From Panacagrimonas perspica (GTDB lineage: Bacteria > Pseudomonadota > Gammaproteobacteria > Nevskiales > Nevskiaceae), in assembly GCF_004364935.1 (NCBI RefSeq), contig NZ_SOBT01000008.1:248001-312000 (forward strand): a stretch of DNA of 64,000 nt. The letters run 5' to 3'. The notes beneath the pieces are model-generated. The model ran no database searches. It saw nothing but the letters and a program-made list of their open reading frames with translations, and was not told the DNA's origin. The position numbers and the translations under genes were made by a program. Positions 1 through 64,000 of this stretch are shown here, in pieces; positions within the stretch are counted from its first letter, which is position 1, and every line of letters begins with the position of its first letter.

Positions 1-60
1 CTGCCGTCCAGGCGGCTGGCGGCACCCTTGATCGACTCGTCGGACCTGTTCCGCCGCTGA
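1..60 (+). CDS. C-terminal end of an upstream gene (partial)
   Basis: The first 60 bases read as one open frame ending in TGA at 58-60 and encode a 19-residue tail rich in Arg and Leu (ends DLFRR). The rest of the gene lies before the window. No domain can be recognised from so short a tail, so function is unknown. The next gene on the same strand begins at 174. Confidence 0.35.
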   Translation: MPSRRLAAPLIDSSDLFRR

Positions 61-173
61 CCCGACGGGGACGGCACCCGACTTGCAGCTTGCGCTCCAG
101 TAGACGCGCGACGACGGCCTTCCGGCACCAAGGGGTCGCCGCGCGGCGCAACGCGAAGAGGGTGGGGACCGAC

Positions 174-518
174 ATGATCAACTGGGTTATCGCAGGGGCA
201 CTGATGGCCGTATTGCTGGCCGAACTCGTGGACGCCTGGGCGTTGCGCCAGCTCACGCTTCAGTGCCTGGGCATGCGTCCGCGCTCGCAGGCCGAGCTGC
301 GGCAGATCCGCTGGTACGCCGAGGGCTTCGACCATTCCATCGCGGTCACGTCGTGGCTGTTCGGCGGCAGCCTGTTGCTCGCCGCGGTGGCGGGTGCGTG
401 CAGCGCTCACCCCCTGGTCATCGGCGCCTGTCTGTTGCTGGCGCTGGGGGCGGCCGGCGAGCGCGGTTTCAGTGCTCACCTGCGCCGACGCGTGCGCAGC
501 GTGCGGCCGGTGCGCTGA
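174..518 (+). CDS. small hydrophobic membrane protein, unknown function
   Basis: Predicted 114-residue integral membrane protein. The ATG at 174 was chosen over an in-frame start at 90 because a purine-rich GGTGGGGA lies just upstream and the protein then opens directly with a membrane helix (INWVIAGALMAVLLAELV). Two more hydrophobic stretches follow at about residues 58-75 and 78-95, joined by a charged loop (RPRSQAELRQIRWYAEGFDH). The tail is strongly basic (HLRRRVRSVRPVR), suggesting a cytoplasmic C-terminus. It converges on the hydrolase gene ending at 570. I do not recognise a family and assign no function. Confidence 0.5.
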   Translation: MINWVIAGALMAVLLAELVDAWALRQLTLQCLGMRPRSQAELRQIRWYAEGFDHSIAVTSWLFGGSLLLAAVAGACSAHPLVIGACLLLALGAAGERGFSAHLRRRVRSVRPVR

Positions 519-569
519 ACCAGTCTTCGCGCCGCACCGCGTCCATCGTCGCGCTCGGGCCTCTGTTGC

Positions 570-1595
570 CTACGACGCGTTGATCGCACCGCTTTGGCGG
601 TGCCGGGCATAGGCCGCCACGAGATGGGCGCACAGATGCGCCTCGGCCCAGCAGACCGGCTCGCCGAACCGGCCGGCCGAGATGAAGCCGACGTGTCCTC
701 CGCGCGGTGACAGTTCCAGCGTCACGCTGGACGACAGCCGCGAGGCATCGGGCACCACGGACGGCACCATGAAAGGGTCGTCCAGCGCGTGCAGCACCAG
801 CGTCGGCCGCTGGATTCGCGGCAGGTACTGGCCGCAGGCCGCGCGCGCGTAATAGTCCTCGGCGTCGCGATAGCCGTTCAGAGGCGCCGTGAAGGCGTCG
901 TCGAATTCGAAGAAGTCGCGAGCGGCGAGGGCCTTCCCGAGATCGGCGGGCGCCGTCACCGGCTGTCGCGCGTGCTTGCGGCGCACCATGTCCTTGAGCG
1001 AATCGAGCAGGCGCTTCTGGTAGTGGCGGGCAAAACCGATACGCAGATGCTCGGCGCACTCGTGCAGGCTGAACGGAACGCTGACCGCGCAGGCGACATC
1101 CGTCGGTGCGCCCGCGCCTTCCTCGCCCAGCGCCTTGAGCGTGACGTTGCCGCCCAGCGACCAGCCGATCGTGGCGATGAAGGCGCCGGGCTCGCGCTCG
1201 CGCAGCACACGCCACAGATGACGCAGATCGGCGGTGTCGCCCTGGTTGTAGGCGCGCGGCAGACGGTTGGGTTCTTCGCTGGCCCCACGCAGCAGCAGGA
1301 CGCACACGCGCCAGCCCGCAGTGACGAGGCGCAGGGCGCTGCCGCGCAGGTACTTCGATTCGAAGTTGCCGCCCAGGCCGTGGACGAGCACGGCGATCGG
1401 CGCTTGCGCGTGCTCCTCGCCGGTCCATCCGAGATCGACGAAATCGCCGTCCGGCGTCTCCAGCCGCTCGACACGAAGGCGCAGGGCCGGCGTCGGCCGC
1501 AGCAGGGCCGGCGCGATGGTCTGCGCATGCGCGCCGCGCAGCAGCGGATGCGGCCGGAAGGCGGAAGCGAGAATGCGGCCGGAGGTCGTGGACAT
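570..1595 (-). CDS. YheT-like alpha/beta hydrolase
   Basis: Alpha/beta-hydrolase of the YheT/ABHD1-3 family, about 341 residues, cytoplasmic, substrate unknown (family members act as esterases or lipases on small acyl esters). The N-terminus has the family pattern of a Pro/Leu-rich segment followed by the HAQT motif (FRPHPLLRGAHAQTI). HGLGGN forms the oxyanion region, and GWSLGGN is the nucleophile elbow with the catalytic serine. ALDDPF supplies the acid and GGHVGF the catalytic histidine. The ATG at 1595 gives the usual family N-terminus; an in-frame ATG at 1622 and a GTG at 1664 also exist. It starts just downstream of the MscS-type channel gene on the same strand and may be co-transcribed with it. 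Confidence 0.85.
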   Translation of the reverse strand: MSTTSGRILASAFRPHPLLRGAHAQTIAPALLRPTPALRLRVERLETPDGDFVDLGWTGEEHAQAPIAVLVHGLGGNFESKYLRGSALRLVTAGWRVCVLLLRGASEEPNRLPRAYNQGDTADLRHLWRVLREREPGAFIATIGWSLGGNVTLKALGEEGAGAPTDVACAVSVPFSLHECAEHLRIGFARHYQKRLLDSLKDMVRRKHARQPVTAPADLGKALAARDFFEFDDAFTAPLNGYRDAEDYYARAACGQYLPRIQRPTLVLHALDDPFMVPSVVPDASRLSSSVTLELSPRGGHVGFISAGRFGEPVCWAEAHLCAHLVAAYARHRQSGAINAS

Positions 1596-1667
1596 GCGCA
1601 AGCCAGGCTTCGTGTCGGGCATCGAGACCGGCGAACTCGCCCGGAAACCGGGCAGGCCCGCCACCCC

Positions 1668-2864
1668 TCAGCGCGGCGTCGGAGCCTCCTGCGTGGAGGA
1701 GTCGCCGGCGGGCTGCTGCGCCTCGGCTCCCGGTTCCGCCGACGCCTTGTCGGCGTCGTGGATCCACACCGAGGTCTGCGGAAACCGGACCGCGGGATCC
1801 GCCGCGGCGATGCGGCGCAGCAGTTCGAAGCGGATGTCGCTGGCCACGGTGCCGCGCGCGTGGATGTTGCGCACCGACGCGCCCATCTCGAAGCGCAGGC
1901 TGCTCTCGGTGATGTCCTTGAGCACCACCGAAGGACCGCCGATGTCGCCGCGCTCGCCGGTCTTGAACACCTGCGGATGCGCGTTGGCGACCTCCAGCAT
2001 CATCGTGCGCACCACGTCGGCATCACTGCCGTGCGCCACGTTGATGCCGATCACGGCGCGACCCAGGCTGTTGCGATAGTTCCAGTTCTGCACCTCGGCC
2101 TGCAGCAGCGAGGAGTTGGGGACGATGACGCTGATGCGATCGTCGTTCTCCAGTTCGGTGGAGCGGATGCGGATCTGGCGCACGTAGCCTTCGGTGCTGC
2201 CGACCTTGATGAAGTCGCCCACGCGCACCGGCCGCTCGAACAGCAGGATCAGGCCCGACACGAAATTGTTGACGATGTTCTGCAGGCCAAAACCGATGCC
2301 CACCGACAGCGCACCGGCCACCAGCGCGATCTTCGACAGGTCGAGCCCCGCGAACGACAGGCCCACCAGCACCGCGATGACGAACGTGACGTAGCCGTAG
2401 AGCGTGGCCACCGACATCCGCACGCTCGGCTCCATCTGCGTCATCGGCAGCCAGTCGCGCTCGAGCTTGCGCTTGAACCAGCGCGTGAACGTGACCAGCA
2501 GCAGGAAGGACATCAGGCCGAACAGCACCTTGCCCGGAACGATCGTCGTGGTCTTGCCGACCTTGACGCCGGTGTCGAGCAGCTTGTCGATGAAGTTGTG
2601 CCCCAGCTCTTCGAGATTCCAGAGTCGCAGCAGCACGTAGCCCAGCAGCGGCCACAGCGCGAGTAGGACGGTCAGGGCAACCCAGCGCAGCTCGCCGATG
2701 CGGCGCTCCGGCAACACGCCCATGCGCTGGCGCACCGCGCGCGACCACGCGTGCTTGCCTTCGTTGAGCGACTTGGCCAGCCACTGGACGAGCCAGCTGA
2801 GGAACACGCCACCGACGAAGACGGCGAGGCCGGTCTGGATCCAGTTGGGGGGAAGGTCGTACAT
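1668..2864 (-). CDS. MscS-family mechanosensitive ion channel
   Basis: Small-conductance mechanosensitive channel homologue, 398 residues, inner membrane. Hydrophobic segments near residues 11-30, 62-85, 108-125 and 150-175 precede the signature pore/beta segment (GIGFGLQNIVNNFVSG followed by LLFERPVRVGDFI), which in MscS is pore helix TM3 and the start of the beta domain. The middle-beta and C-terminal alpha/beta domain follow. The C-terminal about 30 residues are Ala/Glu/Pro-rich and probably disordered. Members open under membrane tension during hypo-osmotic shock and release solutes. It is somewhat longer than E. coli MscS (286 residues) because of extra N-terminal helices. The YheT-like gene follows on the same strand. 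Confidence 0.9.
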   Translation of the reverse strand: MYDLPPNWIQTGLAVFVGGVFLSWLVQWLAKSLNEGKHAWSRAVRQRMGVLPERRIGELRWVALTVLLALWPLLGYVLLRLWNLEELGHNFIDKLLDTGVKVGKTTTIVPGKVLFGLMSFLLLVTFTRWFKRKLERDWLPMTQMEPSVRMSVATLYGYVTFVIAVLVGLSFAGLDLSKIALVAGALSVGIGFGLQNIVNNFVSGLILLFERPVRVGDFIKVGSTEGYVRQIRIRSTELENDDRISVIVPNSSLLQAEVQNWNYRNSLGRAVIGINVAHGSDADVVRTMMLEVANAHPQVFKTGERGDIGGPSVVLKDITESSLRFEMGASVRNIHARGTVASDIRFELLRRIAAADPAVRFPQTSVWIHDADKASAEPGAEAQQPAGDSSTQEAPTPR

Positions 2865-2914
2865 CCGCCGATTTTAAGCGTGCCGCGGCGATTGCCGCCG
2901 CGGCACGTGAAACT

Positions 2915-5185
2915 TCAGCCGTTGACGGCCTTGCGGTACTCGAGCCCGCCGTCGTCGTTGACCTCGGCGAAATACTGTTCGGGCGTGAACTCGTCGACCT
3001 GGATCGCGTCGATGCGCGCCTCGAGAGCCAGCTTCAGCCGCTTGGCGTCCTCGCCGTCGATCACGGCGGCCTTCACCGCCTCGTCCGCGATCTCGGCCGG
3101 CAGATAGCCGCGCGGCAGCTTGCGCGCCTTCTGCGCCTGGATGATGCGGTCGGCAGCGGGCTGCGCCTGCGAGACGATGCGGAACGCGCGCAGCAGCCGG
3201 CCCAGCCCGAGCGTTTCGTCCTTGGGCAGGTAGATGCCGGCGGCGAGCCGCTGGAACTGGGCGTTGTCGGTCTGGATGCAGCGCGCGGCGCGCGCGCTCT
3301 GTGCATCGGTCGGCGCGCCGCCCAGCGGATTGATGTGCGCTTCGAAGACGCCGATGGTCTTGGTCCACCATCCAAGCGGCCCGTCGAAATTGCGGTAGAT
3401 GCCGACAAAAGCCTCCTGGATCTTCCACAGCGCATGTTCCGCCGCGTACTGCACCAGCGGCAGGTCCTCTTTGCGCCGACCTTCCGCCTCGTAGCGACGC
3501 AGCGCGCTGCTGGCGAGCGTCAGCCAGGCCAGCACGTCGGCGTAACGGCCGGTGAGCTTTCCGCGCTTCTTCAGGCGTCCGCCGATGGCGAACATCGCGA
3601 GATCCGTCATCACGCCGAAGCGGGCGGTGGCCCAGCCCAGCCGGCGATAGAAGCTGCGCGTTTCGGGCGCCACATCCGGCACCGAAACGAACAGTCCGCG
3701 CGTCAGGTAATGGCCTTCGGCGCGCAGCAGACCAAGGATGAAATGACCGATCCAGCCCAGCAGCTTGGAGCGGAACAGGCCGACGTCGTTCTTCTCCACG
3801 CCCTCGACCACGCTCAGCGCATACGGATGGCAGCGCGTCGCGCCCTGGCCGAAGATCATCAGGGTACGCGTCAGGATGTTCGCGCCTTCCACCGTGACGG
3901 CGACCGGCGCCGACTTGTAGCCCATGCCCAGGATGTTGTTCGGGCCTTGCATCACGGCGGCGCCGGCGAACACGTCCATGCCGTCGATGACGAGTTGCTG
4001 CGAGATCTCGGTGGTGTAGGCCTTGAGCACGGCCGAGATCACCGGAGGCTTCTGGCCGTTGTCGACCGCCGAGCAGCCGAACACGCGGGCGCCTTCGAGC
4101 ATGTAGCTCAGGCCGGCGATGCGGCCGACTTTTTCCTCGACGCCTTCCATGCGGCCGATCGGCAGCCCGAACTGCTGGCGCACGGCGGAATACGCGCCGG
4201 TAGCGGCCGCGACGACCTTGGTGCCACCGACGGCGCCCGCGGGCAGCGACACCGCGCGACCGCCGGCGAGCTGCTGCATCAGCATCTTCCAGCCCTGACC
4301 CGCGTACTCGGGGCCGCCGATGATGTTGTCGAGCGGAACGACCACGTCCTTGCCGTACAGCGGGCCGTTGTAGAACGGATCGCCGATCGGATCGTGGTGA
4401 TCACCGCTGGTGAAGCCCGGCGTCCCCTTGTGCACCATCACGCAGGTGATGCCCAGGTCGCCATCGGTGTTCTGCGCGTTGCGGCCCAGCAGGTTTTCCG
4501 GGTCGCGCAACCGGCACGCGATCGTGCAGAGGTTGGCGATCGGCGCGAGCGTGATGTAGCGCTTGCGGAAATTGAGGCGGATCTTCGTGGCGCCGTCGGC
4601 ATCGCGGAACAGCAGGCCCTCGGCCTTGATCGACGCGGCGTCGGAACCGGCGGTGGGTTCGGTGAGACCGAAGCAGGGCAGGTACTCGCCGCGCGCCAGC
4701 CTGGGCAGGTAGTGATCCTTCTGCGCCTGCGTGCCGTAATGGATGATCAGCTCGGCGGCCCCGAGCGAATTCGGGATCACCACCAGCGTGCCGACGGTGG
4801 CGCTCACCGGGCCGATCTTGGCCATGATCGTGCTGATGGCGAGCGTCGAGAACTGCTTGCCGCCGTACTCGCGCGGAATCAGGAAGCTCATGAAGCCCTG
4901 GTCCTTGATGAACTGCATCAGTTCATCCGAGACCTTCCGGGTCCGGCCGATCTCGAAGCGGTTGGTGCGGGCCAGCAGTTCTTCGACGGGCCCGTCGAGG
5001 AAGGCCTGCTCCTCGTCCGAGAGCTTCGAATACGGCTCGGCGATCAGGCGCGCGAAATCCGCCTTGCCCCTGAAGAAGTCGCCATCGATCCAGACGGTGC
5101 CCGCCTCCAGGGCCTCGCGCTCCGTGTCCGAGATGCTCGGCAGGATCTTGTTCGACTTCATCCACTTCATCAGCAGAGCAAACAT
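2915..5185 (-). CDS. fadE: acyl-CoA dehydrogenase FadE
   Basis: First oxidation step of fatty-acid beta-oxidation, acyl-CoA to trans-2-enoyl-CoA, with FAD. 756 residues. It follows E. coli FadE closely along its length: EREALEAGTVW near the start, the DEEQAFLDGPVEE segment, FGLTEPTAGSDAAS flavin/substrate motif, KRYITLAPIA, IIGGPEYAGQGWKMLM, and VEGANILTRTLMIFGQGATR near the active site. The C-terminal third is the domain peculiar to this subfamily (PF09317/DUF1974). It lacks the N-terminal membrane helices of the 814-residue E. coli enzyme and starts with a short amphipathic segment (MFALLMKWMKSNK). It is transcribed away from grpE and stands alone; the other beta-oxidation genes are not in the window. 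Confidence 0.95.
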   Translation of the reverse strand: MFALLMKWMKSNKILPSISDTEREALEAGTVWIDGDFFRGKADFARLIAEPYSKLSDEEQAFLDGPVEELLARTNRFEIGRTRKVSDELMQFIKDQGFMSFLIPREYGGKQFSTLAISTIMAKIGPVSATVGTLVVIPNSLGAAELIIHYGTQAQKDHYLPRLARGEYLPCFGLTEPTAGSDAASIKAEGLLFRDADGATKIRLNFRKRYITLAPIANLCTIACRLRDPENLLGRNAQNTDGDLGITCVMVHKGTPGFTSGDHHDPIGDPFYNGPLYGKDVVVPLDNIIGGPEYAGQGWKMLMQQLAGGRAVSLPAGAVGGTKVVAAATGAYSAVRQQFGLPIGRMEGVEEKVGRIAGLSYMLEGARVFGCSAVDNGQKPPVISAVLKAYTTEISQQLVIDGMDVFAGAAVMQGPNNILGMGYKSAPVAVTVEGANILTRTLMIFGQGATRCHPYALSVVEGVEKNDVGLFRSKLLGWIGHFILGLLRAEGHYLTRGLFVSVPDVAPETRSFYRRLGWATARFGVMTDLAMFAIGGRLKKRGKLTGRYADVLAWLTLASSALRRYEAEGRRKEDLPLVQYAAEHALWKIQEAFVGIYRNFDGPLGWWTKTIGVFEAHINPLGGAPTDAQSARAARCIQTDNAQFQRLAAGIYLPKDETLGLGRLLRAFRIVSQAQPAADRIIQAQKARKLPRGYLPAEIADEAVKAAVIDGEDAKRLKLALEARIDAIQVDEFTPEQYFAEVNDDGGLEYRKAVNG

Positions 5186-5377
5186 GCAGGTCGTTCTCCG
5201 GGTCGGTCAGGCCCAAGCCTCGCCAATCCGGTGAGGGGGCGGCAGTGCCGTCAGGACGCGGCGGCACTGGCGCGCGGGTTTCGCAATTGCGGTGCCCGGC
5301 CTCCCGGGGGCGCTCATGTCCGGCTGCCCGCCGGGCGGGTTGTGGCCGTACAATCGCCGCCCCGCTGGCCCGACGGC

Positions 5378-5405
5378 CTTGAAACGCGGGACGTGGACCT
5401 CAAGG
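5378..5405 (+). promoter_or_regulatory. candidate sigma-32 (heat-shock) promoter of grpE
   Basis: CTTGAAA at 5378-5384 matches the sigma-32 -35 consensus exactly. Thirteen bases later CCTCAAGG is a weak match to the -10 consensus CCCCATNT. It lies about 35 bases before the grpE start, in the usual place for a heat-shock promoter. Only the -35 box is strong. Confidence 0.45.
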
Positions 5406-5437
5406 TCTGGACCGTCACTCACCGCTCCGTAAACGAT

Positions 5438-5998
5438 ATGTCTGGTACGCCTGTTCCCGAAGAAGGCTCCGTTACGAACGACGAGAACGCGGCTGCCCGC
5501 GACGAGGTCGCCGATTACGCGACCGTTGTCGGACGTCTGGCGGAAGCCGAGGCCAAAGCCGCTGCGGCGCGGGACGCGCAGCTGCGTGCGGTCGCCGACC
5601 TCGACAACGTGCGCAAGCGCGCCGAGCGTGAAATCACCAACGCGTCGAAGTATTCGTCCGAGAAAATGCTGGGCGAGTTGCTCGGCGTGGCGGACAGCCT
5701 GGATCTGGGTCTCGCGGCGGCGGCCAAGCCCGAGGCACAGATCGCCGCGCTGCTCGAAGGCATGATGCTGACGCAGAAGCAGTTGCTGTCGGTGCTCGAG
5801 AAGAACGGCGTCAAGCAGGTCGATCCGCGCGGCGAGCTGTTCAATCCCGAGTTCCACGAGGCCGTCACGATGGTGCCGTCGGCCGACCTGCCTCCCAATC
5901 ACGTGGTGGCCGTCATGCAGAAGGGTTACCGCCTGTACGACCGGCTGCTGCGTCCCGCGATGGTGATGGTTTCCAAGGCCCCGCCCGAGGGCGCCTGA
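5438..5998 (+). CDS. grpE: nucleotide exchange factor GrpE
   Basis: Co-chaperone that releases ADP from DnaK, 186 residues, cytoplasmic dimer. An acidic N-terminus ([20 protein letters not shown]) leads into a long coiled-coil helix around residues 30-90 ([18 protein letters not shown] is the typical GrpE core). The compact beta domain at the end contains the family signature [10 protein letters not shown] and [19 protein letters not shown]. The ATG at 5438 gives a normal-length protein; the same frame stays open far upstream, but that part has no GrpE similarity. It is first in the grpE-dnaK-dnaJ cluster, 125 bp before dnaK. Confidence 0.95.
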
Positions 5999-6021
5999 GC
6001 CATCCGTCTTGCGGCCGGGCT

Positions 6022-6050
6022 CTTGAAAGCCGGCCAGCGGACAACAGATA
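6022..6050 (+). promoter_or_regulatory. candidate second heat-shock promoter before dnaK
   Basis: CTTGAAA at 6022-6028 again matches the sigma-32 -35 box, in the grpE-dnaK spacer about 95 bases before dnaK. No convincing CCCCAT-type -10 box follows at the required distance, so the call rests on the -35 match and the context. Confidence 0.3.
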
Positions 6051-6123
6051 TCTGTCATCTCAGCGTCAAATCCCTCAACCCCGGGTCCCCACCCGAACCT
6101 CGTTATCCGGAGCACCTAGTCCC

Positions 6124-8055
6124 ATGGCCAAGATCATCGGCATCGACCTCGGCACCACCAACTCCTGCGTCGCCATCCTCGAAGGCGGTGTCGCGAAGGT
6201 CATCGAAAACTCGGAAGGCGAGCGCACCACGCCGTCCATCGTCGCGTACGCCGACGACGGGCAGGTCATCGTGGGTCGCGCCGCCAAGCGCCAGGCGGTG
6301 ACCAATCCGCACAACACGCTCTACGCGGTGAAGCGCCTGATCGGCCGCCGCTTCGAAGACGGCGTGGTGCAGAAGGACATCGACATGGTTCCCTACAAGA
6401 TCGCCAAGGCGCCCAACGGCGACGCCTGGGTCGAGGTCAAGGGCAAGAAGATGGCGCCGCCGGAGATCTCCGCGCAGGTGCTGGCCAAGATGAAGAAGAC
6501 CGCCGAGGACTATCTCGGCGAGACGGTCACCGAGGCGGTCATCACGGTGCCCGCGTACTTCAACGACAGCCAACGCCAGGCGACCAAGGACGCCGGCCGC
6601 ATCGCGGGCCTGGAAGTGAAGCGCATCATCAACGAGCCGACCGCGGCCGCACTCGCGTTCGGCATGGACAAGGTCAAGGGTGATCGCAAGATCGCCGTGT
6701 ACGACCTCGGCGGCGGCACGTTCGACGTCTCGATCATCGAGATCGCGGAAGTCGACGGCGAGCACCAGTTCGAAGTGCTGTCCACCAACGGCGACACCTT
6801 CCTGGGTGGCGAAGACTTCGACATGCGAGTCATCGACTACATCGCGTCCGAGTTCCAGAAGGAACAGGGCATCGACCTGAAGAAGGATCCTCTCGCGCTG
6901 CAGCGCCTCAAGGAAGCGGCCGAGAAGGCCAAGATCGAGCTGTCGAGCACGACGCAGACCGACATCAACCTGCCGTACGTGACGGCGGACGCGTCTGGCC
7001 CGAAGCATCTGAACATGAAGCTGTCGCGCGCCAAGCTCGAAGCGCTGGTCGAGGACCTGATCCAGAAGACCATCGCGCCCTGCCAGACCGCGCTCAAGGA
7101 TGCCGGCCTGAAGGCCACCGAGATCCAGGAAGTGATCATGGTCGGCGGCCAGACCCGCATGCCCAAGGTCCAGGAAACGGTGAAGGCGCTGTTCGGCCGC
7201 GATCCGCGCAAGGACGTGAACCCGGATGAAGCCGTGGCCGCGGGCGCCGCGATCCAGGGCGCCGTGCTGGCAGGCGACGTCAAGGACGTGCTGCTGCTCG
7301 ACGTCACGCCGCTTTCGCTGGGCATCGAGACGCTCGGCGGCAAGATGACCAAGCTGATCGAGAAGAACACGACGATCCCGACGCGCAAGTCCGAGACGTT
7401 CACGACGGCCGACGACAACCAGACCGCCGTGACGATCCAGGTCTACCAGGGCGAGCGCGAAGTGGCCTCGGCCAACAAGAAGCTCGGCCAGTTCAACCTG
7501 GAAGGCGTGGTGCCGGCCCCGCGCGGCGTACCGCAGGTCGAAGTGACCTTCGACATCGACGCCAACGGCATCCTGCACGTGGGCGCCAAGGACAAGGCCA
7601 CCGGCAAGGAGCAGAGCATCCGCATCACCGCCAACTCGGGTCTCACGGATGACGAGATCAAGAAGATGGTGAAGGACGCCGAGATCCATGCCGAGGACGA
7701 CAAGAAGTTCAACGAGCTGATCACGGCGCGCAACCAGGCCGACCAGCTGATCCACGGCGTCGAGAAGTCGCTCAAGGATCTGGCGACCGAGGTGCAGGAC
7801 GACGAGAAGAAGTCCATCGAGGACGCCATGGCCGCGCTGCGCGAGGCGACCAAGGGCTCCGACAAGGACGACATCGAGACCAAGACGCGCGCGCTGGCCG
7901 AAGCCTCGGCGAAGCTGGCCGAGCGGGCCTACGCCAAGGCCGGCGGCGGTGCCGAAGGCGGCGCGCCTGGCGCGGCGCCGGGCGGTGCGAGCGCCTCGAA
8001 GGACAGCGACGTCGTCGACGCCGAGTTCACCGAGGTCAAGGACGACAAGAAGTAA
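6124..8055 (+). CDS. dnaK: molecular chaperone DnaK (Hsp70)
   Basis: ATP-dependent chaperone, 643 residues, close to the E. coli length (638). The nucleotide-binding domain opens with [14 protein letters not shown] (phosphate 1 loop). [14 protein letters not shown] is the second phosphate loop, and [15 protein letters not shown] is the adenosine motif. The interdomain linker is [15 protein letters not shown], followed by the substrate-binding beta sandwich and helical lid. The Gly/Ala-rich tail ends in [13 protein letters not shown], the usual proteobacterial DnaK end that binds partners. It works with GrpE upstream and DnaJ downstream. An 11-bp perfect inverted repeat follows the gene and may partly terminate or stabilise its transcript before dnaJ. 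Confidence 0.98.
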
Positions 8056-8070
8056 GATGACATGAGGTCC

Positions 8071-8104
8071 AAGGGGTGAGGTGCCGAACAGCGCCTCACC
8101 CCTT
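8071..8104 (+). terminator. hairpin between dnaK and dnaJ
   Basis: Perfect 11-bp inverted repeat (AAGGGGTGAGG at 8071-8081, CCTCACCCCTT at 8094-8104) with a 12-base loop, 16 bases after the dnaK stop. There is no U-run after it, so it may be an attenuator or an mRNA-stabilising stem rather than a full terminator. Confidence 0.45.
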
Positions 8105-8197
8105 CGCCGTTTCTGGGAAGCGGCGTCAAAGCCACAAATCGGGGATTGGAATGGCTCGTTTTTCCGGCGCGTTGCGCCGCAGGTTTCGCGGATCACG

Positions 8198-9310
8198 ATG
8201 AGCAAGCGCGACTACTACGAAGTGCTCGGTGTCAGCCGTCAGGCGACCGATGACGAACTCAAGCGCGCCTACCGGCGCTGCGCGATGAAGCTGCACCCCG
8301 ATCGCAACCCCGGCGACGTGGCGGCTGAAGAGAAGTTCAAGGAATGCAGCGAGGCGTACGAGGTTCTCTCGGACGAGCAGAAGCGTGCGATCTACGACAA
8401 GCACGGACACGAGGGCCTGAGCCGCAGCGGCGGATTCGGCGGCAATGGTGCGGGCTTCGCCGACATCTTCGGCGACGTCTTCTCGGACATCTTCGGCGGT
8501 GGCCGTGGAGGTCCACGCCGCGGATCGGACCTGCGCTATTCGATGGAGCTGACGCTCGAACAGGCGGCGTCCGGGACGACCGAATCGATCCGCATCCCGA
8601 CGCTGGAAGCCTGCATCGAGTGCGCAGGGCAGGGCACCGCCAACGGCAAGCCGGCGCCCAAGTGCCCGACCTGCGCCGGCGGCGGGCAGGTGCGGGTCCA
8701 GCAGGGCTTCTTCGTCCTGCAGCAGAGCTGCCCGCACTGCCGTGGCCGTGGCACGCAGATCTCCGACCCCTGCAAGTCCTGCCGCGGCGCCGGCAAGCTG
8801 CGCAAGGAAAAGACGCTGGAAGTGAAGATTCCGGCGGGCGTGGACACCGGCGATCGCATCCGCCTGGCGGGTGAAGGCGAGCCGGGCGATCGCGGCTCGG
8901 TCGCCGGCGATCTGTACGTGCAGATCACCGTCAAGCCGCACGACTTCTTCGAGCGTGACGGCTCCGACCTGCATTGCTCGGTGCCGATCGGGTTCGTTTC
9001 CGCCGCACTGGGCGGCGAGCTCGAGGTGCCGACGCTCAACGGCAAGGCACAGCTCAAGATTGGCGAGGGCACCCAGAGCGGCAAGGTGTTCCGCCTGCGC
9101 GGAATGGGCCTGAAGTCCGTTCGCGGCGGCGGCGTCGGTGACCTGCTCTGCACGGTCCTGGTCGAGACGCCGGTGAGCCTGAACCGCAAGCAGAAGGATC
9201 TGCTGCGCGAGTTCGGGGAGTCGCTGGGCGGAGACGACCGGCACAGCCCCGAAGCTTCGTCGTGGGTGGACAAGGCCAAGAAGTTCATCGAGACGCACCT
9301 CAAGCCCTGA
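8198..9310 (+). CDS. dnaJ: co-chaperone DnaJ (Hsp40, type I)
   Basis: DnaK partner that delivers substrates and stimulates ATP hydrolysis, 370 residues. The J domain ([22 protein letters not shown] with the essential HPD) is followed by a Gly/Phe-rich linker (residues about 77-110). The zinc-binding domain has four CxxCxGxG motifs ([32 protein letters not shown]), then the two C-terminal beta domains. The ATG at 8198 directly precedes the J domain; the frame is open further upstream but carries no J-domain sequence. It completes grpE-dnaK-dnaJ. Confidence 0.97.
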
Positions 9311-9377
9311 TCCGGCGAGGGCTGCACCCGTTGCTGCGCGTGTGAACCTCAGCGCACGCGGTAGCGGCTGACCGGAA

Positions 9378-9425
9378 TTGTCAGCTTGTGCGTCGACGTT
9401 CTGGCCGACGCTCGCACATTGACAA
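9378..9425. promoter_or_regulatory. large imperfect palindrome between dnaJ and the cellulose genes
   Basis: TTGTCA (9378-9383) and TGACAA (9420-9425) are the outer arms of a 48-bp imperfect inverted repeat. Inner arms TGTGCG/CGCACA and TCG/CGA pair in the same register. A shorter overlapping repeat (GCTGAC at 9367, GTCAGC at 9380) sits just before it. There is no T-run, so it is not an obvious terminator. It lies about 165 bases before the first cellulose gene and could be an operator or an RNA structure. The binding protein is unknown. Confidence 0.35.
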
Positions 9426-9488
9426 CGCACGTCAGGTTCGGCGACGCGGCGTTCCTCGACAGAAGTAGAAAAATCATGCGCTTGAGGT

Positions 9489-9527
9489 CTTCCCGCGACG
9501 TGGGAAGGGATTGGCATGGCTTTGGCA
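9489..9527 (+). promoter_or_regulatory. hairpin plus weak sigma-54-like promoter before the cellulose cluster
   Basis: CTTCCC/GGGAAG (9489-9507) is a 6-bp hairpin. Right after it, TTGGCATGGCTTTGGCA (9511-9527) has GG and GC dinucleotides separated by exactly ten bases, as sigma-54 promoters require. It misses the consensus at one base of each element. If used, transcription would begin near 9538, in front of the small gene at 9588. Weak evidence. Confidence 0.2.
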
Positions 9528-9587
9528 CTGTCTTGCTTGCGTCCGCACCACGGGCGTGGTTCCCGATTGCTGAGCCAAGGAGATTCG

Positions 9588-9800
9588 ATGTCCGCGCAAC
9601 GACCCGACGTGAGCCGTCTGTTCCAGCATTTCGGCCTCGATCCGTCGGATTACCTGCACTTCGCCGAGCCGGCCAAGGTCGTCACGGCGCTCGCTGCTTC
9701 GCTCGCACCCGGCGGCTCTGCCGACGCGGCGCGACATGAGGCGGATCCGGCAGCGCGGGCTGCCCAGCTTCGCGCGCGTCTGCTCCAAGATCGCTCCTGA
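9588..9800 (+). CDS. small BcsR/BcsP-like protein of the cellulose cluster
   Basis: 70-residue cytoplasmic protein with a very good ribosome-binding site (AAGGAGA at 9577-9583), which fixes the start at ATG 9588. The segment DVSRLFQHFGLDPSDYLHF resembles the N-terminal signature of BcsR/BcsP proteins (D-x-x-x-L-[YF]-x-x-F-G...Y). These are short accessory proteins encoded just upstream of bcsQ/bcsA that help assemble the cellulose synthase. It continues with an Ala-rich, charged helix. No bcsQ-type ATPase gene follows; about 650 bp without a convincing gene separate it from bcsA. The family assignment is by recalled motif only. Confidence 0.55.
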   Translation: MSAQRPDVSRLFQHFGLDPSDYLHFAEPAKVVTALAASLAPGGSADAARHEADPAARAAQLRARLLQDRS

Positions 9801-10450
9801 GGATCCGGATCCGTCGCTTCTCCGCGAGGTCGCACGCGGGGTGACGTCGCGCACGGCCGGGCCGCTCTGAAGATTTCTGGCCGAGGTCGATGCGCGTTCG
9901 GGTCGAGTCCTTGAAACAGCCCGGCCGCAAGGTCTCTTCGAGCAGGGTCGCCGCGAGCGGGACGCCGCAGATTCGCGCACACGGATCAAAATCGACCAGT
10001 CCCTTTCGTTATCGTGACGTCGATTCCGTTGCGCCCGAACGTCGCTGGGCGTGCACGGATTCGCAGACGGCGACGGCCGCCTGGCATCCGGAACAGGCCA
10101 AAAATGCAGTTTCCGGCGCACTCCTGACGCGACGCTCATATCGGTGCGCTGGCGGGCGCGTCCTGGACGCACCGTGCCGGTTTCGTGGTCGCTTGCCCGA
10201 TCGGGCATCCCAGGCGGCACGCAATTACGTTACCTTTCGTTTCCTGGGGCCGGTCGCGGCGACGTGCCGGATTGATAAGAACAAAAAGCGGGATCGCCGT
10301 GGCGAGTTCTGTGCCGGACGTGGACAGAGGATGTGCGGGCGCCGCGTCTCCAGAGCGGAGTCCCGAGATGTGCGCGCCCCGGTTCCGTCGGACGTCCGTG
10401 CATGGATCGGGTCGTGAAAAAAACGTTTCTCCGAAGCTCTGAGATCGCAA
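9801..10450. other. 650-bp stretch without a supported gene, upstream of bcsA
   Basis: Open frames exist on both strands but have Arg/Ser-rich, low-complexity translations, no good ribosome sites and no recognisable domains, as expected of chance frames in GC-rich DNA. I see no clear promoter, riboswitch or repeat. A short AT-richer patch (TTGATAAGAACAAAAAG, about 10272-10288) lies about 165 bases before bcsA and may belong to a leader. A decayed gene, for instance a bcsQ remnant, cannot be excluded by eye. Confidence 0.4.
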
Positions 10451-12613
10451 ATGGCTGAGCAGAACCTGTCTGTCCGATCCGTTGCTCCTTCCGGTAATTG
10501 GGACGCCACCGCGGAGTCGTACGCGGGGCATATCGGGTCGGGCAACCGCGTCCTGCTGTTCGCGCTGATGGTGCTCGCGGTGGGGCTGGGCTACGCCGTC
10601 GTGGCGGCACCGCTGCCGCTCGGCGCGCAGGTCCTGTTCGGCATCGTGTGCCTCGTGATCGCCATCCTTCTGAACCGGATCGAGGGGCGCCTGGTTTCGA
10701 TCGGCCTGATGGCGTTCTCGACCTTGCTCAGCGCACGCTACATCTACTGGCGCCTGACCGAGTCGCTCGACTACAGCGACCCCCGCTACAACTGGGTCGA
10801 TATCGGTTTTGCGTACGGACTGATCGCCGCCGAGCTCTACGCCTTCACGGTGCTGCTGCTCGGCTATCTGCAGACCCTGTGGCCCCTGCAGCGTCCTCCG
10901 GTGCCGATGCCGCGTGACCTCGCGATCTGGCCCACGGTCGACGTGATGATCCCGACGCTCAACGAACCTCTGGCGGTGGTCCGTCCCACCATCATCGCGG
11001 CGATGGACATGGACTGGCCGCGCGACCGCATGCGCGTCATGGTGCTGGACGATGGCGCGCGTCCCGAGATGCAGGCGCTGTGCGAGGAACTGGGAGCGCT
11101 GTACATCAGGCGCCCGAACAACCAGCACGCCAAGGCCGGCAACGTGAATCACGGTCTGGAGTATTCGTCGGCGGAGTACGTTGCGATCTTCGACTGCGAC
11201 CACGTTCCGACGCGTTCCTTCCTGCAGATCTCGATGGGCTGGTTCCTGAAGGACAGCCAGCTGTCGATGTTGCAGACGCCGCATCACTTCTTCTCGCCGG
11301 ACCCGTTCGAGCGCAACCTGGGTACGTTCCGCTCGATCCCCAATGAAGGCGAGCTGTTCTACGGTCTGCTGCAGGACGGCAACGATCTCTGGAACGCCAC
11401 TTTTTTTTGCGGATCCTGTGCGGTGCTGCGGCGCTCGGCGCTCGACCAGATCGGCGGCATCGCCGTGGAAACGGTGACCGAAGACGCGCACACCTCGCTG
11501 CGCCTGCAGCGCAAGGGCTGGAACACCGCCTACATCAATCTGCCGCAGGCGGCCGGTCGGGCCACGGAGTCGCTGGCCGCCCACATCCGGCAGCGCGTCC
11601 GCTGGGCGCGCGGCATGTCGCAGATCTTCCGCATCGACAATCCGCTGCTGGGACCGGGTCTGAGCATCGCGCAGCGGCTCTGTTATCTGAACTCGATGCT
11701 GTACTTCTTCTTCGGCCTGCCGCGCATCGTGTTCCTGACGGCGCCGCTGGCGTTCCTGCTGTTCGACGCGCAGATCATCATCGCGTCGGCGCTGGTGTTC
11801 GCGGCCTATGCGTTGCCGCACCTGATCCATTCGCAGATGACGCATTCACGATTGCAGGGGCCGTTCCGCTACTCGTTCTGGGCCGAGGTCTACGAGACGA
11901 TCCTGTGCGTGTACATCGTGCTGCCGACGTTCCTCGCGCTCATCAGTCCCAAGCTCGGCAAATTCAACGTCACAGCCAAGGGCGGCAATCGCGACCGAAG
12001 CTTCTTCGACCGCAAGATCGCGCTGCCCTACATCATCCTGCTGTTGCTCAATCTCGGCGGCTTCGGCCTGGGCCTGTGGCGCCTGTTCACCAACTTCGGT
12101 GACGACGCGGACAGCCTGGTGCTCAACCTGGTCTGGACCAGCTACAACGTCGTGATCCTCGGCGTCTGCACCGCCGTGGCCTGGGAACAGCGCGAGATCC
12201 GCCGTGCCGTGCGCGTCTCCGCGGAACTGCCGGCGCGCGTCCGTCTGCCGGACGGAACCGAGATCAGTGCCCGCACGCTCGATCTGTCGGAAGGCGGCAC
12301 GATGCTGCGGCTTCCGCGTGCGGTGAGCCTGCCGCTGGGTTCGCGGATCCAGGTGGCGCTGATTCCGGAGTTCGACCTCGTGTGGATGGATGCGGACGTC
12401 ACCCGCTCGAGCAACGAGATCCTCGCGATGAAATTCAACGCGCTCAGCCTGCCGCAGGAGCGACAGCTGATCTACGCGATTTTTGGCCGTGCCGATGCCT
12501 GGTTGCATTGGGCGGAGCGGCGACCGCCCGACAAGGTCGGAACATCATTCGGCAACCTCTTCAGGCTCGGTTTGACCGGTGCAAAGAAGATCTTTTCTCC
12601 ATCCAGGAACTGA
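10451..12613 (+). CDS. bcsA: cellulose synthase catalytic subunit BcsA (UDP-forming)
   Basis: Inner-membrane family-2 glycosyltransferase that polymerises UDP-glucose into beta-1,4-glucan and threads it through its own channel; 720 residues. Four N-terminal membrane helices (about 33-145) precede the catalytic domain. The motifs are VMVLDDGARPE (DD 200-201), DCDHVPT (248-254), FFCGSC (318-323), TEDAH (343-347) and QRVRW (381-385). More membrane helices run to about 575. The C-terminal PilZ domain keeps both c-di-GMP motifs: RRAVR (584-588, RxxxR) and DLSEGG (611-616). The enzyme should therefore need c-di-GMP. An eight-T run at 11401-11408 encodes the FF of FFCGSC. Followed 11 bp later by bcsB. 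Confidence 0.97.
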   Translation: MAEQNLSVRSVAPSGNWDATAESYAGHIGSGNRVLLFALMVLAVGLGYAVVAAPLPLGAQVLFGIVCLVIAILLNRIEGRLVSIGLMAFSTLLSARYIYWRLTESLDYSDPRYNWVDIGFAYGLIAAELYAFTVLLLGYLQTLWPLQRPPVPMPRDLAIWPTVDVMIPTLNEPLAVVRPTIIAAMDMDWPRDRMRVMVLDDGARPEMQALCEELGALYIRRPNNQHAKAGNVNHGLEYSSAEYVAIFDCDHVPTRSFLQISMGWFLKDSQLSMLQTPHHFFSPDPFERNLGTFRSIPNEGELFYGLLQDGNDLWNATFFCGSCAVLRRSALDQIGGIAVETVTEDAHTSLRLQRKGWNTAYINLPQAAGRATESLAAHIRQRVRWARGMSQIFRIDNPLLGPGLSIAQRLCYLNSMLYFFFGLPRIVFLTAPLAFLLFDAQIIIASALVFAAYALPHLIHSQMTHSRLQGPFRYSFWAEVYETILCVYIVLPTFLALISPKLGKFNVTAKGGNRDRSFFDRKIALPYIILLLLNLGGFGLGLWRLFTNFGDDADSLVLNLVWTSYNVVILGVCTAVAWEQREIRRAVRVSAELPARVRLPDGTEISARTLDLSEGGTMLRLPRAVSLPLGSRIQVALIPEFDLVWMDADVTRSSNEILAMKFNALSLPQERQLIYAIFGRADAWLHWAERRPPDKVGTSFGNLFRLGLTGAKKIFSPSRN

Positions 12614-12624
12614 CGGGCAGGATC

Positions 12625-14913
12625 ATGAAAGGGATGAACAACGGGGCGCGCAGCGCACTGTCGGTGGGCGCGGCCTCGATGCTGCTTGCGATGGTCACGG
12701 GTCTTGCAGCCTCGCAGAGCGCTTGGGCAAAGGAAGAATCGCCGGGCAGAGCCGTCGCGCTGCCTGCCGTGTCGAACGCAGGACAGGAGTCGCGGGAGAT
12801 ACCGCTCAAGGATATCGGCGCCGACGAGCCGGTGCGGCTGCGCGGCACCGAGCACCAGATCGATTTTCCGGTTGCGATCCGCAACGACGAGGTCGTGACC
12901 AAGGCGCAGCTCAAGCTGCGCTTCGCTCATTCGCCCGCGCTGATCTTCGAGTGGTCGCACCTGACCGTGCTGGTCAACAACGAGGTCGTCGGCAACGTGC
13001 CGCTGAAGGCCGAGACGGCGGACGGCGGTGAGCAGACCGTCGACATCGATCCGCGCACGCTGGTCGGATACAGCCGGCTCGGCCTGCGCGCGGTGATGCA
13101 CTACACCAAGGAGTGCGAGGACCCTGCGCACTCGACGCTGTGGTCGGTGATCGCCAACGAATCGGTGCTCGAACTGGAACTGCAGCGCGTACCGGTCACC
13201 AATGAATTGGCGCTGTTGCCCGAACCCTTTTTCGATCCGCGGGACAAGCGCGAACTGGTGCTGCCGTTCGTGCTGCCCGCCGACCCGACGCCGGAAGAAC
13301 TGCAGGCCGCGGGCATGGTGGCGTCGTGGTTCGGCGCGCTGGCCGAATACCGCGGGGCGAATTTCCCTGCGCAGCTCGGCCGCCTGCCGGCCAGCGGCAA
13401 TGCCGTGATGATCGCCACGCGTTCGCGTCTGGGCACGGCTGCCGATCTGCCCAAGGGCAACGGTGCGCAGGTCGCGATCTCCGACAACCCGACCGATCGC
13501 AACGGCAAGCTGCTGGTCGTCACCGGCGACGACGCGGCCTCGCTGCTGGCGGCGGCGCGTGCGCTGACGCTGGGGACGGCCGGGCTGTCCGGTCCGAGCG
13601 CCGGCGTGCGTGATCTCGCCGAGCCGCCGCTGCGCATTGCGTACGATGCGCCGCGCTGGGTGCCGACCGATCGTGTCGTGCAGATCGGCGAGCGGGTTGC
13701 GCCTGACCAGCTTCAGGTACGAGGCCAGTATCCGCCCGCGATCCGCGTGCCCTGGGATCTGCCGCCGGATCTCTTTTACTGGAAGAGCAAGGGCGCCAAG
13801 CTCGACGTGGGCTATCGATACACGCCGACGCAGGGCCAGAAGTCGACGCTCGACTTCGACGTCAACAACCAGTTCGCGCGCGCCGTTCCGCTGCTGATGG
13901 TCGACTCGCCGACGCCGCTGAGCGACGAGGCGAAGAAGAAGGCTGGATTGCCCGAAGTGACCAAGCGCGAGAAGTACTACGTGCCGGTCTACAAGTTCGC
14001 GTCCGACAACGAGCTCAAGTGGCAGTACAACTTCGAGATCCGCAAGAAGGGCGAGTGCCAGGACGTGCCGGACGACAATCTGCGCGGTTCGATCGACGCC
14101 GACTCGACGATCGACCTGACGTCGCTGCCGCACTACACCTATCTGCCCGATCTCAAGCTGTTCACCGACGGCGCGTTTCCGTTCAGCAAGTACGCGGATC
14201 TCGCGCAGACCGTGGCAGTGTTGCCGACCCGGCCGAGCGCCGCGGAAGTCGGCACGTTTCTCAACGTGCTGGGCCACATCGGCGACGCCACCGGATTTCC
14301 GGCGACGCGCCTGCGCGTGAGCGACGCCAGCACCGTCAAGGCCATCGGTGCCGATGCCGACCTGCTCGTGTTCGGAACGCCGGCCAGCCAGCCGCTGCTG
14401 ACGGAGTGGGCGGATCGCCTGCCGATGACCAACAAGGACGGCGGGCTGCAGCTGCAGGTCGTCGGCGCGGTCGAGCGCCTGCGCGCCCGTTTCGAAGGGC
14501 GTGATCTCGAGGGTGCCCGCGCGCACGCCACGCGCATGATCCTGGAAGCCGGCAAGGCGCTCGGCAGCCTGATGAGCTTCGAGTCGCCGCTGTCGAGCAA
14601 GCGCACCGTGGTGGTGTTCGCGGCGCTCGACGAAGCGCGCCTGCTCGAGCTGTCGCAGATGCTCGACGATCCGGCGCGTCGTCATTTCATCGGCGGCGAC
14701 CTGACTTTGCTCAACACCACCAAGGTGTCGCATTACGAGCTGGCGCCGCAGTACTCGGTAGGCAGGCTTCCGTTCTTCCTCGGCATCCGCTGGTGGTTCG
14801 CCAAGCAGCCGCTGATCCTGTCGATCGTCGCGGTCCTGCTGTCGGCGTTCCTGGCGCTGGTCCTGTACCGGCTGATGCGCAACCTCGCGCAGTCGCGGCG
14901 CGGCGGCCGCTGA
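12625..14913 (+). CDS. bcsB: cellulose synthase periplasmic subunit BcsB
   Basis: Periplasmic, membrane-anchored partner of BcsA that guides the emerging glucan; 762 residues. The ATG at 12625 follows GGCAGGA and yields a signal peptide ending in SQSAWA (cleavage near residue 35). The mature part shows BcsB features: LKDIGADEPVRLRGTEHQI (first jelly roll), AELKLRFAHSPAL-type strand, NNEVVGNVPL, and later FPATRLRVSD and ADLLVFGTP (second flavodoxin-like module). A single C-terminal helix (about 730-755, LILSIVAVLLSAFLALVLYR) anchors it beside BcsA. It follows bcsA by 11 bp and precedes bcsC by 31 bp, so the three are an operon. Confidence 0.95.
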   Translation: MKGMNNGARSALSVGAASMLLAMVTGLAASQSAWAKEESPGRAVALPAVSNAGQESREIPLKDIGADEPVRLRGTEHQIDFPVAIRNDEVVTKAQLKLRFAHSPALIFEWSHLTVLVNNEVVGNVPLKAETADGGEQTVDIDPRTLVGYSRLGLRAVMHYTKECEDPAHSTLWSVIANESVLELELQRVPVTNELALLPEPFFDPRDKRELVLPFVLPADPTPEELQAAGMVASWFGALAEYRGANFPAQLGRLPASGNAVMIATRSRLGTAADLPKGNGAQVAISDNPTDRNGKLLVVTGDDAASLLAAARALTLGTAGLSGPSAGVRDLAEPPLRIAYDAPRWVPTDRVVQIGERVAPDQLQVRGQYPPAIRVPWDLPPDLFYWKSKGAKLDVGYRYTPTQGQKSTLDFDVNNQFARAVPLLMVDSPTPLSDEAKKKAGLPEVTKREKYYVPVYKFASDNELKWQYNFEIRKKGECQDVPDDNLRGSIDADSTIDLTSLPHYTYLPDLKLFTDGAFPFSKYADLAQTVAVLPTRPSAAEVGTFLNVLGHIGDATGFPATRLRVSDASTVKAIGADADLLVFGTPASQPLLTEWADRLPMTNKDGGLQLQVVGAVERLRARFEGRDLEGARAHATRMILEAGKALGSLMSFESPLSSKRTVVVFAALDEARLLELSQMLDDPARRHFIGGDLTLLNTTKVSHYELAPQYSVGRLPFFLGIRWWFAKQPLILSIVAVLLSAFLALVLYRLMRNLAQSRRGGR

Positions 14914-14944
14914 TCGTCAGCGGCCCGGAACAAGGAAAGACCTC

Positions 14945-17900
14945 ATGCGGCTCAGACTCGGACCGACCGTATGCCTGGCACTGGCCATGGCATCGGTCAC
15001 GGGCCTCGCAGCGGACGCGGCGACGGGGCTGATCGCCTCGCAGGCGCGCTATTGGGAGCAGAAGGGGCGCCATGATCTGGCGCGCGAATCCTGGCTCAAG
15101 CTGTTGCGCGCGGACCCTGGCAGCGCCGAGGCGCTGTCGGGTCTGGCGGCGGCGGAAATCCGCAGCGGCCGGCCTGAAATGGCCAAGCAGTACATCCAGG
15201 GCCTTCGGCAACTGCAGCCGGATCATCCGGATCTGCGGCGCCTGGAAACGGCCCTTGCCACCGGCGCGGCAACGCCCGGCACAGCGTCCGACGGACTCGC
15301 CAAGGCGCGCGAACTCGCGCGCAGGCAGCAGTACGACCAGTCCATCGCGGAGTACCAGCGCCTGTTCGGCGGCAAGCCGCCCGAGGGGGCGGTCGCGCTC
15401 GAGTACTGGCAGACGCTGGGAGGTGCAGAAGGGGGTTGGGCGGAAGCGCGGACCGGCCTGGAGAAACTGGTCAAGGCGAATCCGGACAACGCCGACTACC
15501 GCCTCGCACTTGCGCAGCACCTGACGTATCGCGAAGAGACCCGGCGGCAGGGACTGGATCAACTGATCGAGCTCGCCGAGTCCGACGCGGCGCGCCAGCC
15601 GGTGCAGCCGGTGTGGCGGCAGGCGCTGCTCTGGATGGGTGGAAAGCCGCGCGACGAGCGCTATTTCCAGGCGTACCTGCGCCGCTATGGCGACGACACG
15701 CAGGTCAGCAGCAAGCTGGCGTCTGCGCGCTCCGGCACCGCAATCGCCGGTGCGACGTCCGACGCCCCGCAAGTCGATGCGCGCGGCCGTGCGCTGAAGA
15801 ATGCGTGGACGCTGTTCAACGCCGGCAATGTCGAGGAGGCGGAGAAGGCTTTCGCCTCCATGCAACGCAAGAATCCGCGGGACGCCGAGGCGCTCGCAGG
15901 CCTCGGCATCATCCGCCTGAGGCAGGATCGTTTCGCCGAATCGCGCGAACTGCTCCAGCAGGCCTCGAGGCTGTCACCGGGCCGTGCCCGGCAGTGGAGC
16001 GGGGCCCTGGCTTCCGCTCGTTTCTGGGAGCAGGTGCGGCTGGCCGACACCGATCGCGCGGCCGGGCGTCTGCCGGAGGCGGAGCGTCGCCTGCGCGCCG
16101 CCATCGCGGGTTCGCCGGAGACGGCCGCCAAGGAGCCGAGCGTTCGACTGTCGCTGGCCGACACCCTTCTCGCGCAGGGCCGTTACTCCGATGCAGAGGC
16201 GCTCTACCGCGAAGCCCTGAAGCAGGATGCCGGCAACGTGGACGCGGCGCGCGGCCTGATGGCCTCGCTCTCGCAGAGCGGACGCATCGCCGATGCCTTG
16301 CTGATCTACCGGGATCTGACGCCGGAGCAGCAGACCCGGATCGGTTCGGTCCGTTCGCTGCAGACGCTGGCCTTGCGCCAGCAGGCCGCGCAGGCCTTGG
16401 CGCACAAGGATGAATCCGGCGCCGAGCACCTGCTGCGCGAGGCGCTCGCGATGGATCCTCAGAGCACGTGGCCGCGTCTGGACCTGGCCCGGCTGTATCT
16501 GAGCCAGAACCGGCGTGCTGATGCACGCAGCCTGATCGACGCGCTGCCCACCAGCGGTCCGCAGCGCGGTGAGGCCTCGTTCATCCGTGCGCTGATGGCC
16601 TCGGAAGAACAGAACTGGTACGACGGCCTGATGTGGCTCGAGCAGGTGCCCGCGGCCGAACGCAATGCGGACATGGCGAGTGTTCAGCAGCGTCTGTGGG
16701 TCCGATACCAGACCGAGCGCGCCGCGGTGCTGGGTCGTCTCGGGCGTCACGATGAGTCGCTGGCCTTGTTGGCCGGCGTCGAGCGGTATGCGCGCTCTCC
16801 CGAATTGGTCGGCGCGGTCTCGTTTGCGTACACCGAAGCCGGAGAATCCGGGCGCGGGCTCTATCTGTTGCGCCAGGAACTGGCGCGCAATCCGGATGCG
16901 GATCCCGATCTGAAGCTCGCGTACGCCGGCATCCTGCTCAAGCTGCAGCAGCATGCGGAATTCGACGCGGTCGTCGATCAGCTGGCCCGTGGTCCGCGCC
17001 TGAGCCTGCAGCAGGAAGGCACCCTGACCGAGATGCGCATCGCGCAGCGACTGCGCCAGGCCGATGCGGTGCGCCAGAGCGGCAACGTCGCACGCGCCTA
17101 CGATCTGCTGGAACCTGCGCTGCGGGCCAACCCGGACGACCCTCGTCTGGTGATGGCGCTGGCGGCACTCTACGAGCAGGCGCGTGAACCCGATCGCGCT
17201 GTCTCGCTGTACCGCTATGCGGTGAAACTCGACGAGCGCAACCTCGATGCCTATCAGGGCGTCGTGCAGTCGAGCCTTGCGACCGGTCAGGACGACGAGG
17301 CCGATCGCTGGCTTGCGCAGGCGCTGCGCATCGCGCCCGACAGCGGCAAGCTGCACGCGCTCGCGGGCCGTGTCGCCAAGGCGCGCGGCCAAGATCGCCG
17401 TGCGCTGGCGCATTTCCGGCGCGCGCTCGAACTGGGTCCGGACGGAGGTGGCGGCGGTCACGGCGCCTTGCGCCTGCAGATGCTCGACACCTATCTGCGT
17501 CCGGTGAGCAGGGCGTCGTCTACCGCACGCACGCGGCCGTTGCATCGGTCGGTTCGCGGCGACTACTCGCTGTCCGCGCCGCGTCGCCCGGTCGTGTCCG
17601 GCAACCAGGGTTCGTTGCGCAAGGTCGCGACGAACGTGCAGGACATCGAGCTGGCGCAGGCGCAGCAGTCGACTCCGGTCTATCGGCGTGCGGAGGATCT
17701 GCCGCCGATTCCGCCGCCGGGCTACAAGCTGCCGCGCTTCGAGCCGCCGGTGAATTCGGGCGCGCTGAAGATGGACGTGCCACGCACGTTCATCCCGCCG
17801 CCGATGGGTCCCGAGCCGATGCAGCTACGCATGGACCCGACGCTGCGCACGCGCGACTACGCGAAGGAAGAGCCCGCCGTTCCGACCACCGAGACCGACC

Positions 17901-19081
17901 AGATCCTCGCGGAGATCGCGCAGATCCAGTCGAAGCGCTCGACGTGGGCAGCGGGCGGTGTGAGCTTCCGCAATCGCGATGGCGTGGCGGGGCTGGATCA
18001 GCTCGACGATTTCGAGCTGCCGGTCGAAGTGAGCCTCGCAGGCTCCGCGGGCCGCGTGAATCTGAGGCTCGTGCCGGTGTTCCTCGACGCCGGATCGGTG
18101 AAGGGCGCGCAGTTGCCGCTGTTCGGCACGCTGGCATTCGCCGACACCACCGGGCTGAGCTTCGATCAGAACGACGCGGGAATCGCGTTGGGCGGCAGCT
18201 ACCAGATCGGCAGTTTCAGCGTCGACGCCGGCTCCACGCCGATCGGTTTCGAGGTGGGCACCGTGGTCGGCGGCGTGCGCTGGGCGCCGAAGTTCGGCAA
18301 CTGGATTCTCGACATGGACGTTTCGCGTCGTCCGGTCACCGATTCGCTGCTGTCCTACGCCGGCACGCGGGATCCGGTGTCCGGTCGCGACTTCGGCGGC
18401 GTGACGGCCAACGGCGGACGTCTCGAGGTCACCTACGACATGGGCCAGGTCGGCCTGTACGCACTCGGCGGCTTCCACTTCTACGAAGGCAAGAACGTGG
18501 AGGACAACACCGCGACCGATGTGGGCGCCGGCGCCTATCTCCACGTGTACAAGGATTCACTGCAGCGCGTGACGGTGGGCGTCAACATCACCAGCTTCTT
18601 CTTCGACGAGAACCTGCGTCACTACAGCTTCGGGCACGGCGGGTATTTCAGCCCGCAGCGCTATGTTTCGTTCGGCATTCCGGTGGAATGGGTCGGCGGT
18701 CAGAACCGCTACTCGTGGAAGGTCTACGGCGCCATCGGCATCCAGAATTTCCGCGAAGACGGTGCGGCGCTGTATCCGGGCGACAGCGCGGCGCAGGCCG
18801 AGATCGAAGCGTTCGCGGCGGCCAATCCGGATCCGGTCATCGCCACCGGCTACGAGGCGAACAACAACACCGGAACGGGCATGAGCTTTGGGGGGCAACT
18901 CGAATACCTGGTGGCGCCTCATCTGGTGCTCGGGGCACGCGCGGGGTTCGACAATGCCCGTGATTACGACGAAACCCGCGTGATGGCCTATCTGCGCTGG
19001 TCGATGAGCCGCGATTACGGCGTACAGGCGCCGCCGCAGTCGGTGGTGCCGTTCTCCGACTACGGAAAGAAGCTGCCGTGA
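14945..19081 (+). CDS. bcsC: cellulose export protein BcsC (TPR scaffold plus outer-membrane barrel)
   Basis: Export channel for cellulose across periplasm and outer membrane, 1378 residues, longer than E. coli BcsC (about 1157). A good ribosome site (AAGGAAAG) precedes ATG 14945, and the first about 25 residues are a signal peptide (CLALAMASVTGLAADA). Residues about 30-860 are tandem tetratricopeptide repeats (e.g. AEALYREALKQDAGNVDAA, EHLLREALAMDPQSTWPRL). A proline-rich linker follows (about 920-960: DLPPIPPPGYKLPRFEPP, FIPPPMGPEP). The last about 370 residues form the BcsC beta-barrel domain and end near WSMSRDYGVQ. No bcsZ cellulase gene lies between bcsB and bcsC, unlike most bcs operons. 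Confidence 0.95.
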   Translation: MRLRLGPTVCLALAMASVTGLAADAATGLIASQARYWEQKGRHDLARESWLKLLRADPGSAEALSGLAAAEIRSGRPEMAKQYIQGLRQLQPDHPDLRRLETALATGAATPGTASDGLAKARELARRQQYDQSIAEYQRLFGGKPPEGAVALEYWQTLGGAEGGWAEARTGLEKLVKANPDNADYRLALAQHLTYREETRRQGLDQLIELAESDAARQPVQPVWRQALLWMGGKPRDERYFQAYLRRYGDDTQVSSKLASARSGTAIAGATSDAPQVDARGRALKNAWTLFNAGNVEEAEKAFASMQRKNPRDAEALAGLGIIRLRQDRFAESRELLQQASRLSPGRARQWSGALASARFWEQVRLADTDRAAGRLPEAERRLRAAIAGSPETAAKEPSVRLSLADTLLAQGRYSDAEALYREALKQDAGNVDAARGLMASLSQSGRIADALLIYRDLTPEQQTRIGSVRSLQTLALRQQAAQALAHKDESGAEHLLREALAMDPQSTWPRLDLARLYLSQNRRADARSLIDALPTSGPQRGEASFIRALMASEEQNWYDGLMWLEQVPAAERNADMASVQQRLWVRYQTERAAVLGRLGRHDESLALLAGVERYARSPELVGAVSFAYTEAGESGRGLYLLRQELARNPDADPDLKLAYAGILLKLQQHAEFDAVVDQLARGPRLSLQQEGTLTEMRIAQRLRQADAVRQSGNVARAYDLLEPALRANPDDPRLVMALAALYEQAREPDRAVSLYRYAVKLDERNLDAYQGVVQSSLATGQDDEADRWLAQALRIAPDSGKLHALAGRVAKARGQDRRALAHFRRALELGPDGGGGGHGALRLQMLDTYLRPVSRASSTARTRPLHRSVRGDYSLSAPRRPVVSGNQGSLRKVATNVQDIELAQAQQSTPVYRRAEDLPPIPPPGYKLPRFEPPVNSGALKMDVPRTFIPPPMGPEPMQLRMDPTLRTRDYAKEEPAVPTTETDQILAEIAQIQSKRSTWAAGGVSFRNRDGVAGLDQLDDFELPVEVSLAGSAGRVNLRLVPVFLDAGSVKGAQLPLFGTLAFADTTGLSFDQNDAGIALGGSYQIGSFSVDAGSTPIGFEVGTVVGGVRWAPKFGNWILDMDVSRRPVTDSLLSYAGTRDPVSGRDFGGVTANGGRLEVTYDMGQVGLYALGGFHFYEGKNVEDNTATDVGAGAYLHVYKDSLQRVTVGVNITSFFFDENLRHYSFGHGGYFSPQRYVSFGIPVEWVGGQNRYSWKVYGAIGIQNFREDGAALYPGDSAAQAEIEAFAAANPDPVIATGYEANNNTGTGMSFGGQLEYLVAPHLVLGARAGFDNARDYDETRVMAYLRWSMSRDYGVQAPPQSVVPFSDYGKKLP

Positions 19082-19089
19082 GAGCAGCG

Positions 19090-19470
19090 ATGAATTTTTC
19101 GACGGTTGCCGCGCTGCTGCTCGCAGCCCTGTGCGCGTGGCCGAGCCATGCGCAGGACGAGATCGGTACGGAGGCCAACCAGTTCCGATTCGAGCGGCAA
19201 CTGCGCGTCAATCCGTTCGATCCAGCGGCGCTCAACAATCTCGCGGTGGTCAAGGCAGGGCAGGGACGTTACGCCGACGCCTACGACCTGCTGCAGCGGG
19301 CCGCGCGTCTGGCGCCGCAGAGCGAGGAGATCCGGACCAACGTCGGTCGGCTCAAGGCCTGGATGGACACGATGGGCGCGCGCGATCCGCTGGCGGAGCC
19401 GGAATTGACGCTCTCACAAGTTCCGCCCGAACCGCCGCGACTCTGGAACAGCGCGCCGCCGAAACGGTAA
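19090..19470 (+). CDS. secreted small TPR protein at the end of the bcs operon
   Basis: 126-residue exported protein. ATG 19090 opens a clear signal peptide (FSTVAALLLAALCAWPSHAQ); a GTG at 19078 overlapping the bcsC stop is an alternative. The mature part contains about two tetratricopeptide units (ERQLRVNPFDPAALNNLAVV, YADAYDLLQRAARLAPQSEE) and a Pro-rich tail. Eight bases after bcsC on the same strand, it is almost certainly co-transcribed. A periplasmic helper of BcsC or of cellulose export is a reasonable inference, but I know no named family for it. It ends 30 bp from the convergent nadC. Confidence 0.75.
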   Translation: MNFSTVAALLLAALCAWPSHAQDEIGTEANQFRFERQLRVNPFDPAALNNLAVVKAGQGRYADAYDLLQRAARLAPQSEEIRTNVGRLKAWMDTMGARDPLAEPELTLSQVPPEPPRLWNSAPPKR

Positions 19471-19471
19471 G

Positions 19472-19491
19472 GCCGGACGCGTTGTTCCGGC
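19472..19491. terminator. short hairpin between convergent genes
   Basis: GCCGGA/TCCGGC with an 8-base loop lies in the 30-bp space between the end of the cellulose operon and the end of nadC. It could end transcription from both sides. No U-run, hence low confidence. Confidence 0.3.
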
Positions 19492-19500
19492 TCTGAGGAA

Positions 19501-20352
19501 TCAGACGAAGCGCATCGACAGGTCGACGGCGCGCACGTGCTTGGTCAGGCTGCCGATGGAAATGCGGTCCACGCCGCTCTCGGCGAGTTCGCGAATGCGG
19601 GCCAGCGTGGCCCCACCCGAGTATTCGATCAGCGTGCGACCACCGCCGGCGCGGTGGTCGCGCGTCAGGCGCACCGCTTCGCGCAGGCGTTCGCCGTCGA
19701 AGTCGTCGACCAGCAGCAGGTCGACGTCCGCGCGCAGCGCCGCGCGCACTTCGTCGAGGGTTTCGGCTTCGGTCATCAGGGGCACGGCGGCGCCCAGCGC
19801 CCGGGCCTGCGCGATCGCCTGCTCGATGCCGCCGGCCGCCGCGATGTGGTTTTCCTTGACCAGGATGCCGTCGTACAGCCCGATGCGATGGTTCACGCCG
19901 CCGCCGACGGTCACCGCGTACTTCTGTGCGTTGCGCAGGCCGGGCAGCGTCTTGCGCGTATCGACGATCCGGGCTGCGGTACCGCGCACGGCTTCGACGT
20001 AGCGCGCGGTCTCGGTCGCCGTGCCGCTCAACGCCTGCAGGAAGTTGAGCGCGGTGCGCTCACCGGTCAGCAGGCTGCGTGAAGCGCCTTGGAGCGTGAA
20101 CAGGATCTGGCCGTCTTCGACGCGCGCACCGTCGGCCACCTGCCAGGTCACCTTCACATTCGGATCGAGCTGGCGAAACACCTCGTCGACCCAGGGCTGT
20201 CCGCAGATGATCGCCGACTCGCGCGCGATCACCTTCGCCTCGCCTTGCTGTCCCGCCGGAACGAGTCGCGCCGTGACGTCGCCGCTGCCGACGTCTTCGG
20301 CCAGCGCGCGGGTGACGGTGAGAGGGAGATCCGACAGCAGGTGAGCGGGCAT
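19501..20352 (-). CDS. nadC: nicotinate-nucleotide pyrophosphorylase (quinolinate phosphoribosyltransferase)
   Basis: De novo NAD synthesis: quinolinate plus PRPP gives nicotinate mononucleotide, CO2 and pyrophosphate. 283 residues, the usual length. Visible motifs are ALAEDVGSGDVTA at the N-terminus, RTALNFLQALSGTAT, the RIVDTRKTLPGLR substrate loop, KYAVTVGGGVNHRIGLYDG, LVKENHI, and the C-terminal barrel strands ending in ESGVDRISIGSLTKHV. Cytoplasmic dimer. It is convergent with the cellulose operon and is preceded on its strand by the EAL gene. The other nad genes are not in the window. Confidence 0.95.
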   Translation of the reverse strand: MPAHLLSDLPLTVTRALAEDVGSGDVTARLVPAGQQGEAKVIARESAIICGQPWVDEVFRQLDPNVKVTWQVADGARVEDGQILFTLQGASRSLLTGERTALNFLQALSGTATETARYVEAVRGTAARIVDTRKTLPGLRNAQKYAVTVGGGVNHRIGLYDGILVKENHIAAAGGIEQAIAQARALGAAVPLMTEAETLDEVRAALRADVDLLLVDDFDGERLREAVRLTRDHRAGGGRTLIEYSGGATLARIRELAESGVDRISIGSLTKHVRAVDLSMRFV

Positions 20353-20436
20353 GGCGCGACGGGTAGAGGGTCCGGAGCGCCGCAGGATACGGTGCTTGAC
20401 GTCACTCCCGCGACGTCCAGGGCCGCTGTCCGGCGG

Positions 20437-21303
20437 TCAGCTCGTCGCGCGATCCTGCCCGGTGTTCGTGGGGCTGTGCAGGTAGTCCGTGAGCGTCTCG
20501 GGCGACATCGCCGCGCAGAACAGATGGCCCTGCACTTCGGTGATGCCGATGGCGCGCAATGCCGCGAGCTCGGCGTCGGTCTGCACGCCCTCGGCCGTAC
20601 AGCGCAGTCCCAGGTCACGTGCGAGCTGGGCCAGCAGTCGCAGCTCCTCGATCGCGCCCGGGTTGTCGGGACTCAGACCATCGAGGAAACGGCGATCGAG
20701 CTTGAAGCCGGCCATCGACGCGCGCGCCAGCCGCGTGACCGCCGAGGGGCCCCCGCCGAAATCGTCCACTTCGACACCGATGCCCAACGCCAGCAGTTCG
20801 CCGAACGTGGAGAGCGCGAGGTGAGGCCGGTCGAGCAGGACGTCCTGCGAGATCTCGAGCGTCAGTCGGGAGGCGGGAAGATCGAGGCTCTCCAGGACGC
20901 GCTGCGTTCGAGACGCGAAGTCGGCGGCGTGGATCTGCCAGGACGCCACGTTCACGGCCAGGCGCATCGCAGGAATTCCGGCGGCTTGCCATTCGAGCAT
21001 CTGGCGCGCGGCGGTTTCGAGCAGCCAGTCGCCGACGTCGAGCGACAGGCTGGATCTTTCGAGGATCGGAATGAACTGGGCCGGATGCTGGAGGCCGCGC
21101 GTCGGGTGGTGCCAGCGCAGCAGGGCCTCGCAGGCCACCGGCGCCAGATCGTTCGCGCGCAGGATCGGCTGGTAGGCGATTTCCAGCTCGCGCGCCTCGA
21201 AGGCGGCGCGGACCGAGGCATGGCTCAGCGGCAGATCGCGGGCGGCACCCGACAGCTCCGAGGCACGTCCCTGGTAAAGCGTGGAGCCGGCGACTGGGTT
21301 CAT
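20437..21303 (-). CDS. EAL-domain c-di-GMP phosphodiesterase, probably active
   Basis: 288-residue stand-alone EAL protein that should hydrolyse c-di-GMP to pGpG; no membrane or sensor domain is visible. The signature EAL is at residues 59-61 (CEALLRWHHP). The metal and catalytic residues are present: N118 (LAVNVA), E150 (LTLEIS), D180-D181 (VDDFGGG), K201 (FKLDRRF), E238 (TAEGV) and Q258. Loop 6, normally DDFGTGYSS, reads DDFGGGPSA, which may alter dimerisation or activity. The gene lies downstream of the LuxR-type regulator, with a lux-box-like site 60-80 bases before its start. That suggests quorum control of the c-di-GMP that BcsA needs. Confidence 0.9.
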   Translation of the reverse strand: MNPVAGSTLYQGRASELSGAARDLPLSHASVRAAFEARELEIAYQPILRANDLAPVACEALLRWHHPTRGLQHPAQFIPILERSSLSLDVGDWLLETAARQMLEWQAAGIPAMRLAVNVASWQIHAADFASRTQRVLESLDLPASRLTLEISQDVLLDRPHLALSTFGELLALGIGVEVDDFGGGPSAVTRLARASMAGFKLDRRFLDGLSPDNPGAIEELRLLAQLARDLGLRCTAEGVQTDAELAALRAIGITEVQGHLFCAAMSPETLTDYLHSPTNTGQDRATS

Positions 21304-21362
21304 CGGACGAAGCGTGATGGCAGTAAAGGACCCGCAGCAAAACCCTCGCCAGGCGCGGAAGC

Positions 21363-21382
21363 TACTGTCGGATGCTACAGGT
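21363..21382 (-). promoter_or_regulatory. lux-box-like operator upstream of the EAL gene
   Basis: Read on the minus strand the site is ACCTGTAGCA-TCCGACAGTA. It matches the Vibrio fischeri lux box (ACCTGTAGGA-TCGTACAGGT) at 15 of 20 positions, including the whole left half-site ACCTGTAG and the ACAG of the right one. Its centre is about 69 bases before the EAL start codon, in the 132-bp space downstream of the LuxR-type gene. No good -10 box is visible. Confidence 0.6.
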
Positions 21383-21435
21383 GGCGCTCATCTTCATGAC
21401 GGACCTGAAGAAAGAATCGATCCCTGCCGTGCGAT

Positions 21436-22248
21436 CTACTCGTGCATCACCGGAATGGTCGTGACCGAGCGCAGGGCATGTTGGTGCAACTCGATCTCGC
21501 CCAAGGTCACCGCCCGGGAAATGATGCTGTGGCGACCGCTGACGCCGAGCTTGCGACCGGCGCTCTCGATGTGGAACAGCACGGTGCGCTCGGTGATGCC
21601 GAGCGCGCGGCCGATGTCGGCGGAGTTCTTCCCGTCGGCGGCCCACAGCAGGCAGTCCTTCTCGCGTTCCGAGAGGGGCGCCGAGACACGCGGCGCCCCC
21701 TCGTGGTTGAGGACCAGGCGGCGCACCGATTCGTGCAGCACGGTGGCGAACCAGTGGAGCCGCCCGCGCAGGCGATGCCGCGCGACCGGATCGGCGCTGA
21801 TGGGCCGGGCGATGTCGCGCGCCAGGGACAGCAGCGCCAACTCGCCATGGCGTCCGGATACCGGCGCCGAGATGCCGTGGCCCAGGCCGTAGTCGGCGGC
21901 CTCCTGGAAGAACACCTCGACGGTCGCGTCGCTGCGGTCGATGTCGTCCCAGATCAGCGGCAGCGATGAACTCATGATGTGCCGCACTACCGGATCGATG
22001 CGCAGATAACCCAGCGAGTCGTAGCGCTGCCGCCACTCGCGCGGATAGCCCGACAGGCAGAAGTGGTACGGATCGGAGAACGACAGCGGCAGCCTCACCG
22101 CGTAGAAGTAATGCTCGAAACCGAAGGATGCGGTGAGTTCCCGGCACGCAGCGTGCAGTTCAGGCGCGCCGTCGGCATTGGTCAGCGCCTCGGTGAGGTG
22201 GGCGTCGCGGGTGGCCGGGTCAGCGGTGGATGGGTCGAGATCGCGCAT
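21436..22248 (-). CDS. LuxR-type acyl-homoserine-lactone-responsive regulator (solo)
   Basis: 270-residue transcription factor. The N-terminal autoinducer-binding domain keeps the invariant ligand residues in correct spacing: W72, Y76 (YPREWRQRYDS), D85-P86 (RIDPVVRH), W100 (LPLIWDD) and a Gly in GLGHGISAP. The C-terminal helix-turn-helix (about 190-240, SEREKDCLLWAADGKNSADI) has the usual Glu, Leu and Gly. No luxI-type synthase is encoded in the window, so it is either a solo or paired elsewhere. It is followed on the same strand by the EAL gene, with a lux-box-like site between, which makes that gene the probable target. Confidence 0.9.
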   Translation of the reverse strand: MRDLDPSTADPATRDAHLTEALTNADGAPELHAACRELTASFGFEHYFYAVRLPLSFSDPYHFCLSGYPREWRQRYDSLGYLRIDPVVRHIMSSSLPLIWDDIDRSDATVEVFFQEAADYGLGHGISAPVSGRHGELALLSLARDIARPISADPVARHRLRGRLHWFATVLHESVRRLVLNHEGAPRVSAPLSEREKDCLLWAADGKNSADIGRALGITERTVLFHIESAGRKLGVSGRHSIISRAVTLGEIELHQHALRSVTTIPVMHE

Positions 22249-22358
22249 GAGGGGAAGCTAGTTCAGCGCGCCGCGAGCCGCAAATCGCGTCCGCATCGTT
22301 CCGTTCGCCCCTCGCTGCGCGATGACCGGAAGACAAGATCGAACCGCGCAGGTCTTCT

Positions 22359-23252
22359 CTAGGCGATCAGGAACTCGAGCAGCGCCATCTGCGCCCACAG
22401 GCGGTTCTCGGCTTCGTCCCAGACCACCGATTGCGGCCCGTCGATGATGGCCGCGGACACTTCTTCGCCGCGGTGGGCGGGCAGGCAGTGCATGAAGATC
22501 GCGTCGGGTTTCGCCAGCGCCATGAGCGCCTCGTCGACCTGGAAGCCGGCGAAGGCGGCGAGCCGGCGTTGCGTTTCGGCTTCCTGGCCCATGCTGGTCC
22601 AGGTATCGGTCACCAGCAGGTCGGCGCCGCGCGCCGCGTCGGCGGGGGACGACACCATCTGGACCTGCTTGCCGCCGCTGCGCACGAGTTCCGCGTCGGG
22701 CTCGTAGCCCTTGGGCGCGGCGATGCGCAGCGTGAAGCCGAACATCGAGGCCGCCTCGATCCAGGAATGGCAGACGTTGTTGCCGTCGCCGATCCACGTG
22801 GCGACCTTGCCGGCAGGATCACCGCGGTGCTCGAACCAGCATTGCAGGTCCGCCAGCATCTGGCAGGGGTGGTGAAGTTCGGACAGTCCGTTCACGACCG
22901 GCACGCGCGAGTGCGCGGCGAGCTCCTGCTGCTGCGCCTGCGAGTCGTTGCGGATCATGATCGCGTCGCACATGCGCGACAGCACGCGCGCCGTGTCCGA
23001 GATCGGCTCGTCCCGCCCGAGCTGCGTCGTGGCGGTGGTCAGGAACAGCGCATGGCCGCCGAACTTGGCCATCCCGGCCTCGAAACTCACGCGGGTGCGC
23101 GTGGAGCTCTTGGTGAAGATCATCGCCAGCGTCTTGCCCGTGAAAGGGCGGAACGAGGGGTCGCGCAGGTTCTTCAGCGCGCTCGCGCGAAGCACGATCT
23201 GCCGCGCTTCGACGGGACTCAGGTCGGTCAGGCGGAGAAAATGGCGGGTCAT
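22359..23252 (-). CDS. argF: ornithine carbamoyltransferase
   Basis: Arginine synthesis: ornithine plus carbamoyl phosphate gives citrulline; 297 residues, cytoplasmic trimer. The carbamoyl-phosphate loop STRTR (FTKSSTRTRVSFE), HPCQ (LHHPCQMLADL), the ornithine/SMG-type loop region (DTWTSMGQE) and the catalytic HCLP motif (FMHCLPAHRGEE) are all present. It stands alone, with no other arg gene beside it. A perfect palindromic terminator lies upstream, separating it from the membrane protein gene on the same strand. Confidence 0.96.
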   Translation of the reverse strand: MTRHFLRLTDLSPVEARQIVLRASALKNLRDPSFRPFTGKTLAMIFTKSSTRTRVSFEAGMAKFGGHALFLTTATTQLGRDEPISDTARVLSRMCDAIMIRNDSQAQQQELAAHSRVPVVNGLSELHHPCQMLADLQCWFEHRGDPAGKVATWIGDGNNVCHSWIEAASMFGFTLRIAAPKGYEPDAELVRSGGKQVQMVSSPADAARGADLLVTDTWTSMGQEAETQRRLAAFAGFQVDEALMALAKPDAIFMHCLPAHRGEEVSAAIIDGPQSVVWDEAENRLWAQMALLEFLIA

Positions 23253-23273
23253 TCGGGTGCCTCAAAATGAAAA

Positions 23274-23299
23274 CGGGCCGCACCCATGGGTGCGGCCCG
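23274..23299 (-). terminator. rho-independent terminator after the urate-hydroxylase-like gene
   Basis: Perfect 26-bp palindrome (13 bases per arm, starting CGGGCCGCACCCA). On the minus strand it is followed by TTTTCATTTT, giving a terminator for the gene ending at 23325 and insulating argF. Confidence 0.8.
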
Positions 23300-23324
23300 G
23301 AAAACGGCAGGTACCGCGACGGGT

Positions 23325-23927
23325 CTAGAACAGCAGACCGTGCGCCGAGGCGCCCATGAACAGCAGCATCGGGATCGACAGCATCGTGTTCGTGCGCGAG
23401 GCCAGGAACGCGACGCGACGGGCCTTGGCCTTCTCTTCGTCGGTGGCCGGCACGATGCCCAGGATCTTCTTCTGGTTGGGCCAGATCAGCACCCAGACGT
23501 TGAACAGCATGACCGTGCCCAGCCAGGCGCCGACGCCGATCGCGTTGCCGTTCGGGGCCGGGGTTCCCAGCAGGCCGAAGCTGAAAGCACCCAGGAACCA
23601 GCCGATGTGCGCAAGGTAGGCCGCGCCGGTCACCCAGGTCACGACGGCACCCCAGCGGAACCACAGCAGCGCGCGGGGCGCGACGTACTTGGTGATGGCC
23701 GCGCCACCCGGGCCACCCTTGTCAGCGGCTGCCGCGGCGAGCGCCGGCACCTGGACGAAGTTGAAGTAATAGAGCAGGCCGATCCACACCACACCGGCGC
23801 CGATATGCGCCCAGCGCAGCAGGCCCATGCTGTTGAACCCAGCGTACGAACTGACGACCGCTGTGATGGCGAGGGCGATGATCGCGCCTGCGATCACGGT
23901 GCCCTTGATGCTGTCCAGAGGGTTCAC
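23325..23927 (-). CDS. membrane protein with urate-hydroxylase (PuuD) N-terminal-type domain
   Basis: 200-residue inner-membrane protein with five to six helices. RWAHIGAGVVWIGLLYYFNF and FNVWVLIWPNQKKILG are the hallmark segments of the Urate_ox_N family (PF06181), the membrane part of PuuD, which oxidises urate via a fused cytochrome c. This protein has no cytochrome c domain (no CxxCH), so a urate-oxidase role is uncertain and an unknown haem or transport role is equally possible. No purine-catabolism genes are nearby. It is divergent from grxD and ends in a strong terminator. Confidence 0.75.
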   Translation of the reverse strand: MNPLDSIKGTVIAGAIIALAITAVVSSYAGFNSMGLLRWAHIGAGVVWIGLLYYFNFVQVPALAAAAADKGGPGGAAITKYVAPRALLWFRWGAVVTWVTGAAYLAHIGWFLGAFSFGLLGTPAPNGNAIGVGAWLGTVMLFNVWVLIWPNQKKILGIVPATDEEKAKARRVAFLASRTNTMLSIPMLLFMGASAHGLLF

Positions 23928-24071
23928 GCTTCACTCCCTAGGTGAAAGGCGCCAGTGCGCCGCGAAGGCCGGGAGAATAGAGGACGGGCATCCGACATTC
24001 AATTGGAACCGGGGCTCGGTACGAAAACTGCTTCCTTGCGAAATCGGGCGCGATTCGAAGCGCGGCACGTT

Positions 24072-24077
24072 TATAAT
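24072..24077 (+). promoter_or_regulatory. -10 box of the grxD promoter
   Basis: A perfect TATAAT stands 41 bases before the grxD start in a GC-rich setting. No clear -35 hexamer is found 16-18 bases upstream. Confidence 0.5.
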
Positions 24078-24118
24078 CCCGCCCCGTCGGTTCCCTGCCA
24101 CTTTCCAGGAGCTCGCAT

Positions 24119-24448
24119 ATGGATGCTCTCGAGCGCATCAACAAACAGGTCACCGAGAACCCGATCATCATCTACATGAAGGGAACGCCTGACTTCCCGC
24201 AGTGTGGGTTCTCGTCACGCACCATCCAGGCCCTGAACGCCTGCGGTGTCGAATACGCTTACGTCAATATCTTCGAAGACGAAGAGGTCTATCGCGCGCT
24301 GCCCAAGTTCGCCAACTGGCCGACGTTCCCGCAGGTCTACGTGAAGGGCGAGCTGCTGGGTGGCTGCGATATCACGCTCGACCTGTTCCAGACCGGCGAG
24401 CTGCAGAAGATGCTCAAGGAAGCGGTGGGCGCCAAGAAGGCCGCCTGA
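24119..24448 (+). CDS. grxD: monothiol glutaredoxin, Grx4 type
   Basis: 109-residue monothiol glutaredoxin that binds a [2Fe-2S] cluster with glutathione and passes it on in iron-sulphur protein assembly. The active-site CGFS (FPQCGFSSRTIQ) has a single cysteine. K in YMKGTP, the WPTFPQVYVKGEL segment with the cis-proline, and GGCDI (glutathione binding) are all present. It is read alone between a TATAAT box and a perfect terminator. Confidence 0.96.
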   Translation: MDALERINKQVTENPIIIYMKGTPDFPQCGFSSRTIQALNACGVEYAYVNIFEDEEVYRALPKFANWPTFPQVYVKGELLGGCDITLDLFQTGELQKMLKEAVGAKKAA

Positions 24449-24470
24449 CCGCATCCACGCGTGACCTGAA

Positions 24471-24497
24471 ACGCCCGCTCATCGAGCGGGCGTTTTT
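24471..24497 (+). terminator. rho-independent terminator of grxD
   Basis: Perfect 10-bp stem (ACGCCCGCTC/GAGCGGGCGT) with a 3-base loop and a TTTTT run, 22 bases after the grxD stop. Confidence 0.92.
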
Positions 24498-24512
24498 ATT
24501 GGGCGATCGATA

Positions 24513-25061
24513 TCAGTGCAGATGGACGAGCATCTCTTCGGTGAGGCGCTTGCGCTCCGCATCGCCGGCGAGCTTCTCGACCCAGGCCAACGCGAACTCC
24601 ATCGTCGTGCCCGGCCCCTGGCTGGTCATGCAATGCCCGTCCAGGACGACGCGCTGATCGACGTAGTGCAGCAGCCGATCGCGGAACAGCGGATGGCAGG
24701 TCGCTTGTTTCCCGTCCAGCAGCCCGTGCGGAGACAGCGTCAGCGCTGGCGCTGCGCACACCGCGCCGTACCAGCGATGCGCGACGCGCTGCGCGGACAG
24801 TTTCTCGATCAGCGGGCGATGCTGCGCGAGTCGCTCGGCGCCTTTCTCGCCGCCGGGAAGAATGATGGCGTCGAAGTCGTCGCGCAGGATGTCCGACACT
24901 GCAGCGTCGGCGACGAGGCGGATGTCGCGTGTGGCGTTGACGACCGTTTCGGTTTCGATGCTCGCGAGCGTGACCGGAATCGAGGCACGTCGCAGCACGT
25001 TGACCAGTGTGACCGTCTCAAGGCTCTCCGAGCCGTGGGCGATCGGAACGAGAATTCTCAT
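24513..25061 (-). CDS. DJ-1/PfpI family protein (YajL-like)
   Basis: 182-residue cytoplasmic protein of the DJ-1/ThiJ family; YajL-type members are proposed stress-protective deglycases or chaperones. [17 protein letters not shown] carries the conserved Glu. ALIILPGG-type strand ([13 protein letters not shown]) precedes the nucleophile elbow AVCAAP with its reactive cysteine. [13 protein letters not shown] and [13 protein letters not shown] complete the fold. The ATG at 25061 was chosen because it starts the first beta strand; the longer frame upstream is not DJ-1-like. It is divergent from icd and ends just beyond the grxD terminator. Confidence 0.9.
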
Positions 25062-25213
25062 GGCTCTCTGTCTCCACCCGTGGGGTCGGGTCGATGCTAG
25101 CGCTTCGTCGCCGGGGATGCTCGCTGCGGGCGAGCCCGCATGTCGATCCGGTTCGGCGCGCGGCACCTCCTCGGTGACGGCCGTCACTCGATCCCACCGC
25201 GGGAAATGCGGGC

Positions 25214-25219
25214 TAGAAT
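25214..25219 (+). promoter_or_regulatory. possible -10 box of icd
   Basis: TAGAAT lies 60 bases before the icd start in the divergent spacer with the DJ-1-like gene. No -35 match is seen. Confidence 0.3.
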
Positions 25220-25278
25220 TCAACTCGTTCGACGGATGTTGCAGCGCGCTCGGCGCGCCCCACCAGGAGAATCACGCC

Positions 25279-27042
25279 ATGTCGTACCGTCATATCAAGA
25301 TTCCCACGACTGGCGAGAAGATCAGCATCAAGGACGGCAAGATGGTGGTGCCCGACCAGCCGATCGTGGGCTACGTCGAAGGCGACGGCATCGGTCCCGA
25401 CATCACCAAGGCCTGCCTGCGCATCTGGGATGCGGCCGTCGACAAGGCCTACGGCGGCAAGCGCAAGATCCACTGGTGCGAAACCTATCTCGGCGAGAAG
25501 GCCGCGGGTCTCTACGATGGCAACTACTGCCCCGATGAAACGCTCAAGGTTCTGCAGGAACTCGTCGTCTCCATCAAGGGCCCGCTGACGACGCCGGTCG
25601 GCGGCGGTTTCCGCAGTCTCAACGTGGCGCTGCGCCAGGATCTCGACCTCTACGCCTGCGTGCGTCCGGTGCGTCACTACCGCGGCGTGCCGAGCCCGCT
25701 CAAGCATCCGCAGAAGGTCGACATCGTGCTGTTCCGCGAGAACACCGAGGACGTCTACGCGGGTATCGAATACAAGACCGGCACGCCCGAGAACGCGAAG
25801 ATCGCGAAGTTCCTGCGCGAGGAGATGAAGGCCAAGTTCTTCGAAGGCGCGGGCATCGGCATCAAGCCGATTTCCGAATTCGGCTCCAAGCGTCTCGTGC
25901 GCAAGGCGATCCAGTACGCCGTCGACAACGGCCGCGAATCCGTCACGTTGGTGCACAAGGGCAACATCCAGAAATTCACCGAAGGCGCGTTCCGCAACTG
26001 GGGTTACGAGGTGGCGCGCGACGAGTTCGGCAAGGTCACGATCACCGAAGAGCAGCTCTACGGCGAGTTCAAGGGCAAGCTGCCGGAAGGCAAGATCGTC
26101 ATCAAGGATCGCATCGCCGACATCATGTTCCAGATGATGCTGCTGCGGCCCGACGAGTTCGACGTCATCGCCACGACCAACCTCAACGGCGACTACCTCT
26201 CTGATGCGATTGCCGCCGAAGTCGGTGGCATGGGCATCGCGCCGGGCGCCAACATCGCCGACCACGTGGCGGTGTTCGAGGCCACGCACGGCACCGCGCC
26301 CAAGTACGCCAACCAGAACAAGGTCAACCCGGGTTCGCTGCTGTTCTCCGGCGTGATGATGCTCGAGTACATGGGCTGGAAGGAGGCGGCGGACCTGATC
26401 ACGCTCGTCTATCCGGAAGTCGTCTCCGACGGCATCGTGACCTACGACTTCGCGCGCCAGATCGACGGCGCCACCGAAGTCGGCACGTCGCAGTTCGCCG
26501 ATGCGCTGATCGAGCGCATCAAGGGCGGCGTGGACCTCGACGCCAAGCGCAAGGCGCAGCAGGAGCAGCTGGCCAAGGAGCGCAAGCAGCGCGAGATCCG
26601 GCGCCTGTTGCAGCCGCTCGAGGAGATGATCGAGTCCGGCCGCGTGCCGCACACGGTCGGCGACCTGATGACGCGCAGCCTGATCACGGCCACCGACGAC
26701 GAGACCATCGAAAGCGCGATGCACACGATGACCGACAACGGTGTCAGCTCCGTCGTCGTCGAGGCCAACGCCAAGGGCGAGTGGGGAATCCTGACGCGCC
26801 GCGACATCGTCTCCAAGATCGTGCGTGGCGGGCAGAACCCGGCGCATGTGAAGGTCAAGGACGTGGCCAGCCGTCCGATCGTGTCGGTGCCGGTCGAGAC
26901 CAGCATTCGCGAGGCCGCAAAATTGCTGTCGGAAAACAACTTCAGCCGTCTGACGGTGGAGCAGGGCGGCCGCATCATCGGCATCGTCACCGAGACCGAC
27001 ATCTTCAACGCGGCGGAGAAGTTCGGCTCGCTCGGGGACTGA
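25279..27042 (+). CDS. icd: NADP-dependent isocitrate dehydrogenase fused to a CBS-domain pair
   Basis: TCA-cycle enzyme turning isocitrate into 2-oxoglutarate. 587 residues against about 416 for ordinary Icd. Residues 1-413 are E. coli-type Icd: [28 protein letters not shown] (Ser equivalent to the AceK-phosphorylated S113), [31 protein letters not shown] and [17 protein letters not shown], whose K-Y pair indicates NADP. A basic helical linker (about 417-455, [20 protein letters not shown]) leads to two CBS motifs (about 459-515 and 525-580, each with [ML]T-x-x-DI), which usually bind adenine nucleotides. The fusion suggests allosteric control by energy state. ATG 25279 follows AGGAGA. A second, unrelated isocitrate dehydrogenase lies at 49388. 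Confidence 0.95.
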
Positions 27043-27058
27043 TCCCGGCGCGTCCTTT

Positions 27059-27345
27059 CGTAGCCCGGGTTGCGCTCCATATTCGAGGGAACCCCGGGCT
27101 TCGCCCAATGGCACTACCTTCAGGTCTGCACAGGCCAACGTGAAGGACGCAAAGGATTAAAGAAAGGCGCAAAGGATTTTCATTGATCCTTTGCGCCTTT
27201 CTTTGCTGTTCTCTGCGCCCCTTTGCGTTGGCCGTTGCCGTAAGGAACGGCCCCAAAGCCGTGATGCAGCACGCGGACGAACGGGGCGATACGCCAGCTA
27301 CGCAGAGTTTCCTTAAGGTAGTGCCATTGGAGCTTCGCCCGGGCA
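27059..27345. repeat. nested palindromic repeats (type B inside type A)
   Basis: Fills the 355-bp gap between icd and the next gene. The outer part begins CGTAGCCCGGG (type A element, seen six more times). CCAATGGCACTACCTT (27105-27120) recurs inverted at 27315-27330. Between these lies a type B element: a perfect 18-bp inverted repeat (27160-27177 and 27186-27203, loop of 8) built on GGCGCAAAGGAT, with further GCAAAGG units outside it. No coding sequence is supported here. Confidence 0.8.
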
Positions 27346-27397
27346 CGGTTGTTGTTTTCCCCGTTCACCGCATCCGCATTCTGCGTCAGGAAAATTC

Positions 27398-28168
27398 ATG
27401 AAGATCGGCTTGTTCGTGCTCGGCGACGAGCTGCTGTCCGGCAAGCGTCAGGACCGGCATCTACCCAAGGTCATCGAGCTGCTCGGCGCTCGCGGCATGA
27501 GCCTGGACTGGGCCCGCTTCATCGGCGACGACATGGCCGACATCGCCGAGGCCATCCGGCAGACCCGGGTACGCGGCGACCTGGTGCTGTCCTGCGGCGG
27601 TATCGGCGCGACACCGGACGACCTGACGCGGCAGGCCGCCGCGTTGGCCTTCGAACGCCCGCTTGTGCGGCACCCCGAGGCCGAGGCCCTGATCGAAGCC
27701 GAGTACGGCGACAAGGCGCATCCGCGGCGCGTGCTGATGGCCGATTTCCCGGAAGGCGCCGGCCTGATCCCGAATCCGGTCAACCGCGTCGCCGGCTTCT
27801 TCGTCGACCATCACCATTTCGTGCCCGGGTTTCCGGACATGGCCTGGCCGATGATCGAGTGGGTGCTGGACACCCGCTACCCGCACCTGCGAAATCCCGA
27901 CCCGGCCGTGGAGTTCCGGCTGCGTGCGCTGGGCTCCTCTGCCGAGAGCGACCTGCTGGACCTGATGGAGGACGTGCTGGCCCGTTTCCCGGGCGTGAAG
28001 CTGTCCAGCCTGCCGTTCCGCGGCGACGCCGAGCGGGGGCGTCACATCGAGTTCGGGCTGCGGGGGGAACGGCCGCGGGCCGCGGCGGCGTTCGAGCACT
28101 TTCGCGAACAGCTTTGCCGTCGCCCGGGCGTGGTCCTGGAATTGCTGCGTACCCCTGCCGATTCCTGA
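27398..28168 (+). CDS. MoaB/CinA-type molybdopterin-binding domain protein
   Basis: 256-residue cytoplasmic protein with the molybdopterin-binding fold shared by MoaB, MogA and the N-terminus of CinA. IGLFVLGDELLSGKRQDRH is the first motif and LVLSCGGIGATPDDLT the GGxGxTxxD motif. VPGFPDM replaces the CinA-type LPGVPxE loop. The C-terminal about 80 residues resemble the small CinA KH-like/COG1058 region rather than the amidase domain, which is absent. Its substrate is uncertain: pterin-like nucleotide binding is known for the fold, but no molybdenum-cofactor genes are nearby. It stands between the repeat block and the signalling operon, 113 bp before it. Confidence 0.8.
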   Translation: MKIGLFVLGDELLSGKRQDRHLPKVIELLGARGMSLDWARFIGDDMADIAEAIRQTRVRGDLVLSCGGIGATPDDLTRQAAALAFERPLVRHPEAEALIEAEYGDKAHPRRVLMADFPEGAGLIPNPVNRVAGFFVDHHHFVPGFPDMAWPMIEWVLDTRYPHLRNPDPAVEFRLRALGSSAESDLLDLMEDVLARFPGVKLSSLPFRGDAERGRHIEFGLRGERPRAAAAFEHFREQLCRRPGVVLELLRTPADS

Positions 28169-28281
28169 TCCGGGTCGTTTCCCCGCCGTGCATCGCTTTG
28201 CCGGCGTCGGCCATCCGAATCGCTGTTCAGGAAGAATTAGCGCGGCGTACCATCCCTTCCCGCATGCACCGTGGAGATGTC

Positions 28282-28731
28282 ATGAGCCAAGCCGCAGCAT
28301 CCAAGCCGGTCATCATGCTGGTCGAGGACAATCCGGCTGACCTGCGTCTGACCCAGGAGGTCTTCGAGGAAGCGGCATTCGAGCACCGTCTGCTGGTGGC
28401 GCGCGACGGCGAACAGGCCCTGGCGATGCTGCGGGGCACGCCGCCCCACGGCGACCTGCCGCTGCCCGACATCGTGCTGCTCGATCTCAACATTCCCCGC
28501 AAGAACGGCCTCGAGGTGCTGCGCACGATGAAGCAGGATCCCCGGCTGAAGCGCATTCCGGTTCTGATCCTGTCGACCTCGCGCGCCGAAACCGACTTTG
28601 CGGCCGCCTACGACGCGCACGCCAATGCCTTCGTGACCAAGCCGACCGACTGGGGCGAATTCGCCGAGCTGGCGCGGCTGATCCGCGATTTCTGGCTCAA
28701 AGTTGTGCAATTGCCGCCGGGGGTGGTGTGA
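28282..28731 (+). CDS. single-domain response regulator (Rcp1-like)
   Basis: 149-residue lone receiver domain, without an output domain, of the Rcp1 kind that usually serves phytochrome-like or similar histidine kinases. The acidic pocket is E15-D16 (MLVEDNPAD), the phospho-acceptor is D68 (IVLLDLNIPRKNG), and K120 lies in FVTKP. The ATG at 28282 follows GTGGAG at good spacing; an ATG at 28264 is a less likely start. The next gene begins 14 bp after the stop. It should take phosphate from the kinase at 29855. Confidence 0.9.
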   Translation: MSQAAASKPVIMLVEDNPADLRLTQEVFEEAAFEHRLLVARDGEQALAMLRGTPPHGDLPLPDIVLLDLNIPRKNGLEVLRTMKQDPRLKRIPVLILSTSRAETDFAAAYDAHANAFVTKPTDWGEFAELARLIRDFWLKVVQLPPGVV

Positions 28732-28745
28732 ATCGAGGTGCACCC

Positions 28746-29828
28746 ATGGGCGTCCTGTTGCTCGAGGACAGCCCCGCCGATTCGCGATTGCTGGTCGAGA
28801 GCCTGCGCGACCAGACCACATCCGGAAACCTGGTCATCCAGACCGTCCGCCGGCTGGCCGACGCGTTGCGCGAACTCAAGCGCTTCCACTTCTCCTGCGT
28901 CCTCGTCGATCTGGGGTTGCCGGATGGCGAGGGAGTGCGAAACGTCGCGCGGATCCGCGAGGCGGATCCGAACGTGGCCATCGTCGTGCTGACCGGACTG
29001 GCCGACGAGCGTGCCGCCGAAGAGGCGTTCGAACTCGGCGCCCAGGACTACCTGATCAAGGGGCAGCGGCTGGGCGACGAACTCCTGGCCTTCGTGCGGC
29101 TGGCAATCGCCAAGCGGCACAGTCAGGTGGGCGAAGCGACGACGCCCGCGGACACCGATGCCGCGGCGGCCGGCTCCGTGCTTTCGTACCAGCCCTGGGT
29201 CGATCTGAGCCGCGGAAGCTTCGGGGGTGTCCACGTCGGGCTGTCGGGCGAGATCTCTAACCTGAGCACGGCTCTCGGCGCGTTTCGCGGCTGGCACGGA
29301 CCGGGCTTCGAGGACGTGACCCTGGCGATGTCGATTCCGGCGAACTGGCTGCCGCGACTGGCCAGCCAGCTCGCCGCCCGAATGGGCCAGGCCGACGTCA
29401 AGCCGGCCAAGGTCGCCTTGCGGCTCGAGGCCAGCGAAATCGGCATCGAGCCTTCGATGGTGGACAACCTGCGCACCTTGCGCGCAACCGGCACGCAGAT
29501 CTGGCTCGAAGGCTGGCGCCCTGCCACGGCGCTGCTCGAGCGGCTCGTCGAGCTCCCGCTCGACGGCATCGTCATCGATGCCCGCGCCGTGGACGCCATC
29601 ACCCGCGACGCGCAGGAGCCTGCACTGCGGTTCGTGCGAGCCACGCTGGCCCTCGGCGGCGCGCTGGGGCTGGACGTGATCGCAGACGGTGTGGCGCTCG
29701 CCGAGCAGCACTCGCGCCTGTTCATGGTCGGTTGCACGCAGATGCAGGGGGCACGTTTCTGCCAGCCCGAACCGGCCGAAGAGTTGCCCGCGCGCTGGCG
29801 CAAGGGCGCGTGGGGACTGGAGCGATAG
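28746..29828 (+). CDS. receiver domain fused to a degenerate EAL domain
   Basis: 360-residue two-domain signalling protein. Residues 1-110 form a complete receiver (VLLLEDSPAD, D55 in LVDLGLPDGEG, K105 in YLIKG). Residues about 140-345 have an EAL-domain fold, but the catalytic motifs are lost: the EAL triad is replaced (HVGLSG), DDFG is absent, and the usual AEG reads IADGVA, while MQGARFCQP still matches the C-terminal QGYxxxxP. It should therefore not degrade c-di-GMP but may bind it, or a protein, in a phosphorylation-dependent way. ATG 28746 is preferred over a GTG at 28728 that overlaps the previous stop. The kinase gene follows after 26 bp. Confidence 0.85.
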   Translation: MGVLLLEDSPADSRLLVESLRDQTTSGNLVIQTVRRLADALRELKRFHFSCVLVDLGLPDGEGVRNVARIREADPNVAIVVLTGLADERAAEEAFELGAQDYLIKGQRLGDELLAFVRLAIAKRHSQVGEATTPADTDAAAAGSVLSYQPWVDLSRGSFGGVHVGLSGEISNLSTALGAFRGWHGPGFEDVTLAMSIPANWLPRLASQLAARMGQADVKPAKVALRLEASEIGIEPSMVDNLRTLRATGTQIWLEGWRPATALLERLVELPLDGIVIDARAVDAITRDAQEPALRFVRATLALGGALGLDVIADGVALAEQHSRLFMVGCTQMQGARFCQPEPAEELPARWRKGAWGLER

Positions 29829-29854
29829 GGCCCATCCCGGCTCGAGGAGAAAAG

Positions 29855-31075
29855 ATGCCCGATTTCCTGTTGCAGGCGGTTGATCTCTTGCCCACGGGCG
29901 GCAGCCTGCTGCCGCACGGCTACTGCTTCATGCGCAAGCCGGATCTGATCTGGCTGCACGTGATCAGCGACGGCGTGATCGCGCTCGCGTATTTCATGAT
30001 CCCGGTGGTGCTGGTCTATTTCATCCGTCGCATGCGCGCGCGGATCAGCTTCAACTGGGCGATCGCGCTGTTCGCGTCGTTCATCGTGCTCTGCGGCACC
30101 GGCCATATTCTCGACATCGTCGTCATCTGGAAGCCGATCTACTATCTGCAGGGCTGGGTGCGCGCGCTGACGGCGGTGGTGTCGCTGGCCACGGCGCTGG
30201 CCATCGTGCCGCTGGTTCCCAAGCTGCTGTCGATGAAGACGCCGGACGAACTCGAGGAAGCCAACGCCAAGCTGCGCGCCGAAGTCATCGCGCGCGAAGC
30301 CGCCGAAGAAGATCTGCGACGTTCGCTGGCCGATCTGAGCCGCGCGGTGCACGAGCTCGAGCAGTTCGCGTACATCACCTCGCATGACCTTCAGGCGCCG
30401 CTGCGCAACATCGCGGGCTTCTCGCAGCTGCTGTCGCGCCGCTACACGCAGAAGCTGGACGGCGACGCGCTGGAGTTCCTGCAGTTCATCGAGCAGGGTG
30501 TGCGCCAGATGCAGGCCTTGATCAAGGATCTGCTGCTGTTGTCGCGCGTGGGTCGTACCGAGGCCCGTGCCGAACGCCGGCCGCTCGACGAGGCGCTGCG
30601 CACGGCGCTCAATACGCTCAGGCCGGACATCACCGCGCGCGGTGCCAATGTGGTGTTCGATCCGATGCCTGACGTGCCCGCGGTGCAGTCGCTGCTGGTC
30701 CAGCTGTTCCAGAACCTGGTAGGCAACGCGATCAAGTTCCACAAGCCGGATGCCCATCCCGAAGTACACGTCGGCTGCCAGCGCGAAGAGCGGTTCGTGC
30801 ATCTGACCGTGAAGGACAACGGCATCGGCGTCGCCTCCGACCAGCTCGAAAACATCTTCGCCGTGTTCCGCCGGCTGCACAGTGCCGATGAATACGAGGG
30901 CACGGGCATTGGCTTGGCCATCTGCCGGAAGATCGTGCAACACCATCGCGGCGAGATCTGGGCCGAGTCCGACGGCAGCGGCACGACCATCCACGTTCGC
31001 CTGCCGCTCGAAGAGCCGGCGCCGGTGCGCCTGACCGACGGCGTCGTGCCGCTGGCGCGGCCGCTGCCGGTCTGA
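29855..31075 (+). CDS. sensor histidine kinase with ethylene-receptor-type membrane domain
   Basis: 406 residues, inner membrane. Three N-terminal helices (about 33-57, 67-90, 100-125) match the ethylene-binding domain of ETR1 and cyanobacterial SynEtr1. D39 and Y46 (SDGVIALAYFMIP) sit seven apart, as do ETR1 D25 and Y32. C80 and H84 (FIVLCGTGH) reproduce the copper ligands C65 and H69. A coiled coil (about 130-170) leads to HisKA with H177 (YITSHDLQAPLRN), then a HATPase with N box (QNLVGNAIKFH), G1 (DNGIG) and G2 (EGTGIGL). AGGAGA at 29845 supports the start. Third in an operon with the receiver and receiver-EAL genes. Ethylene is the likely but unproven ligand; binding of another small olefin is possible. 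Confidence 0.9.
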   Translation: MPDFLLQAVDLLPTGGSLLPHGYCFMRKPDLIWLHVISDGVIALAYFMIPVVLVYFIRRMRARISFNWAIALFASFIVLCGTGHILDIVVIWKPIYYLQGWVRALTAVVSLATALAIVPLVPKLLSMKTPDELEEANAKLRAEVIAREAAEEDLRRSLADLSRAVHELEQFAYITSHDLQAPLRNIAGFSQLLSRRYTQKLDGDALEFLQFIEQGVRQMQALIKDLLLLSRVGRTEARAERRPLDEALRTALNTLRPDITARGANVVFDPMPDVPAVQSLLVQLFQNLVGNAIKFHKPDAHPEVHVGCQREERFVHLTVKDNGIGVASDQLENIFAVFRRLHSADEYEGTGIGLAICRKIVQHHRGEIWAESDGSGTTIHVRLPLEEPAPVRLTDGVVPLARPLPV

Positions 31076-31085
31076 GCAGCGGGTC

Positions 31086-31538
31086 ATGGGCTTGGTCATC
31101 GACCGCGAGGTGGACGTCGCCGCTCCCGCGCAAATCGTGTGGCAGGTGATCACCGACCTGCCGGCCTATGGGCAATGGAACACCTTCGTCCCGGAGTGCC
31201 GTTCGACGTTGCGGCCCGGCGATCCGATCGAGATGCAGGTCCGCCTGGGCCAGGCGTTGAGCCGTCAGGTGGAGTGGATGACCACATACGACGAGGGCAC
31301 CGGTTTTTCCTACCGGATGAAGCCCGTGCCGCTCGGCGCCCTGTGGAGTGCACGCGTCCATCGCATCGAGTCTCTGGGCGACGAGCGCTGTCGCTACCAC
31401 ACGCATTTCGAGCTCAACGGCTGGTTGTCCGGCCTGGTGCGCGCGCTGATGCGATCGAAGCTCGAGCAGGGTTTTTCGGCGATGACGCGGGGCATCCAGC
31501 AGCGCGCCGAACAGCTCCGGTCCGCGCAGCGGCCCTGA
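31086..31538 (+). CDS. SRPBCC (START/polyketide-cyclase-like) domain protein
   Basis: 150-residue soluble helix-grip protein that probably binds a hydrophobic small molecule. It begins with the typical first strand and helix (IDREVDVAAPAQIVWQVITD, LPAYGQWNTFVPEC) and ends with the long C-terminal helix (LVRALMRSKLEQGFSAMTRG). It begins 10 bp after the kinase and its stop overlaps a possible start of the CoA-transferase, so it may bridge both transcription units. Neither substrate nor activity can be read from sequence. Confidence 0.85.
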   Translation: MGLVIDREVDVAAPAQIVWQVITDLPAYGQWNTFVPECRSTLRPGDPIEMQVRLGQALSRQVEWMTTYDEGTGFSYRMKPVPLGALWSARVHRIESLGDERCRYHTHFELNGWLSGLVRALMRSKLEQGFSAMTRGIQQRAEQLRSAQRP

Positions 31539-31648
31539 ACGCCCCGGCCTACTGCGCGCGGCTGCTGGCCGATCTCGGCGCACGACCCACGCGCGCGCCG
31601 CGGGTTTCGGATGACGCGGCTGCACTCGCCTGGGCTCGAAGCGGCGCC

Positions 31649-32878
31649 ATGTGGCTCACCGGGACACGCGACGGCGAACCGCAGCTGTGCCCGGTGTCGC
31701 TGGCTGCAGCTGCCGACGGCGCGCTCGCGGTGATCGGCGCCCTGTCGCTCGATCCTCTTCCCACATCGCTCGATGGCGCGCGCTTGCTGGGCGAGCGAGC
31801 GGCGACGAGCGCGCTCACGCGGGCGGGCGCCGAATCCTGTGGTGGCGCCTGCCGCTTGCTGGAAGCGGCGAACGGCACGATCGCCTTGAACCTTGCACGC
31901 GACGCGGACTGGGAACTGCTGCCGGCCTGGCTCGAAGCCGACACGCCGCACGACTGGAATGCCGTACGCGACGCCGTCGCGTCGCGAGAAGTGGAAGCGC
32001 TGGTCGCGCGCGGCCGCGAGCTCGGGCTGGCGCTGAGTGCCGTCGATGCGCATCACGCAACCGCAGCGCAGTGGTTTCGTGTCACGACGGAACATGCGGC
32101 GACACGATCACGACGTCGTGCAGCACCGCGCGTGATCGACCTGTCTTCGCTGTGGGCCGGGCCGCTGTGTTCGCACCTGCTGCAGCTCGGCGGCGCCGAT
32201 GTGATCAAGGTGGAAGGTCTCGCGCGACCCGATGGTGCGCGCCAGGGACCGCGTGCGTTCTTCGATCTGCTCAACGCGGGCAAGCGCAGCGTCGCGCTCG
32301 ATCTTGCCCACGCCGCAGGTCGTGCGCAGCTGCTGGCGCTGCTGCGCGACGCCGACATCGTCGTCGAGGCATCGCGTCCGCGCGCTTTGCGCCAGCTCGG
32401 GATCGACGCCGGAAAAATCGTTCTCGAATCTCCGGACCTCACCTGGATCAGTCTCACCGGACATGGCCGCGGCGAGCCGCAGGAGCAGTGGATCGCTTAT
32501 GGCGACGATGCCGGAGTCGACGCGGGACTCTCGCGCGTGATGCGGCAGATCACCGGCGACGCGATGTTCGTCGGCGACGCGATCGCCGATCCGCTCGCAG
32601 GGCTGCACGCGGCGGCGGTCGCTTGGTGCAGCTGGCGCAGCGGCGGCAGCCGGCTGGTGTCGATCGCGCTCAGTGACGTCGTGCGATCGATCGTCGAGCG
32701 ATCGGCACCGGCCGGGTCGGATATGGATTGGCGCGAACTGCATCGGGGAGGGATCGCGCTGCTACGGGAATCCGGCGCGATCGTCGAGCCGCCTTCTGCG
32801 AGAACCCCGTCCGGATGCGCACCCGATCTCGGTGCGGACACCGTCGCCGTGCTGCGGGAACTCACGGGCACGTGCTGA
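31649..32878 (+). CDS. CaiB/BaiF-type (family III) CoA-transferase
   Basis: Transfers CoA between acyl-CoA and a free acid. The core domain begins with RVIDLSSLWAGPLCSHLLQL and GADVIKVE (family signature) and includes FFDLLNAGKRSVALDL, with the catalytic aspartate expected near here, and WISLTGHG. About 140 residues before it (TIALNLARDADWELLPAWLE) look like a second transferase-type region. ATG 31649 is the only conventional start. However, similarity to a coding region continues upstream, and a CTG at 31535 overlapping the SRPBCC stop (CTGA) may be the true start. It overlaps the amidohydrolase by 7 bp. Confidence 0.8.
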   Translation: MWLTGTRDGEPQLCPVSLAAAADGALAVIGALSLDPLPTSLDGARLLGERAATSALTRAGAESCGGACRLLEAANGTIALNLARDADWELLPAWLEADTPHDWNAVRDAVASREVEALVARGRELGLALSAVDAHHATAAQWFRVTTEHAATRSRRRAAPRVIDLSSLWAGPLCSHLLQLGGADVIKVEGLARPDGARQGPRAFFDLLNAGKRSVALDLAHAAGRAQLLALLRDADIVVEASRPRALRQLGIDAGKIVLESPDLTWISLTGHGRGEPQEQWIAYGDDAGVDAGLSRVMRQITGDAMFVGDAIADPLAGLHAAAVAWCSWRSGGSRLVSIALSDVVRSIVERSAPAGSDMDWRELHRGGIALLRESGAIVEPPSARTPSGCAPDLGADTVAVLRELTGTC

Positions 32879-34290
32879 TCCGCGACGCCGAGATCGGATG
32901 TGGCCGGCGGCGCGTGGATCTGCGCATCGACGGCGCGCGCATCGTCGCACTCGATGCTCGTCTGCAGCCCCGCGCGGACGAGATCGTCGTCGACGCGCGT
33001 GGCCACGCGCTCGTTCCCGGGCTGCACGACCATCATCTTCATCTGTACGCGACTGCCGCTGCGATGCAATCTCTCGATTGCGGACCTCCCGCCATCAACG
33101 ACGGCGATCAGTTGAGAAGCGTCATCGCGGACGCCGATCGTGCAGGAGATGGGCAGTGGATCCGGGGCACCGGCTATCACGAATCCGTGGCCGGCCCGCT
33201 CGATCGCGCGATCCTCGACATCTGGGCGCCGCGGCATCCGTTGCGCGTCCAGCATCGCAGCGGCCGTCTGTGGATCTTCAACTCGCGCGGGCTGGAACGT
33301 CTGGGTGTTCGTGAGGATGGCGCGGATCCGCTGGAGCGCATCGACGGCGATCTGACGGGGTGTCTGTACGATGCCGATGCCTGGCTGCGATCGCGCATCG
33401 GCGGACAGCGGCCGCCACTGGATGCCTTGTCGCGCAGGCTCGCGCGTCTGGGCATCACCGGCGTCACCGATACCGGCCACGCAAACGATCTCGCCGTGCT
33501 CGCGGCGATGGCGGCCAGCATGGCCAGCGGAGAGCTGATGCAGCAGCTCGCCGTGATGGGCGATGCCTCGCTCGATATCGCGGAACCCGAAGCGCTCGAC
33601 GGACGGGTCATCCGCGCTGCGCACAAATTCCATCTGCACGATCACGATCTGCCCGATTTTCAGGCGACCTGCGAAGCGATCCGCCGCAGCCATGCGGCCG
33701 GGCGCTGCGCGGCCTTCCACTGCGTGACGCGCGGCGAACTCGTGTTCGCACTCGCGGTGCTCACCGAAGCGGGAACCAGCGGACGTGATCGCATCGAGCA
33801 TGCAGGCCTGGTGGCACCGGAGCTGATCGACGAACTGCTTCGCTTGCGTCTGCGCGTCGTCACGCAGCCGCAGTTCGTGTTCGAGCGCGGCGATGCGTAT
33901 CTGCGCGACGTCGACGCCGTCGAACACGCGCACCTGTATCGCCTGCGCAGCTTCCTCGGTTCCCGGGTGCCGCTCGCCGCGGGATCCGATGCGCCTTACG
34001 GCGATCCGGATCCCTGGAAGGCGATGTCGTCGGCAGTCGCGCGCCGCACGCGCGCAGGCGAGCCGATGACGCCAGGCGAATCGCTGACGCCGGAGCAGGC
34101 ATTGGACCTGTTCATGGCGCCGCTCGATGATCCGGGTGCATCGCCGCGAAAGGTCGAAGCCGGCGCATGGGCCGATCTGTGCCTGCTCGATCGCCCCTGG
34201 GTCGAGGCGCGCAAGGCGCTGCACGAGGTCGCGTCGCGCATGACGCTGATCCGCGGCAGCGTGGCCTGGAGCGAAGACGGGTTCCTCTGA
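32872..34290 (+). CDS. YtcJ-like metal-dependent amidohydrolase
   Basis: 472-residue amidohydrolase of family 3 (PF07969), TIM-barrel hydrolase for amide or similar bonds. The start is the GTG at 32872, which overlaps the CoA-transferase stop (GTGCTGA) and gives VLIRDAEIGCG, the typical small N-terminal beta domain. Metal ligands are visible in PGLHDHHLHL (HxH), AFHCVTRGEL, RIEHAGL and AAGSDAPYGDPDPW (the final Asp). The substrate is unknown. Tight coupling to the CoA-transferase suggests a common catabolic pathway. Confidence 0.85.
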   Translation: MLIRDAEIGCGRRRVDLRIDGARIVALDARLQPRADEIVVDARGHALVPGLHDHHLHLYATAAAMQSLDCGPPAINDGDQLRSVIADADRAGDGQWIRGTGYHESVAGPLDRAILDIWAPRHPLRVQHRSGRLWIFNSRGLERLGVREDGADPLERIDGDLTGCLYDADAWLRSRIGGQRPPLDALSRRLARLGITGVTDTGHANDLAVLAAMAASMASGELMQQLAVMGDASLDIAEPEALDGRVIRAAHKFHLHDHDLPDFQATCEAIRRSHAAGRCAAFHCVTRGELVFALAVLTEAGTSGRDRIEHAGLVAPELIDELLRLRLRVVTQPQFVFERGDAYLRDVDAVEHAHLYRLRSFLGSRVPLAAGSDAPYGDPDPWKAMSSAVARRTRAGEPMTPGESLTPEQALDLFMAPLDDPGASPRKVEAGAWADLCLLDRPWVEARKALHEVASRMTLIRGSVAWSEDGFL

Positions 34291-34366
34291 AAGAGGTAGG
34301 CGCGCGCTCGCAGGCGGTGCCAGCATGCTGAAAGCCGGGGATGCACCGGCCTTTGGAGCAAGCCCG

Positions 34367-34852
34367 ATGAAGCACGAGATCCGATCGCGTTACCCGGTGT
34401 CGTCGGAAGTGGTCATGCGCATGTTTGCCGATCCCGCCTTCCACACCGCGAAGCTGCAGGGCCTTGGACTGAAGTCTTACAAGGTGCTGGATCAGCAGGC
34501 CAAGGGCGACGAGTTCCGGATCAAGATCGAACGAAAGGTGCCGCTCGATGCGCCCGCGCTGGTCAAGAAGGTGGTGCCCGCCGAAACCTCCGCCACCTCC
34601 GAGGAGCGCTGGAATCTGAAGACACGCAAGGGAAAGGTGAGCATCGATCCCGGTATCCCGGTGGACATGAGCTGCGAAGTCTCGATGGCGGACATCGGAG
34701 CCGAATGCGTCGTCACGTATGTATGGGATGTGCGCGCCAGGATTCCGCTGATCGGTGGCCCGCTGGAGCGCTTCATCTGCTCGGATCTGGAATCCAAGAT
34801 GGTGGACGAAACCCGCGTGACCGCCAGCCTGATTCCGCAGTACCGCGGATAG
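34367..34852 (+). CDS. DUF2505 protein
   Basis: 161-residue soluble protein matching DUF2505, an SRPBCC-like lipid-binding fold of unknown function common in actinobacteria and some proteobacteria. It starts with EIRSRYPVSSEVVMRMFADP and ends with a helix that contains ERFICSDLESKMVDETR, as in that family. ATG 34367 has GGAG nine bases upstream. It follows the amidohydrolase by 76 bp on the same strand and precedes the DUF1329 gene. Role unknown; binding of a hydrophobic substrate is a guess. Confidence 0.8.
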   Translation: MKHEIRSRYPVSSEVVMRMFADPAFHTAKLQGLGLKSYKVLDQQAKGDEFRIKIERKVPLDAPALVKKVVPAETSATSEERWNLKTRKGKVSIDPGIPVDMSCEVSMADIGAECVVTYVWDVRARIPLIGGPLERFICSDLESKMVDETRVTASLIPQYRG

Positions 34853-34976
34853 CAAAACCGCACCGGTACTCATTTCGGACGAAGCCCTCCTGCGTGCGAG
34901 GGCTAGGATTCGCTCACATAGAGTGGGTGCGAGCCCGCCACATCGACATCATTGCGGTGCGTTTCGAGGAGGATTC

Positions 34977-36353
34977 ATGAAGCTCAGAGTCGCCATCCCG
35001 TCCGGCCTTTTCGCCATGGGTCTCGCACTGGCCGCGATGCCGGTGCAGGGAAAGGTCACGGCCGAGAAAGCCAAGGAGCTCGACGGGCCGAAATTCACGT
35101 GCATGGGAGCGGAGAAGGCCGGCTCGGCGTCGGGCGTGGCCGAATACACCGGAAAATTCCAGGGCACCTGGCCCGGGCAGAGCAAGCCTTTCGGTTACGA
35201 GCCGGGGCCTTACGCCAACGAAAAGCCCACGCTGAAGATCACCGCCGCGAACATGGCGGAGCACGCGCAGTTCCTCACCGAGGGCCAGAAGGCGCTGCTG
35301 AAGAAGTATCCGCAGACGTACTGGATGAACGTCTACCCGAGTCATCGCGACTTCAAAGCGGAGGACTGGGTCTGCGACACCGTGAAGAAGAACGCGACGA
35401 CCGCGGAAGTGAAGCCCAATGGCCTGGGCATCACGGGCACGACCGGTGCGCATCCGTTCCCGTTTCCCGCCAACGGCGGCGAGGCGATCTGGAACATCAT
35501 CAATCCGCATCGCACGTCGACCGAGTCCGCGGTCTGCGACATCGCCGACGTCTACGCCAACGGCAGCGTGGCCTGGGGCCGCAACAAGTTCATGACCCTC
35601 AACCCGGGCCTGGACCCGAACAAGCGCGGCTCGTTCGAGGAAAAGATCAACGCGTACTTCTACACCGGGTATCTGCTGCCCGAACGCGACAAGGGTTTCG
35701 TCGCGGTGGGCTTCCAGCCCAACGACTTCACGAAGGACAGCACGTCGTCGTGGCAGTACCAGCCGGGCATCCGCCGCGTGCGCCAGGCGCCGGAAGTGGG
35801 TTTCGACTACCCGGTGCCGCCAGCGGGCCTGCGCTTCGTCGACGACGACTACGTCTTCAACGGCTCGCCCGAGCGTTACACCTGGAAGCTGGTCGGCAAG
35901 AAGGAAATCTACGTGCCGTACCACAATTTCAAGTTGCAGGACCCGGCGCTGAAGTACAAGGAAGACATCATCAAGCCCAACACGGTGAATCCCGAACTGG
36001 TGCGCTACGAGCTGCACCGGATGTGGGTGGTGGAAGGCAATCTCAAGGACGGCGTCCGCCACAGCTACAAGAAGCGCACCTTGTATGCGGACGAGGACAC
36101 CTGGATCGCGATGTGGGCCGACAACTACGACGGCCGCGATCAGCTCTGGCGCACCGCATTCGTCGCCTACTTCTATTCGCAGGAAGCCAAGGCCTTTCAT
36201 CGCGGCGCCTCGATCTATCACGACCTCACGGCCAACGCGTACGAAATCGGGTACATGGTCAACGAGCGCGGACCGGACGCCTGGTGGCGCCTGAACATTC
36301 CGATGACGCCCGCGATGTTCAGCCCGGAAGCGGCGGCGCGCGGCGGGCGCTGA
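34977..36353 (+). CDS. exported DUF1329 protein
   Basis: 458-residue protein with a signal peptide (SGLFAMGLALAAMPVQGK, cleavage near residue 24) and good ribosome site (GAGGAGGA). The DUF1329 domain is an outer-membrane or periplasmic family with a LolB-like fold that accompanies RND exporters and DUF1302 proteins in hydrocarbon- and sterol-degrading proteobacteria. Typical segments are KFMTLNPGLDPNKRGSFEEK, YQPGIRRVRQAPEVGFD, VDDDYVFNGSPERY and ELHRMWVVEGNLKDGVRH. The matching RND/MMPL exporter lies at 39927, two monooxygenase-locus genes away. A role in moving hydrophobic substrates across the envelope is inferred. Confidence 0.92.
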   Translation: MKLRVAIPSGLFAMGLALAAMPVQGKVTAEKAKELDGPKFTCMGAEKAGSASGVAEYTGKFQGTWPGQSKPFGYEPGPYANEKPTLKITAANMAEHAQFLTEGQKALLKKYPQTYWMNVYPSHRDFKAEDWVCDTVKKNATTAEVKPNGLGITGTTGAHPFPFPANGGEAIWNIINPHRTSTESAVCDIADVYANGSVAWGRNKFMTLNPGLDPNKRGSFEEKINAYFYTGYLLPERDKGFVAVGFQPNDFTKDSTSSWQYQPGIRRVRQAPEVGFDYPVPPAGLRFVDDDYVFNGSPERYTWKLVGKKEIYVPYHNFKLQDPALKYKEDIIKPNTVNPELVRYELHRMWVVEGNLKDGVRHSYKKRTLYADEDTWIAMWADNYDGRDQLWRTAFVAYFYSQEAKAFHRGASIYHDLTANAYEIGYMVNERGPDAWWRLNIPMTPAMFSPEAAARGGR

Positions 36354-36459
36354 TCGGAGAGCGCACGCCAGGCCGGATTCGAGCGCGCCGGGTTCTTCGG
36401 CCGCTCGAAGTCGGCTGAAGAGGTGGCGCCGGTGTGTCGGCGTCGCTTAGCCTCGGAAG

Positions 36460-37038
36460 ATGAACACGTCCGAATCCTTCCTGAGCAAGCTGGGCGCACC
36501 GGGCTGGATCGTGATCTTCGCGATCGCGATGGGTCTGCTGGCCTGGATCTTCAACCCGACATCGCGCATGGGTCTGTTCATGTTCCTGGGCGCGGCTGTG
36601 CCGGCTGGCATCGGCATCTTCTGGATGTACCAGGTGCAGACGCAGAACGCAGCCTGGCAGCTGATGCGTGAACAGGGACTGGCCGGCACGGCGCGCGTGC
36701 TGCAGGTCGAGAGCACCAACGTCCGGATCAACAAGCGGGCGCAGGTGCGGATGCGGTTGCAGGTTCGCGTTCCAGGCGATCCGCCGTACGAGATCTCGCG
36801 GGTCGACGTCGTGCCCCTGGGGCAGGCGGTCACGCCGGGCAACGAGCTCGTGGTCTACGTCGACCGCGCCGATCACCAGCAGCTGATCATCGACTGGACG
36901 GCGGCCGCGCCGGAGGGATCTTCGGGCAAGCCTGACGTCTCGGCGAGGCTCCAGGAGCTCGAGGCGCTGCGCAAGAACGGGCAGATCACCGAGGACGAAT
37001 ATCAGGCGCATCGTCAGCGCCTGCTCACCGAGCTGTAG
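36460..37038 (+). CDS. membrane protein with C-terminal SHOCT motif
   Basis: 192 residues. Two membrane helices (about 14-31 and 38-57) are followed by a small beta-rich soluble domain (about 70-140, VRMRLQVRVPGDPPYEISRV) and a C-terminal short helical SHOCT motif (LQELEALRKNGQITEDEYQA). SHOCT motifs often mediate oligomer contacts. A function cannot be assigned. A type A palindromic element follows. Confidence 0.8.
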   Translation: MNTSESFLSKLGAPGWIVIFAIAMGLLAWIFNPTSRMGLFMFLGAAVPAGIGIFWMYQVQTQNAAWQLMREQGLAGTARVLQVESTNVRINKRAQVRMRLQVRVPGDPPYEISRVDVVPLGQAVTPGNELVVYVDRADHQQLIIDWTAAAPEGSSGKPDVSARLQELEALRKNGQITEDEYQAHRQRLLTEL

Positions 37039-37056
37039 TCCGCAGAGCCGTGCTCC

Positions 37057-37143
37057 CGTAGCCCGGACGAAGTCCGGGGTTGCGCTCGGTATACGAGGGA
37101 ATCCCCGCTCTTTCGCTTCGCGAAATTCAACGTCCGGGCTACG
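37057..37143. repeat. type A palindromic element, copy 2
   Basis: Arms CGTAGCCCGGAC (from 37057) and GTCCGGGCTACG (37132-37143) enclose a second internal pair. It sits between the SHOCT gene and the end of the AraC gene, almost touching the latter, and resembles the copies at 48686 and 55504. Confidence 0.85.
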
Positions 37144-37145
37144 AG

Positions 37146-38156
37146 TCAGGCGCCCCGCGCCTCGCTGCGCACCGAGCGCGCCGCACAGCCGTGCCAGCGC
37201 CGGAACGAGCGGCTGAACGCGCTGAGTTCCGAGTAGCCCAGGATTTCCGCGATCTCGCTCAGGCCGAGCTGGGAGTGGCGCAGGTATTTCATCGCAAGGT
37301 CCGCCCGCACGCGATCCTTGATGTCCTTGAAGCGCTGGCGGTTGGCGTCCAGCCGGTGCTGCAGGGTGCGCACCGGCATGCCGAGCGAGGCGGCGACATC
37401 GCGCAGCGTGCACGGCGCGAACGGCAGCACGGCGCGCACCACGCTCTCCACGCGCGCCGCGATGCTGGCGCTCATCGCGTCTTCCTCGCGGCGCAGCAGC
37501 GCGCCCACCAGCGCGTGCGTGCGTGCCGCACCGGTCGACAGCGGGCGATCGAGCAGCTCCTGCTCCACGAACATCGCGTTGCGATCGCGGTTGAAGCCGA
37601 CGTTGGGACCGAACAGCGTGCGGTGCTCGGCCGGGTTCTCCGGCGGCGCGTGGCGGAATTCCACGCTGCGCGGCTGCCAGCGCGAGACGGTCTGGCGGCG
37701 GACTTCCTGCACGCAGACCGCGAGCGCCAGCTCCGCCATCTGCACCTCGCTGTCGGTCTGCCCGAGCGTCGAGGACCACGACACGATCATGCCGTCGCGG
37801 CGCTTCTCGATGGCCATCGACGCGACGCTGGTATAGACGTCGAAGTTCGAGGCGAGGTCTTCGAACATCTGCTCCAGCGTGCGTGCGCTGCGCAGCAGCA
37901 CCCAGAGCGGTCCGATGACGACCGCCATCTGCGCCCGGCTGCCCAGGCGCAGGCCGAAGCTCGGGCAATCGCACATCTCCGCCGCGCATTCGAGGAACGC
38001 GTAGGCGGCACGGCCGGGCAGCGGAATGTCCGGATCCTTGAGCGCCTCGGCCGACACGTTGGCCCGGCGTGCGATGGCCAGCGGTTTCCCGCCGAGTTCC
38101 CGGATCAGGTCATCGGCGCCACTGAGCAGCGCGCTGCGGACGAAATTGCCGGGCAT
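37146..38156 (-). CDS. AraC-family regulator of the flavin monooxygenase
   Basis: 336-residue transcription factor. The N-terminal about 200 residues match the arabinose-binding-like domain of OruR/ArgR-type AraC proteins (PF12625; SFGLRLGSRAQMAVVIGPLW, VEFRHAPPE, LFGPNVGFNRDRNAMF). The C-terminal double helix-turn-helix contains LRDVAASLGMPVRTLQHRL and LGLSEIAEILGYSELSAFSR. It is divergent from the flavin monooxygenase with 156 bp between starts, and a 21-bp-spaced direct repeat lies there, so it probably controls that gene and itself. Confidence 0.92.
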   Translation of the reverse strand: MPGNFVRSALLSGADDLIRELGGKPLAIARRANVSAEALKDPDIPLPGRAAYAFLECAAEMCDCPSFGLRLGSRAQMAVVIGPLWVLLRSARTLEQMFEDLASNFDVYTSVASMAIEKRRDGMIVSWSSTLGQTDSEVQMAELALAVCVQEVRRQTVSRWQPRSVEFRHAPPENPAEHRTLFGPNVGFNRDRNAMFVEQELLDRPLSTGAARTHALVGALLRREEDAMSASIAARVESVVRAVLPFAPCTLRDVAASLGMPVRTLQHRLDANRQRFKDIKDRVRADLAMKYLRHSQLGLSEIAEILGYSELSAFSRSFRRWHGCAARSVRSEARGA

Positions 38157-38180
38157 CGAGGAAGGGCGATTCGAAGGCTT

Positions 38181-38215
38181 GCATCTAATGTCAAAAAGAT
38201 GGCATCTGATGTCAA
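38181..38215. promoter_or_regulatory. direct-repeat operator for the AraC regulator
   Basis: GCATCTAATGTCAA (38181-38194) and GCATCTGATGTCAA (38202-38215) differ at one base and are spaced exactly 21 bp, two helical turns, as AraC-family monomers require. The pair lies 25 bp from the AraC start and about 98 bp from the flavin monooxygenase start. Confidence 0.7.
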
Positions 38216-38312
38216 GCTCGCATCGACGGGCGAGCGCATGATGCGAGTACTAAACCGGCATCAGTCCGGGTTTCAAAAGCCGCATTCGGCACTATTCGTT
38301 GGAGGAAGGAAC

Positions 38313-39779
38313 ATGACGCAAGGCAAGACCAGCACGCCCACGGTTCTCATCCTGGGCGCCGGCATGTCCGGCATCCTGGCGGGCATCAAGCTCAAGGAAG
38401 AGGGGATCGAGACCTTCGAGATCCTCGAGATGGGCGACAGCGTCGGTGGCACCTGGCGCGACAACACCTATCCCGGCCTGTCCTGCGACGTTCCCGCGCA
38501 CAGCTACGACTACACGTTCGAGCCGAACTGGCGCTGGAAGTCGACCTACGCCGAAGGCCCCGAGATCCACGCGTACTTCAAGCACTGCGCCGACAAGTAC
38601 GGCGTCACGCCGCATGTCCGCTTCAACACCCGCATCACCTCGGTCGTGCGCGAAGAAGGCGCTTGGACCGTGACCAGCGCCGACGGCATGAAGCGTCGCG
38701 CGCAGATCGTCATCAACGCCCTGGGCGTCCTGGTCCACCCGATGGACCCCGAGATCGAAGGGCTGAACAGCTTCGAAGGCCCGCGTTTCCACAGCGCGCG
38801 CTGGGATCACTCGGTCCCGCTCGACGGCAAGCGCGTCGGCGTCGTCGGCACCGGCAGCACCGCCGTGCAGATCATCTGCGCGCTGGCCGACCAGACGTCC
38901 AAGCTGGAGATGTACCAGCGCACGGCGCAGTGGGTGGGTCCGAATTACGACACCAAGCGGCCCGAGTGGCTGCGTGCGCTGCACCGCGCGGTTCCCGCGG
39001 TGTCGTGGGCGGCGGGTCGCATCCAGAACTGGGTGCTCGAAAACACGTTCTGCAAGGCCGTGGTCGGCAACAAGACCATGAAGAACCTGCTCGAGAAGCT
39101 GTGCCGCCGACACCTGGCTCAGGTCAAGGATCCGGTGCTGCGCGAGAAGCTCACGCCGAAGTTCGAGCTGGGCTGCCGCCGCCTGATCTTCTCCGACCAG
39201 TTCTACAAGGCGATCCAGAAGCCGGGTGTCTCGCTGGTGACCGAGGGCATCGAGCGCATCGAGCCCAAGGGCATCCGCACGAAGGACGGCGAACTGCATG
39301 AACTCGACGTCATCGTCACCGCCACGGGTTTCCACGCACTCGACTACACGCGAAACCTGATCATCCGCAACGAGAAGGGCGAGAGCCTGGGCGAGGTCTG
39401 GGACCAGGGTGCGCGTGCGCTGCGTTCGGTCGCGGTATCCGGCTTTCCCAACTTCTTCATGCTGATCGGCCCGCACAGCCCCATCGGCAATTTCTCGCTG
39501 ACCGGGATCTCGGAGATCCAGATGCGCTACATCATGAGCTTCGTGCGCATGATCAAGCGTGGCGAGGTCAAGGCCGTGAATCCGAAGCTGTCGGCACAGG
39601 ACAGCTACAACGATCACCTGCGAGAGGGCTTCACCAAGACGCAGTGGGTCACCGGCTGCTCGAGTTGGTACCTGGACAAGAACGGCCTGCCGCGCATGTA
39701 TCCGTTCACGCCCAACCAGTACCGTCAGGACATGAAAGATCCCGACGTGTCCGAGTTCGAAATCACGACGACGGCCTGA
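38313..39779 (+). CDS. flavin-containing (Baeyer-Villiger-type) monooxygenase
   Basis: 488-residue FAD/NADPH monooxygenase. LILGAGMSGILAGIKL is the FAD Rossmann motif, GGTWRDNTYPGLSCDVP the flavin/substrate region, and FEGPRFHSARWDH matches the Baeyer-Villiger fingerprint FxGxxxHxxxW. VGVVGTGSTAVQI is the NADPH Rossmann motif and DVIVTATGFHALDY the ATG motif. It should insert oxygen into a ketone or hydroxylate a hydrophobic compound; the substrate is unknown. GGAGGAAGGA precedes ATG 38313. It is governed by the divergent AraC gene and followed by a terminator. Confidence 0.92.
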   Translation: MTQGKTSTPTVLILGAGMSGILAGIKLKEEGIETFEILEMGDSVGGTWRDNTYPGLSCDVPAHSYDYTFEPNWRWKSTYAEGPEIHAYFKHCADKYGVTPHVRFNTRITSVVREEGAWTVTSADGMKRRAQIVINALGVLVHPMDPEIEGLNSFEGPRFHSARWDHSVPLDGKRVGVVGTGSTAVQIICALADQTSKLEMYQRTAQWVGPNYDTKRPEWLRALHRAVPAVSWAAGRIQNWVLENTFCKAVVGNKTMKNLLEKLCRRHLAQVKDPVLREKLTPKFELGCRRLIFSDQFYKAIQKPGVSLVTEGIERIEPKGIRTKDGELHELDVIVTATGFHALDYTRNLIIRNEKGESLGEVWDQGARALRSVAVSGFPNFFMLIGPHSPIGNFSLTGISEIQMRYIMSFVRMIKRGEVKAVNPKLSAQDSYNDHLREGFTKTQWVTGCSSWYLDKNGLPRMYPFTPNQYRQDMKDPDVSEFEITTTA

Positions 39780-39855
39780 TCGTTGTCCCTATGCGGGATA
39801 TTCCCAGCTTGGCGGAGTAATGCACACCGCCTACGCTGGACTTCCTTTGCCTGAT

Positions 39856-39890
39856 ACCCGGCGCCGCGTTGATGCGGTGCCGGGTTTTTT
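39856..39890 (+). terminator. rho-independent terminator of the flavin monooxygenase
   Basis: ACCCGGCGCCGC (39856-39867) pairs with GCGGTGCCGGGT (39874-39885) with one G-U pair and a six-base loop, followed by TTTTTT. Confidence 0.9.
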
Positions 39891-39926
39891 GCTTTCAGTT
39901 TCCTGTCATTCATTCCCCCCGACGTC

Positions 39927-42386
39927 ATGACCTCATCCGCGCCGAAAGCCGCCTCGACAGTCCCCGCCGCCGACCCGCTTCGTTTCCGCGTGGCGGCGTG
40001 GATCATGAAGCACCGAGGCGGCGTGCTGATCGCCTTCGTCCTGATCACGCTCGGCTTCATGGGCGGATTCCCGGGCATCGAGATCCGCACGATCTTCAAG
40101 GATCTTCTGCCCGAAGATGACCCTTTCGTGCAGGTCTATTACGACCATCCGAACTTCGGCAACCCGCTGACCATGTCGATCATGATCAAGCGCAAGCAGG
40201 GCGACATCTACAACGCCGATACGCTGGACAAGGTCTGGAAGATGACGCGCGACATCGACCTTGGTCCCAACGTCGACCACGACCAGATCATCTCGCTGTC
40301 CACGGAAAAGCTTCGCTACGCCGAGGCAACGCCGTTCGGCATCGACATGCGTCCGCTGATGGACGGCCATGCGCCGGCGTCGCCCGAAGAAGTGCACGAT
40401 TTCCGCCGCCGCATCCAGCTTTCTCCCAACGCGCGCACGTTCTACGTGTCGCGTGACGAGACGGCCACGCTGATCAACGCGACGTTCCTGGACTCCATCG
40501 AGTACGGCGAAGCCTTCAACTACGCGTACGACCTGGTCGAGAAGGCACGCGACGAGAACCACGACGTCTTCCTCGCCGGTCAGCCCGTGCTGACGGGCTG
40601 GGTCTACAAGCTGCAGAAGCAGACCTACAACATCTTCGGCGTCACGCTGGCGCTGCTGACGATCGCGCTGGTGCTGTACATGCGCAACATCGCCGGCGTC
40701 GTCACGCCGATCGTCTGCGCGCTGGTCGCGGCGGTCTGGGGCTTCGGCTTCATCGGCTGGCTGGGGCGGCCGATCGAACCGCTGCTGATGATCGTGCCAT
40801 TGCTCCTGGTCGCTCGAACGTTCTCGCATTGCATCCAGTACACCGAGCGCTACTACGAAATCCTGAGTCACGTCGGTGACAAGCGCAAAGCCGCCGAGAT
40901 CACGATGGGCGTGATGATGGCGCCGTCGATCCTGGGCATCCTCACCGACGTGTTCGGCATCGTGTTCATCGCCGTGGCGCCGATCGTGACGATGCACAAC
41001 CACGCGCTGTTCTGCGGCGCCTGGGCGTTGTGGATCATCCCGACCGGCGTGTTCCTGATCTCGATCCTGCTGTCCTATCTGCCGGTGCCGAAAAACGTCG
41101 ACCAGATCGCCGGTGGCGAAGGCAAGGAATCGGGTATCCATCTGTTGCAGAAGAACCTGCTGCACCGTATTGCCCGCATCACCTACGGCAAGCCGGCGCG
41201 CATCACGGCGGTGGTCATGGTCGTGCTCACGGCCTGGGCGGTCTACGACTCGCTGCAGATCAAGATCGGCAACCCTACCGAGGGCAGCAACCTGCTGTGG
41301 AACGACTCGGACTTCAATACCGCGGTGCGCGCGATCAACGCGAACTTCCCCGGCATGAACACGCTGGAGATCGTCATCGAGTCCAAGGACCCGAACAACG
41401 ACGGTGAACGCGTGGGCCGCCTCGTCGAAGCCACGATGCTGCGCAAGAGGATCCAGGAGATCGTCGAGAAGGATCCGATCCTGGCACCGCGAGCCACGCT
41501 CTCGTTCACCGACTACATGATGGAAGGCAACCGCCTGATGGCCGGTGGCAATCCCAAGTGGCTACCGCTGGATCCCACGCGTGTGGCGGTCAACGGCGCG
41601 GCGGATGCGGTGACGTTCGGCTCGAACCCGATCAACTTCGGCCACGTGGCCGACTTCGTGTTCCAGCACTCGACGGTGTCGCTGTGGTACGCCGACAACA
41701 AGCAGGAGACGGTCGACGCGGCGCTCGCCAGCGCGCAGCGTGCGGTGGACGAAGTGGGCGTGGAACACGACATGTTCCGCGTCCGCATGGGCACCGGCTT
41801 CATCGCGCTGCAGCAGGCGATGAACAATGTGGTCAAGCGCTACCACTGGTTCATCCTCGGTCTCGTGAACCTCGCGATCGCTTTCATCTCGGCTTACGCG
41901 TATCGCTCGTTCGTCGCGGCGTTCCTGCTGCTCGTGCCGGTGAACGTGTCGAACTTCCTGCAGATCGCGGCCATGCATCAGCTCGGCATCGGCCTGGACA
42001 TCAACGCCACGATCGTCGCCGTCATGGGAGTCGGCGTGGGTATCGACTACGGCATCTACCTGCTGTCGCGCATCTGCGAGGAGTTCACCGCGTCCGGGCA
42101 TGACTGGGGCAAGGCGATCACCAACTCGCTGACCACGACGGGCAAGGCGATCATGTTCACCGCGACGATCATGCTGGTGGGCATCCTGCCCTGGTACTTC
42201 CTGTCCGACCTCAAGTTCATGGCCGACATGGGCATGCTGCTGGTGGCCATCATGCTGATCAACATGGTGCTGTCGCTGGTGCTGCTGCCGCTGCTGGTCT
42301 GGTACGTGAAGCCAAAGTTCGCCTCGCGCGAGGATCTGATCGTCGGCGAAGGCGTGGACCTGTCGAAGTACGCCGTGGCGAAGTAA
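39927..42386 (+). CDS. RND/MMPL-family exporter (HAE3 type)
   Basis: 819-residue inner-membrane transporter with about twelve helices in two halves. Each half has one N-terminal helix (GVLIAFVLITLGFMGGFPGI; ITAVVMVVLTAWAVYDSLQI), a large periplasmic domain and five further helices. The second half contains MGVGVGIDYGIYLLSRI, the MMPL/RND signature with the acidic residue of the proton path; the first half lacks an equally clear acid. Family members export lipids, hopanoids or other hydrophobic molecules and often sit with DUF1329 proteins, as here (34977). Substrate unknown. Two terminator hairpins follow. Confidence 0.92.
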   Translation: MTSSAPKAASTVPAADPLRFRVAAWIMKHRGGVLIAFVLITLGFMGGFPGIEIRTIFKDLLPEDDPFVQVYYDHPNFGNPLTMSIMIKRKQGDIYNADTLDKVWKMTRDIDLGPNVDHDQIISLSTEKLRYAEATPFGIDMRPLMDGHAPASPEEVHDFRRRIQLSPNARTFYVSRDETATLINATFLDSIEYGEAFNYAYDLVEKARDENHDVFLAGQPVLTGWVYKLQKQTYNIFGVTLALLTIALVLYMRNIAGVVTPIVCALVAAVWGFGFIGWLGRPIEPLLMIVPLLLVARTFSHCIQYTERYYEILSHVGDKRKAAEITMGVMMAPSILGILTDVFGIVFIAVAPIVTMHNHALFCGAWALWIIPTGVFLISILLSYLPVPKNVDQIAGGEGKESGIHLLQKNLLHRIARITYGKPARITAVVMVVLTAWAVYDSLQIKIGNPTEGSNLLWNDSDFNTAVRAINANFPGMNTLEIVIESKDPNNDGERVGRLVEATMLRKRIQEIVEKDPILAPRATLSFTDYMMEGNRLMAGGNPKWLPLDPTRVAVNGAADAVTFGSNPINFGHVADFVFQHSTVSLWYADNKQETVDAALASAQRAVDEVGVEHDMFRVRMGTGFIALQQAMNNVVKRYHWFILGLVNLAIAFISAYAYRSFVAAFLLLVPVNVSNFLQIAAMHQLGIGLDINATIVAVMGVGVGIDYGIYLLSRICEEFTASGHDWGKAITNSLTTTGKAIMFTATIMLVGILPWYFLSDLKFMADMGMLLVAIMLINMVLSLVLLPLLVWYVKPKFASREDLIVGEGVDLSKYAVAK

Positions 42387-42393
42387 AAAAGAA

Positions 42394-42422
42394 AGAGAGC
42401 CCGGATGTCGTCCGGGCTCTCT
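42394..42422 (-). terminator. terminator for leftward transcripts
   Basis: AGAGAGCCCGGA/TCCGGGCTCTCT perfect 12-bp stem with 5-base loop. On the minus strand it is followed by TTCTTTTTT, which would end the leftward regulator/isomerase operon before it runs into the exporter gene. Confidence 0.75.
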
Positions 42423-42438
42423 TCGATGTCGATATGTG

Positions 42439-42462
42439 ACCCGGGCGAAGCCCGGGTTTTTT
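42439..42462 (+). terminator. rho-independent terminator of the RND exporter
   Basis: ACCCGGGC/GCCCGGGT perfect 8-bp stem with GAA loop followed by TTTTTT, 53 bases after the exporter stop. The sequence resembles half of a type A repeat. Confidence 0.85.
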
Positions 42463-42514
42463 ATGGCCTTCGCCAATTGACGGGGATTCGGACTTTGCCG
42501 GGCTTGCAGAAGCG

Positions 42515-42655
42515 TAGAGCGCAAAGGTCGCAAAGAGGAAAAGAAAGGACGCAAAGGAATGCGGGTAACAGCGCGGGTGAAGAAGCCGTTCCTATCATTT
42601 CCTTGTTCTTTTCTTTGCGTTCTCTCTTTTTCCTTTGCGCCCTTTGCGTCAAAAG
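42515..42655. repeat. type B palindromic element, copy 2
   Basis: About 140 bp of imperfect inverted repeat made of GCAAAGG / CCTTTGC units (GAGCGCAAAGGTCGCAAAGA on the left, TCCTTTGCGCCCTTTGCGTC on the right), relating it to the elements at 27160 and 54723. With the two terminators it fills the 324-bp gap after the exporter; no gene is supported. Confidence 0.75.
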
Positions 42656-42710
42656 CTTTTGTTCTACAAGTTCGAAACTCGGCACGAGCGGTGCCCGGCC
42701 TATCGCGGCT

Positions 42711-43028
42711 TCAGCCCTTGGCCAGTGTCTCGACCTGTGTCGCCCAGTCGTCGTAGGAGCCGAGCATCGTCCACGTGAAGTCGCAGGCGTAGTCGTAGCC
42801 GAGCTTGAAGAACGGCAGGCCGTGCGTGATCGGATCGATCTGGGCCGTGTCGGCGATCTCGACGATGGCGATCACCTCGTAGCGGCCCGGAACCTTCCAG
42901 ACCTGCTTGATGGCGCCGGCGTCGCGCGCGGCCTTCACCGCGACGGTCTCCTGGTTCCAGGCGCCGAAGAATTCCTTGTGGCTCATGCCATCGGGCTTGC
43001 GAAGCTTCGCGTGCAGCAAGAACTCCAT
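42711..43028 (-). CDS. muconolactone-isomerase-like protein
   Basis: 105-residue protein of the muconolactone delta-isomerase family (PF02426), small ferredoxin-like decamer-forming enzymes of aromatic degradation and their relatives. The segments EFLLHAKLRKPDGMSHKEFF, IKQVWKVPGRYEVIAIVEI and THGLPFFKLGYDYACDF follow the family. AGGAG lies before ATG 43028. No other ortho-cleavage genes are nearby, so a true muconolactone activity is doubtful; a lactone-handling role would fit the neighbouring Baeyer-Villiger enzyme. It follows the sigma-54 activator gene by 44 bp on the same strand. Confidence 0.8.
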   Translation of the reverse strand: MEFLLHAKLRKPDGMSHKEFFGAWNQETVAVKAARDAGAIKQVWKVPGRYEVIAIVEIADTAQIDPITHGLPFFKLGYDYACDFTWTMLGSYDDWATQVETLAKG

Positions 43029-43072
43029 CGTGAATCTCCTGCTATGGGGATGTGGGGAACGGCGTGTGTCGG

Positions 43073-45037
43073 TCAATGAGTCGAATCGGTATCCGTGGCC
43101 GCACCGGTGAATTCGCCCGGGTTGATGTTCAGCTCGGCGAATTTCCGGTACAGCGTCGATCGCGCGATGCCGAGGACGCTGGCGACTCGATTCGCCTTGC
43201 GGTACTTGCGCAGCATCGAGACGATGATCTGGCGCTCGTAGTCGCGTACCGAACCCAGGCTCTCCGACGGCGTCGATGACGTGACCGGCGCGCTGCCGCC
43301 GCGGTCGCCGTCGGCGCGGACCTCGGGCGGCAGGCACTCCAGGTCGATGGCGCCAACCGAGCACAGGACGGCGGCCTCGATCGCATTGCGCATCTCGCGA
43401 GCGTTGCCGGGCCAGTCGTAGGCGGCCAGCGCGGCATGGGCAGCAGGTGTGATGCGAAGCTCGCCGAGGCCGTGCTTGCCGCGCATCGCTTCGGCGAAAT
43501 GTTCGGCGAGCAGGCCGATGTCGCAGGGTCGTTCGCGCAGCGGCTTGATCGTGCGCTGGACCACCTTGAGCCGGAAGTAGAGATCCTGTCGGAAGCGGCC
43601 TTCGGCGATCAGTTGCACGAGGTTGCGATTGGTGGCGGCGATGATCCGGCACGAGGCTCGCAACGTTTCGCAGGAACCGACGCGCTGGAAGCTGCCGTCC
43701 TCGAGCACGCGCAGCAGCGAGGCTTGCATCGCCGGCGGAAGCTCGCCGACCTCGTCGAGGAACAGCGTGCCGCCCTTGGCGGATTCGAAGTAACCCGCAC
43801 GGCCGCGCGGATCGGCGCCCGAGAACGCGCCACGCACATAGCCGAAGAACGTGCTCTCCATCAGCTGCTCGCTGATCGCGCCGCAGTTCACCGCAAGATA
43901 GGGCTCGTTGCGGCGCGGACTGCAGGCGTGGACCTGACGGGCCAGCAACTCCTTGCCGGTGCCGGTCTCGCCGATGATGAGCAGGTTCACGTCGGCCGCG
44001 GCGATGCGCTGCAGATCATCGAACATGCGGCGCGTGTCCGGATCGCGCGTCGTGAAATCTCCGAATCGTTCGACCGCGTCAGGAGCCGGAGCCGGTGGCG
44101 GCCGGATGACGCGCGTATGCCCGGAGGACCTGCCGAGGAGCACGATCGATCCGATGCGCGATTCCGAATGCGGCGCCGTGACGTCGATGGTGCTCTGTAC
44201 CGAAACCCCGTCGTGACGTGTCGAGACCCAGCGTTCCGCGATCTGGCGGCAGCGCTCGTTGGGCGTGAACATCACCGGCCGGCCGCCGACGTCGAGCGCG
44301 AGCATGTCGTCGTGCGGGTAGTGCCGGGCCGCGTCGCTGAATGCGCTGAGAATGCGGCGGCGTTCGAGTTCGCGATGCAGCGCCATGCGGGCCTGGATGG
44401 AATTGGCGACCGACACCGTCAGGCCCAGGGCCTGGTCGCGGAAGTCGGTTTCGACGGCCGTGAAGTCGATGATGCCCAGCACCGTCTGGCCGTCGGTGTC
44501 GAAGATCGGCGCCGCCGCACAGGACCAGGAGTGCCAGCCCTCGCAGAAATGTTCCGTGGCGAACACGTGCACCGGCTGGCCCTTCGACAGGGCCGTGCCC
44601 ATGCCGTTGGTGCCGGCGCTGAGCTCGTTCCACTGCGAGCCTTCGATGATGTTGGACTGCGATGCGGCGCGCTCGCGGACCACCGGGTCGCCGGAGATGT
44701 GCAGGATCGTGCCGGTGCGTTCGGTCAGGATCATGATGCCGGGAACGTCGACCAGGAAATGGCTGACGTCCTGCACGACGGGGACCGACGTCTGCAGCAG
44801 CAGTTGCTCGGCCTGACGCCGCTGGCGGAATTCCTCTTCGCTGAGACGGCGTCCCTTGGTCATCGCGACATCGACGCCCAGCGCGGAGCAGCGCTGCCAC
44901 TCGCTCAGCAGGAGCTGCAGGTAGGGCGTGCGCCGTTCCTCGGTGTCGAGGACACCGGCGTTGAAGCGCTCCCACAGGCTCCTGACGCCGTGCGCGTCCT
45001 TGTGGAATCCGACGTAGGGGCTCGGAACGGGATTCAT
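43073..45037 (-). CDS. sigma-54-dependent activator, AcoR type (GAF-AAA+-Fis)
   Basis: 654-residue enhancer-binding protein that drives sigma-54 promoters. A GAF-type sensory region spans about 85-220 (HFLVDVPGIMILTERTGT, IIEGSQWNELSAGTNGMG). The AAA+ domain has Walker A GETGTGKE (356-363), the sigma-54 contact loop GAFSGA (403-408; consensus GAFTGA) and Walker B GTLFLDEVGE (423-432). A Fis-type helix-turn-helix occupies about 600-637 (VASVLGIARSTLYRKFAEL). ATG 45037 was chosen for its GGAGGA site; a start at 45112 is possible. Homologues (AcoR, AlkS-like, BVMO regulators) activate ketone or alcohol pathways. It is divergent from the Baeyer-Villiger gene. Confidence 0.93.
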   Translation of the reverse strand: MNPVPSPYVGFHKDAHGVRSLWERFNAGVLDTEERRTPYLQLLLSEWQRCSALGVDVAMTKGRRLSEEEFRQRRQAEQLLLQTSVPVVQDVSHFLVDVPGIMILTERTGTILHISGDPVVRERAASQSNIIEGSQWNELSAGTNGMGTALSKGQPVHVFATEHFCEGWHSWSCAAAPIFDTDGQTVLGIIDFTAVETDFRDQALGLTVSVANSIQARMALHRELERRRILSAFSDAARHYPHDDMLALDVGGRPVMFTPNERCRQIAERWVSTRHDGVSVQSTIDVTAPHSESRIGSIVLLGRSSGHTRVIRPPPAPAPDAVERFGDFTTRDPDTRRMFDDLQRIAAADVNLLIIGETGTGKELLARQVHACSPRRNEPYLAVNCGAISEQLMESTFFGYVRGAFSGADPRGRAGYFESAKGGTLFLDEVGELPPAMQASLLRVLEDGSFQRVGSCETLRASCRIIAATNRNLVQLIAEGRFRQDLYFRLKVVQRTIKPLRERPCDIGLLAEHFAEAMRGKHGLGELRITPAAHAALAAYDWPGNAREMRNAIEAAVLCSVGAIDLECLPPEVRADGDRGGSAPVTSSTPSESLGSVRDYERQIIVSMLRKYRKANRVASVLGIARSTLYRKFAELNINPGEFTGAATDTDSTH

Positions 45038-45197
45038 CTTCAGATCCTCCAACCTTCTGGAGCCGCGCAGCCCCGTTTGCGGCAGCGTGTCGGCTTCTTT
45101 TCGTGGTGCCACATCCGGTGGCGCACCGTATTCAACGCCCTTCGGGAGGCCGCTTCAAGGCGGGCGTCTGCCCCGTCCATCGGAGGCGTCGGGGAGA

Positions 45198-45236
45198 TGT
45201 CCGATTCCTCGGACACATCTGTCCGACCGGCAGACA
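45198..45236. promoter_or_regulatory. tandem palindromic activator sites (UAS) for the sigma-54 activator
   Basis: TGTCCGA-TTCC-TCGGACA (45198-45215) is a perfect 7-bp inverted repeat. A second copy, TGTCCGA-CCG-GCAGACA (45220-45236), has an intact left half and a 5/7 right half. The two are 22 bp apart and lie in the space between the divergent activator and monooxygenase genes, typical of enhancer sites. Confidence 0.7.
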
Positions 45237-45321
45237 GATCGACGCTCTTCGCATCCTTTGGACAACCCCGGAGAGTTCGCAAAAGCGCTTGAAACAAGGC
45301 AATTCTGGTGACCGCGACCGG

Positions 45322-45337
45322 TGGTATGAATTTTGGG
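45322..45337 (+). promoter_or_regulatory. candidate sigma-54 promoter of the Baeyer-Villiger gene
   Basis: TGGTATG-AATT-TTGGG has the -24 GG and a -12 element at the exact ten-base spacing, but the invariant -12 GC reads GG. The predicted start near 45348 would put the palindromic sites about 110-150 bp upstream, the usual enhancer distance. The mismatch keeps confidence low. Confidence 0.35.
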
Positions 45338-45434
45338 AAGACGGCCCTGCCTGGACATTGCGCCACGCCGAAGTCGTGCGCAAATCGGGCCGTGATTACC
45401 GGGGCAGCGCCCATCCTGAGAGGAGAACCAAAAA

Positions 45435-47087
45435 ATGAGCACCACGACACTGGCCGCGCCGTCTGCGGCCGCCAACAGCAGCCAGGGCGCGAATCGCTAC
45501 GACGCCATCGTCATCGGCGCCGGCGTCGCCGGCCTCTACCAGCTCTATCGACTGCGCAACCTCGGCCTGAAGGTCCGCATCCTCGAGTCGGGGACCGGCG
45601 TCGGCGGCACCTGGTACTGGAACCGGTATCCCGGCGCCCGCTTCGATTCGCAGGCATACATCTACCAGTACTGGTTCTCCGAAGAGCTCTACAAGGAATG
45701 GAATCCGAGCGAGCGCTTTCCGGCGCAGCCCGAGACCGAGAAATGGCTCAACTTCGTGGCCGACCGCTGTGATCTGCGCAAGGACATCCAGTTCAGCACG
45801 CACGTCACCAAGGCGCAGTTCGACGAGCGCACGCAGCGCTGGAAGATCGACACCACGGGCGGCGAGACTTTCGATGCGCAGTACTTCGTCACCTGCTGCG
45901 GCATGTTGTCGGCTCCGCTGGAGAACAGCTTCCCCGGTCAGCAGACGTTCAAGGGGCAGATCTTCCATACCGCACGCTGGCCCAAGCAGCCGATCGACTT
46001 TCGCGGCAAGCGCGTCGGCATCGTCGGCACCGGGGCCACCGGCATCCAGGTGATCCAGACGATCGCGCCCGAGGTCGGACACCTCAAGGTGTTCCTGCGC
46101 ACGCCGCAGTACATCATCCCGATGCAGAACCCCAAGTACAGCGACACCGATCGCGAGGCCTACAAGGCGCTGTTCCCGTACCTGAAGGAACGCCTGCCCA
46201 ACACGTTCTCGGGCTTCGACTTCAACTTCAAGTACGGCAACTTCGCGGACCTGACGCCGGCGCGGAAGAAAGAGCTGCTCGAGATGTTCTGGAACGAAGG
46301 CACGCTGGTGCTGTGGCTCGCATCGTTCCCGGACATGTTCACCAACGAGGCGGTCAACGAGGAGATCTCGGAGTTCGTGCGCGTGAAGATGCGCGAACGG
46401 CTCAAGGATCCGGAACTGTGCCGCAAGCTGATCCCGACGACCTACGGCTTCGGCACGCATCGCGTTCCGCTCGAGTCGGGTTATCTCGAGGCCTATCACC
46501 GGCCCAACGTCGAACTCATCGAGGTGGCGAAGAACCCCATCGTCAGCGTCGTTCCCGAAGGCCTGAAGCTCAAGGATGGAACGGTTCACGAATGCGACAT
46601 CCTGATCCTGGCTACTGGCTTCGACGCTGGTTCGGGCTCGCTGACGCGCATCGACATCCGCGGCAAGAAGGGGCAGTCGCTGAAGGAACAGTGGAACCAG
46701 GAGATCCGCACGACGATGGGTCTGGCCGTGCATGGTTACCCGAACCTGTTCACGACGGCTGCGCCGCTCGCGCCGTCGGCCGCGCTGTGCAACATGACGA
46801 CGTGTCTGCAGCAACAGGTCGACTGGATCGCCGAGTGCATCGGCTACATGCACCGGCAGGGCCTGAACGTGATCGAGGCGACGAAGGACTTCGAGGATCA
46901 CTGGGTCGATCACCACGACGCCATCGCCAACGCCACGCTCGTGACCAAGACCGACTCCTGGTACATGGGTTCGAACGTCGACGGCAAGCCGCGACGGCTG
47001 CTGTCGTACATCGGCGGCGTCGGACGCTATCGGCAGGAGTGCAACGACGTCGCCGCGAAGGGTTACGAGGGTTTCACGCTGACCTGA
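45435..47087 (+). CDS. Baeyer-Villiger monooxygenase (cyclohexanone-monooxygenase type)
   Basis: 550-residue FAD/NADPH enzyme that turns ketones into esters or lactones. AIVIGAGVAGLYQLYRL is the FAD motif. GTGVGGTWYWNRYPGARFDS and FKGQIFHTARWP give the type-I fingerprint (FxGxxxHTxxWP). VGIVGTGATGIQVIQTI is the NADPH motif. DILILATGFDAGSGSLTRID and WYMGSNVDGKPRRLLSYIGG are typical of cyclohexanone/cyclopentadecanone-type enzymes. A good ribosome site (GAGAGGAGAA) precedes ATG 45435. It is divergent from the AcoR-type activator, with enhancer-like sites between, and ends before a GC-rich hairpin. Confidence 0.95.
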   Translation: MSTTTLAAPSAAANSSQGANRYDAIVIGAGVAGLYQLYRLRNLGLKVRILESGTGVGGTWYWNRYPGARFDSQAYIYQYWFSEELYKEWNPSERFPAQPETEKWLNFVADRCDLRKDIQFSTHVTKAQFDERTQRWKIDTTGGETFDAQYFVTCCGMLSAPLENSFPGQQTFKGQIFHTARWPKQPIDFRGKRVGIVGTGATGIQVIQTIAPEVGHLKVFLRTPQYIIPMQNPKYSDTDREAYKALFPYLKERLPNTFSGFDFNFKYGNFADLTPARKKELLEMFWNEGTLVLWLASFPDMFTNEAVNEEISEFVRVKMRERLKDPELCRKLIPTTYGFGTHRVPLESGYLEAYHRPNVELIEVAKNPIVSVVPEGLKLKDGTVHECDILILATGFDAGSGSLTRIDIRGKKGQSLKEQWNQEIRTTMGLAVHGYPNLFTTAAPLAPSAALCNMTTCLQQQVDWIAECIGYMHRQGLNVIEATKDFEDHWVDHHDAIANATLVTKTDSWYMGSNVDGKPRRLLSYIGGVGRYRQECNDVAAKGYEGFTLT

Positions 47088-47118
47088 TCCCGCCCCGGGG
47101 CGCGTGAGCCCTCATTTC

Positions 47119-47158
47119 GGCCCCGCCGGCGCGCTTGCCGCCGGCGGGGCCGGCTTTC
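47119..47158 (+). terminator. GC-rich terminator hairpin after the Baeyer-Villiger gene
   Basis: GGCCCCGCCGGC (47119-47130) and GCCGGCGGGGCC (47140-47151) form a perfect 12-bp stem, followed by only a short T-rich stretch (GGCTTTCT). Confidence 0.6.
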
Positions 47159-47165
47159 TGTCCGG

Positions 47166-47537
47166 ATGTCCGCCGAGACCGCAGCCGAGATGAACAAGAC
47201 CAAATACCACCTGCGAGCCGACCTGCAGGGTCCGGGCACGCCGATCCTGGGCGCTGCCGATGACGCATCGCCGCGGGGCGCGATGTCCCCGTCGCTGACG
47301 CAACAGGAGCGCCGCGTCGTCGCCGAACTGATGCGCGGCCTGTCGAATCGACAGATCGCGCGCGCCCTGTCGCTGAGTCAGTACACCGTGAAATTCCACC
47401 TCAAGAACGTCTTCACGAAGTGGGGCGTGCGCTCCCGCGTCGAAGTGATCCTGCGTTTCGCGTCCGAGCGGTCGCGCGCGCCGGTCGAGCGCTATGCCGT
47501 CACCGAATCGGTCGCCGCAATCGCCACAGCCCCGTAG
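47166..47537 (+). CDS. LuxR/GerE-type helix-turn-helix protein without receiver
   Basis: 123-residue DNA-binding protein. Residues about 40-100 are a LuxR-type HTH (SLTQQERRVVAELMRGLSNR, ALSLSQYTVKFHLKNVFTKW) with the usual Glu, Gly and Val residues; there is no receiver or ligand domain before it. Its start is ATG 47166; ATG 47190 is possible. The TAG stop is supplied by the first bases of a type A palindromic element (CCGTAGCCCGGG), so the original gene may have been longer. Target unknown. Confidence 0.75.
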   Translation: MSAETAAEMNKTKYHLRADLQGPGTPILGAADDASPRGAMSPSLTQQERRVVAELMRGLSNRQIARALSLSQYTVKFHLKNVFTKWGVRSRVEVILRFASERSRAPVERYAVTESVAAIATAP

Positions 47538-47604
47538 CCCGGGCGCAACCCGGCGGTTTTCCTCGAATGACGACCGAAACCCCGGGTTTCACCCGGGCTA
47601 CGGT
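47533..47604. repeat. type A palindromic element, copy 3
   Basis: Arms CCGTAGCCCGGG (47533-47544) and CCCGGGCTACGG (47593-47604) with inner complementary parts. The TAG of the left arm is the stop codon of the preceding gene. Confidence 0.85.
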
Positions 47605-47666
47605 GACACGCCCACCCGCGCTAGGCTTCGCGCGGCGCGACACCGCGCCGTCAGGGGAGCGTCGTC

Positions 47667-48683
47667 ATGCGGCAGGTCTTCATCGTTTCGGCCGGCGGGC
47701 CGGAGAAGCTGCAGGTGCGCGAGGCGCCCGATCCGGTGCCCAAGGGCCGCGAACTTCGCGTCCGCGTTCGCGCCAGCGGCATCAATTTCGCCGACATCCT
47801 CGCGCGCCAGGGCCTGTATCCGGATGCGCCGAAACTGCCGGCGGTCGTGGGCTACGAAGTCTCGGGCGTCGTCGACGCCGCGGGTCCCGATGCTGGCGAG
47901 TCCTGGATCGGGCGCGAGGTCATGGCGCTGACGCGCTTCGGCGGATATGCCGACACCGTGATCGTTCCGGCACACCAGGTCTTCGACAAGCCCGCGTCAC
48001 TGACCCACGAGCAGACCGCCGCAATCCCGGTGAATTACCTGACGGCCTGGCAACTGATGGTCGTCATGGGGTCCTTGTCGAAGGACGACACGGTGCTGAT
48101 CCACAACGCCGGCGGCGGCGTGGGCCTGGCCGCGATCGACGTCGCGCGGCACATCGGCGCCCGCAGCATCGGCACTGCGAGCACCGGCAAGCACGCCTTC
48201 CTGAAGGCGCGCGGCCTGGATGAGGCCATCGACTACACGCGCGGCGACTGGATGCCGGAGCTGATGCGGCTGACGCAGAACCGCGGCGCCGAACTGATCC
48301 TCGACCCGCTCGGCGGCTCGCACTGGAAGAAGAGCGTCAAGGCGCTGCGGCACACCGGGCGCCTGGGCATGTTCGGCATCTCGACGGCGACGGAGTCGAA
48401 GCTGCCGGGACCGCTGCGCCTGCTGTCTGTGGGCCTGGGCCTGCCGCTGTTCAATCCGGTGACGCTGATGAACCAGAACCGCTCGGTGTTCGGCGTGAAC
48501 GTCGGTCACCTGTGGCACGAGCCGGACAAGATCCGGGTCTGGGGCGATGTGATTCTGAAGGGCGTGACCGACGGCTGGGTGCGGCCGCACGTGGACAAGA
48601 CCTTCGCGCTCGAGCAGGCGGGCGAGGCCCAGGCGTACATCGAGGCGCGCAAGAACACCGGCAAGGTCGTGCTGGTGCCGTAA
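47667..48683 (+). CDS. zinc-independent MDR oxidoreductase (quinone oxidoreductase/VAT-1 type)
   Basis: 338-residue NADPH-dependent medium-chain oxidoreductase. GINFADILARQGLYPDAPKL and VVGYEVSGVVDAAG are the N-terminal signature of quinone oxidoreductase/VAT-1 homologues, which lack zinc cysteines. TVLIHNAGGGVGLAAIDVA is the NADPH Rossmann motif, and LILDPLGGSHW follows. Such enzymes reduce quinones or enones. The substrate is not predictable. It is followed directly by a type A element. Confidence 0.9.
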   Translation: MRQVFIVSAGGPEKLQVREAPDPVPKGRELRVRVRASGINFADILARQGLYPDAPKLPAVVGYEVSGVVDAAGPDAGESWIGREVMALTRFGGYADTVIVPAHQVFDKPASLTHEQTAAIPVNYLTAWQLMVVMGSLSKDDTVLIHNAGGGVGLAAIDVARHIGARSIGTASTGKHAFLKARGLDEAIDYTRGDWMPELMRLTQNRGAELILDPLGGSHWKKSVKALRHTGRLGMFGISTATESKLPGPLRLLSVGLGLPLFNPVTLMNQNRSVFGVNVGHLWHEPDKIRVWGDVILKGVTDGWVRPHVDKTFALEQAGEAQAYIEARKNTGKVVLVP

Positions 48684-48685
48684 AG

Positions 48686-48757
48686 CCGTAGCCCGGACGA
48701 AGTCCGGGGCTTCGGTCGAAATTCGAGGAAAAGCCCCGGACTTCGTCCGGGCTACGG
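48686..48757. repeat. type A palindromic element, copy 4 (most regular)
   Basis: Two perfect 27-bp arms (48686-48712 and 48731-48757) that begin CCGTAGCCCGGACGAAGTCC, separated by 18 bases. This is the clearest form of the dispersed element and lies between convergent genes, where it could also end transcription. Confidence 0.92.
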
Positions 48758-48764
48758 GGACGAT

Positions 48765-49019
48765 TCAGTCCGCCACCTGGACCAGCTTCAGCCGGCCGGA
48801 TGCGCCGCTGCGGATCGACACCTGCGCCTTGCGCACGTCCAGCGTCTCGGCCACCAGCGCGATCAGGGCCTCGTTGGCCTTGCCGTCGATCGGCGGCGCC
48901 TGGACCTGCGCGATCCAGGTTCCGTCCGGCTGCTCCTGGAGCGCGCGCGTCTTCGCATTCGGCTTGACCTTGACTCGCAGTGTCCTCACGTCGATGTGCC
49001 CGGCTGGATCCAGCGTCAT
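48765..49019 (-). CDS. DUF167/YggU-family protein
   Basis: 84-residue protein of the YggU family (DUF167), small alpha/beta proteins of unknown function. VRTLRVKVKPNAKTRA, APPIDGKANEALIALVAETL and SIRSGASGRLKLVQV are the family landmarks. ATG 49019 is preferred to a GTG at 49040. It is convergent with the MDR gene across the type A repeat. Confidence 0.88.
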   Translation of the reverse strand: MTLDPAGHIDVRTLRVKVKPNAKTRALQEQPDGTWIAQVQAPPIDGKANEALIALVAETLDVRKAQVSIRSGASGRLKLVQVAD

Positions 49020-49387
49020 TGCACCACGCGGCGCTGCCACTGTCGTGGCGCGCGTGCAATCCGGGGATCGGGCGCAAGTGCGTTTCCTGCGCAGCCTGCC
49101 GAGCTACTGGCACGCCCCGACTATGACGTCTGCCCGATTCGCGCCTAGAGTTCGTCCATGGGCGCAACCGTTCTGATGCCGACCGCTATCGGTTTCGAAG
49201 CACCGATTCCAGGGTGCGGATGGCGTGACGGCGGCCGGCAACGCCGCCGCACCGTTTCAGGGCGCGCCTTCGCCCGATACCGGCCCCGTCCCGAAAGTAT
49301 GTTGCCTCAGGCAAAGTACGCAGATGCGGGCCGGGTGGCCGTCATGGCTTTCCCCATCGAACACACCTTCACTTCAAGAGACCGATC
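49020..49387. other. 368-bp intergenic region before the monomeric isocitrate dehydrogenase
   Basis: Divergent spacer, with no supported gene. It holds a small palindrome TTGCC-TCA-GGCAA (49302-49314) about 75 bases before the dehydrogenase start, a possible operator. TGGCACG at 49108-49114 matches a sigma-54 -24 box, but nothing suitable follows at -12. The ribosome site is weak (AAGAGA). Confidence 0.4.
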
Positions 49388-51625
<2,238 letters not shown>

Positions 51626-51634
51626 TCGCACTGC

Positions 51635-51674
51635 GGGTCTGTCTCTCCCCGTTGTCGCGGGGAGAGACAGACCC
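51635..51674. terminator. hairpin between convergent genes
   Basis: Perfect 16-bp inverted repeat (GGGTCTGTCTCTCCCC and its complement) with an 8-base loop, between the ends of the isocitrate dehydrogenase and the diiron monooxygenase operon. No U-run, but its place suggests a bidirectional terminator. Confidence 0.65.
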
Positions 51675-51700
51675 GCTCGCCGTTCCAGACCAGGCAGGCG

Positions 51701-52915
51701 CTACTTCGGCGGTCCCTGCGCGAGCAGTTCCTGCAACGTCGCCACGCAGACGTACCCGAGCCCCGTCAGCAGATTCATCATCGCGTCCAGGTGCGTGCGC
51801 TTGCCGTAGGCCGCGCGCAGGCTCGTGGCCATCGTGATCACGGCGAATTTGTAGGCGTTGAAGACGTCGAAGTAGTACAGCGTCTGCGGATCGATCTTCA
51901 GGCCGCTGCGTTCCTGGTAACGCGCCAGGAACTGCGGACGCGGGATCATTCCGGACGACAGCAGCGTGCCGTCGTCGTCACGCGCGCCGGTGAGCGTCAT
52001 CGTGGCCCACGAGACGTCCTCGTGGTGATCGCCCAGGTGCGCGAGCTCCCAGTCCAGGATCGCGTTGATCTGCAGGTCCGGCGTGAACATGAAGTTGCCG
52101 CCGCGATAGTCGCCGTGCACGACCACCGGCTTGCCGGTGACCGGCATGTGGCGGCGCAGCCAGCCGGCGGCGTACGCCATCACCGGGTGCGCCTCGAAGG
52201 TGTCTTCCTCCCACACGCGATCCCATAGCGCCAGCGCCCAGCGCGTGCCCTCGTTCGTTCCGGGTTTCGGTTTCTGGAACGACGACAGCGGGGCCTTCGA
52301 CCAGTCGAGTGTGTGGATCGCCGCCATGTGGTCGACGAACTGCCCGCTCAGCGCCTTGCGGTATTTCTCGGGAAACATCTGGCCGACGCCGCTGGCCTTG
52401 GTCGCGCCTTCGGGTTGCACCGCGCCGGGCAGGAAGACCGCGATCAGGAATGGGTGGCCCAGCGTGTGGGGATCCGGGTCCACCCACAGCACCTCGGGAA
52501 CCGGCACCTGGCCGACCATGGCCTTGAGCACCTGCGCCTCGCGCAGCCGGTGCGTCTCGACGACGGACTCCGAAGGATCCATGCGCAGGATCAGCTTGCG
52601 CGTGACGCGCTGGGCGCTGGCGTCCTTCCATGTGAGGTCGAACGTGAACTGCTCCTTCGACGCACCGCCGGACAGCCGCTTGAGATTCGTCAGCGACAGG
52701 TCGGCCTGCCCGGTGTGCTGGCGCAGATACGACGTCAGGCGCTCCGCCAGATCGGTGAAATCGCTGAGGTGTTCGAGCCCCTTGCGCCGATTGTCGAGCT
52801 TGCGCGTCATGACCTCGTCGAGCGTGGACTCCACCGGGAAACGCTCGCGAACCTCGCGGATCCAGTCGGACGTGGGGTTGGCGCGCAGGCGCTGGCTCCG
52901 GGTATCGAGGGCCAT
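51701..52915 (-). CDS. APH-like phosphotransferase family protein
   Basis: 404-residue protein of the aminoglycoside-phosphotransferase/ACAD10-like kinase family (PF01636). The N-lobe has [17 protein letters not shown] and the lysine strand (RKLILRMDP). The catalytic loop is [14 protein letters not shown] (HGDxxxxN), followed by [12 protein letters not shown] (metal-binding DxD-like). Such proteins phosphorylate hydroxyl groups; catabolic members act on hydroxyacyl-CoAs or alcohols. It is last in the diiron monooxygenase operon, 2 bp after the previous gene. Phosphorylation of the alcohol made by the monooxygenase is an attractive inference. Confidence 0.88.
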
Positions 52916-52917
52916 GA

Positions 52918-53490
52918 TCAGCCTCCCAGGCCGGGTAGGTGGAGCTGGCCGTCGCGATACAGCAGCGCGTCGAGGTCCGGAACCGGATCGGTCAGGTTGT
53001 CGAAGCCCAGCGCCTTGACCCAGGCGCGCTCGCGGATCTGCAGATCCTTGAAGAAGGGCCGCAGCAGCGCCTCGAAGCGCGTCGACACCGCGGCCGGGAA
53101 CTGGTCCTGCGCGTGGATCAGCGTGGCCAGCAGTTCGCGCATCGTCTCGTTGGATCCGCGCAGGAAGCGGAACGGCTTCAGATGAACCGCGCTGCCGGCG
53201 GGATCGACCTCCTGGTGCGCACGGATGGCCGCAACGCCCTCGGCGGTGACCTTGGACGCGGTCGCGTCGCGGGTGACGATCGCGACCGCGTCGGACAGCA
53301 GCTGCTTGTAGAGATGGTTCTCGAGCAGCTCGTAGTGGAACGCCTTGTCCTGCACCGTCTGCAGGAAGCCCAGGGTGCCGGCGATCATGCCGGCCTGCTC
53401 CTGCGCGAAGCGGTCGGTGAGATTGGCGATCACGACCTGCTCGATCGCCTTCTTCATGCCCGACAGGAACTGCGAGATCTCCGGTTGCAT
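52918..53490 (-). CDS. uncharacterised helical protein of the diiron monooxygenase operon
   Basis: 190 residues, predicted mostly helical and soluble, without signal peptide, membrane helix or known motif. The start has a good ribosome site (GAGGAGA upstream). Features: FLSGMKKAIEQVVIANLTDR near the N-terminus, a conserved-looking LLENHLYKQLLSDAVAI segment, and a short Gly/Leu tail (LHLPGLGG). It is coupled to the phosphotransferase (stop and start 2 bp apart), which suggests that the two act together, perhaps as partner or adaptor. I do not recognise the family. Confidence 0.8.
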   Translation of the reverse strand: MQPEISQFLSGMKKAIEQVVIANLTDRFAQEQAGMIAGTLGFLQTVQDKAFHYELLENHLYKQLLSDAVAIVTRDATASKVTAEGVAAIRAHQEVDPAGSAVHLKPFRFLRGSNETMRELLATLIHAQDQFPAAVSTRFEALLRPFFKDLQIRERAWVKALGFDNLTDPVPDLDALLYRDGQLHLPGLGG

Positions 53491-53537
53491 TGCCGTCTCC
53501 TCGTTGTTTTTGTGTGCGGCGCGCGACGCGCGATCCC

Positions 53538-54665
53538 TTACCCCGGCTTCCAGGTATCGGCGAATTCCTTGAACCCGCTCGGGTCGTGCGGCCCGAACGC
53601 CGTGTGCTCGAGGATGCCCACCGACTTCTCCTTGCCGTTGAGCGTGACCTTGCAGACCTGCTGCACGTGGAAGAGATGGGCCTGCGTGATGTCCATCTTG
53701 TCGACGTCCCAGGTCTCGTCGTCGATCGCATACGCGCCCTTGAAGCAGCCGTGCCCCCAGGTCGGATGGAAGTAGCCGACGCCGGCCATCGCGAATGTCA
53801 CCAGCGGCTCGTACTCGGCTTCCCAGATCTCGCCGCCCGGGCGCTTGAACTTCAGCTTGGCGCTGCGCAGGCGCCGGCTGTTCGGCAGGTAATTGAAGGT
53901 GTAGCCGACCGGCGTGGCGGCGACTTCGCCGGTGTCGCGTGCGAACACCGGCTCGTCGCCGGCCGGCACGCGCGGGATCGTGCCGCCCGAGCTGATCACG
54001 AGATCACCTTTCTGATCGGCGAACAGCACGCCGTGCAGGATGAAATCCTTCCAGAACGTCTGCGACCAGCCGAAGTAGAACTGCGAGGCCCAGCGATGCG
54101 GGCGGCCGCCGTTCTCGCCGCAGGGACGGATGCCCCAGGAACGGTCGCGCGTGCCGTTGGTGACGGCCGGGTTCAGCTCGATGCGCTTGCCCTTGACCTT
54201 GATCCAGCCCGACCACGCGCCGAACTGCGTCATGCGCGTCACGTCCATCGAGAGCTGCACGCCGTCGTGCAGCACCTGGCGGTCTTCCTCGTGCGTGCCG
54301 GTGCCGCCCTCGAAGCGCAGGTCCGCTTCGAAGCCGCGCTCGGGATCGGAGATCAGCACGCGGTGGCGACGCATCGGGATGATCGTCTGCACCGTGATCG
54401 GCCCGAGTTTGGTATTTGCGCGGTCCACGGGCAGGTCGCCGCTGACGTGCAGGCAGTACTGCTTGCCGTCGACGAGCACGCTGAAGCCGGCGTCCATGAC
54501 ACGGCGGTTCGGGTAGAAGCCCATCGCGACGCTGAAGTACAGCGAGCCGTCGCCGACGAAGCCATTGAACCAGAAGCGGTCGTAGAAGTTGCGGTCGCTG
54601 GTGGACGGAATGGCGACCGGCTGTGCCGTCTGGTGGATGGGATAGTCGTCGAGCGTCGTGATCAT
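53538..54665 (-). CDS. uncharacterised beta-rich protein (DRSWG motif) of the diiron monooxygenase operon
   Basis: 375 residues, soluble, without signal peptide or membrane helix. Predicted mainly beta strands rich in aromatic residues (FYDRFWFNGFVGDGSLYFSV, QFYFGWSQTFWKDFILHG). A central NGTRDRSWGIRPCGE motif and a following GWSQ region recall lipocalin-like/CrtC-type proteins annotated as unknown-function domains (possibly DUF7064/DUF7065, from memory). These often sit beside phosphotransferases in hydrocarbon and steroid loci. A lipid- or substrate-binding or isomerase role is speculative. Between the reductase and the 190-residue gene, same strand. Confidence 0.75.
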   Translation of the reverse strand: MITTLDDYPIHQTAQPVAIPSTSDRNFYDRFWFNGFVGDGSLYFSVAMGFYPNRRVMDAGFSVLVDGKQYCLHVSGDLPVDRANTKLGPITVQTIIPMRRHRVLISDPERGFEADLRFEGGTGTHEEDRQVLHDGVQLSMDVTRMTQFGAWSGWIKVKGKRIELNPAVTNGTRDRSWGIRPCGENGGRPHRWASQFYFGWSQTFWKDFILHGVLFADQKGDLVISSGGTIPRVPAGDEPVFARDTGEVAATPVGYTFNYLPNSRRLRSAKLKFKRPGGEIWEAEYEPLVTFAMAGVGYFHPTWGHGCFKGAYAIDDETWDVDKMDITQAHLFHVQQVCKVTLNGKEKSVGILEHTAFGPHDPSGFKEFADTWKPG

Positions 54666-54722
54666 GCGGTCTCCCGGTGATGACTCAGTTTCTAAGGCAA
54701 AAAAGATGGGTAGGAAAAATCA

Positions 54723-54799
54723 TCAACGCAAAGGCGCTAAGGACGCAAAGGTACGAAATTTCTCTGGACTTCTTTGCGACCTTTGCGCCTTTGCGTTGA
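54723..54799. repeat. type B palindromic element, copy 3
   Basis: Inverted repeat arms 54723-54750 (starts TCAACGCAAAGGCGCTAAGG) and 54772-54799 match at 26 of 28 positions. It lies in the 213-bp gap between the reductase and the next gene of the operon, so it would be transcribed and fold into a long stem in the mRNA. Confidence 0.85.
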
Positions 54800-54878
54800 A
54801 GTCTTTCGAATCTAAACACCACGCGGGTTCCTGTTCCTGTCGTGTCGAGGATGAGAAGGCACATGTCGCGACTCGGGT

Positions 54879-56021
54879 TCAGATGGTCGTCGTCGCTTCG
54901 CTCTTGCTTGTCGCGAAGAAGCGGTCCATGAACAGCGACTGCTCCGACAGGCCCTTGGCCTGCAGCAGCCGCGCTACCGCGTCGCACATCGGCGGCGCGC
55001 CGCACAGGTAGGCGTCGCAGAGATGCGCCTGCTCCTGCACGCCGCGCTGGATCGCCTGCGTGACGTTGCCGCGCTCGCCGGTCCAGGGATCGTTCGCATC
55101 GATACCATCGAGCGTCGGCACGAACTTCGATCCGGGCGCGAGGCCGTTCGCGAACAGCGCTGCGATCTCGGCGTGGTGCGGGACGTCGGCCGCGCTGCGG
55201 GCGCCGTAGTAGAAGAGGAAGGGGCGGGGATCCTTCGTCTCCGCGGCCTCGTGCAGCATCGACAGGATCGGCGCGATGCCTGACCCGATCGCGCACATCA
55301 GCACCGGACGATCGCCGGCGCGCAGGTAGCCGTCGCCGTAGGGGCCGCGCAGGCGCACCGCTGCGCCGGGCGAAACGTCACCCACGCGTGACGAGAACGC
55401 GCCGCCGGCGATGCGCTTGATGACGAACGACAGTTCGAAGCGACTCGAAGGTGGTGTTGCGATCGAATAGCTGCGCCAGATGGCGTCGACGGGCTCGGCG
55501 CCACCCGTAGCCCGGACGAAGTCCGGGAGTCCCGCTCCGGTTGAGGAGCCCTCCCGGACTTCGTCCGGGCTACGGTGGTGTCGCAGCCCCAGATCCACGA
55601 ACTGTCCGGCGTAGAAATCCAGAGGCTCATCGAGCGTAAGGCGCAGCTCGACAAGTTCGGGCGTCAGCGAGCGCACGCCGGCAATCCTCGCGTCGATCTC
55701 GCGTGGCGGCAGCAGCGGCCTGACGCGCAGGTCGGGCGGGCGGTTGTCGCGGATCAGCAGGTCGGTCAGCGGCCGCGCACGGCAGAGCAATCCCCAGCCC
55801 TCGTCTCGCTCCGCGTCGGGCAACGAATAGACCGACACGTCGCCGTGATCGATCTCGCCGTCCTCGATCTGGAACTTGCAGGTGGAGCACTTGCCCGCGC
55901 GGCAGCCGTAGCGGATCTGCACGCCCTGGCGCAGCGCGGCGTCGAGTACGGTCTCGCCAGGCGAGACGTCGAACGTTTCTCCGGACGGAGTGAACTCGAC
56001 GTTGAACGTCGCGCCACTCAT
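54879..56021 (-). CDS. diiron monooxygenase reductase ([2Fe-2S]/FAD/NADH)
   Basis: 380-residue electron-transfer component that passes NADH electrons to the diiron hydroxylase. The N-terminal plant-type ferredoxin has ligands C40, C45, C48 and C80 (YGCRAGKCSTCK ... LLCRA). The FAD domain has RSYS (183-186) and RLRGPYGDGYL, and the NAD domain GSGIAPILSML (246-256) and LCGAPPMCDAV near the end. Residues about 148-173 are not part of the usual fold: they are encoded by a type A palindromic element inserted in frame between FVDLGL and the RSYS strand. It follows the coupling-protein gene by 43 bp. Confidence 0.92.
   Translation of the reverse strand: MSGATFNVEFTPSGETFDVSPGETVLDAALRQGVQIRYGCRAGKCSTCKFQIEDGEIDHGDVSVYSLPDAERDEGWGLLCRARPLTDLLIRDNRPPDLRVRPLLPPREIDARIAGVRSLTPELVELRLTLDEPLDFYAGQFVDLGLRHHRSPDEVREGSSTGAGLPDFVRATGGAEPVDAIWRSYSIATPPSSRFELSFVIKRIAGGAFSSRVGDVSPGAAVRLRGPYGDGYLRAGDRPVLMCAIGSGIAPILSMLHEAAETKDPRPFLFYYGARSAADVPHHAEIAALFANGLAPGSKFVPTLDGIDANDPWTGERGNVTQAIQRGVQEQAHLCDAYLCGAPPMCDAVARLLQAKGLSEQSLFMDRFFATSKSEATTTI
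55504..55576. repeat. type A palindromic element, copy 5, inside the reductase coding sequence
   Basis: Arms 55506-55529 (starts CGTAGCCCGGACGAAGTCCG) and 55551-55574 are perfect 24-bp complements. The same element stands between genes elsewhere (48686, 37057, 61943). Here it is translated in frame on the minus strand as part of the reductase (SPDEVREG ... LPDFVRATGG) without a stop codon. Confidence 0.9.
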
Positions 56022-56064
56022 GACGCGGACGGCGACGGGCGCGTGGACGACGAATCCATGCGCC

Positions 56065-56385
56065 TCAAGCCTGCGGCTCGATCTGCGTGATCGCGCTCGT
56101 GACCTTGAACTTGCGCGGCGTGGTGTCCACGCGCCCCACGTAGCTGGTCAGGATCACCAGCCACTGCGGCATCGACAGTGGCTGGCCGAGTTCGGAAGCG
56201 ACGCGATCGAGATCGACCTCGAGGTCGTACTCGGTCGAGGTGACCTTCCAGTAGGTGCCGTGATCAGCGACCTGCAGATCGGGGTGATCTTCCACGAGCA
56301 CGTCGATCGTGGCCTGCGCCTCGGGCGAGCCCTGCATCAGGATGATCGAGATCGGCGTACGGCCGTCGGCGCGGAGCGTGGCCAT
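56065..56385 (-). CDS. diiron monooxygenase coupling/regulatory protein (MmoB/DmpM family)
   Basis: 106-residue cofactor-free effector protein that binds the hydroxylase and tunes substrate and oxygen access. The family pattern is clear: ISIILMQGSPEAQATIDVLV, a middle segment (DLQVADHGTYWKVTSTEYDL) resembling the strand around the MmoB core, and FKVTSAI near the end. Its ATG overlaps the beta-subunit stop by one base (TGATG), so translation is coupled. It precedes the reductase. Confidence 0.92.
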   Translation of the reverse strand: MATLRADGRTPISIILMQGSPEAQATIDVLVEDHPDLQVADHGTYWKVTSTEYDLEVDLDRVASELGQPLSMPQWLVILTSYVGRVDTTPRKFKVTSAITQIEPQA

Positions 56386-57464
56386 CAGGTGCCTCCCGCC
56401 GACGCGAAGCCCAGGCCCGAGAGCACGGCGCTCATGTCCGCGCTCGCCCTGGCGTAGGCCACGTCGAAGGTCTCGCGACGGTTCGGCACGGTGTCGAAGA
56501 CCGGCGCGAGTGCCTTCGCAGCCTTTTGCGCGTAGTCGCTCCACTGCTCGATCCATTCGCAGATGACGGCGTGATTGGCGCCCGCTTCGGACAGCGCGGG
56601 ATCGGTGACCATGCGAACGAAGGCCTCGGTGGCCGCGAGGTTGCGTCGGCGGTCACGCTCGGTCGTGACGATGATCTGGCTCGCCACGTCGTCGCCGTTG
56701 GCGCCTGCGTTGCCGCGCACGATCGCGCTCGATGCGAGTTGCTGCAGCAGCGGGCCGACGACGAGATTGAGCCCGACCATCAGCTCGCCCCAGTCGCCGG
56801 TATTGAGGATGTGCTCGGCCAGGTGCCGCGACGGCTGGTAGCAGGGGTCTTCCATCCAGGCTCGGCGCCCGGCCGCGTCGTCGACGGCCTTGTTGTAGCG
56901 CTCGAGTTCGACCAGATACACGATGACATCCTGCGCATGGCGCAGATGGTCGAAGCTCTGGAAGCAGAGCATGGAACTGAGCGTGTCGCTCAGCGATTCG
57001 CGCTGCGCAGGACACAGCGTGCGAAAGATCGCGTACTCGAAATGCGACCACGCGCGCCAGTGCTTCGACAGCACCTGGCCGACCCAGTCGGCCTTCAGCG
57101 CGGCGAGCGTGCCGTTGAGTCCGGCATCCTCGGTGGCGCGCTCGATCGCGGTCTCCTGCTGCTCCTGGTGGCGGATGTAGGTGCGCTGCCAGTGCTGCGC
57201 CGGGTCGCGGTAGCGATACCAGTCCGGGTGGCGCAGGCGCGTCGACGTTTCCCGCCACAGCGGGCCGCCGTCGGAGCGCAGCAGGAAAGCCTCGGCGCCG
57301 AAGCGTCCGCCGCCCGCCATGTCGTAACCGCTGGCATCGGGCTGCTGGTGCACCGTCAGCGCCTCGTACTCCGTGAGACGTCGCCCGGCCGGCTGGATGA
57401 ACGTGAAGTCGCGCGCAGGTTTCGTCGATGCGGCAGTCGCAGGCCGCTGGATCACGGCGCTCAT
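56385..57464 (-). CDS. diiron monooxygenase hydroxylase beta subunit
   Basis: 359-residue structural beta subunit of the soluble diiron hydroxylase (same helical fold as alpha but without iron ligands). Characteristic parts are RRLTEYEALTVHQQP at the N-terminus, LRHPDWYRYRDPAQHWQRTY, SSMLCFQSFDHLRHAQDVIV and a C-terminal helix set with ICEWIEQWSDYAQKA. DLRHAQ stands where the alpha subunit has DExRH, as in PrmC/MmoY. Its start overlaps the alpha stop (ATGA) and its stop overlaps the coupling-protein start. Confidence 0.93.
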   Translation of the reverse strand: MSAVIQRPATAASTKPARDFTFIQPAGRRLTEYEALTVHQQPDASGYDMAGGGRFGAEAFLLRSDGGPLWRETSTRLRHPDWYRYRDPAQHWQRTYIRHQEQQETAIERATEDAGLNGTLAALKADWVGQVLSKHWRAWSHFEYAIFRTLCPAQRESLSDTLSSMLCFQSFDHLRHAQDVIVYLVELERYNKAVDDAAGRRAWMEDPCYQPSRHLAEHILNTGDWGELMVGLNLVVGPLLQQLASSAIVRGNAGANGDDVASQIIVTTERDRRRNLAATEAFVRMVTDPALSEAGANHAVICEWIEQWSDYAQKAAKALAPVFDTVPNRRETFDVAYARASADMSAVLSGLGFASAGGT

Positions 57465-59017
57465 TGCAGCGTCCTCGGCGCCAGCAGGCGTGGCGCGCCG
57501 TCGGCGGGCAGCTTGCTGAGCGGGTTCTCGATCTCGATCTTGGTCCGCGCGATGTCGTCGACCGTCCACATCTTGTCCCAGTTCAGCGAGGGCTGGCCGA
57601 TCAGCGTCTTGCCATCGGCGCGAATCAGGCCGCACTCGCGCACGAACTGCGACAGCTCGTAGCCCTCGTACTGCTCGAACCAGGTCCAGGCCTTCGCGTA
57701 GCGGTGCGGCTCGAGCGCATACAGGTGCTCGCAGCCGTCGCTGCAGAACGCGTGCTTGCGTCCATCGGCTTCACGGATGCGCACCGTCGACTGGTCGAAG
57801 CGCGGGAACACGCAGGGCATCTGGCAGACGCGGCAGATCGGCGGCACCTGCGGGAACAGCGTGAGCGGAATCTGGCCGTCCTTCGGATCGCCCATCTTCG
57901 CGTAGGCCTCCCAGAAGCCGCCGTACAGCGCGTACCAGCCCGGGTACTTTTTCTCGAACCACTCGAAGTCGCGTGGCGTCAGCGGGTCGATCCGGCAGAA
58001 CTGCACGGGCCAGGTCGCGGCCAGCATCATCACGATGTTGTGGTGGCCCCAGGGAATGCGCGCCTTGGCCTCTTCCCAGCCGCGCGGCAGCTCCACGCCG
58101 AAAGGCTTCAGGCGCTCGATGTACGAACCCGCCCAGTCGTTGCCGACCCACTCGGTCCAGGCCTCGTGGTAGGAGCCGCCCCGGTTCTGCTGGAAGTAGT
58201 CGTAGACCGAGCCGATGAACGAATCCAGGAACGAGTGCTGGCGCCAGAACGCGTTGTCGAAGTCGCGCTGCAGCCGCGGCAGGTTGTCCGGCACCGAGGC
58301 GATCGCGGCGAGCGTGGCGTAGCCGTTGGCCATGTGGCGCGCTTCGTCGGACTGCACGCTGAGGAACGTGGTGGGCGTGGCTTCGTCGCCGTTGGCAGCC
58401 GCGACCTCGGTGAGCGTCACGAAGATCGGGTTGGTGTACGCGGTCTCGGCGACGACCTGCAGATTGATCGCGCCCTCGATGGGATCGCTGGCGAAGAAGG
58501 CGTCGAGCGCCGGTCGCGCGGCGCGCGTGATCATGTTCTGCCCGCGGATCTTGAAGCCGCGGTCGAAGCCCTCGGGATCGCGCGCGTGCTTGGCCAGATA
58601 CCGGATCAGGTGGGCTTCCTGGTTGGTGTGGCGCACCTCGTCCATCATCTGTGCGAGGTAACCCTGCCGCAGTTCCGCGTTGTCGACCGAGTCCACGAGC
58701 TGGCCCGTGCACTTCATCGCCGCGTACTCGGCATAGGTGGTCACCGGCAACGCCATCTTCAGGATCTCGGTCCAGCGTTCCGAGGCCTTGGCCGGCATCT
58801 TGGCGCGCGCCATCACGTCGCTCATCGCGCCGTACTGGCGATCGTCCTTGTCGCGTTCCATCTTGCAGTAGTCACGGACCAGGTGACGGAACGGGTCGCT
58901 GGTCTTCTTCGGAATCTTGTAGTTCTGCGGGTAGCGCGTGGTCTTGGGCTCGTAGCTGAAGTCCCACTCGAAGTCCTTGACCCTGTCGTGGGCCTTGATG
59001 AATTCGTTGCTGTCCAT
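57461..59017 (-). CDS. soluble diiron monooxygenase hydroxylase alpha subunit (propane/THF monooxygenase type)
   Basis: 518-residue catalytic subunit that activates O2 at a carboxylate-bridged diiron centre. Iron ligands: E97 (TTYAEYAAMK), E127 and H130 (MMDEVRHTNQE), E191 (VVAETAYTN), E225 and H228 (SVQSDEARHMANGY). FEWFEKKYPGWYALYGGFWE, a cysteine-rich YHS-like segment (CRVCQMPC ... HAFCSDGCEHLY, about 395-433) and LIRADGKTLIGQPSLNWDK with KMWTVDD at the end match propane and tetrahydrofuran monooxygenases (groups 5/6). Substrate unknown: short alkane, cyclic ether, or larger terpenoid/steroid. First gene of a seven-gene operon; no GroEL-like chaperonin follows, unlike many such loci. Confidence 0.94.
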   Translation of the reverse strand: MDSNEFIKAHDRVKDFEWDFSYEPKTTRYPQNYKIPKKTSDPFRHLVRDYCKMERDKDDRQYGAMSDVMARAKMPAKASERWTEILKMALPVTTYAEYAAMKCTGQLVDSVDNAELRQGYLAQMMDEVRHTNQEAHLIRYLAKHARDPEGFDRGFKIRGQNMITRAARPALDAFFASDPIEGAINLQVVAETAYTNPIFVTLTEVAAANGDEATPTTFLSVQSDEARHMANGYATLAAIASVPDNLPRLQRDFDNAFWRQHSFLDSFIGSVYDYFQQNRGGSYHEAWTEWVGNDWAGSYIERLKPFGVELPRGWEEAKARIPWGHHNIVMMLAATWPVQFCRIDPLTPRDFEWFEKKYPGWYALYGGFWEAYAKMGDPKDGQIPLTLFPQVPPICRVCQMPCVFPRFDQSTVRIREADGRKHAFCSDGCEHLYALEPHRYAKAWTWFEQYEGYELSQFVRECGLIRADGKTLIGQPSLNWDKMWTVDDIARTKIEIENPLSKLPADGAPRLLAPRTLQ

Positions 59018-59097
59018 CGGGTTCTCCTGTCGACACGCGCAGCGGCGGTTCGCCGGGGCGGGCTGCCGGCAGCGTAGGCCTGCCGCGGGCGTCACTC

Positions 59098-59134
59098 TTG
59101 GCATCCGCTGCCTGCCGATTTGGCAGCCCTTGCC
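59098..59134. promoter_or_regulatory. direct-repeat operator for the AraC regulator of the diiron operon
   Basis: TTGGCA-N5-TGCC occurs at 59098-59112 and again at 59120-59134, 22 bp apart (two helical turns), in the 257-bp space between the divergent monooxygenase operon and the AraC gene. It lies 19 bp before the -35 box of the AraC promoter and 81-117 bp before the alpha-subunit start. Confidence 0.6.
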
Positions 59135-59152
59135 AGCGCGGGTTCGTGCGCC

Positions 59153-59180
59153 TTGCAAGGTCGTCCGATGCGCCCATAAT
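59153..59180 (+). promoter_or_regulatory. sigma-70-like promoter of the AraC regulator
   Basis: TTGCAA (59153-59158) and CATAAT (59175-59180) are separated by 16 bp, each one or two mismatches from consensus. Transcription would start near 59187, leaving an about 88-base leader to GTG 59275. Confidence 0.5.
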
Positions 59181-59274
59181 CGGGATACAACATGAGGTGC
59201 CCCGGATTCCGAGGCTCGCGTGGCCGTGTTCCCGGGCCCGCGACCAGGCTCCGCAGGACCACCGAGGAGGGGCC

Positions 59275-60282
59275 GTGACGTCTTCCAGTCCTGTGCTGAA
59301 CGAACACTGGCGTGACCTCGAGAGCTGGACCACTGCCACGGTCATGCCCTCGAAGCAGTTCGATCGATGGCGCGACTTCGTCGTGGACGCGCACCTGCAC
59401 TGGGACATCCACTCGGTCCGCTGCGACCAGTTCCCGGCCTTCATCCGCCAGGGCCGTTACGAGGGCTTCCGCCTGGTGCATCTGACGGCCGCGCGTGGCG
59501 GCGTCATCGGCCGGCGCTCGACGCGCGAGATCGCGCAGGATAGCGAGGCGCTCTACAACCTGATCTACGTGGCCGAGGGCTCGCAGTGCCTGGAGTTCGC
59601 CGATCACGAGATCCGGCTCGATCCGGGCACGTTCGCGCTGTGGGATTCCACGCAGCCGATGAACTTCAACACCGGCGAAGGCCTGCGCCAGATCACGTTC
59701 TCGGTGCCCAGGAAGCGCCTCGACGACGCGCTGCCGCGCTCCGGCGAATTCTGCGGTCACGCCATGAAGGCGACGGCGGGCATCGGCAAGCTGTTCATCG
59801 ACTGCATGCTCGCGCTCGAGACGAGTTTCGGCGAACTGTCCAACGCCGAGGCCAGGCAGGTGCTCGAGGCGACGACGGAAATGCTGGTGGCCACGCTGAC
59901 CGCCAAGGTGCAGCTGCCGGAGCACCGCGGGTTTCGCGAGCAGCTGCAGCACGTCATGGCCGGCATCAACCGGCAGCTCGACGATCCGCACCTGACGCCG
60001 CAACGGGTCGCCCGCGACAGCGGCATGTCGGAGCGGCATCTGTATCGCCTGTTCGCCGAGGCCGACACCACGCCGGCGTCGTGGATCCGCAAGCGCCGGC
60101 TGGAACAATGCCGCCGCGACCTGGTCGCCCGTTCGTGCGCGCACCTGAGCATCCTCGACATCGCCGCGCGCTGGGGCTTCTTCGATTCGAGTTCGTTCTG
60201 CCGCATGTTCCGGCAGGAATACGGCCTGTCGCCGAAGCAGGTGCGTTCTTCGGCAAGCCCTCGCGAGAACGTGAAGCGATGA
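59275..60282 (+). CDS. AraC-family regulator (cupin-like sensor domain)
   Basis: 335-residue transcription factor. The N-terminal AraC-binding-like domain (PF14525 type; FPAFIRQGRYEGFRLVHLTA, ALYNLIYVAEGSQCLEFAD, DPGTFALWDSTQPMNF) probably senses a pathway compound. The C-terminal double helix-turn-helix is PQRVARDSGMSERHLYRLFA ... ILDIAARWGFFDSSSFCRMF and ends in SPKQVR. GTG 59275 is chosen because GAGGAGG stands directly before it. It is divergent from the diiron monooxygenase operon and overlaps the azoreductase-like gene by 4 bp. Confidence 0.93.
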   Translation: MTSSSPVLNEHWRDLESWTTATVMPSKQFDRWRDFVVDAHLHWDIHSVRCDQFPAFIRQGRYEGFRLVHLTAARGGVIGRRSTREIAQDSEALYNLIYVAEGSQCLEFADHEIRLDPGTFALWDSTQPMNFNTGEGLRQITFSVPRKRLDDALPRSGEFCGHAMKATAGIGKLFIDCMLALETSFGELSNAEARQVLEATTEMLVATLTAKVQLPEHRGFREQLQHVMAGINRQLDDPHLTPQRVARDSGMSERHLYRLFAEADTTPASWIRKRRLEQCRRDLVARSCAHLSILDIAARWGFFDSSSFCRMFRQEYGLSPKQVRSSASPRENVKR

Positions 60283-60935
60283 CCGACTTGAAGAAGGTTC
60301 TCCATGTGGAGGCCTCGCCGCGCAAGCAGCGCTCGGCCTCGCTGGAAGTGACCCGTGCCTTTCTCGATGCGCTGCGCGCGAAGACGCCGGGCCTGCAGGT
60401 CGACACGATGGACCTGTGGGACATGGCGCTGCCGGAGTTCGACGGCGCCGCACTGCAGGCCAAGTACGCGGGCCTCGAGGGCAGGGCGCGCAGTGCGGAC
60501 GAAGAGATCGCCTGGAAAGCGATCAACGCCTATGCCGACCGCTTCAAGGCCGCCGACCTGCTGCTGTTCTCGGTGCCGATGTGGAACTGGACGGTTCCCT
60601 ACAAGCTCAAGCACCTGATCGACCTGGTGTCGCAGAAGGACGTGCTGTTCACGTTCGACGAGCGCGGCATGAACGGCCTGCTGACGCGCCAGCGCGCGGT
60701 CTGCGTCTATGCACGCGGTGCCGATTTCACGCCGGGTGCCGGGTTCCCGCTCGACTGGGACCACCAGCAGCCGTTCATGCAGACCTGGCTGCATTCGATC
60801 GGGGTGACGCAGGTCGACGCCGTGATCGTCCAGAAGACCGTGATGGGGCCGGAGCTCGATCGCGCATCACGCGATGCCGGCTGCCGCGAGGCGCGCGAGC
60901 TGGCGCAGCGCCTGTCGCTCGCCGCGACGCGCTAG
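60279..60935 (+). CDS. FMN-dependent NADH-azoreductase/quinone reductase
   Basis: 218-residue flavodoxin-fold enzyme of the AzoR family, reducing quinones or azo compounds with NAD(P)H. HVEASPRKQRSASLEVTRAF is the FMN phosphate-binding loop, SVPMWNWTVPYKLKHLIDLV the FMN/dimer segment, and YARGADFTPGAGFPLDWDHQ the C-terminal active-site region. ATG 60279 overlaps the AraC stop (ATGA), so both are co-expressed and it belongs to the regulon facing the diiron operon. A role in removing quinone or redox stress, or in electron supply, is plausible. Confidence 0.9.
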   Translation: MTDLKKVLHVEASPRKQRSASLEVTRAFLDALRAKTPGLQVDTMDLWDMALPEFDGAALQAKYAGLEGRARSADEEIAWKAINAYADRFKAADLLLFSVPMWNWTVPYKLKHLIDLVSQKDVLFTFDERGMNGLLTRQRAVCVYARGADFTPGAGFPLDWDHQQPFMQTWLHSIGVTQVDAVIVQKTVMGPELDRASRDAGCREARELAQRLSLAATR

Positions 60936-60987
60936 GCTTCACGGCAGCTGCGCCGTCCGCGCAGGCAGCGGCAACAGGCCCCAGATC

Positions 60988-61947
60988 ATGAGCAAGCCGA
61001 ATCCGGCCGTCGACGCCGTGGCGAAGAAGGTCGAGCAGACCATGCGACGGTTGAACGTGTGGACCACTCCGGCGCCGCCGCTGAAGCCGTTCCGCCAGCC
61101 GTTCGCGATGGACGCGATGCCGTTCGTGCACTGGATCCAGCTCGTGCTGGTGCCGCGGCTGCGCGAAGTCGCGCGCGGCGATGGGCCGATGCCGCCGTCG
61201 AGCAACCTGGCCGGGCACGCCGTGCGCGAGTTCGACGGCGACGACCTGATGGATCCGCTGATCGACGTGCTGCGCGAAGTCGATGGGCTGTCGCAGCCGT
61301 TTCTTGCGCCGGCGCCTGCCGGGCGCGTGCCGTCGATGTTCGCGCTCAAGCTCGCGGCACGCCTGGGGATCATCGTCGCCATCGTCCTTTCGATCTCCGC
61401 CAGCCAATGGGTGTCGAGATCGTTCAGCGCTTACTTCCCGCCGCATGTCAGCGCCGTCTTCTTCGGCAGCATCGAGCCCGACGCCGGGCACAGCGTTCTG
61501 CGCGTGGCGCTGATGGCGGAGCGGGGCAGGGAGAATGCGCTGCGACCCACCGAGGCGCATGTGCTGCTCGACCGCAGCGGGATGCCGACGCCGGGCGTTC
61601 TGATCAAGCTGCCCGATCCGCTGTCGTTCGACCCGACCGCGCCGCCCGAGGCCGCCGCGATTCGCGACTGGCTCGTGAGCGCGGGTGTCGATGCGAACTC
61701 GCCCCAGGCGCTGCCGGCCGCGGCGCAGGTGCTCGACATCGTCGGCGTGGCGGTGTCGGCGCGCACGCGGCAGGACCTCGAAACGCTGAGGCCGCGGCTG
61801 CCGCCGGGTACCTACGAGCCGCAGATCGTCGACATCGATGGACACACGCCCGGCTGGCTGGACATGACTGCCGGGCTCGTCGTCGCGGTGGCCGTGTGCA
61901 TCCCGTTCCTCTGGTACGCGATCCGCGTGCGGCGACGCCGTTCGTAG
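60988..61947 (+). CDS. YqcC-like domain fused to a two-helix membrane protein
   Basis: 319 residues. Residues about 1-100 match the YqcC/DUF446 family (VDAVAKKVEQTMRRLNVW, FAMDAMPFVHWIQLVLVPRL, LIDVLREVDGLSQ), small all-helical proteins of unknown function. A membrane helix (about 120-142, ALKLAARLGIIVAIVLSI), a soluble domain of about 130 residues and a second helix near the end (MTAGLVVAVAVCIPFLWYAI) follow. A type A repeat supplies the TAG stop at 61945, so the original C-terminus may have differed. YqcC is normally a free protein of about 100 residues; the fusion is unusual. Function unknown. Confidence 0.75.
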   Translation: MSKPNPAVDAVAKKVEQTMRRLNVWTTPAPPLKPFRQPFAMDAMPFVHWIQLVLVPRLREVARGDGPMPPSSNLAGHAVREFDGDDLMDPLIDVLREVDGLSQPFLAPAPAGRVPSMFALKLAARLGIIVAIVLSISASQWVSRSFSAYFPPHVSAVFFGSIEPDAGHSVLRVALMAERGRENALRPTEAHVLLDRSGMPTPGVLIKLPDPLSFDPTAPPEAAAIRDWLVSAGVDANSPQALPAAAQVLDIVGVAVSARTRQDLETLRPRLPPGTYEPQIVDIDGHTPGWLDMTAGLVVAVAVCIPFLWYAIRVRRRRS

Positions 61948-62012
61948 CCTGGGTGAAACCCGGGGCTGCTGCTCGCTGACGAAGGGGAACCCCGGGTTTC
62001 ACCCGGGCTACG
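61943..62012. repeat. type A palindromic element, copy 6
   Basis: Arms CGTAGCCTGGGTGAAACCCG (from 61943) and its near-complement ending CGGGCTACG (to 62012). The TAG in the left arm is the stop codon of the preceding gene. It lies between convergent genes. Confidence 0.85.
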
Positions 62013-62029
62013 GGATAGCAGACGGCAGA

Positions 62030-62617
62030 TCACATCCCGCCCAGCCCCAGCCCGAAATTCACCTTGAGCAGGATCAGCGCGCCGAAGACCGCGAATAGCG
62101 CGGCGGCGACGAATCGCATCCGGCTCAACGGAAAGCGTTTCGCCAAGGTCTCGCCGAGCAACACCGCGGGCACGTTGGCCACCATCATTCCTAGGGTCGT
62201 GCCGGCGGCGACCGCGGCGAGACTCGCGTACTGGGCGCCGAGCGCCACCGTCGCGAGCTGCGTCTTGTCGCCCATCTCGGCGAGGAAGAACAGGATCGTC
62301 GTGGTCAGGAACGCGCCGTAGCGCGACGGCCGATGATCTTTCTCGTCGAGCGTGTCCGGGATCAGGGCCCAGGCCGCGAAGGCGAGGAAGGACAGGCCCA
62401 GCACCCAGCGCATGATGTCCGGGTCGACATGGCTGGCCACCCAGCCGCCGACGGACGCCGCGACCAGGTGGTTGGCGATGGTGGCGACGAAGATGCCCGC
62501 GATGACGGCCGCGTGCTGGCCGCGAAAGCGCGCGGCCATGACAAACGACAGCAGCTGCGTCTTGTCGCCCATCTCGGCGAGCGCAACCATGCCCAGCGAG
62601 GCGAGAAAAGCTTCCAT
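62030..62617 (-). CDS. TMEM165/GDT1-family transporter (probable Mn2+ exporter)
   Basis: 195-residue inner-membrane protein with six helices in two homologous halves, each with the family signature E-x-G-D-[KR]-[ST]: ALAEMGDKTQLLSFVMAARF (about 13-32) and FLAEMGDKTQLATVALGA (about 110-127). Bacterial members (MneA/Mnx-type) export manganese or exchange divalent cations for protons. A yybP-ykoY manganese riboswitch stands directly upstream, which strongly supports a Mn2+ role. Single gene, convergent with the YqcC fusion. Confidence 0.94.
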   Translation of the reverse strand: MEAFLASLGMVALAEMGDKTQLLSFVMAARFRGQHAAVIAGIFVATIANHLVAASVGGWVASHVDPDIMRWVLGLSFLAFAAWALIPDTLDEKDHRPSRYGAFLTTTILFFLAEMGDKTQLATVALGAQYASLAAVAAGTTLGMMVANVPAVLLGETLAKRFPLSRMRFVAAALFAVFGALILLKVNFGLGLGGM

Positions 62618-62632
62618 TGGTGTATTTCCATT

Positions 62633-62675
62633 GGCTGGCGATGGAGCGCAATGACCCCGTTCTCCATCGCCAGCC
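62633..62675 (-). promoter_or_regulatory. expression-platform hairpin of the manganese riboswitch
   Basis: Perfect 14-bp inverted repeat (GGCTGGCGATGGAG / CTCCATCGCCAGCC) with a 15-base loop, between the aptamer and the start codon at 62617 and only 16 bases from it. No U-run follows, so control of translation initiation seems likelier than termination. Confidence 0.65.
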
Positions 62676-62687
62676 GGCTGTGGACAA

Positions 62688-62792
62688 CGAGGTCAAAGGT
62701 CTCGCCCTGCGGGTGCTGCCGACGCCATGGCCATGCGACCAAGTGTGTTGACGTCGGCTCTTTCCTTGCGGAAAGCAGCTACTCCCCAATGA
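62688..62792 (-). promoter_or_regulatory. yybP-ykoY manganese riboswitch aptamer
   Basis: Read on the minus strand the leader contains the conserved landmarks in order: TTGGGGAGTAGC, then a stem (TTTCCGCAAGGAAA), GACGTCAACACACTTGG, the internal stem around GCATGGCCATGGC, GCACCCGCAGGGC, and finally GACCTTTGACC. These match the Mn2+-sensing yybP-ykoY family found before mntP, alx and GDT1-type genes. The downstream gene is such a transporter. Mn2+ binding should switch expression on. Confidence 0.9.
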
Positions 62793-62799
62793 CGCGGCC

Positions 62800-62829
62800 A
62801 CTATAGCGGGGCACGCGATCCTTGAACAA
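62800..62829 (-). promoter_or_regulatory. promoter of the riboswitch-GDT1 transcript
   Basis: TATAGT (62805-62800, minus strand) with TTGTTC 18 bases upstream (62829-62824). Transcription would start near 62793, right at the beginning of the aptamer. Confidence 0.6.
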
Positions 62830-62845
62830 CACGCACCGGGCCCGC

Positions 62846-63622
62846 TCAGCGCGGCGTTGCCGGTGCGTCGAGCGTGGCGAGCAGTTCCGCGGCTTCCTCG
62901 TGCCCCTGGGCGGCGGCCAGTTTCAGGTAGTGCGTGGCCCGTGCCGGATTGCGCGCGACGAGTTCGTCGTTCACGAACGAGAGGCCGCCGTCGAGATACA
63001 GCTGGCCGAGCAGGGCCTGGGCCTCGGCGTAGCCGCCGTCGGCCGATCGATGCAGCAAGGCAAGGCCGGTGACGTCGCTCTGTTCGACGCCGCGTCCGTC
63101 GATGTACATGCCGGCCAGGTGCACCTGCGCGCTGCCGACGCCGCGTTCGGCCGCGGCGCGGAACAGACGCGCGGCTTCGCGATCGTCCTGTGGCAACTCC
63201 TCGCCTTCGAGATAGAACTCGGCGAGCAGGGCCTGCGCGGCGGGATACGCTTGGTCGGAAGCCTTGCGCAGGAACGTCAAAGCCCGCGCGGAATCTTCGG
63301 CGGCTGCGTAGGCGCGGCTCAACTGGTACTGCACCCGCGGCGACGTGGGGGCCTTGGCGAGTTCCTTCGTGCAGGCCGCGATGGCCTTGGCCGGGTCGAC
63401 GAAGTCATGCCCGGCGCCTGCGCCTGGTCCCAGCGGATCGAGCGGATCGCCGGCCATGCGATCGCAGTCGTTGGAGAGGCGAGGAGCGGATGCGCCCGAT
63501 GGCGCGGGCACGATGGCGACGCCGTGGCCGATCGCAGCCTGCATCGGCAGGGCCAATGCCAAGGCAGCGGCGTATCGCCGAAGGCGCGTGGCAGGGGTTT
63601 GAAAAACGGGCAGCGGACTCAT
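62846..63622 (-). CDS. exported Sel1/TPR-repeat protein
   Basis: 258 residues. The N-terminus has a basic stretch followed by a hydrophobic segment (RRYAAALALALPMQAAIGHG), a likely signal peptide. The mature part has Sel1-like repeats (AQALLAEFYLEGEELPQDDR, AQVHLAGMYIDGRGVEQSDV, AQALLGQLYLDGGLSFVNDE, ending ATHYLKLAAAQGHEEAAELL), a protein-interaction solenoid. ATG 63622 is preferred over GTG 63628. It is upstream of and on the same strand as the riboswitch-controlled gene, but that gene has its own promoter. Function unknown. Confidence 0.85.
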   Translation of the reverse strand: MSPLPVFQTPATRLRRYAAALALALPMQAAIGHGVAIVPAPSGASAPRLSNDCDRMAGDPLDPLGPGAGAGHDFVDPAKAIAACTKELAKAPTSPRVQYQLSRAYAAAEDSARALTFLRKASDQAYPAAQALLAEFYLEGEELPQDDREAARLFRAAAERGVGSAQVHLAGMYIDGRGVEQSDVTGLALLHRSADGGYAEAQALLGQLYLDGGLSFVNDELVARNPARATHYLKLAAAQGHEEAAELLATLDAPATPR

Positions 63623-63689
63623 GGACACGCGACGTGGGAATCGGCCGCCCGGATTCTATTGATCTTTCCCGGACGAACGACGATCGGTA

Positions 63690-63917
63690 GCTCCCTCTCC
63701 CTTTGGGAGAGGCGTTTCGGGTTCAGGAGTGACATTGAGTCACTCCTGAACCCGAAACGGGGTGAGGGCGCGCGGAGCGCGGCAGAGGCGCTCTGATGGC
63801 GCTGCTCGACCGCGCTCCGCGCGGCCTCACCCCGGTTGGGTTTACGTGGGAGTGCCATTGAGGCACTCCGCGCTGGGACCCAACCGCTCCGCGCCGACCT
63901 CTCCCGGAGGGAGAGGT
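63690..63917. repeat. composite nested palindromic repeat (type C)
   Basis: Outer CTCTCCC / GGGAGAG units flank several inner palindromes. One is perfect, with 21-bp arms (63713-63733 and 63739-63759, starting CGTTTCGGGTTCAGGAGTGA) and loop ATTGA. Another pair joins GGGGTGAGGGCGCGCGGAGC to its near-complement (about 63759-63833). A third, CGGTTGGGT ... ACCCAACCG (about 63833-63886), contains GGAGTGCC-ATTGA-GGCACTCC. No coding sequence is supported from 63629 to the window end. Confidence 0.85.
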
Positions 63918-64000
63918 ATCCGTTCGGGATCGCAATTGCTGCGGTCGGCCCTGCACCTTCACCGATACCGCGCCGGTAATCCACGCCTCCGCGCAAGGTA

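Follow-up and report, generated by a model that had tools for sequence, protein, structure and literature searches.

Described ethylene receptors and the locus under study

AzoEtr1 of Azospirillum brasilense binds ethylene according to the accessible part of PMC11819568, so a proteobacterial ethylene-receptor kinase is not new. The same part of PMC11819568 reports that ethylene lowers c-di-GMP in Azospirillum and gives no link from the receptor to this effect. The receptor analyzed here lies in a 64,000-nucleotide stretch of the Panacagrimonas perspica genome (the window) and shares several features with the AzoEtr1-AzoRR pair: (i) a proteobacterial ethylene-binding domain joined to a kinase, (ii) an adjoining single receiver without an output domain, and (iii) the seven binding residues. 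As far as the available description goes, AzoEtr1 contains a PAS domain and has one response regulator downstream, whereas the window receptor has no PAS domain and is preceded by two response regulators, the latter belonging to the REC-(GGDEF)-EAL kind. Synechocystis has a functional ethylene receptor kinase, SynEtr1 (slr1212), which is likewise accompanied by a response regulator. SynEtr1 is bifunctional for light, and its regulator drives a small RNA (accessible part of PMC11819568); the output encoded in the window differs.

Three further systems resemble individual components of the locus. The Pseudomonas putida regulator CfcR (REC-GGDEF-EAL), which in the available part of its literature requires a partner kinase for its cyclase function, is similar in make-up to the middle gene of related loci, a plausible cyclase, whereas the window copy lacks the GGDEF domain. 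RocR of Pseudomonas aeruginosa (PDB 3sy8) shares the REC-EAL layout, but the window protein lacks the EAL catalytic residues. In comparison with the Rcp1-type phytochrome pairs, the first response regulator (REC1) is near Rcp1/RcpA and the kinase is near bacteriophytochrome kinases; the input is a bilin domain in those pairs and an ethylene-binding domain in the window.

Arabidopsis ETR1 has the same seven binding residues and an acidic-basic pair, the Asp and Lys of which we take to be residues 25 and 91; the ETR1 letters and the list of the seven residues are likewise our working assumption, their number being given as seven in PMC11819568. Unlike ETR1, the window receptor has neither a GAF domain nor a fused receiver, has Arg instead of Lys at position 91, and carries a PHGxC motif at the N-terminal place where plant ETR1 has Cys-x-Cys. 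The window gene appears to encode a genuine bacterial ethylene receptor kinase, ordinary in kind and unusual in its setting.

Sensor, kinase and response regulators

The features of the locus are collected in the table below. The Pfam ETR1_N match (121.5 bits; curated cut-off, 27 bits) and the alignment to ETR1 agree with the original prediction that D39, Y46, C80 and H84 stand at the copper and ethylene positions of ETR1: all seven binding residues are kept, D39, Y46, I49, P50, I77, C80 and H84 corresponding to ETR1 D25, Y32, I35, P36, I62, C65 and H69, respectively. The ETR1 spacing that had been claimed for these residues holds from D to Y (7) and from C to H (4), but the distance from Y to C is 34 residues instead of 33. 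Three long helices are predicted by AlphaFold at residues 29-60, 66-90 and 94-126 with low confidence (block means of pLDDT, 45-73). In the structural comparison with ETR1, the membrane part is of low confidence, the 50 Foldseek matches listed are kinases, kinase complexes or hybrid regulators, and neither sequence nor profile search found an ethylene-binding domain in PDB.

Table. Features of the receptor locus and of the monooxygenase cluster (window positions)
Feature	Position	Strand	Evidence
REC1, single-domain Rcp1-type (phytochrome-partner) response regulator	28282..28731	+	Pfam Response_reg, 71.4 bits
REC-EAL*, receiver with degenerate, N-terminally shortened EAL, no GGDEF	28728..29828	+	Pfam Response_reg, 63.6 bits; EAL, 60.6 bits
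GAGGAG, probable ribosome-binding site for the receptor kinase	29844..29849	+	sequence, 5' of ATG
Ethylene-receptor-type histidine kinase gene	29855..31075	+	ATG 29855, stop 31075; 406 aa
Pro-His-Gly-Tyr-Cys (P20-C24), HxxC motif directly before the first helix	29912..29926	+	outside the Pfam match
Ethylene-binding domain, residues 31-127, three predicted helices	29945..30235	+	PF25487; alignments; model
D39 (ETR1 D25)	29969..29971	+	alignment
Y46 (ETR1 Y32)	29990..29992	+	alignment
C80 (ETR1 C65, copper ligand)	30092..30094	+	alignment
H84 (ETR1 H69, copper ligand)	30104..30106	+	alignment
R103, aligned with ETR1 K91 (the suggested counterpart of D25)	30161..30163	+	alignment
HisKA, residues 168-232; phospho-acceptor H177 at 30383-30385	30356..30550	+	Pfam; H177 invariant in 20 aligned rows
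HATPase_c, residues 278-386	30686..31012	+	Pfam
SRPBCC-type protein, 10 nt 3' of the receptor	31086..31538	+	Pfam Polyketide_cyc2, 55.2 bits
Diiron monooxygenase cluster, two Phenol_Hydrox subunits and reductase	54879-59158	-	profile matches

The HisKA-HATPase part is complete, as had been claimed: both Pfam domains were matched, and the H, N, G1 and G2 motifs are intact (H177 in SHDLQAPLR, N287/N291, D321-NGIG and GTGIGL, respectively). The key residues are invariant across 20 aligned rows, which cover all but two of the family's 22 kinase-type proteins and include the window. By sequence, the best PDB match of the kinase is 8f71, the kinase domain of the bacteriophytochrome RpBphP2; the top structural matches among the 50 listed by Foldseek are HK853 and ZraS. 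These alignments support a copper site of the ethylene-receptor type, complete in its known binding residues, on an intact kinase.

Two features were outside the original prediction, namely the two response regulators directly upstream and a family-wide tie to domains of c-di-GMP signaling, by which biofilms are controlled. REC1 and REC-EAL* precede the receptor on the same strand, in this order; the two genes overlap by 4 nt, provided that GTG 28728 is the start, and the receptor starts 26 nt past REC-EAL*. REC1 contains the phospho-acceptor D68, the acid pair E15/D16, T99 and K120, D68 and K120 being invariant in 12 aligned rows, window included. Its top PDB match is 5te9 (136.7 bits; generic name only), followed by RCP1, 1i3c (127 bits), and 1k68 (124 bits); the match to 1i3c spans residues 6-146, as in an Rcp1/RcpA-type receiver over its full length.

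In REC-EAL*, the EAL match begins at position 71 of the Pfam profile. When the protein was aligned and scored at what we take to be the catalytic positions of EAL domains, also used for its relatives, the EAL, Asn, Asp-Asp, Lys and EGVE positions were found to be lost. Thus, the catalytic residues of a RocR-type phosphodiesterase are absent from REC-EAL*, and the GGDEF domain of a CfcR-type cyclase was found by Pfam neither in the window nor in the middle gene of a congener (L068). The AlphaFold model of the protein has a pLDDT of 85, and its nearest fold in the Foldseek search is RocR 3sy8. The SRPBCC gene downstream adjoins the receptor in the congener as well (L068 5308-5763) and is perhaps on the receptor's transcript.

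Constraint on the locus was estimated from one species pair, the window and one congener, by a simple counting method. The resulting dN/dS values are 0.036 for REC1, which is 97% identical between the two congeners, 0.044 for the phospho-acceptor region (DHp) of the kinase, 0.08 for the receiver of the middle gene, 0.139 for the sensor domain, 0.197 for the CA domain, and 0.368 for the EAL* part. The phosphorelay parts are under the tightest constraint; the EAL part is relaxed yet not free.

The reading that we favor, and regard as fairly probable, is a membrane receptor for ethylene, akin to ETR1, SynEtr1 and AzoEtr1, which acts as a true two-component kinase and whose ancestral c-di-GMP arm has been disarmed in the genus. 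The three-helix domain, judging from its residues, would hold Cu(I) via C80 and H84 and bind ethylene. Binding would be felt by the D39-R103 pair and would alter kinase output; a decrease is probable, in line with the proposals for known receptors. Operon structure and constraint suggest that phosphate passes from H177 to REC1 and to the receiver of REC-EAL*. The second regulator of Hydrocarboniphaga, of Solimonas and of certain other members of the order has an intact GGDEF motif and should make c-di-GMP. In the genus of the window, this regulator has lost its cyclase domain and the catalytic residues of its EAL domain; REC-EAL* would then be limited to a role in binding or as a partner of other proteins.

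Receptor loci of the family and their c-di-GMP domains

ETR1_N has a single copy in the 5.4-Mb genome and is absent from 14 of 14 control genomes. Within the family, 45 of 58 genomes carry it, including two of three in the window's genus; the third, G030 (90% complete, 480 contigs), is one of the 13 family genomes without a match. The view that a heterotrophic proteobacterial host is unusual is not supported, given the ethylene binding of AzoEtr1 and the presence of the domain in 55 of 85 genomes of the order, family included. Matches over the cut-off were obtained for 12 of 369 genomes in the class sample and 28 of 398 in the phylum sample; in another family in which the domain occurs, it is present in 29 of 149 genomes. 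A scan of named genomes with a narrower alignment gave 30 loci. In that scan, the closest domain is from a metagenome-assembled Panacagrimonas (90% over 97 residues), followed by those of Hydrocarboniphaga, Solimonas, Stagnimonas and Nevskia.

We compared 50 receptor loci of the family, comprising the window and 49 stretches of at most 14 kb around other receptors (51 family matches minus the window and one contig-edge fragment). The receptor is of the kinase type (EBD-HisKA-HATPase) in 22 loci, and these 22 proteins form one supported set on the domain tree (SH-aLRT 98). REC1 is upstream in all 22 loci and the middle gene in 17; since the remaining five (L080, L082, L084, L086 and L087) lack it, the middle gene is dispensable. 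It encodes REC-GGDEF-EAL in 15 of the 17 loci (nine called with Pfam, six with profiles built from Pfam-marked stretches), the exceptions being the window and L068, where GGDEF is absent. In one of the six profile-called loci, of Nevskia type (L066 7551-9291, minus strand), the middle gene is seemingly broken into two frames, which is either further decay or an assembly error.

The GGDEF motif is intact in 8 of the 15 family middle genes that have the domain, as well as in three aligned relatives from the order (L121, L122 and L124); it is eroded in seven family genes (e.g., GGGEF, ARGEF, DSQQF) and absent in two. At least one of the usual EAL catalytic positions, presumed as above, is missing from the alignment in all 18 rows listed of 20. 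With an intact GGDEF motif and an incomplete EAL part, the respective middle genes should therefore encode cyclases rather than phosphodiesterases, and the window form would be neither.

In 26 of the other 28 loci, the sensor domain is fused to GGDEF, with PAS and/or GAF between them, and three of these proteins also contain EAL; 11 fusions were identified with Pfam and the rest with purpose-built profiles. The two remaining loci are L106, which is split before GGDEF, and L104, which ends in HATPase. The GG[DE]EF motif is kept in all 34 fused proteins (26 in the family, 8 outside). Altogether, GGDEF or EAL is present in the receptor or in a same-strand neighbor in 44 of the 50 family loci (the window and L068 by EAL alone), in 6 of 10 loci elsewhere in the order, and in 8 of 37 loci of other groups, a number of them on contigs of insufficient length to include neighbors. 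In L117, from another family, EBD-HK, REC and REC-GGDEF lie in a row.

The two classes of receptors differ at the acidic-basic pair. All 22 kinase-type domains have Asp at the position of ETR1 residue 25 and Lys or Arg at 91. Among the other 28 domains, six keep Asp25, and 22 have His (9), Asn (7), Ser (4), Glu (1) or Gln (1) instead; 20 of the 26 GGDEF fusions have lost it. Tyr32, Pro36, Cys65 and His69 are kept in these 28 domains, save for L108, in which Tyr32 and Cys65 are changed. Swapping Asp is not needed for fusion, since 12 of 35 GGDEF-linked receptors (L106 counted with the fusions) keep Asp and Lys/Arg. According to the accessible part of a 2026 review (PMC13012798), the change of Asp to Asn in ETR1 reduces affinity about 100-fold, and this Asp is believed to form a bridge with a conserved Lys; the available part of PMC12643061 places the copper site at Asp25, Cys65 and His69.

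The two positions tend to change together: of 114 domains, 83 have Asp with a basic partner, 3 Asp with another residue, 7 another residue with a basic partner, and 21 neither (Fisher p 4e-14 as a raw count). On the domain tree, which was built quickly from 90 columns and leaves open 62 of its 110 inner branches, five independent pairs lie on supported branches, the partner changing the same way in 1.7 (average), the opposite way in 0, and showing no difference in 3.3. With five such pairs, the coupling cannot reach 0.05 on the tree; we treat it as a lead that is not significant there.

For the family as a whole (Hydrocarboniphaga, Solimonas, Nevskia, Stagnimonas and Panacagrimonas), we tentatively suggest, with somewhat less than even confidence, that ethylene is mainly an input to c-di-GMP signaling, realized in two builds, a kinase with REC-GGDEF-EAL and a GGDEF fusion. 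Most fusions would be re-tuned by replacement of Asp25 with His, Asn or Ser, the basic residue at 91 being lost as well in most cases. Those with Asn might sense ethylene at low affinity, and those with His might use it as a third ligand to copper and detect a different gas. The operon of the window would represent an advanced stage, the c-di-GMP arm of the kinase build having been disarmed.

In the literature searched, no description of ETR1_N-GGDEF fusions was found at the level of titles and abstracts, and the literature matches listed did not contain the term 'ethylene receptor' with these genera. We do not claim the fusions as unreported, because the sources were available mostly as titles and abstracts, and the accessible part of a 2020 review ascribes a wide range of outputs to proteobacterial members. 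A cyanobacterial receptor gene was reported as grouped with a diguanylate cyclase gene (PMC6682694, accessible part). As far as these searches reach, the lineage-wide pairing of receptor and c-di-GMP domains and its step-wise loss towards the genus of the window are new. The lineage offers a receptor-to-c-di-GMP link that is directly testable, since it is present both in gene order and in single polypeptides. In addition, the receptors vary naturally in the presence of Asp25, of its basic partner and of the cyclase motif, and they form a ready series for learning how the copper site sets affinity and output.

Alternative readings of the sensor and neighboring genes

The copper ligands C80 and H84 would also be kept in a copper or redox sensor, in which the occupancy by Cu(I) itself, not ethylene, sets kinase activity. 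Evidence that bears on this reading comes from the HxxC motif. PHGxC precedes the first helix in most bacterial domains, and HxxC is present in 102 of 113 domains with enough N-terminus, L057 counting with or without it depending on the number of residues read. The motif may touch or deliver copper. It tends to vanish along with the ligands: in the raw count, it is missing from 4 of 105 domains that have both C65 and H69 and from 7 of the 8 others. This association is inflated by relatedness, and on the tree it is suggestive but not significant (four independent pairs, p 0.125 at best). In a second set of 13 rows from another family, where HxxC is rarer in degenerate domains, it is absent from 4 of 8 domains that have both ligands (L180, L183, L184 and L186), which speaks against a tight link. 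Since D39, Y46, I49, P50 and I77, which are needed for ethylene beyond the metal ligands, are all kept as well, we consider a copper sensor unlikely.

Some members of the family may not bind ethylene, because two kinase-type receptors, L076 (6751-8019) and L081 (5851-7119), have Tyr for His69 and Ser for the cysteine of PHGxC. Their operon is still present, and they are candidates for receptors that no longer need copper. ETR1_N-like domains without one or both copper ligands were also observed in other groups (L054, L055, L137, L138, L187, L189 and L190).

A further alternative is a different small ligand connected with the use of hydrocarbons, such as CO, propene, isoprene or some other olefin. 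Diiron monooxygenase subunits give ten matches in the genome, one pair of them in the window at 56.4-59.2 kb, and the original prediction had connected the receptor with alkene/alkane monooxygenases. This connection found no support in the family: among 58 genomes, soluble diiron monooxygenase was found in 13 of 45 with a receptor and in 6 of 13 without (Fisher p 0.32), and for the kinase type in 10 of 22 versus 9 of 36 (p 0.15). The binding residues, moreover, are those of bona fide ethylene receptors, and another ligand seems quite improbable to us. Very improbable is a relic whose sensor function decays alongside a middle gene that is stripped of catalytic parts here and missing from 5 of 22 kinase-type loci, with H69Y in two relatives, since the low dN/dS of sensor (0.139) and DHp (0.044), the near-identity of REC1 in the two congeners and the complete set of binding residues all oppose it.

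Other genes of the window are related to c-di-GMP. A cellulose synthase operon (10451-19081, plus strand) encodes a GT2 protein with PilZ (BcsA-like), BcsB (658.6 bits) and BcsC (BCSC_C, 341 bits). At 20437-22248 on the minus strand, a stand-alone EAL protein (20437-21303, 180.5 bits) with the EAL and DDFG motifs present adjoins a LuxR-type autoinducer-binding regulator. The operon and the EAL gene lie 7-18 kb upstream of REC1; it is our conjecture that the cellulose synthase operon, 9 kb or more from the receptor operon, is a possible c-di-GMP target. In Komagataeibacter, ethylene raises cellulose, and the accessible part of PMC4686702 indicates no receptor reported there by 2015. Finally, an isocitrate dehydrogenase domain (Iso_dh, 280.9 bits) is followed in frame by a CBS pair (90.6 bits) at 25279-27042 on the plus strand, and a second, monomeric isocitrate dehydrogenase is encoded at 49388-51625; the fusion with CBS looks unusual.
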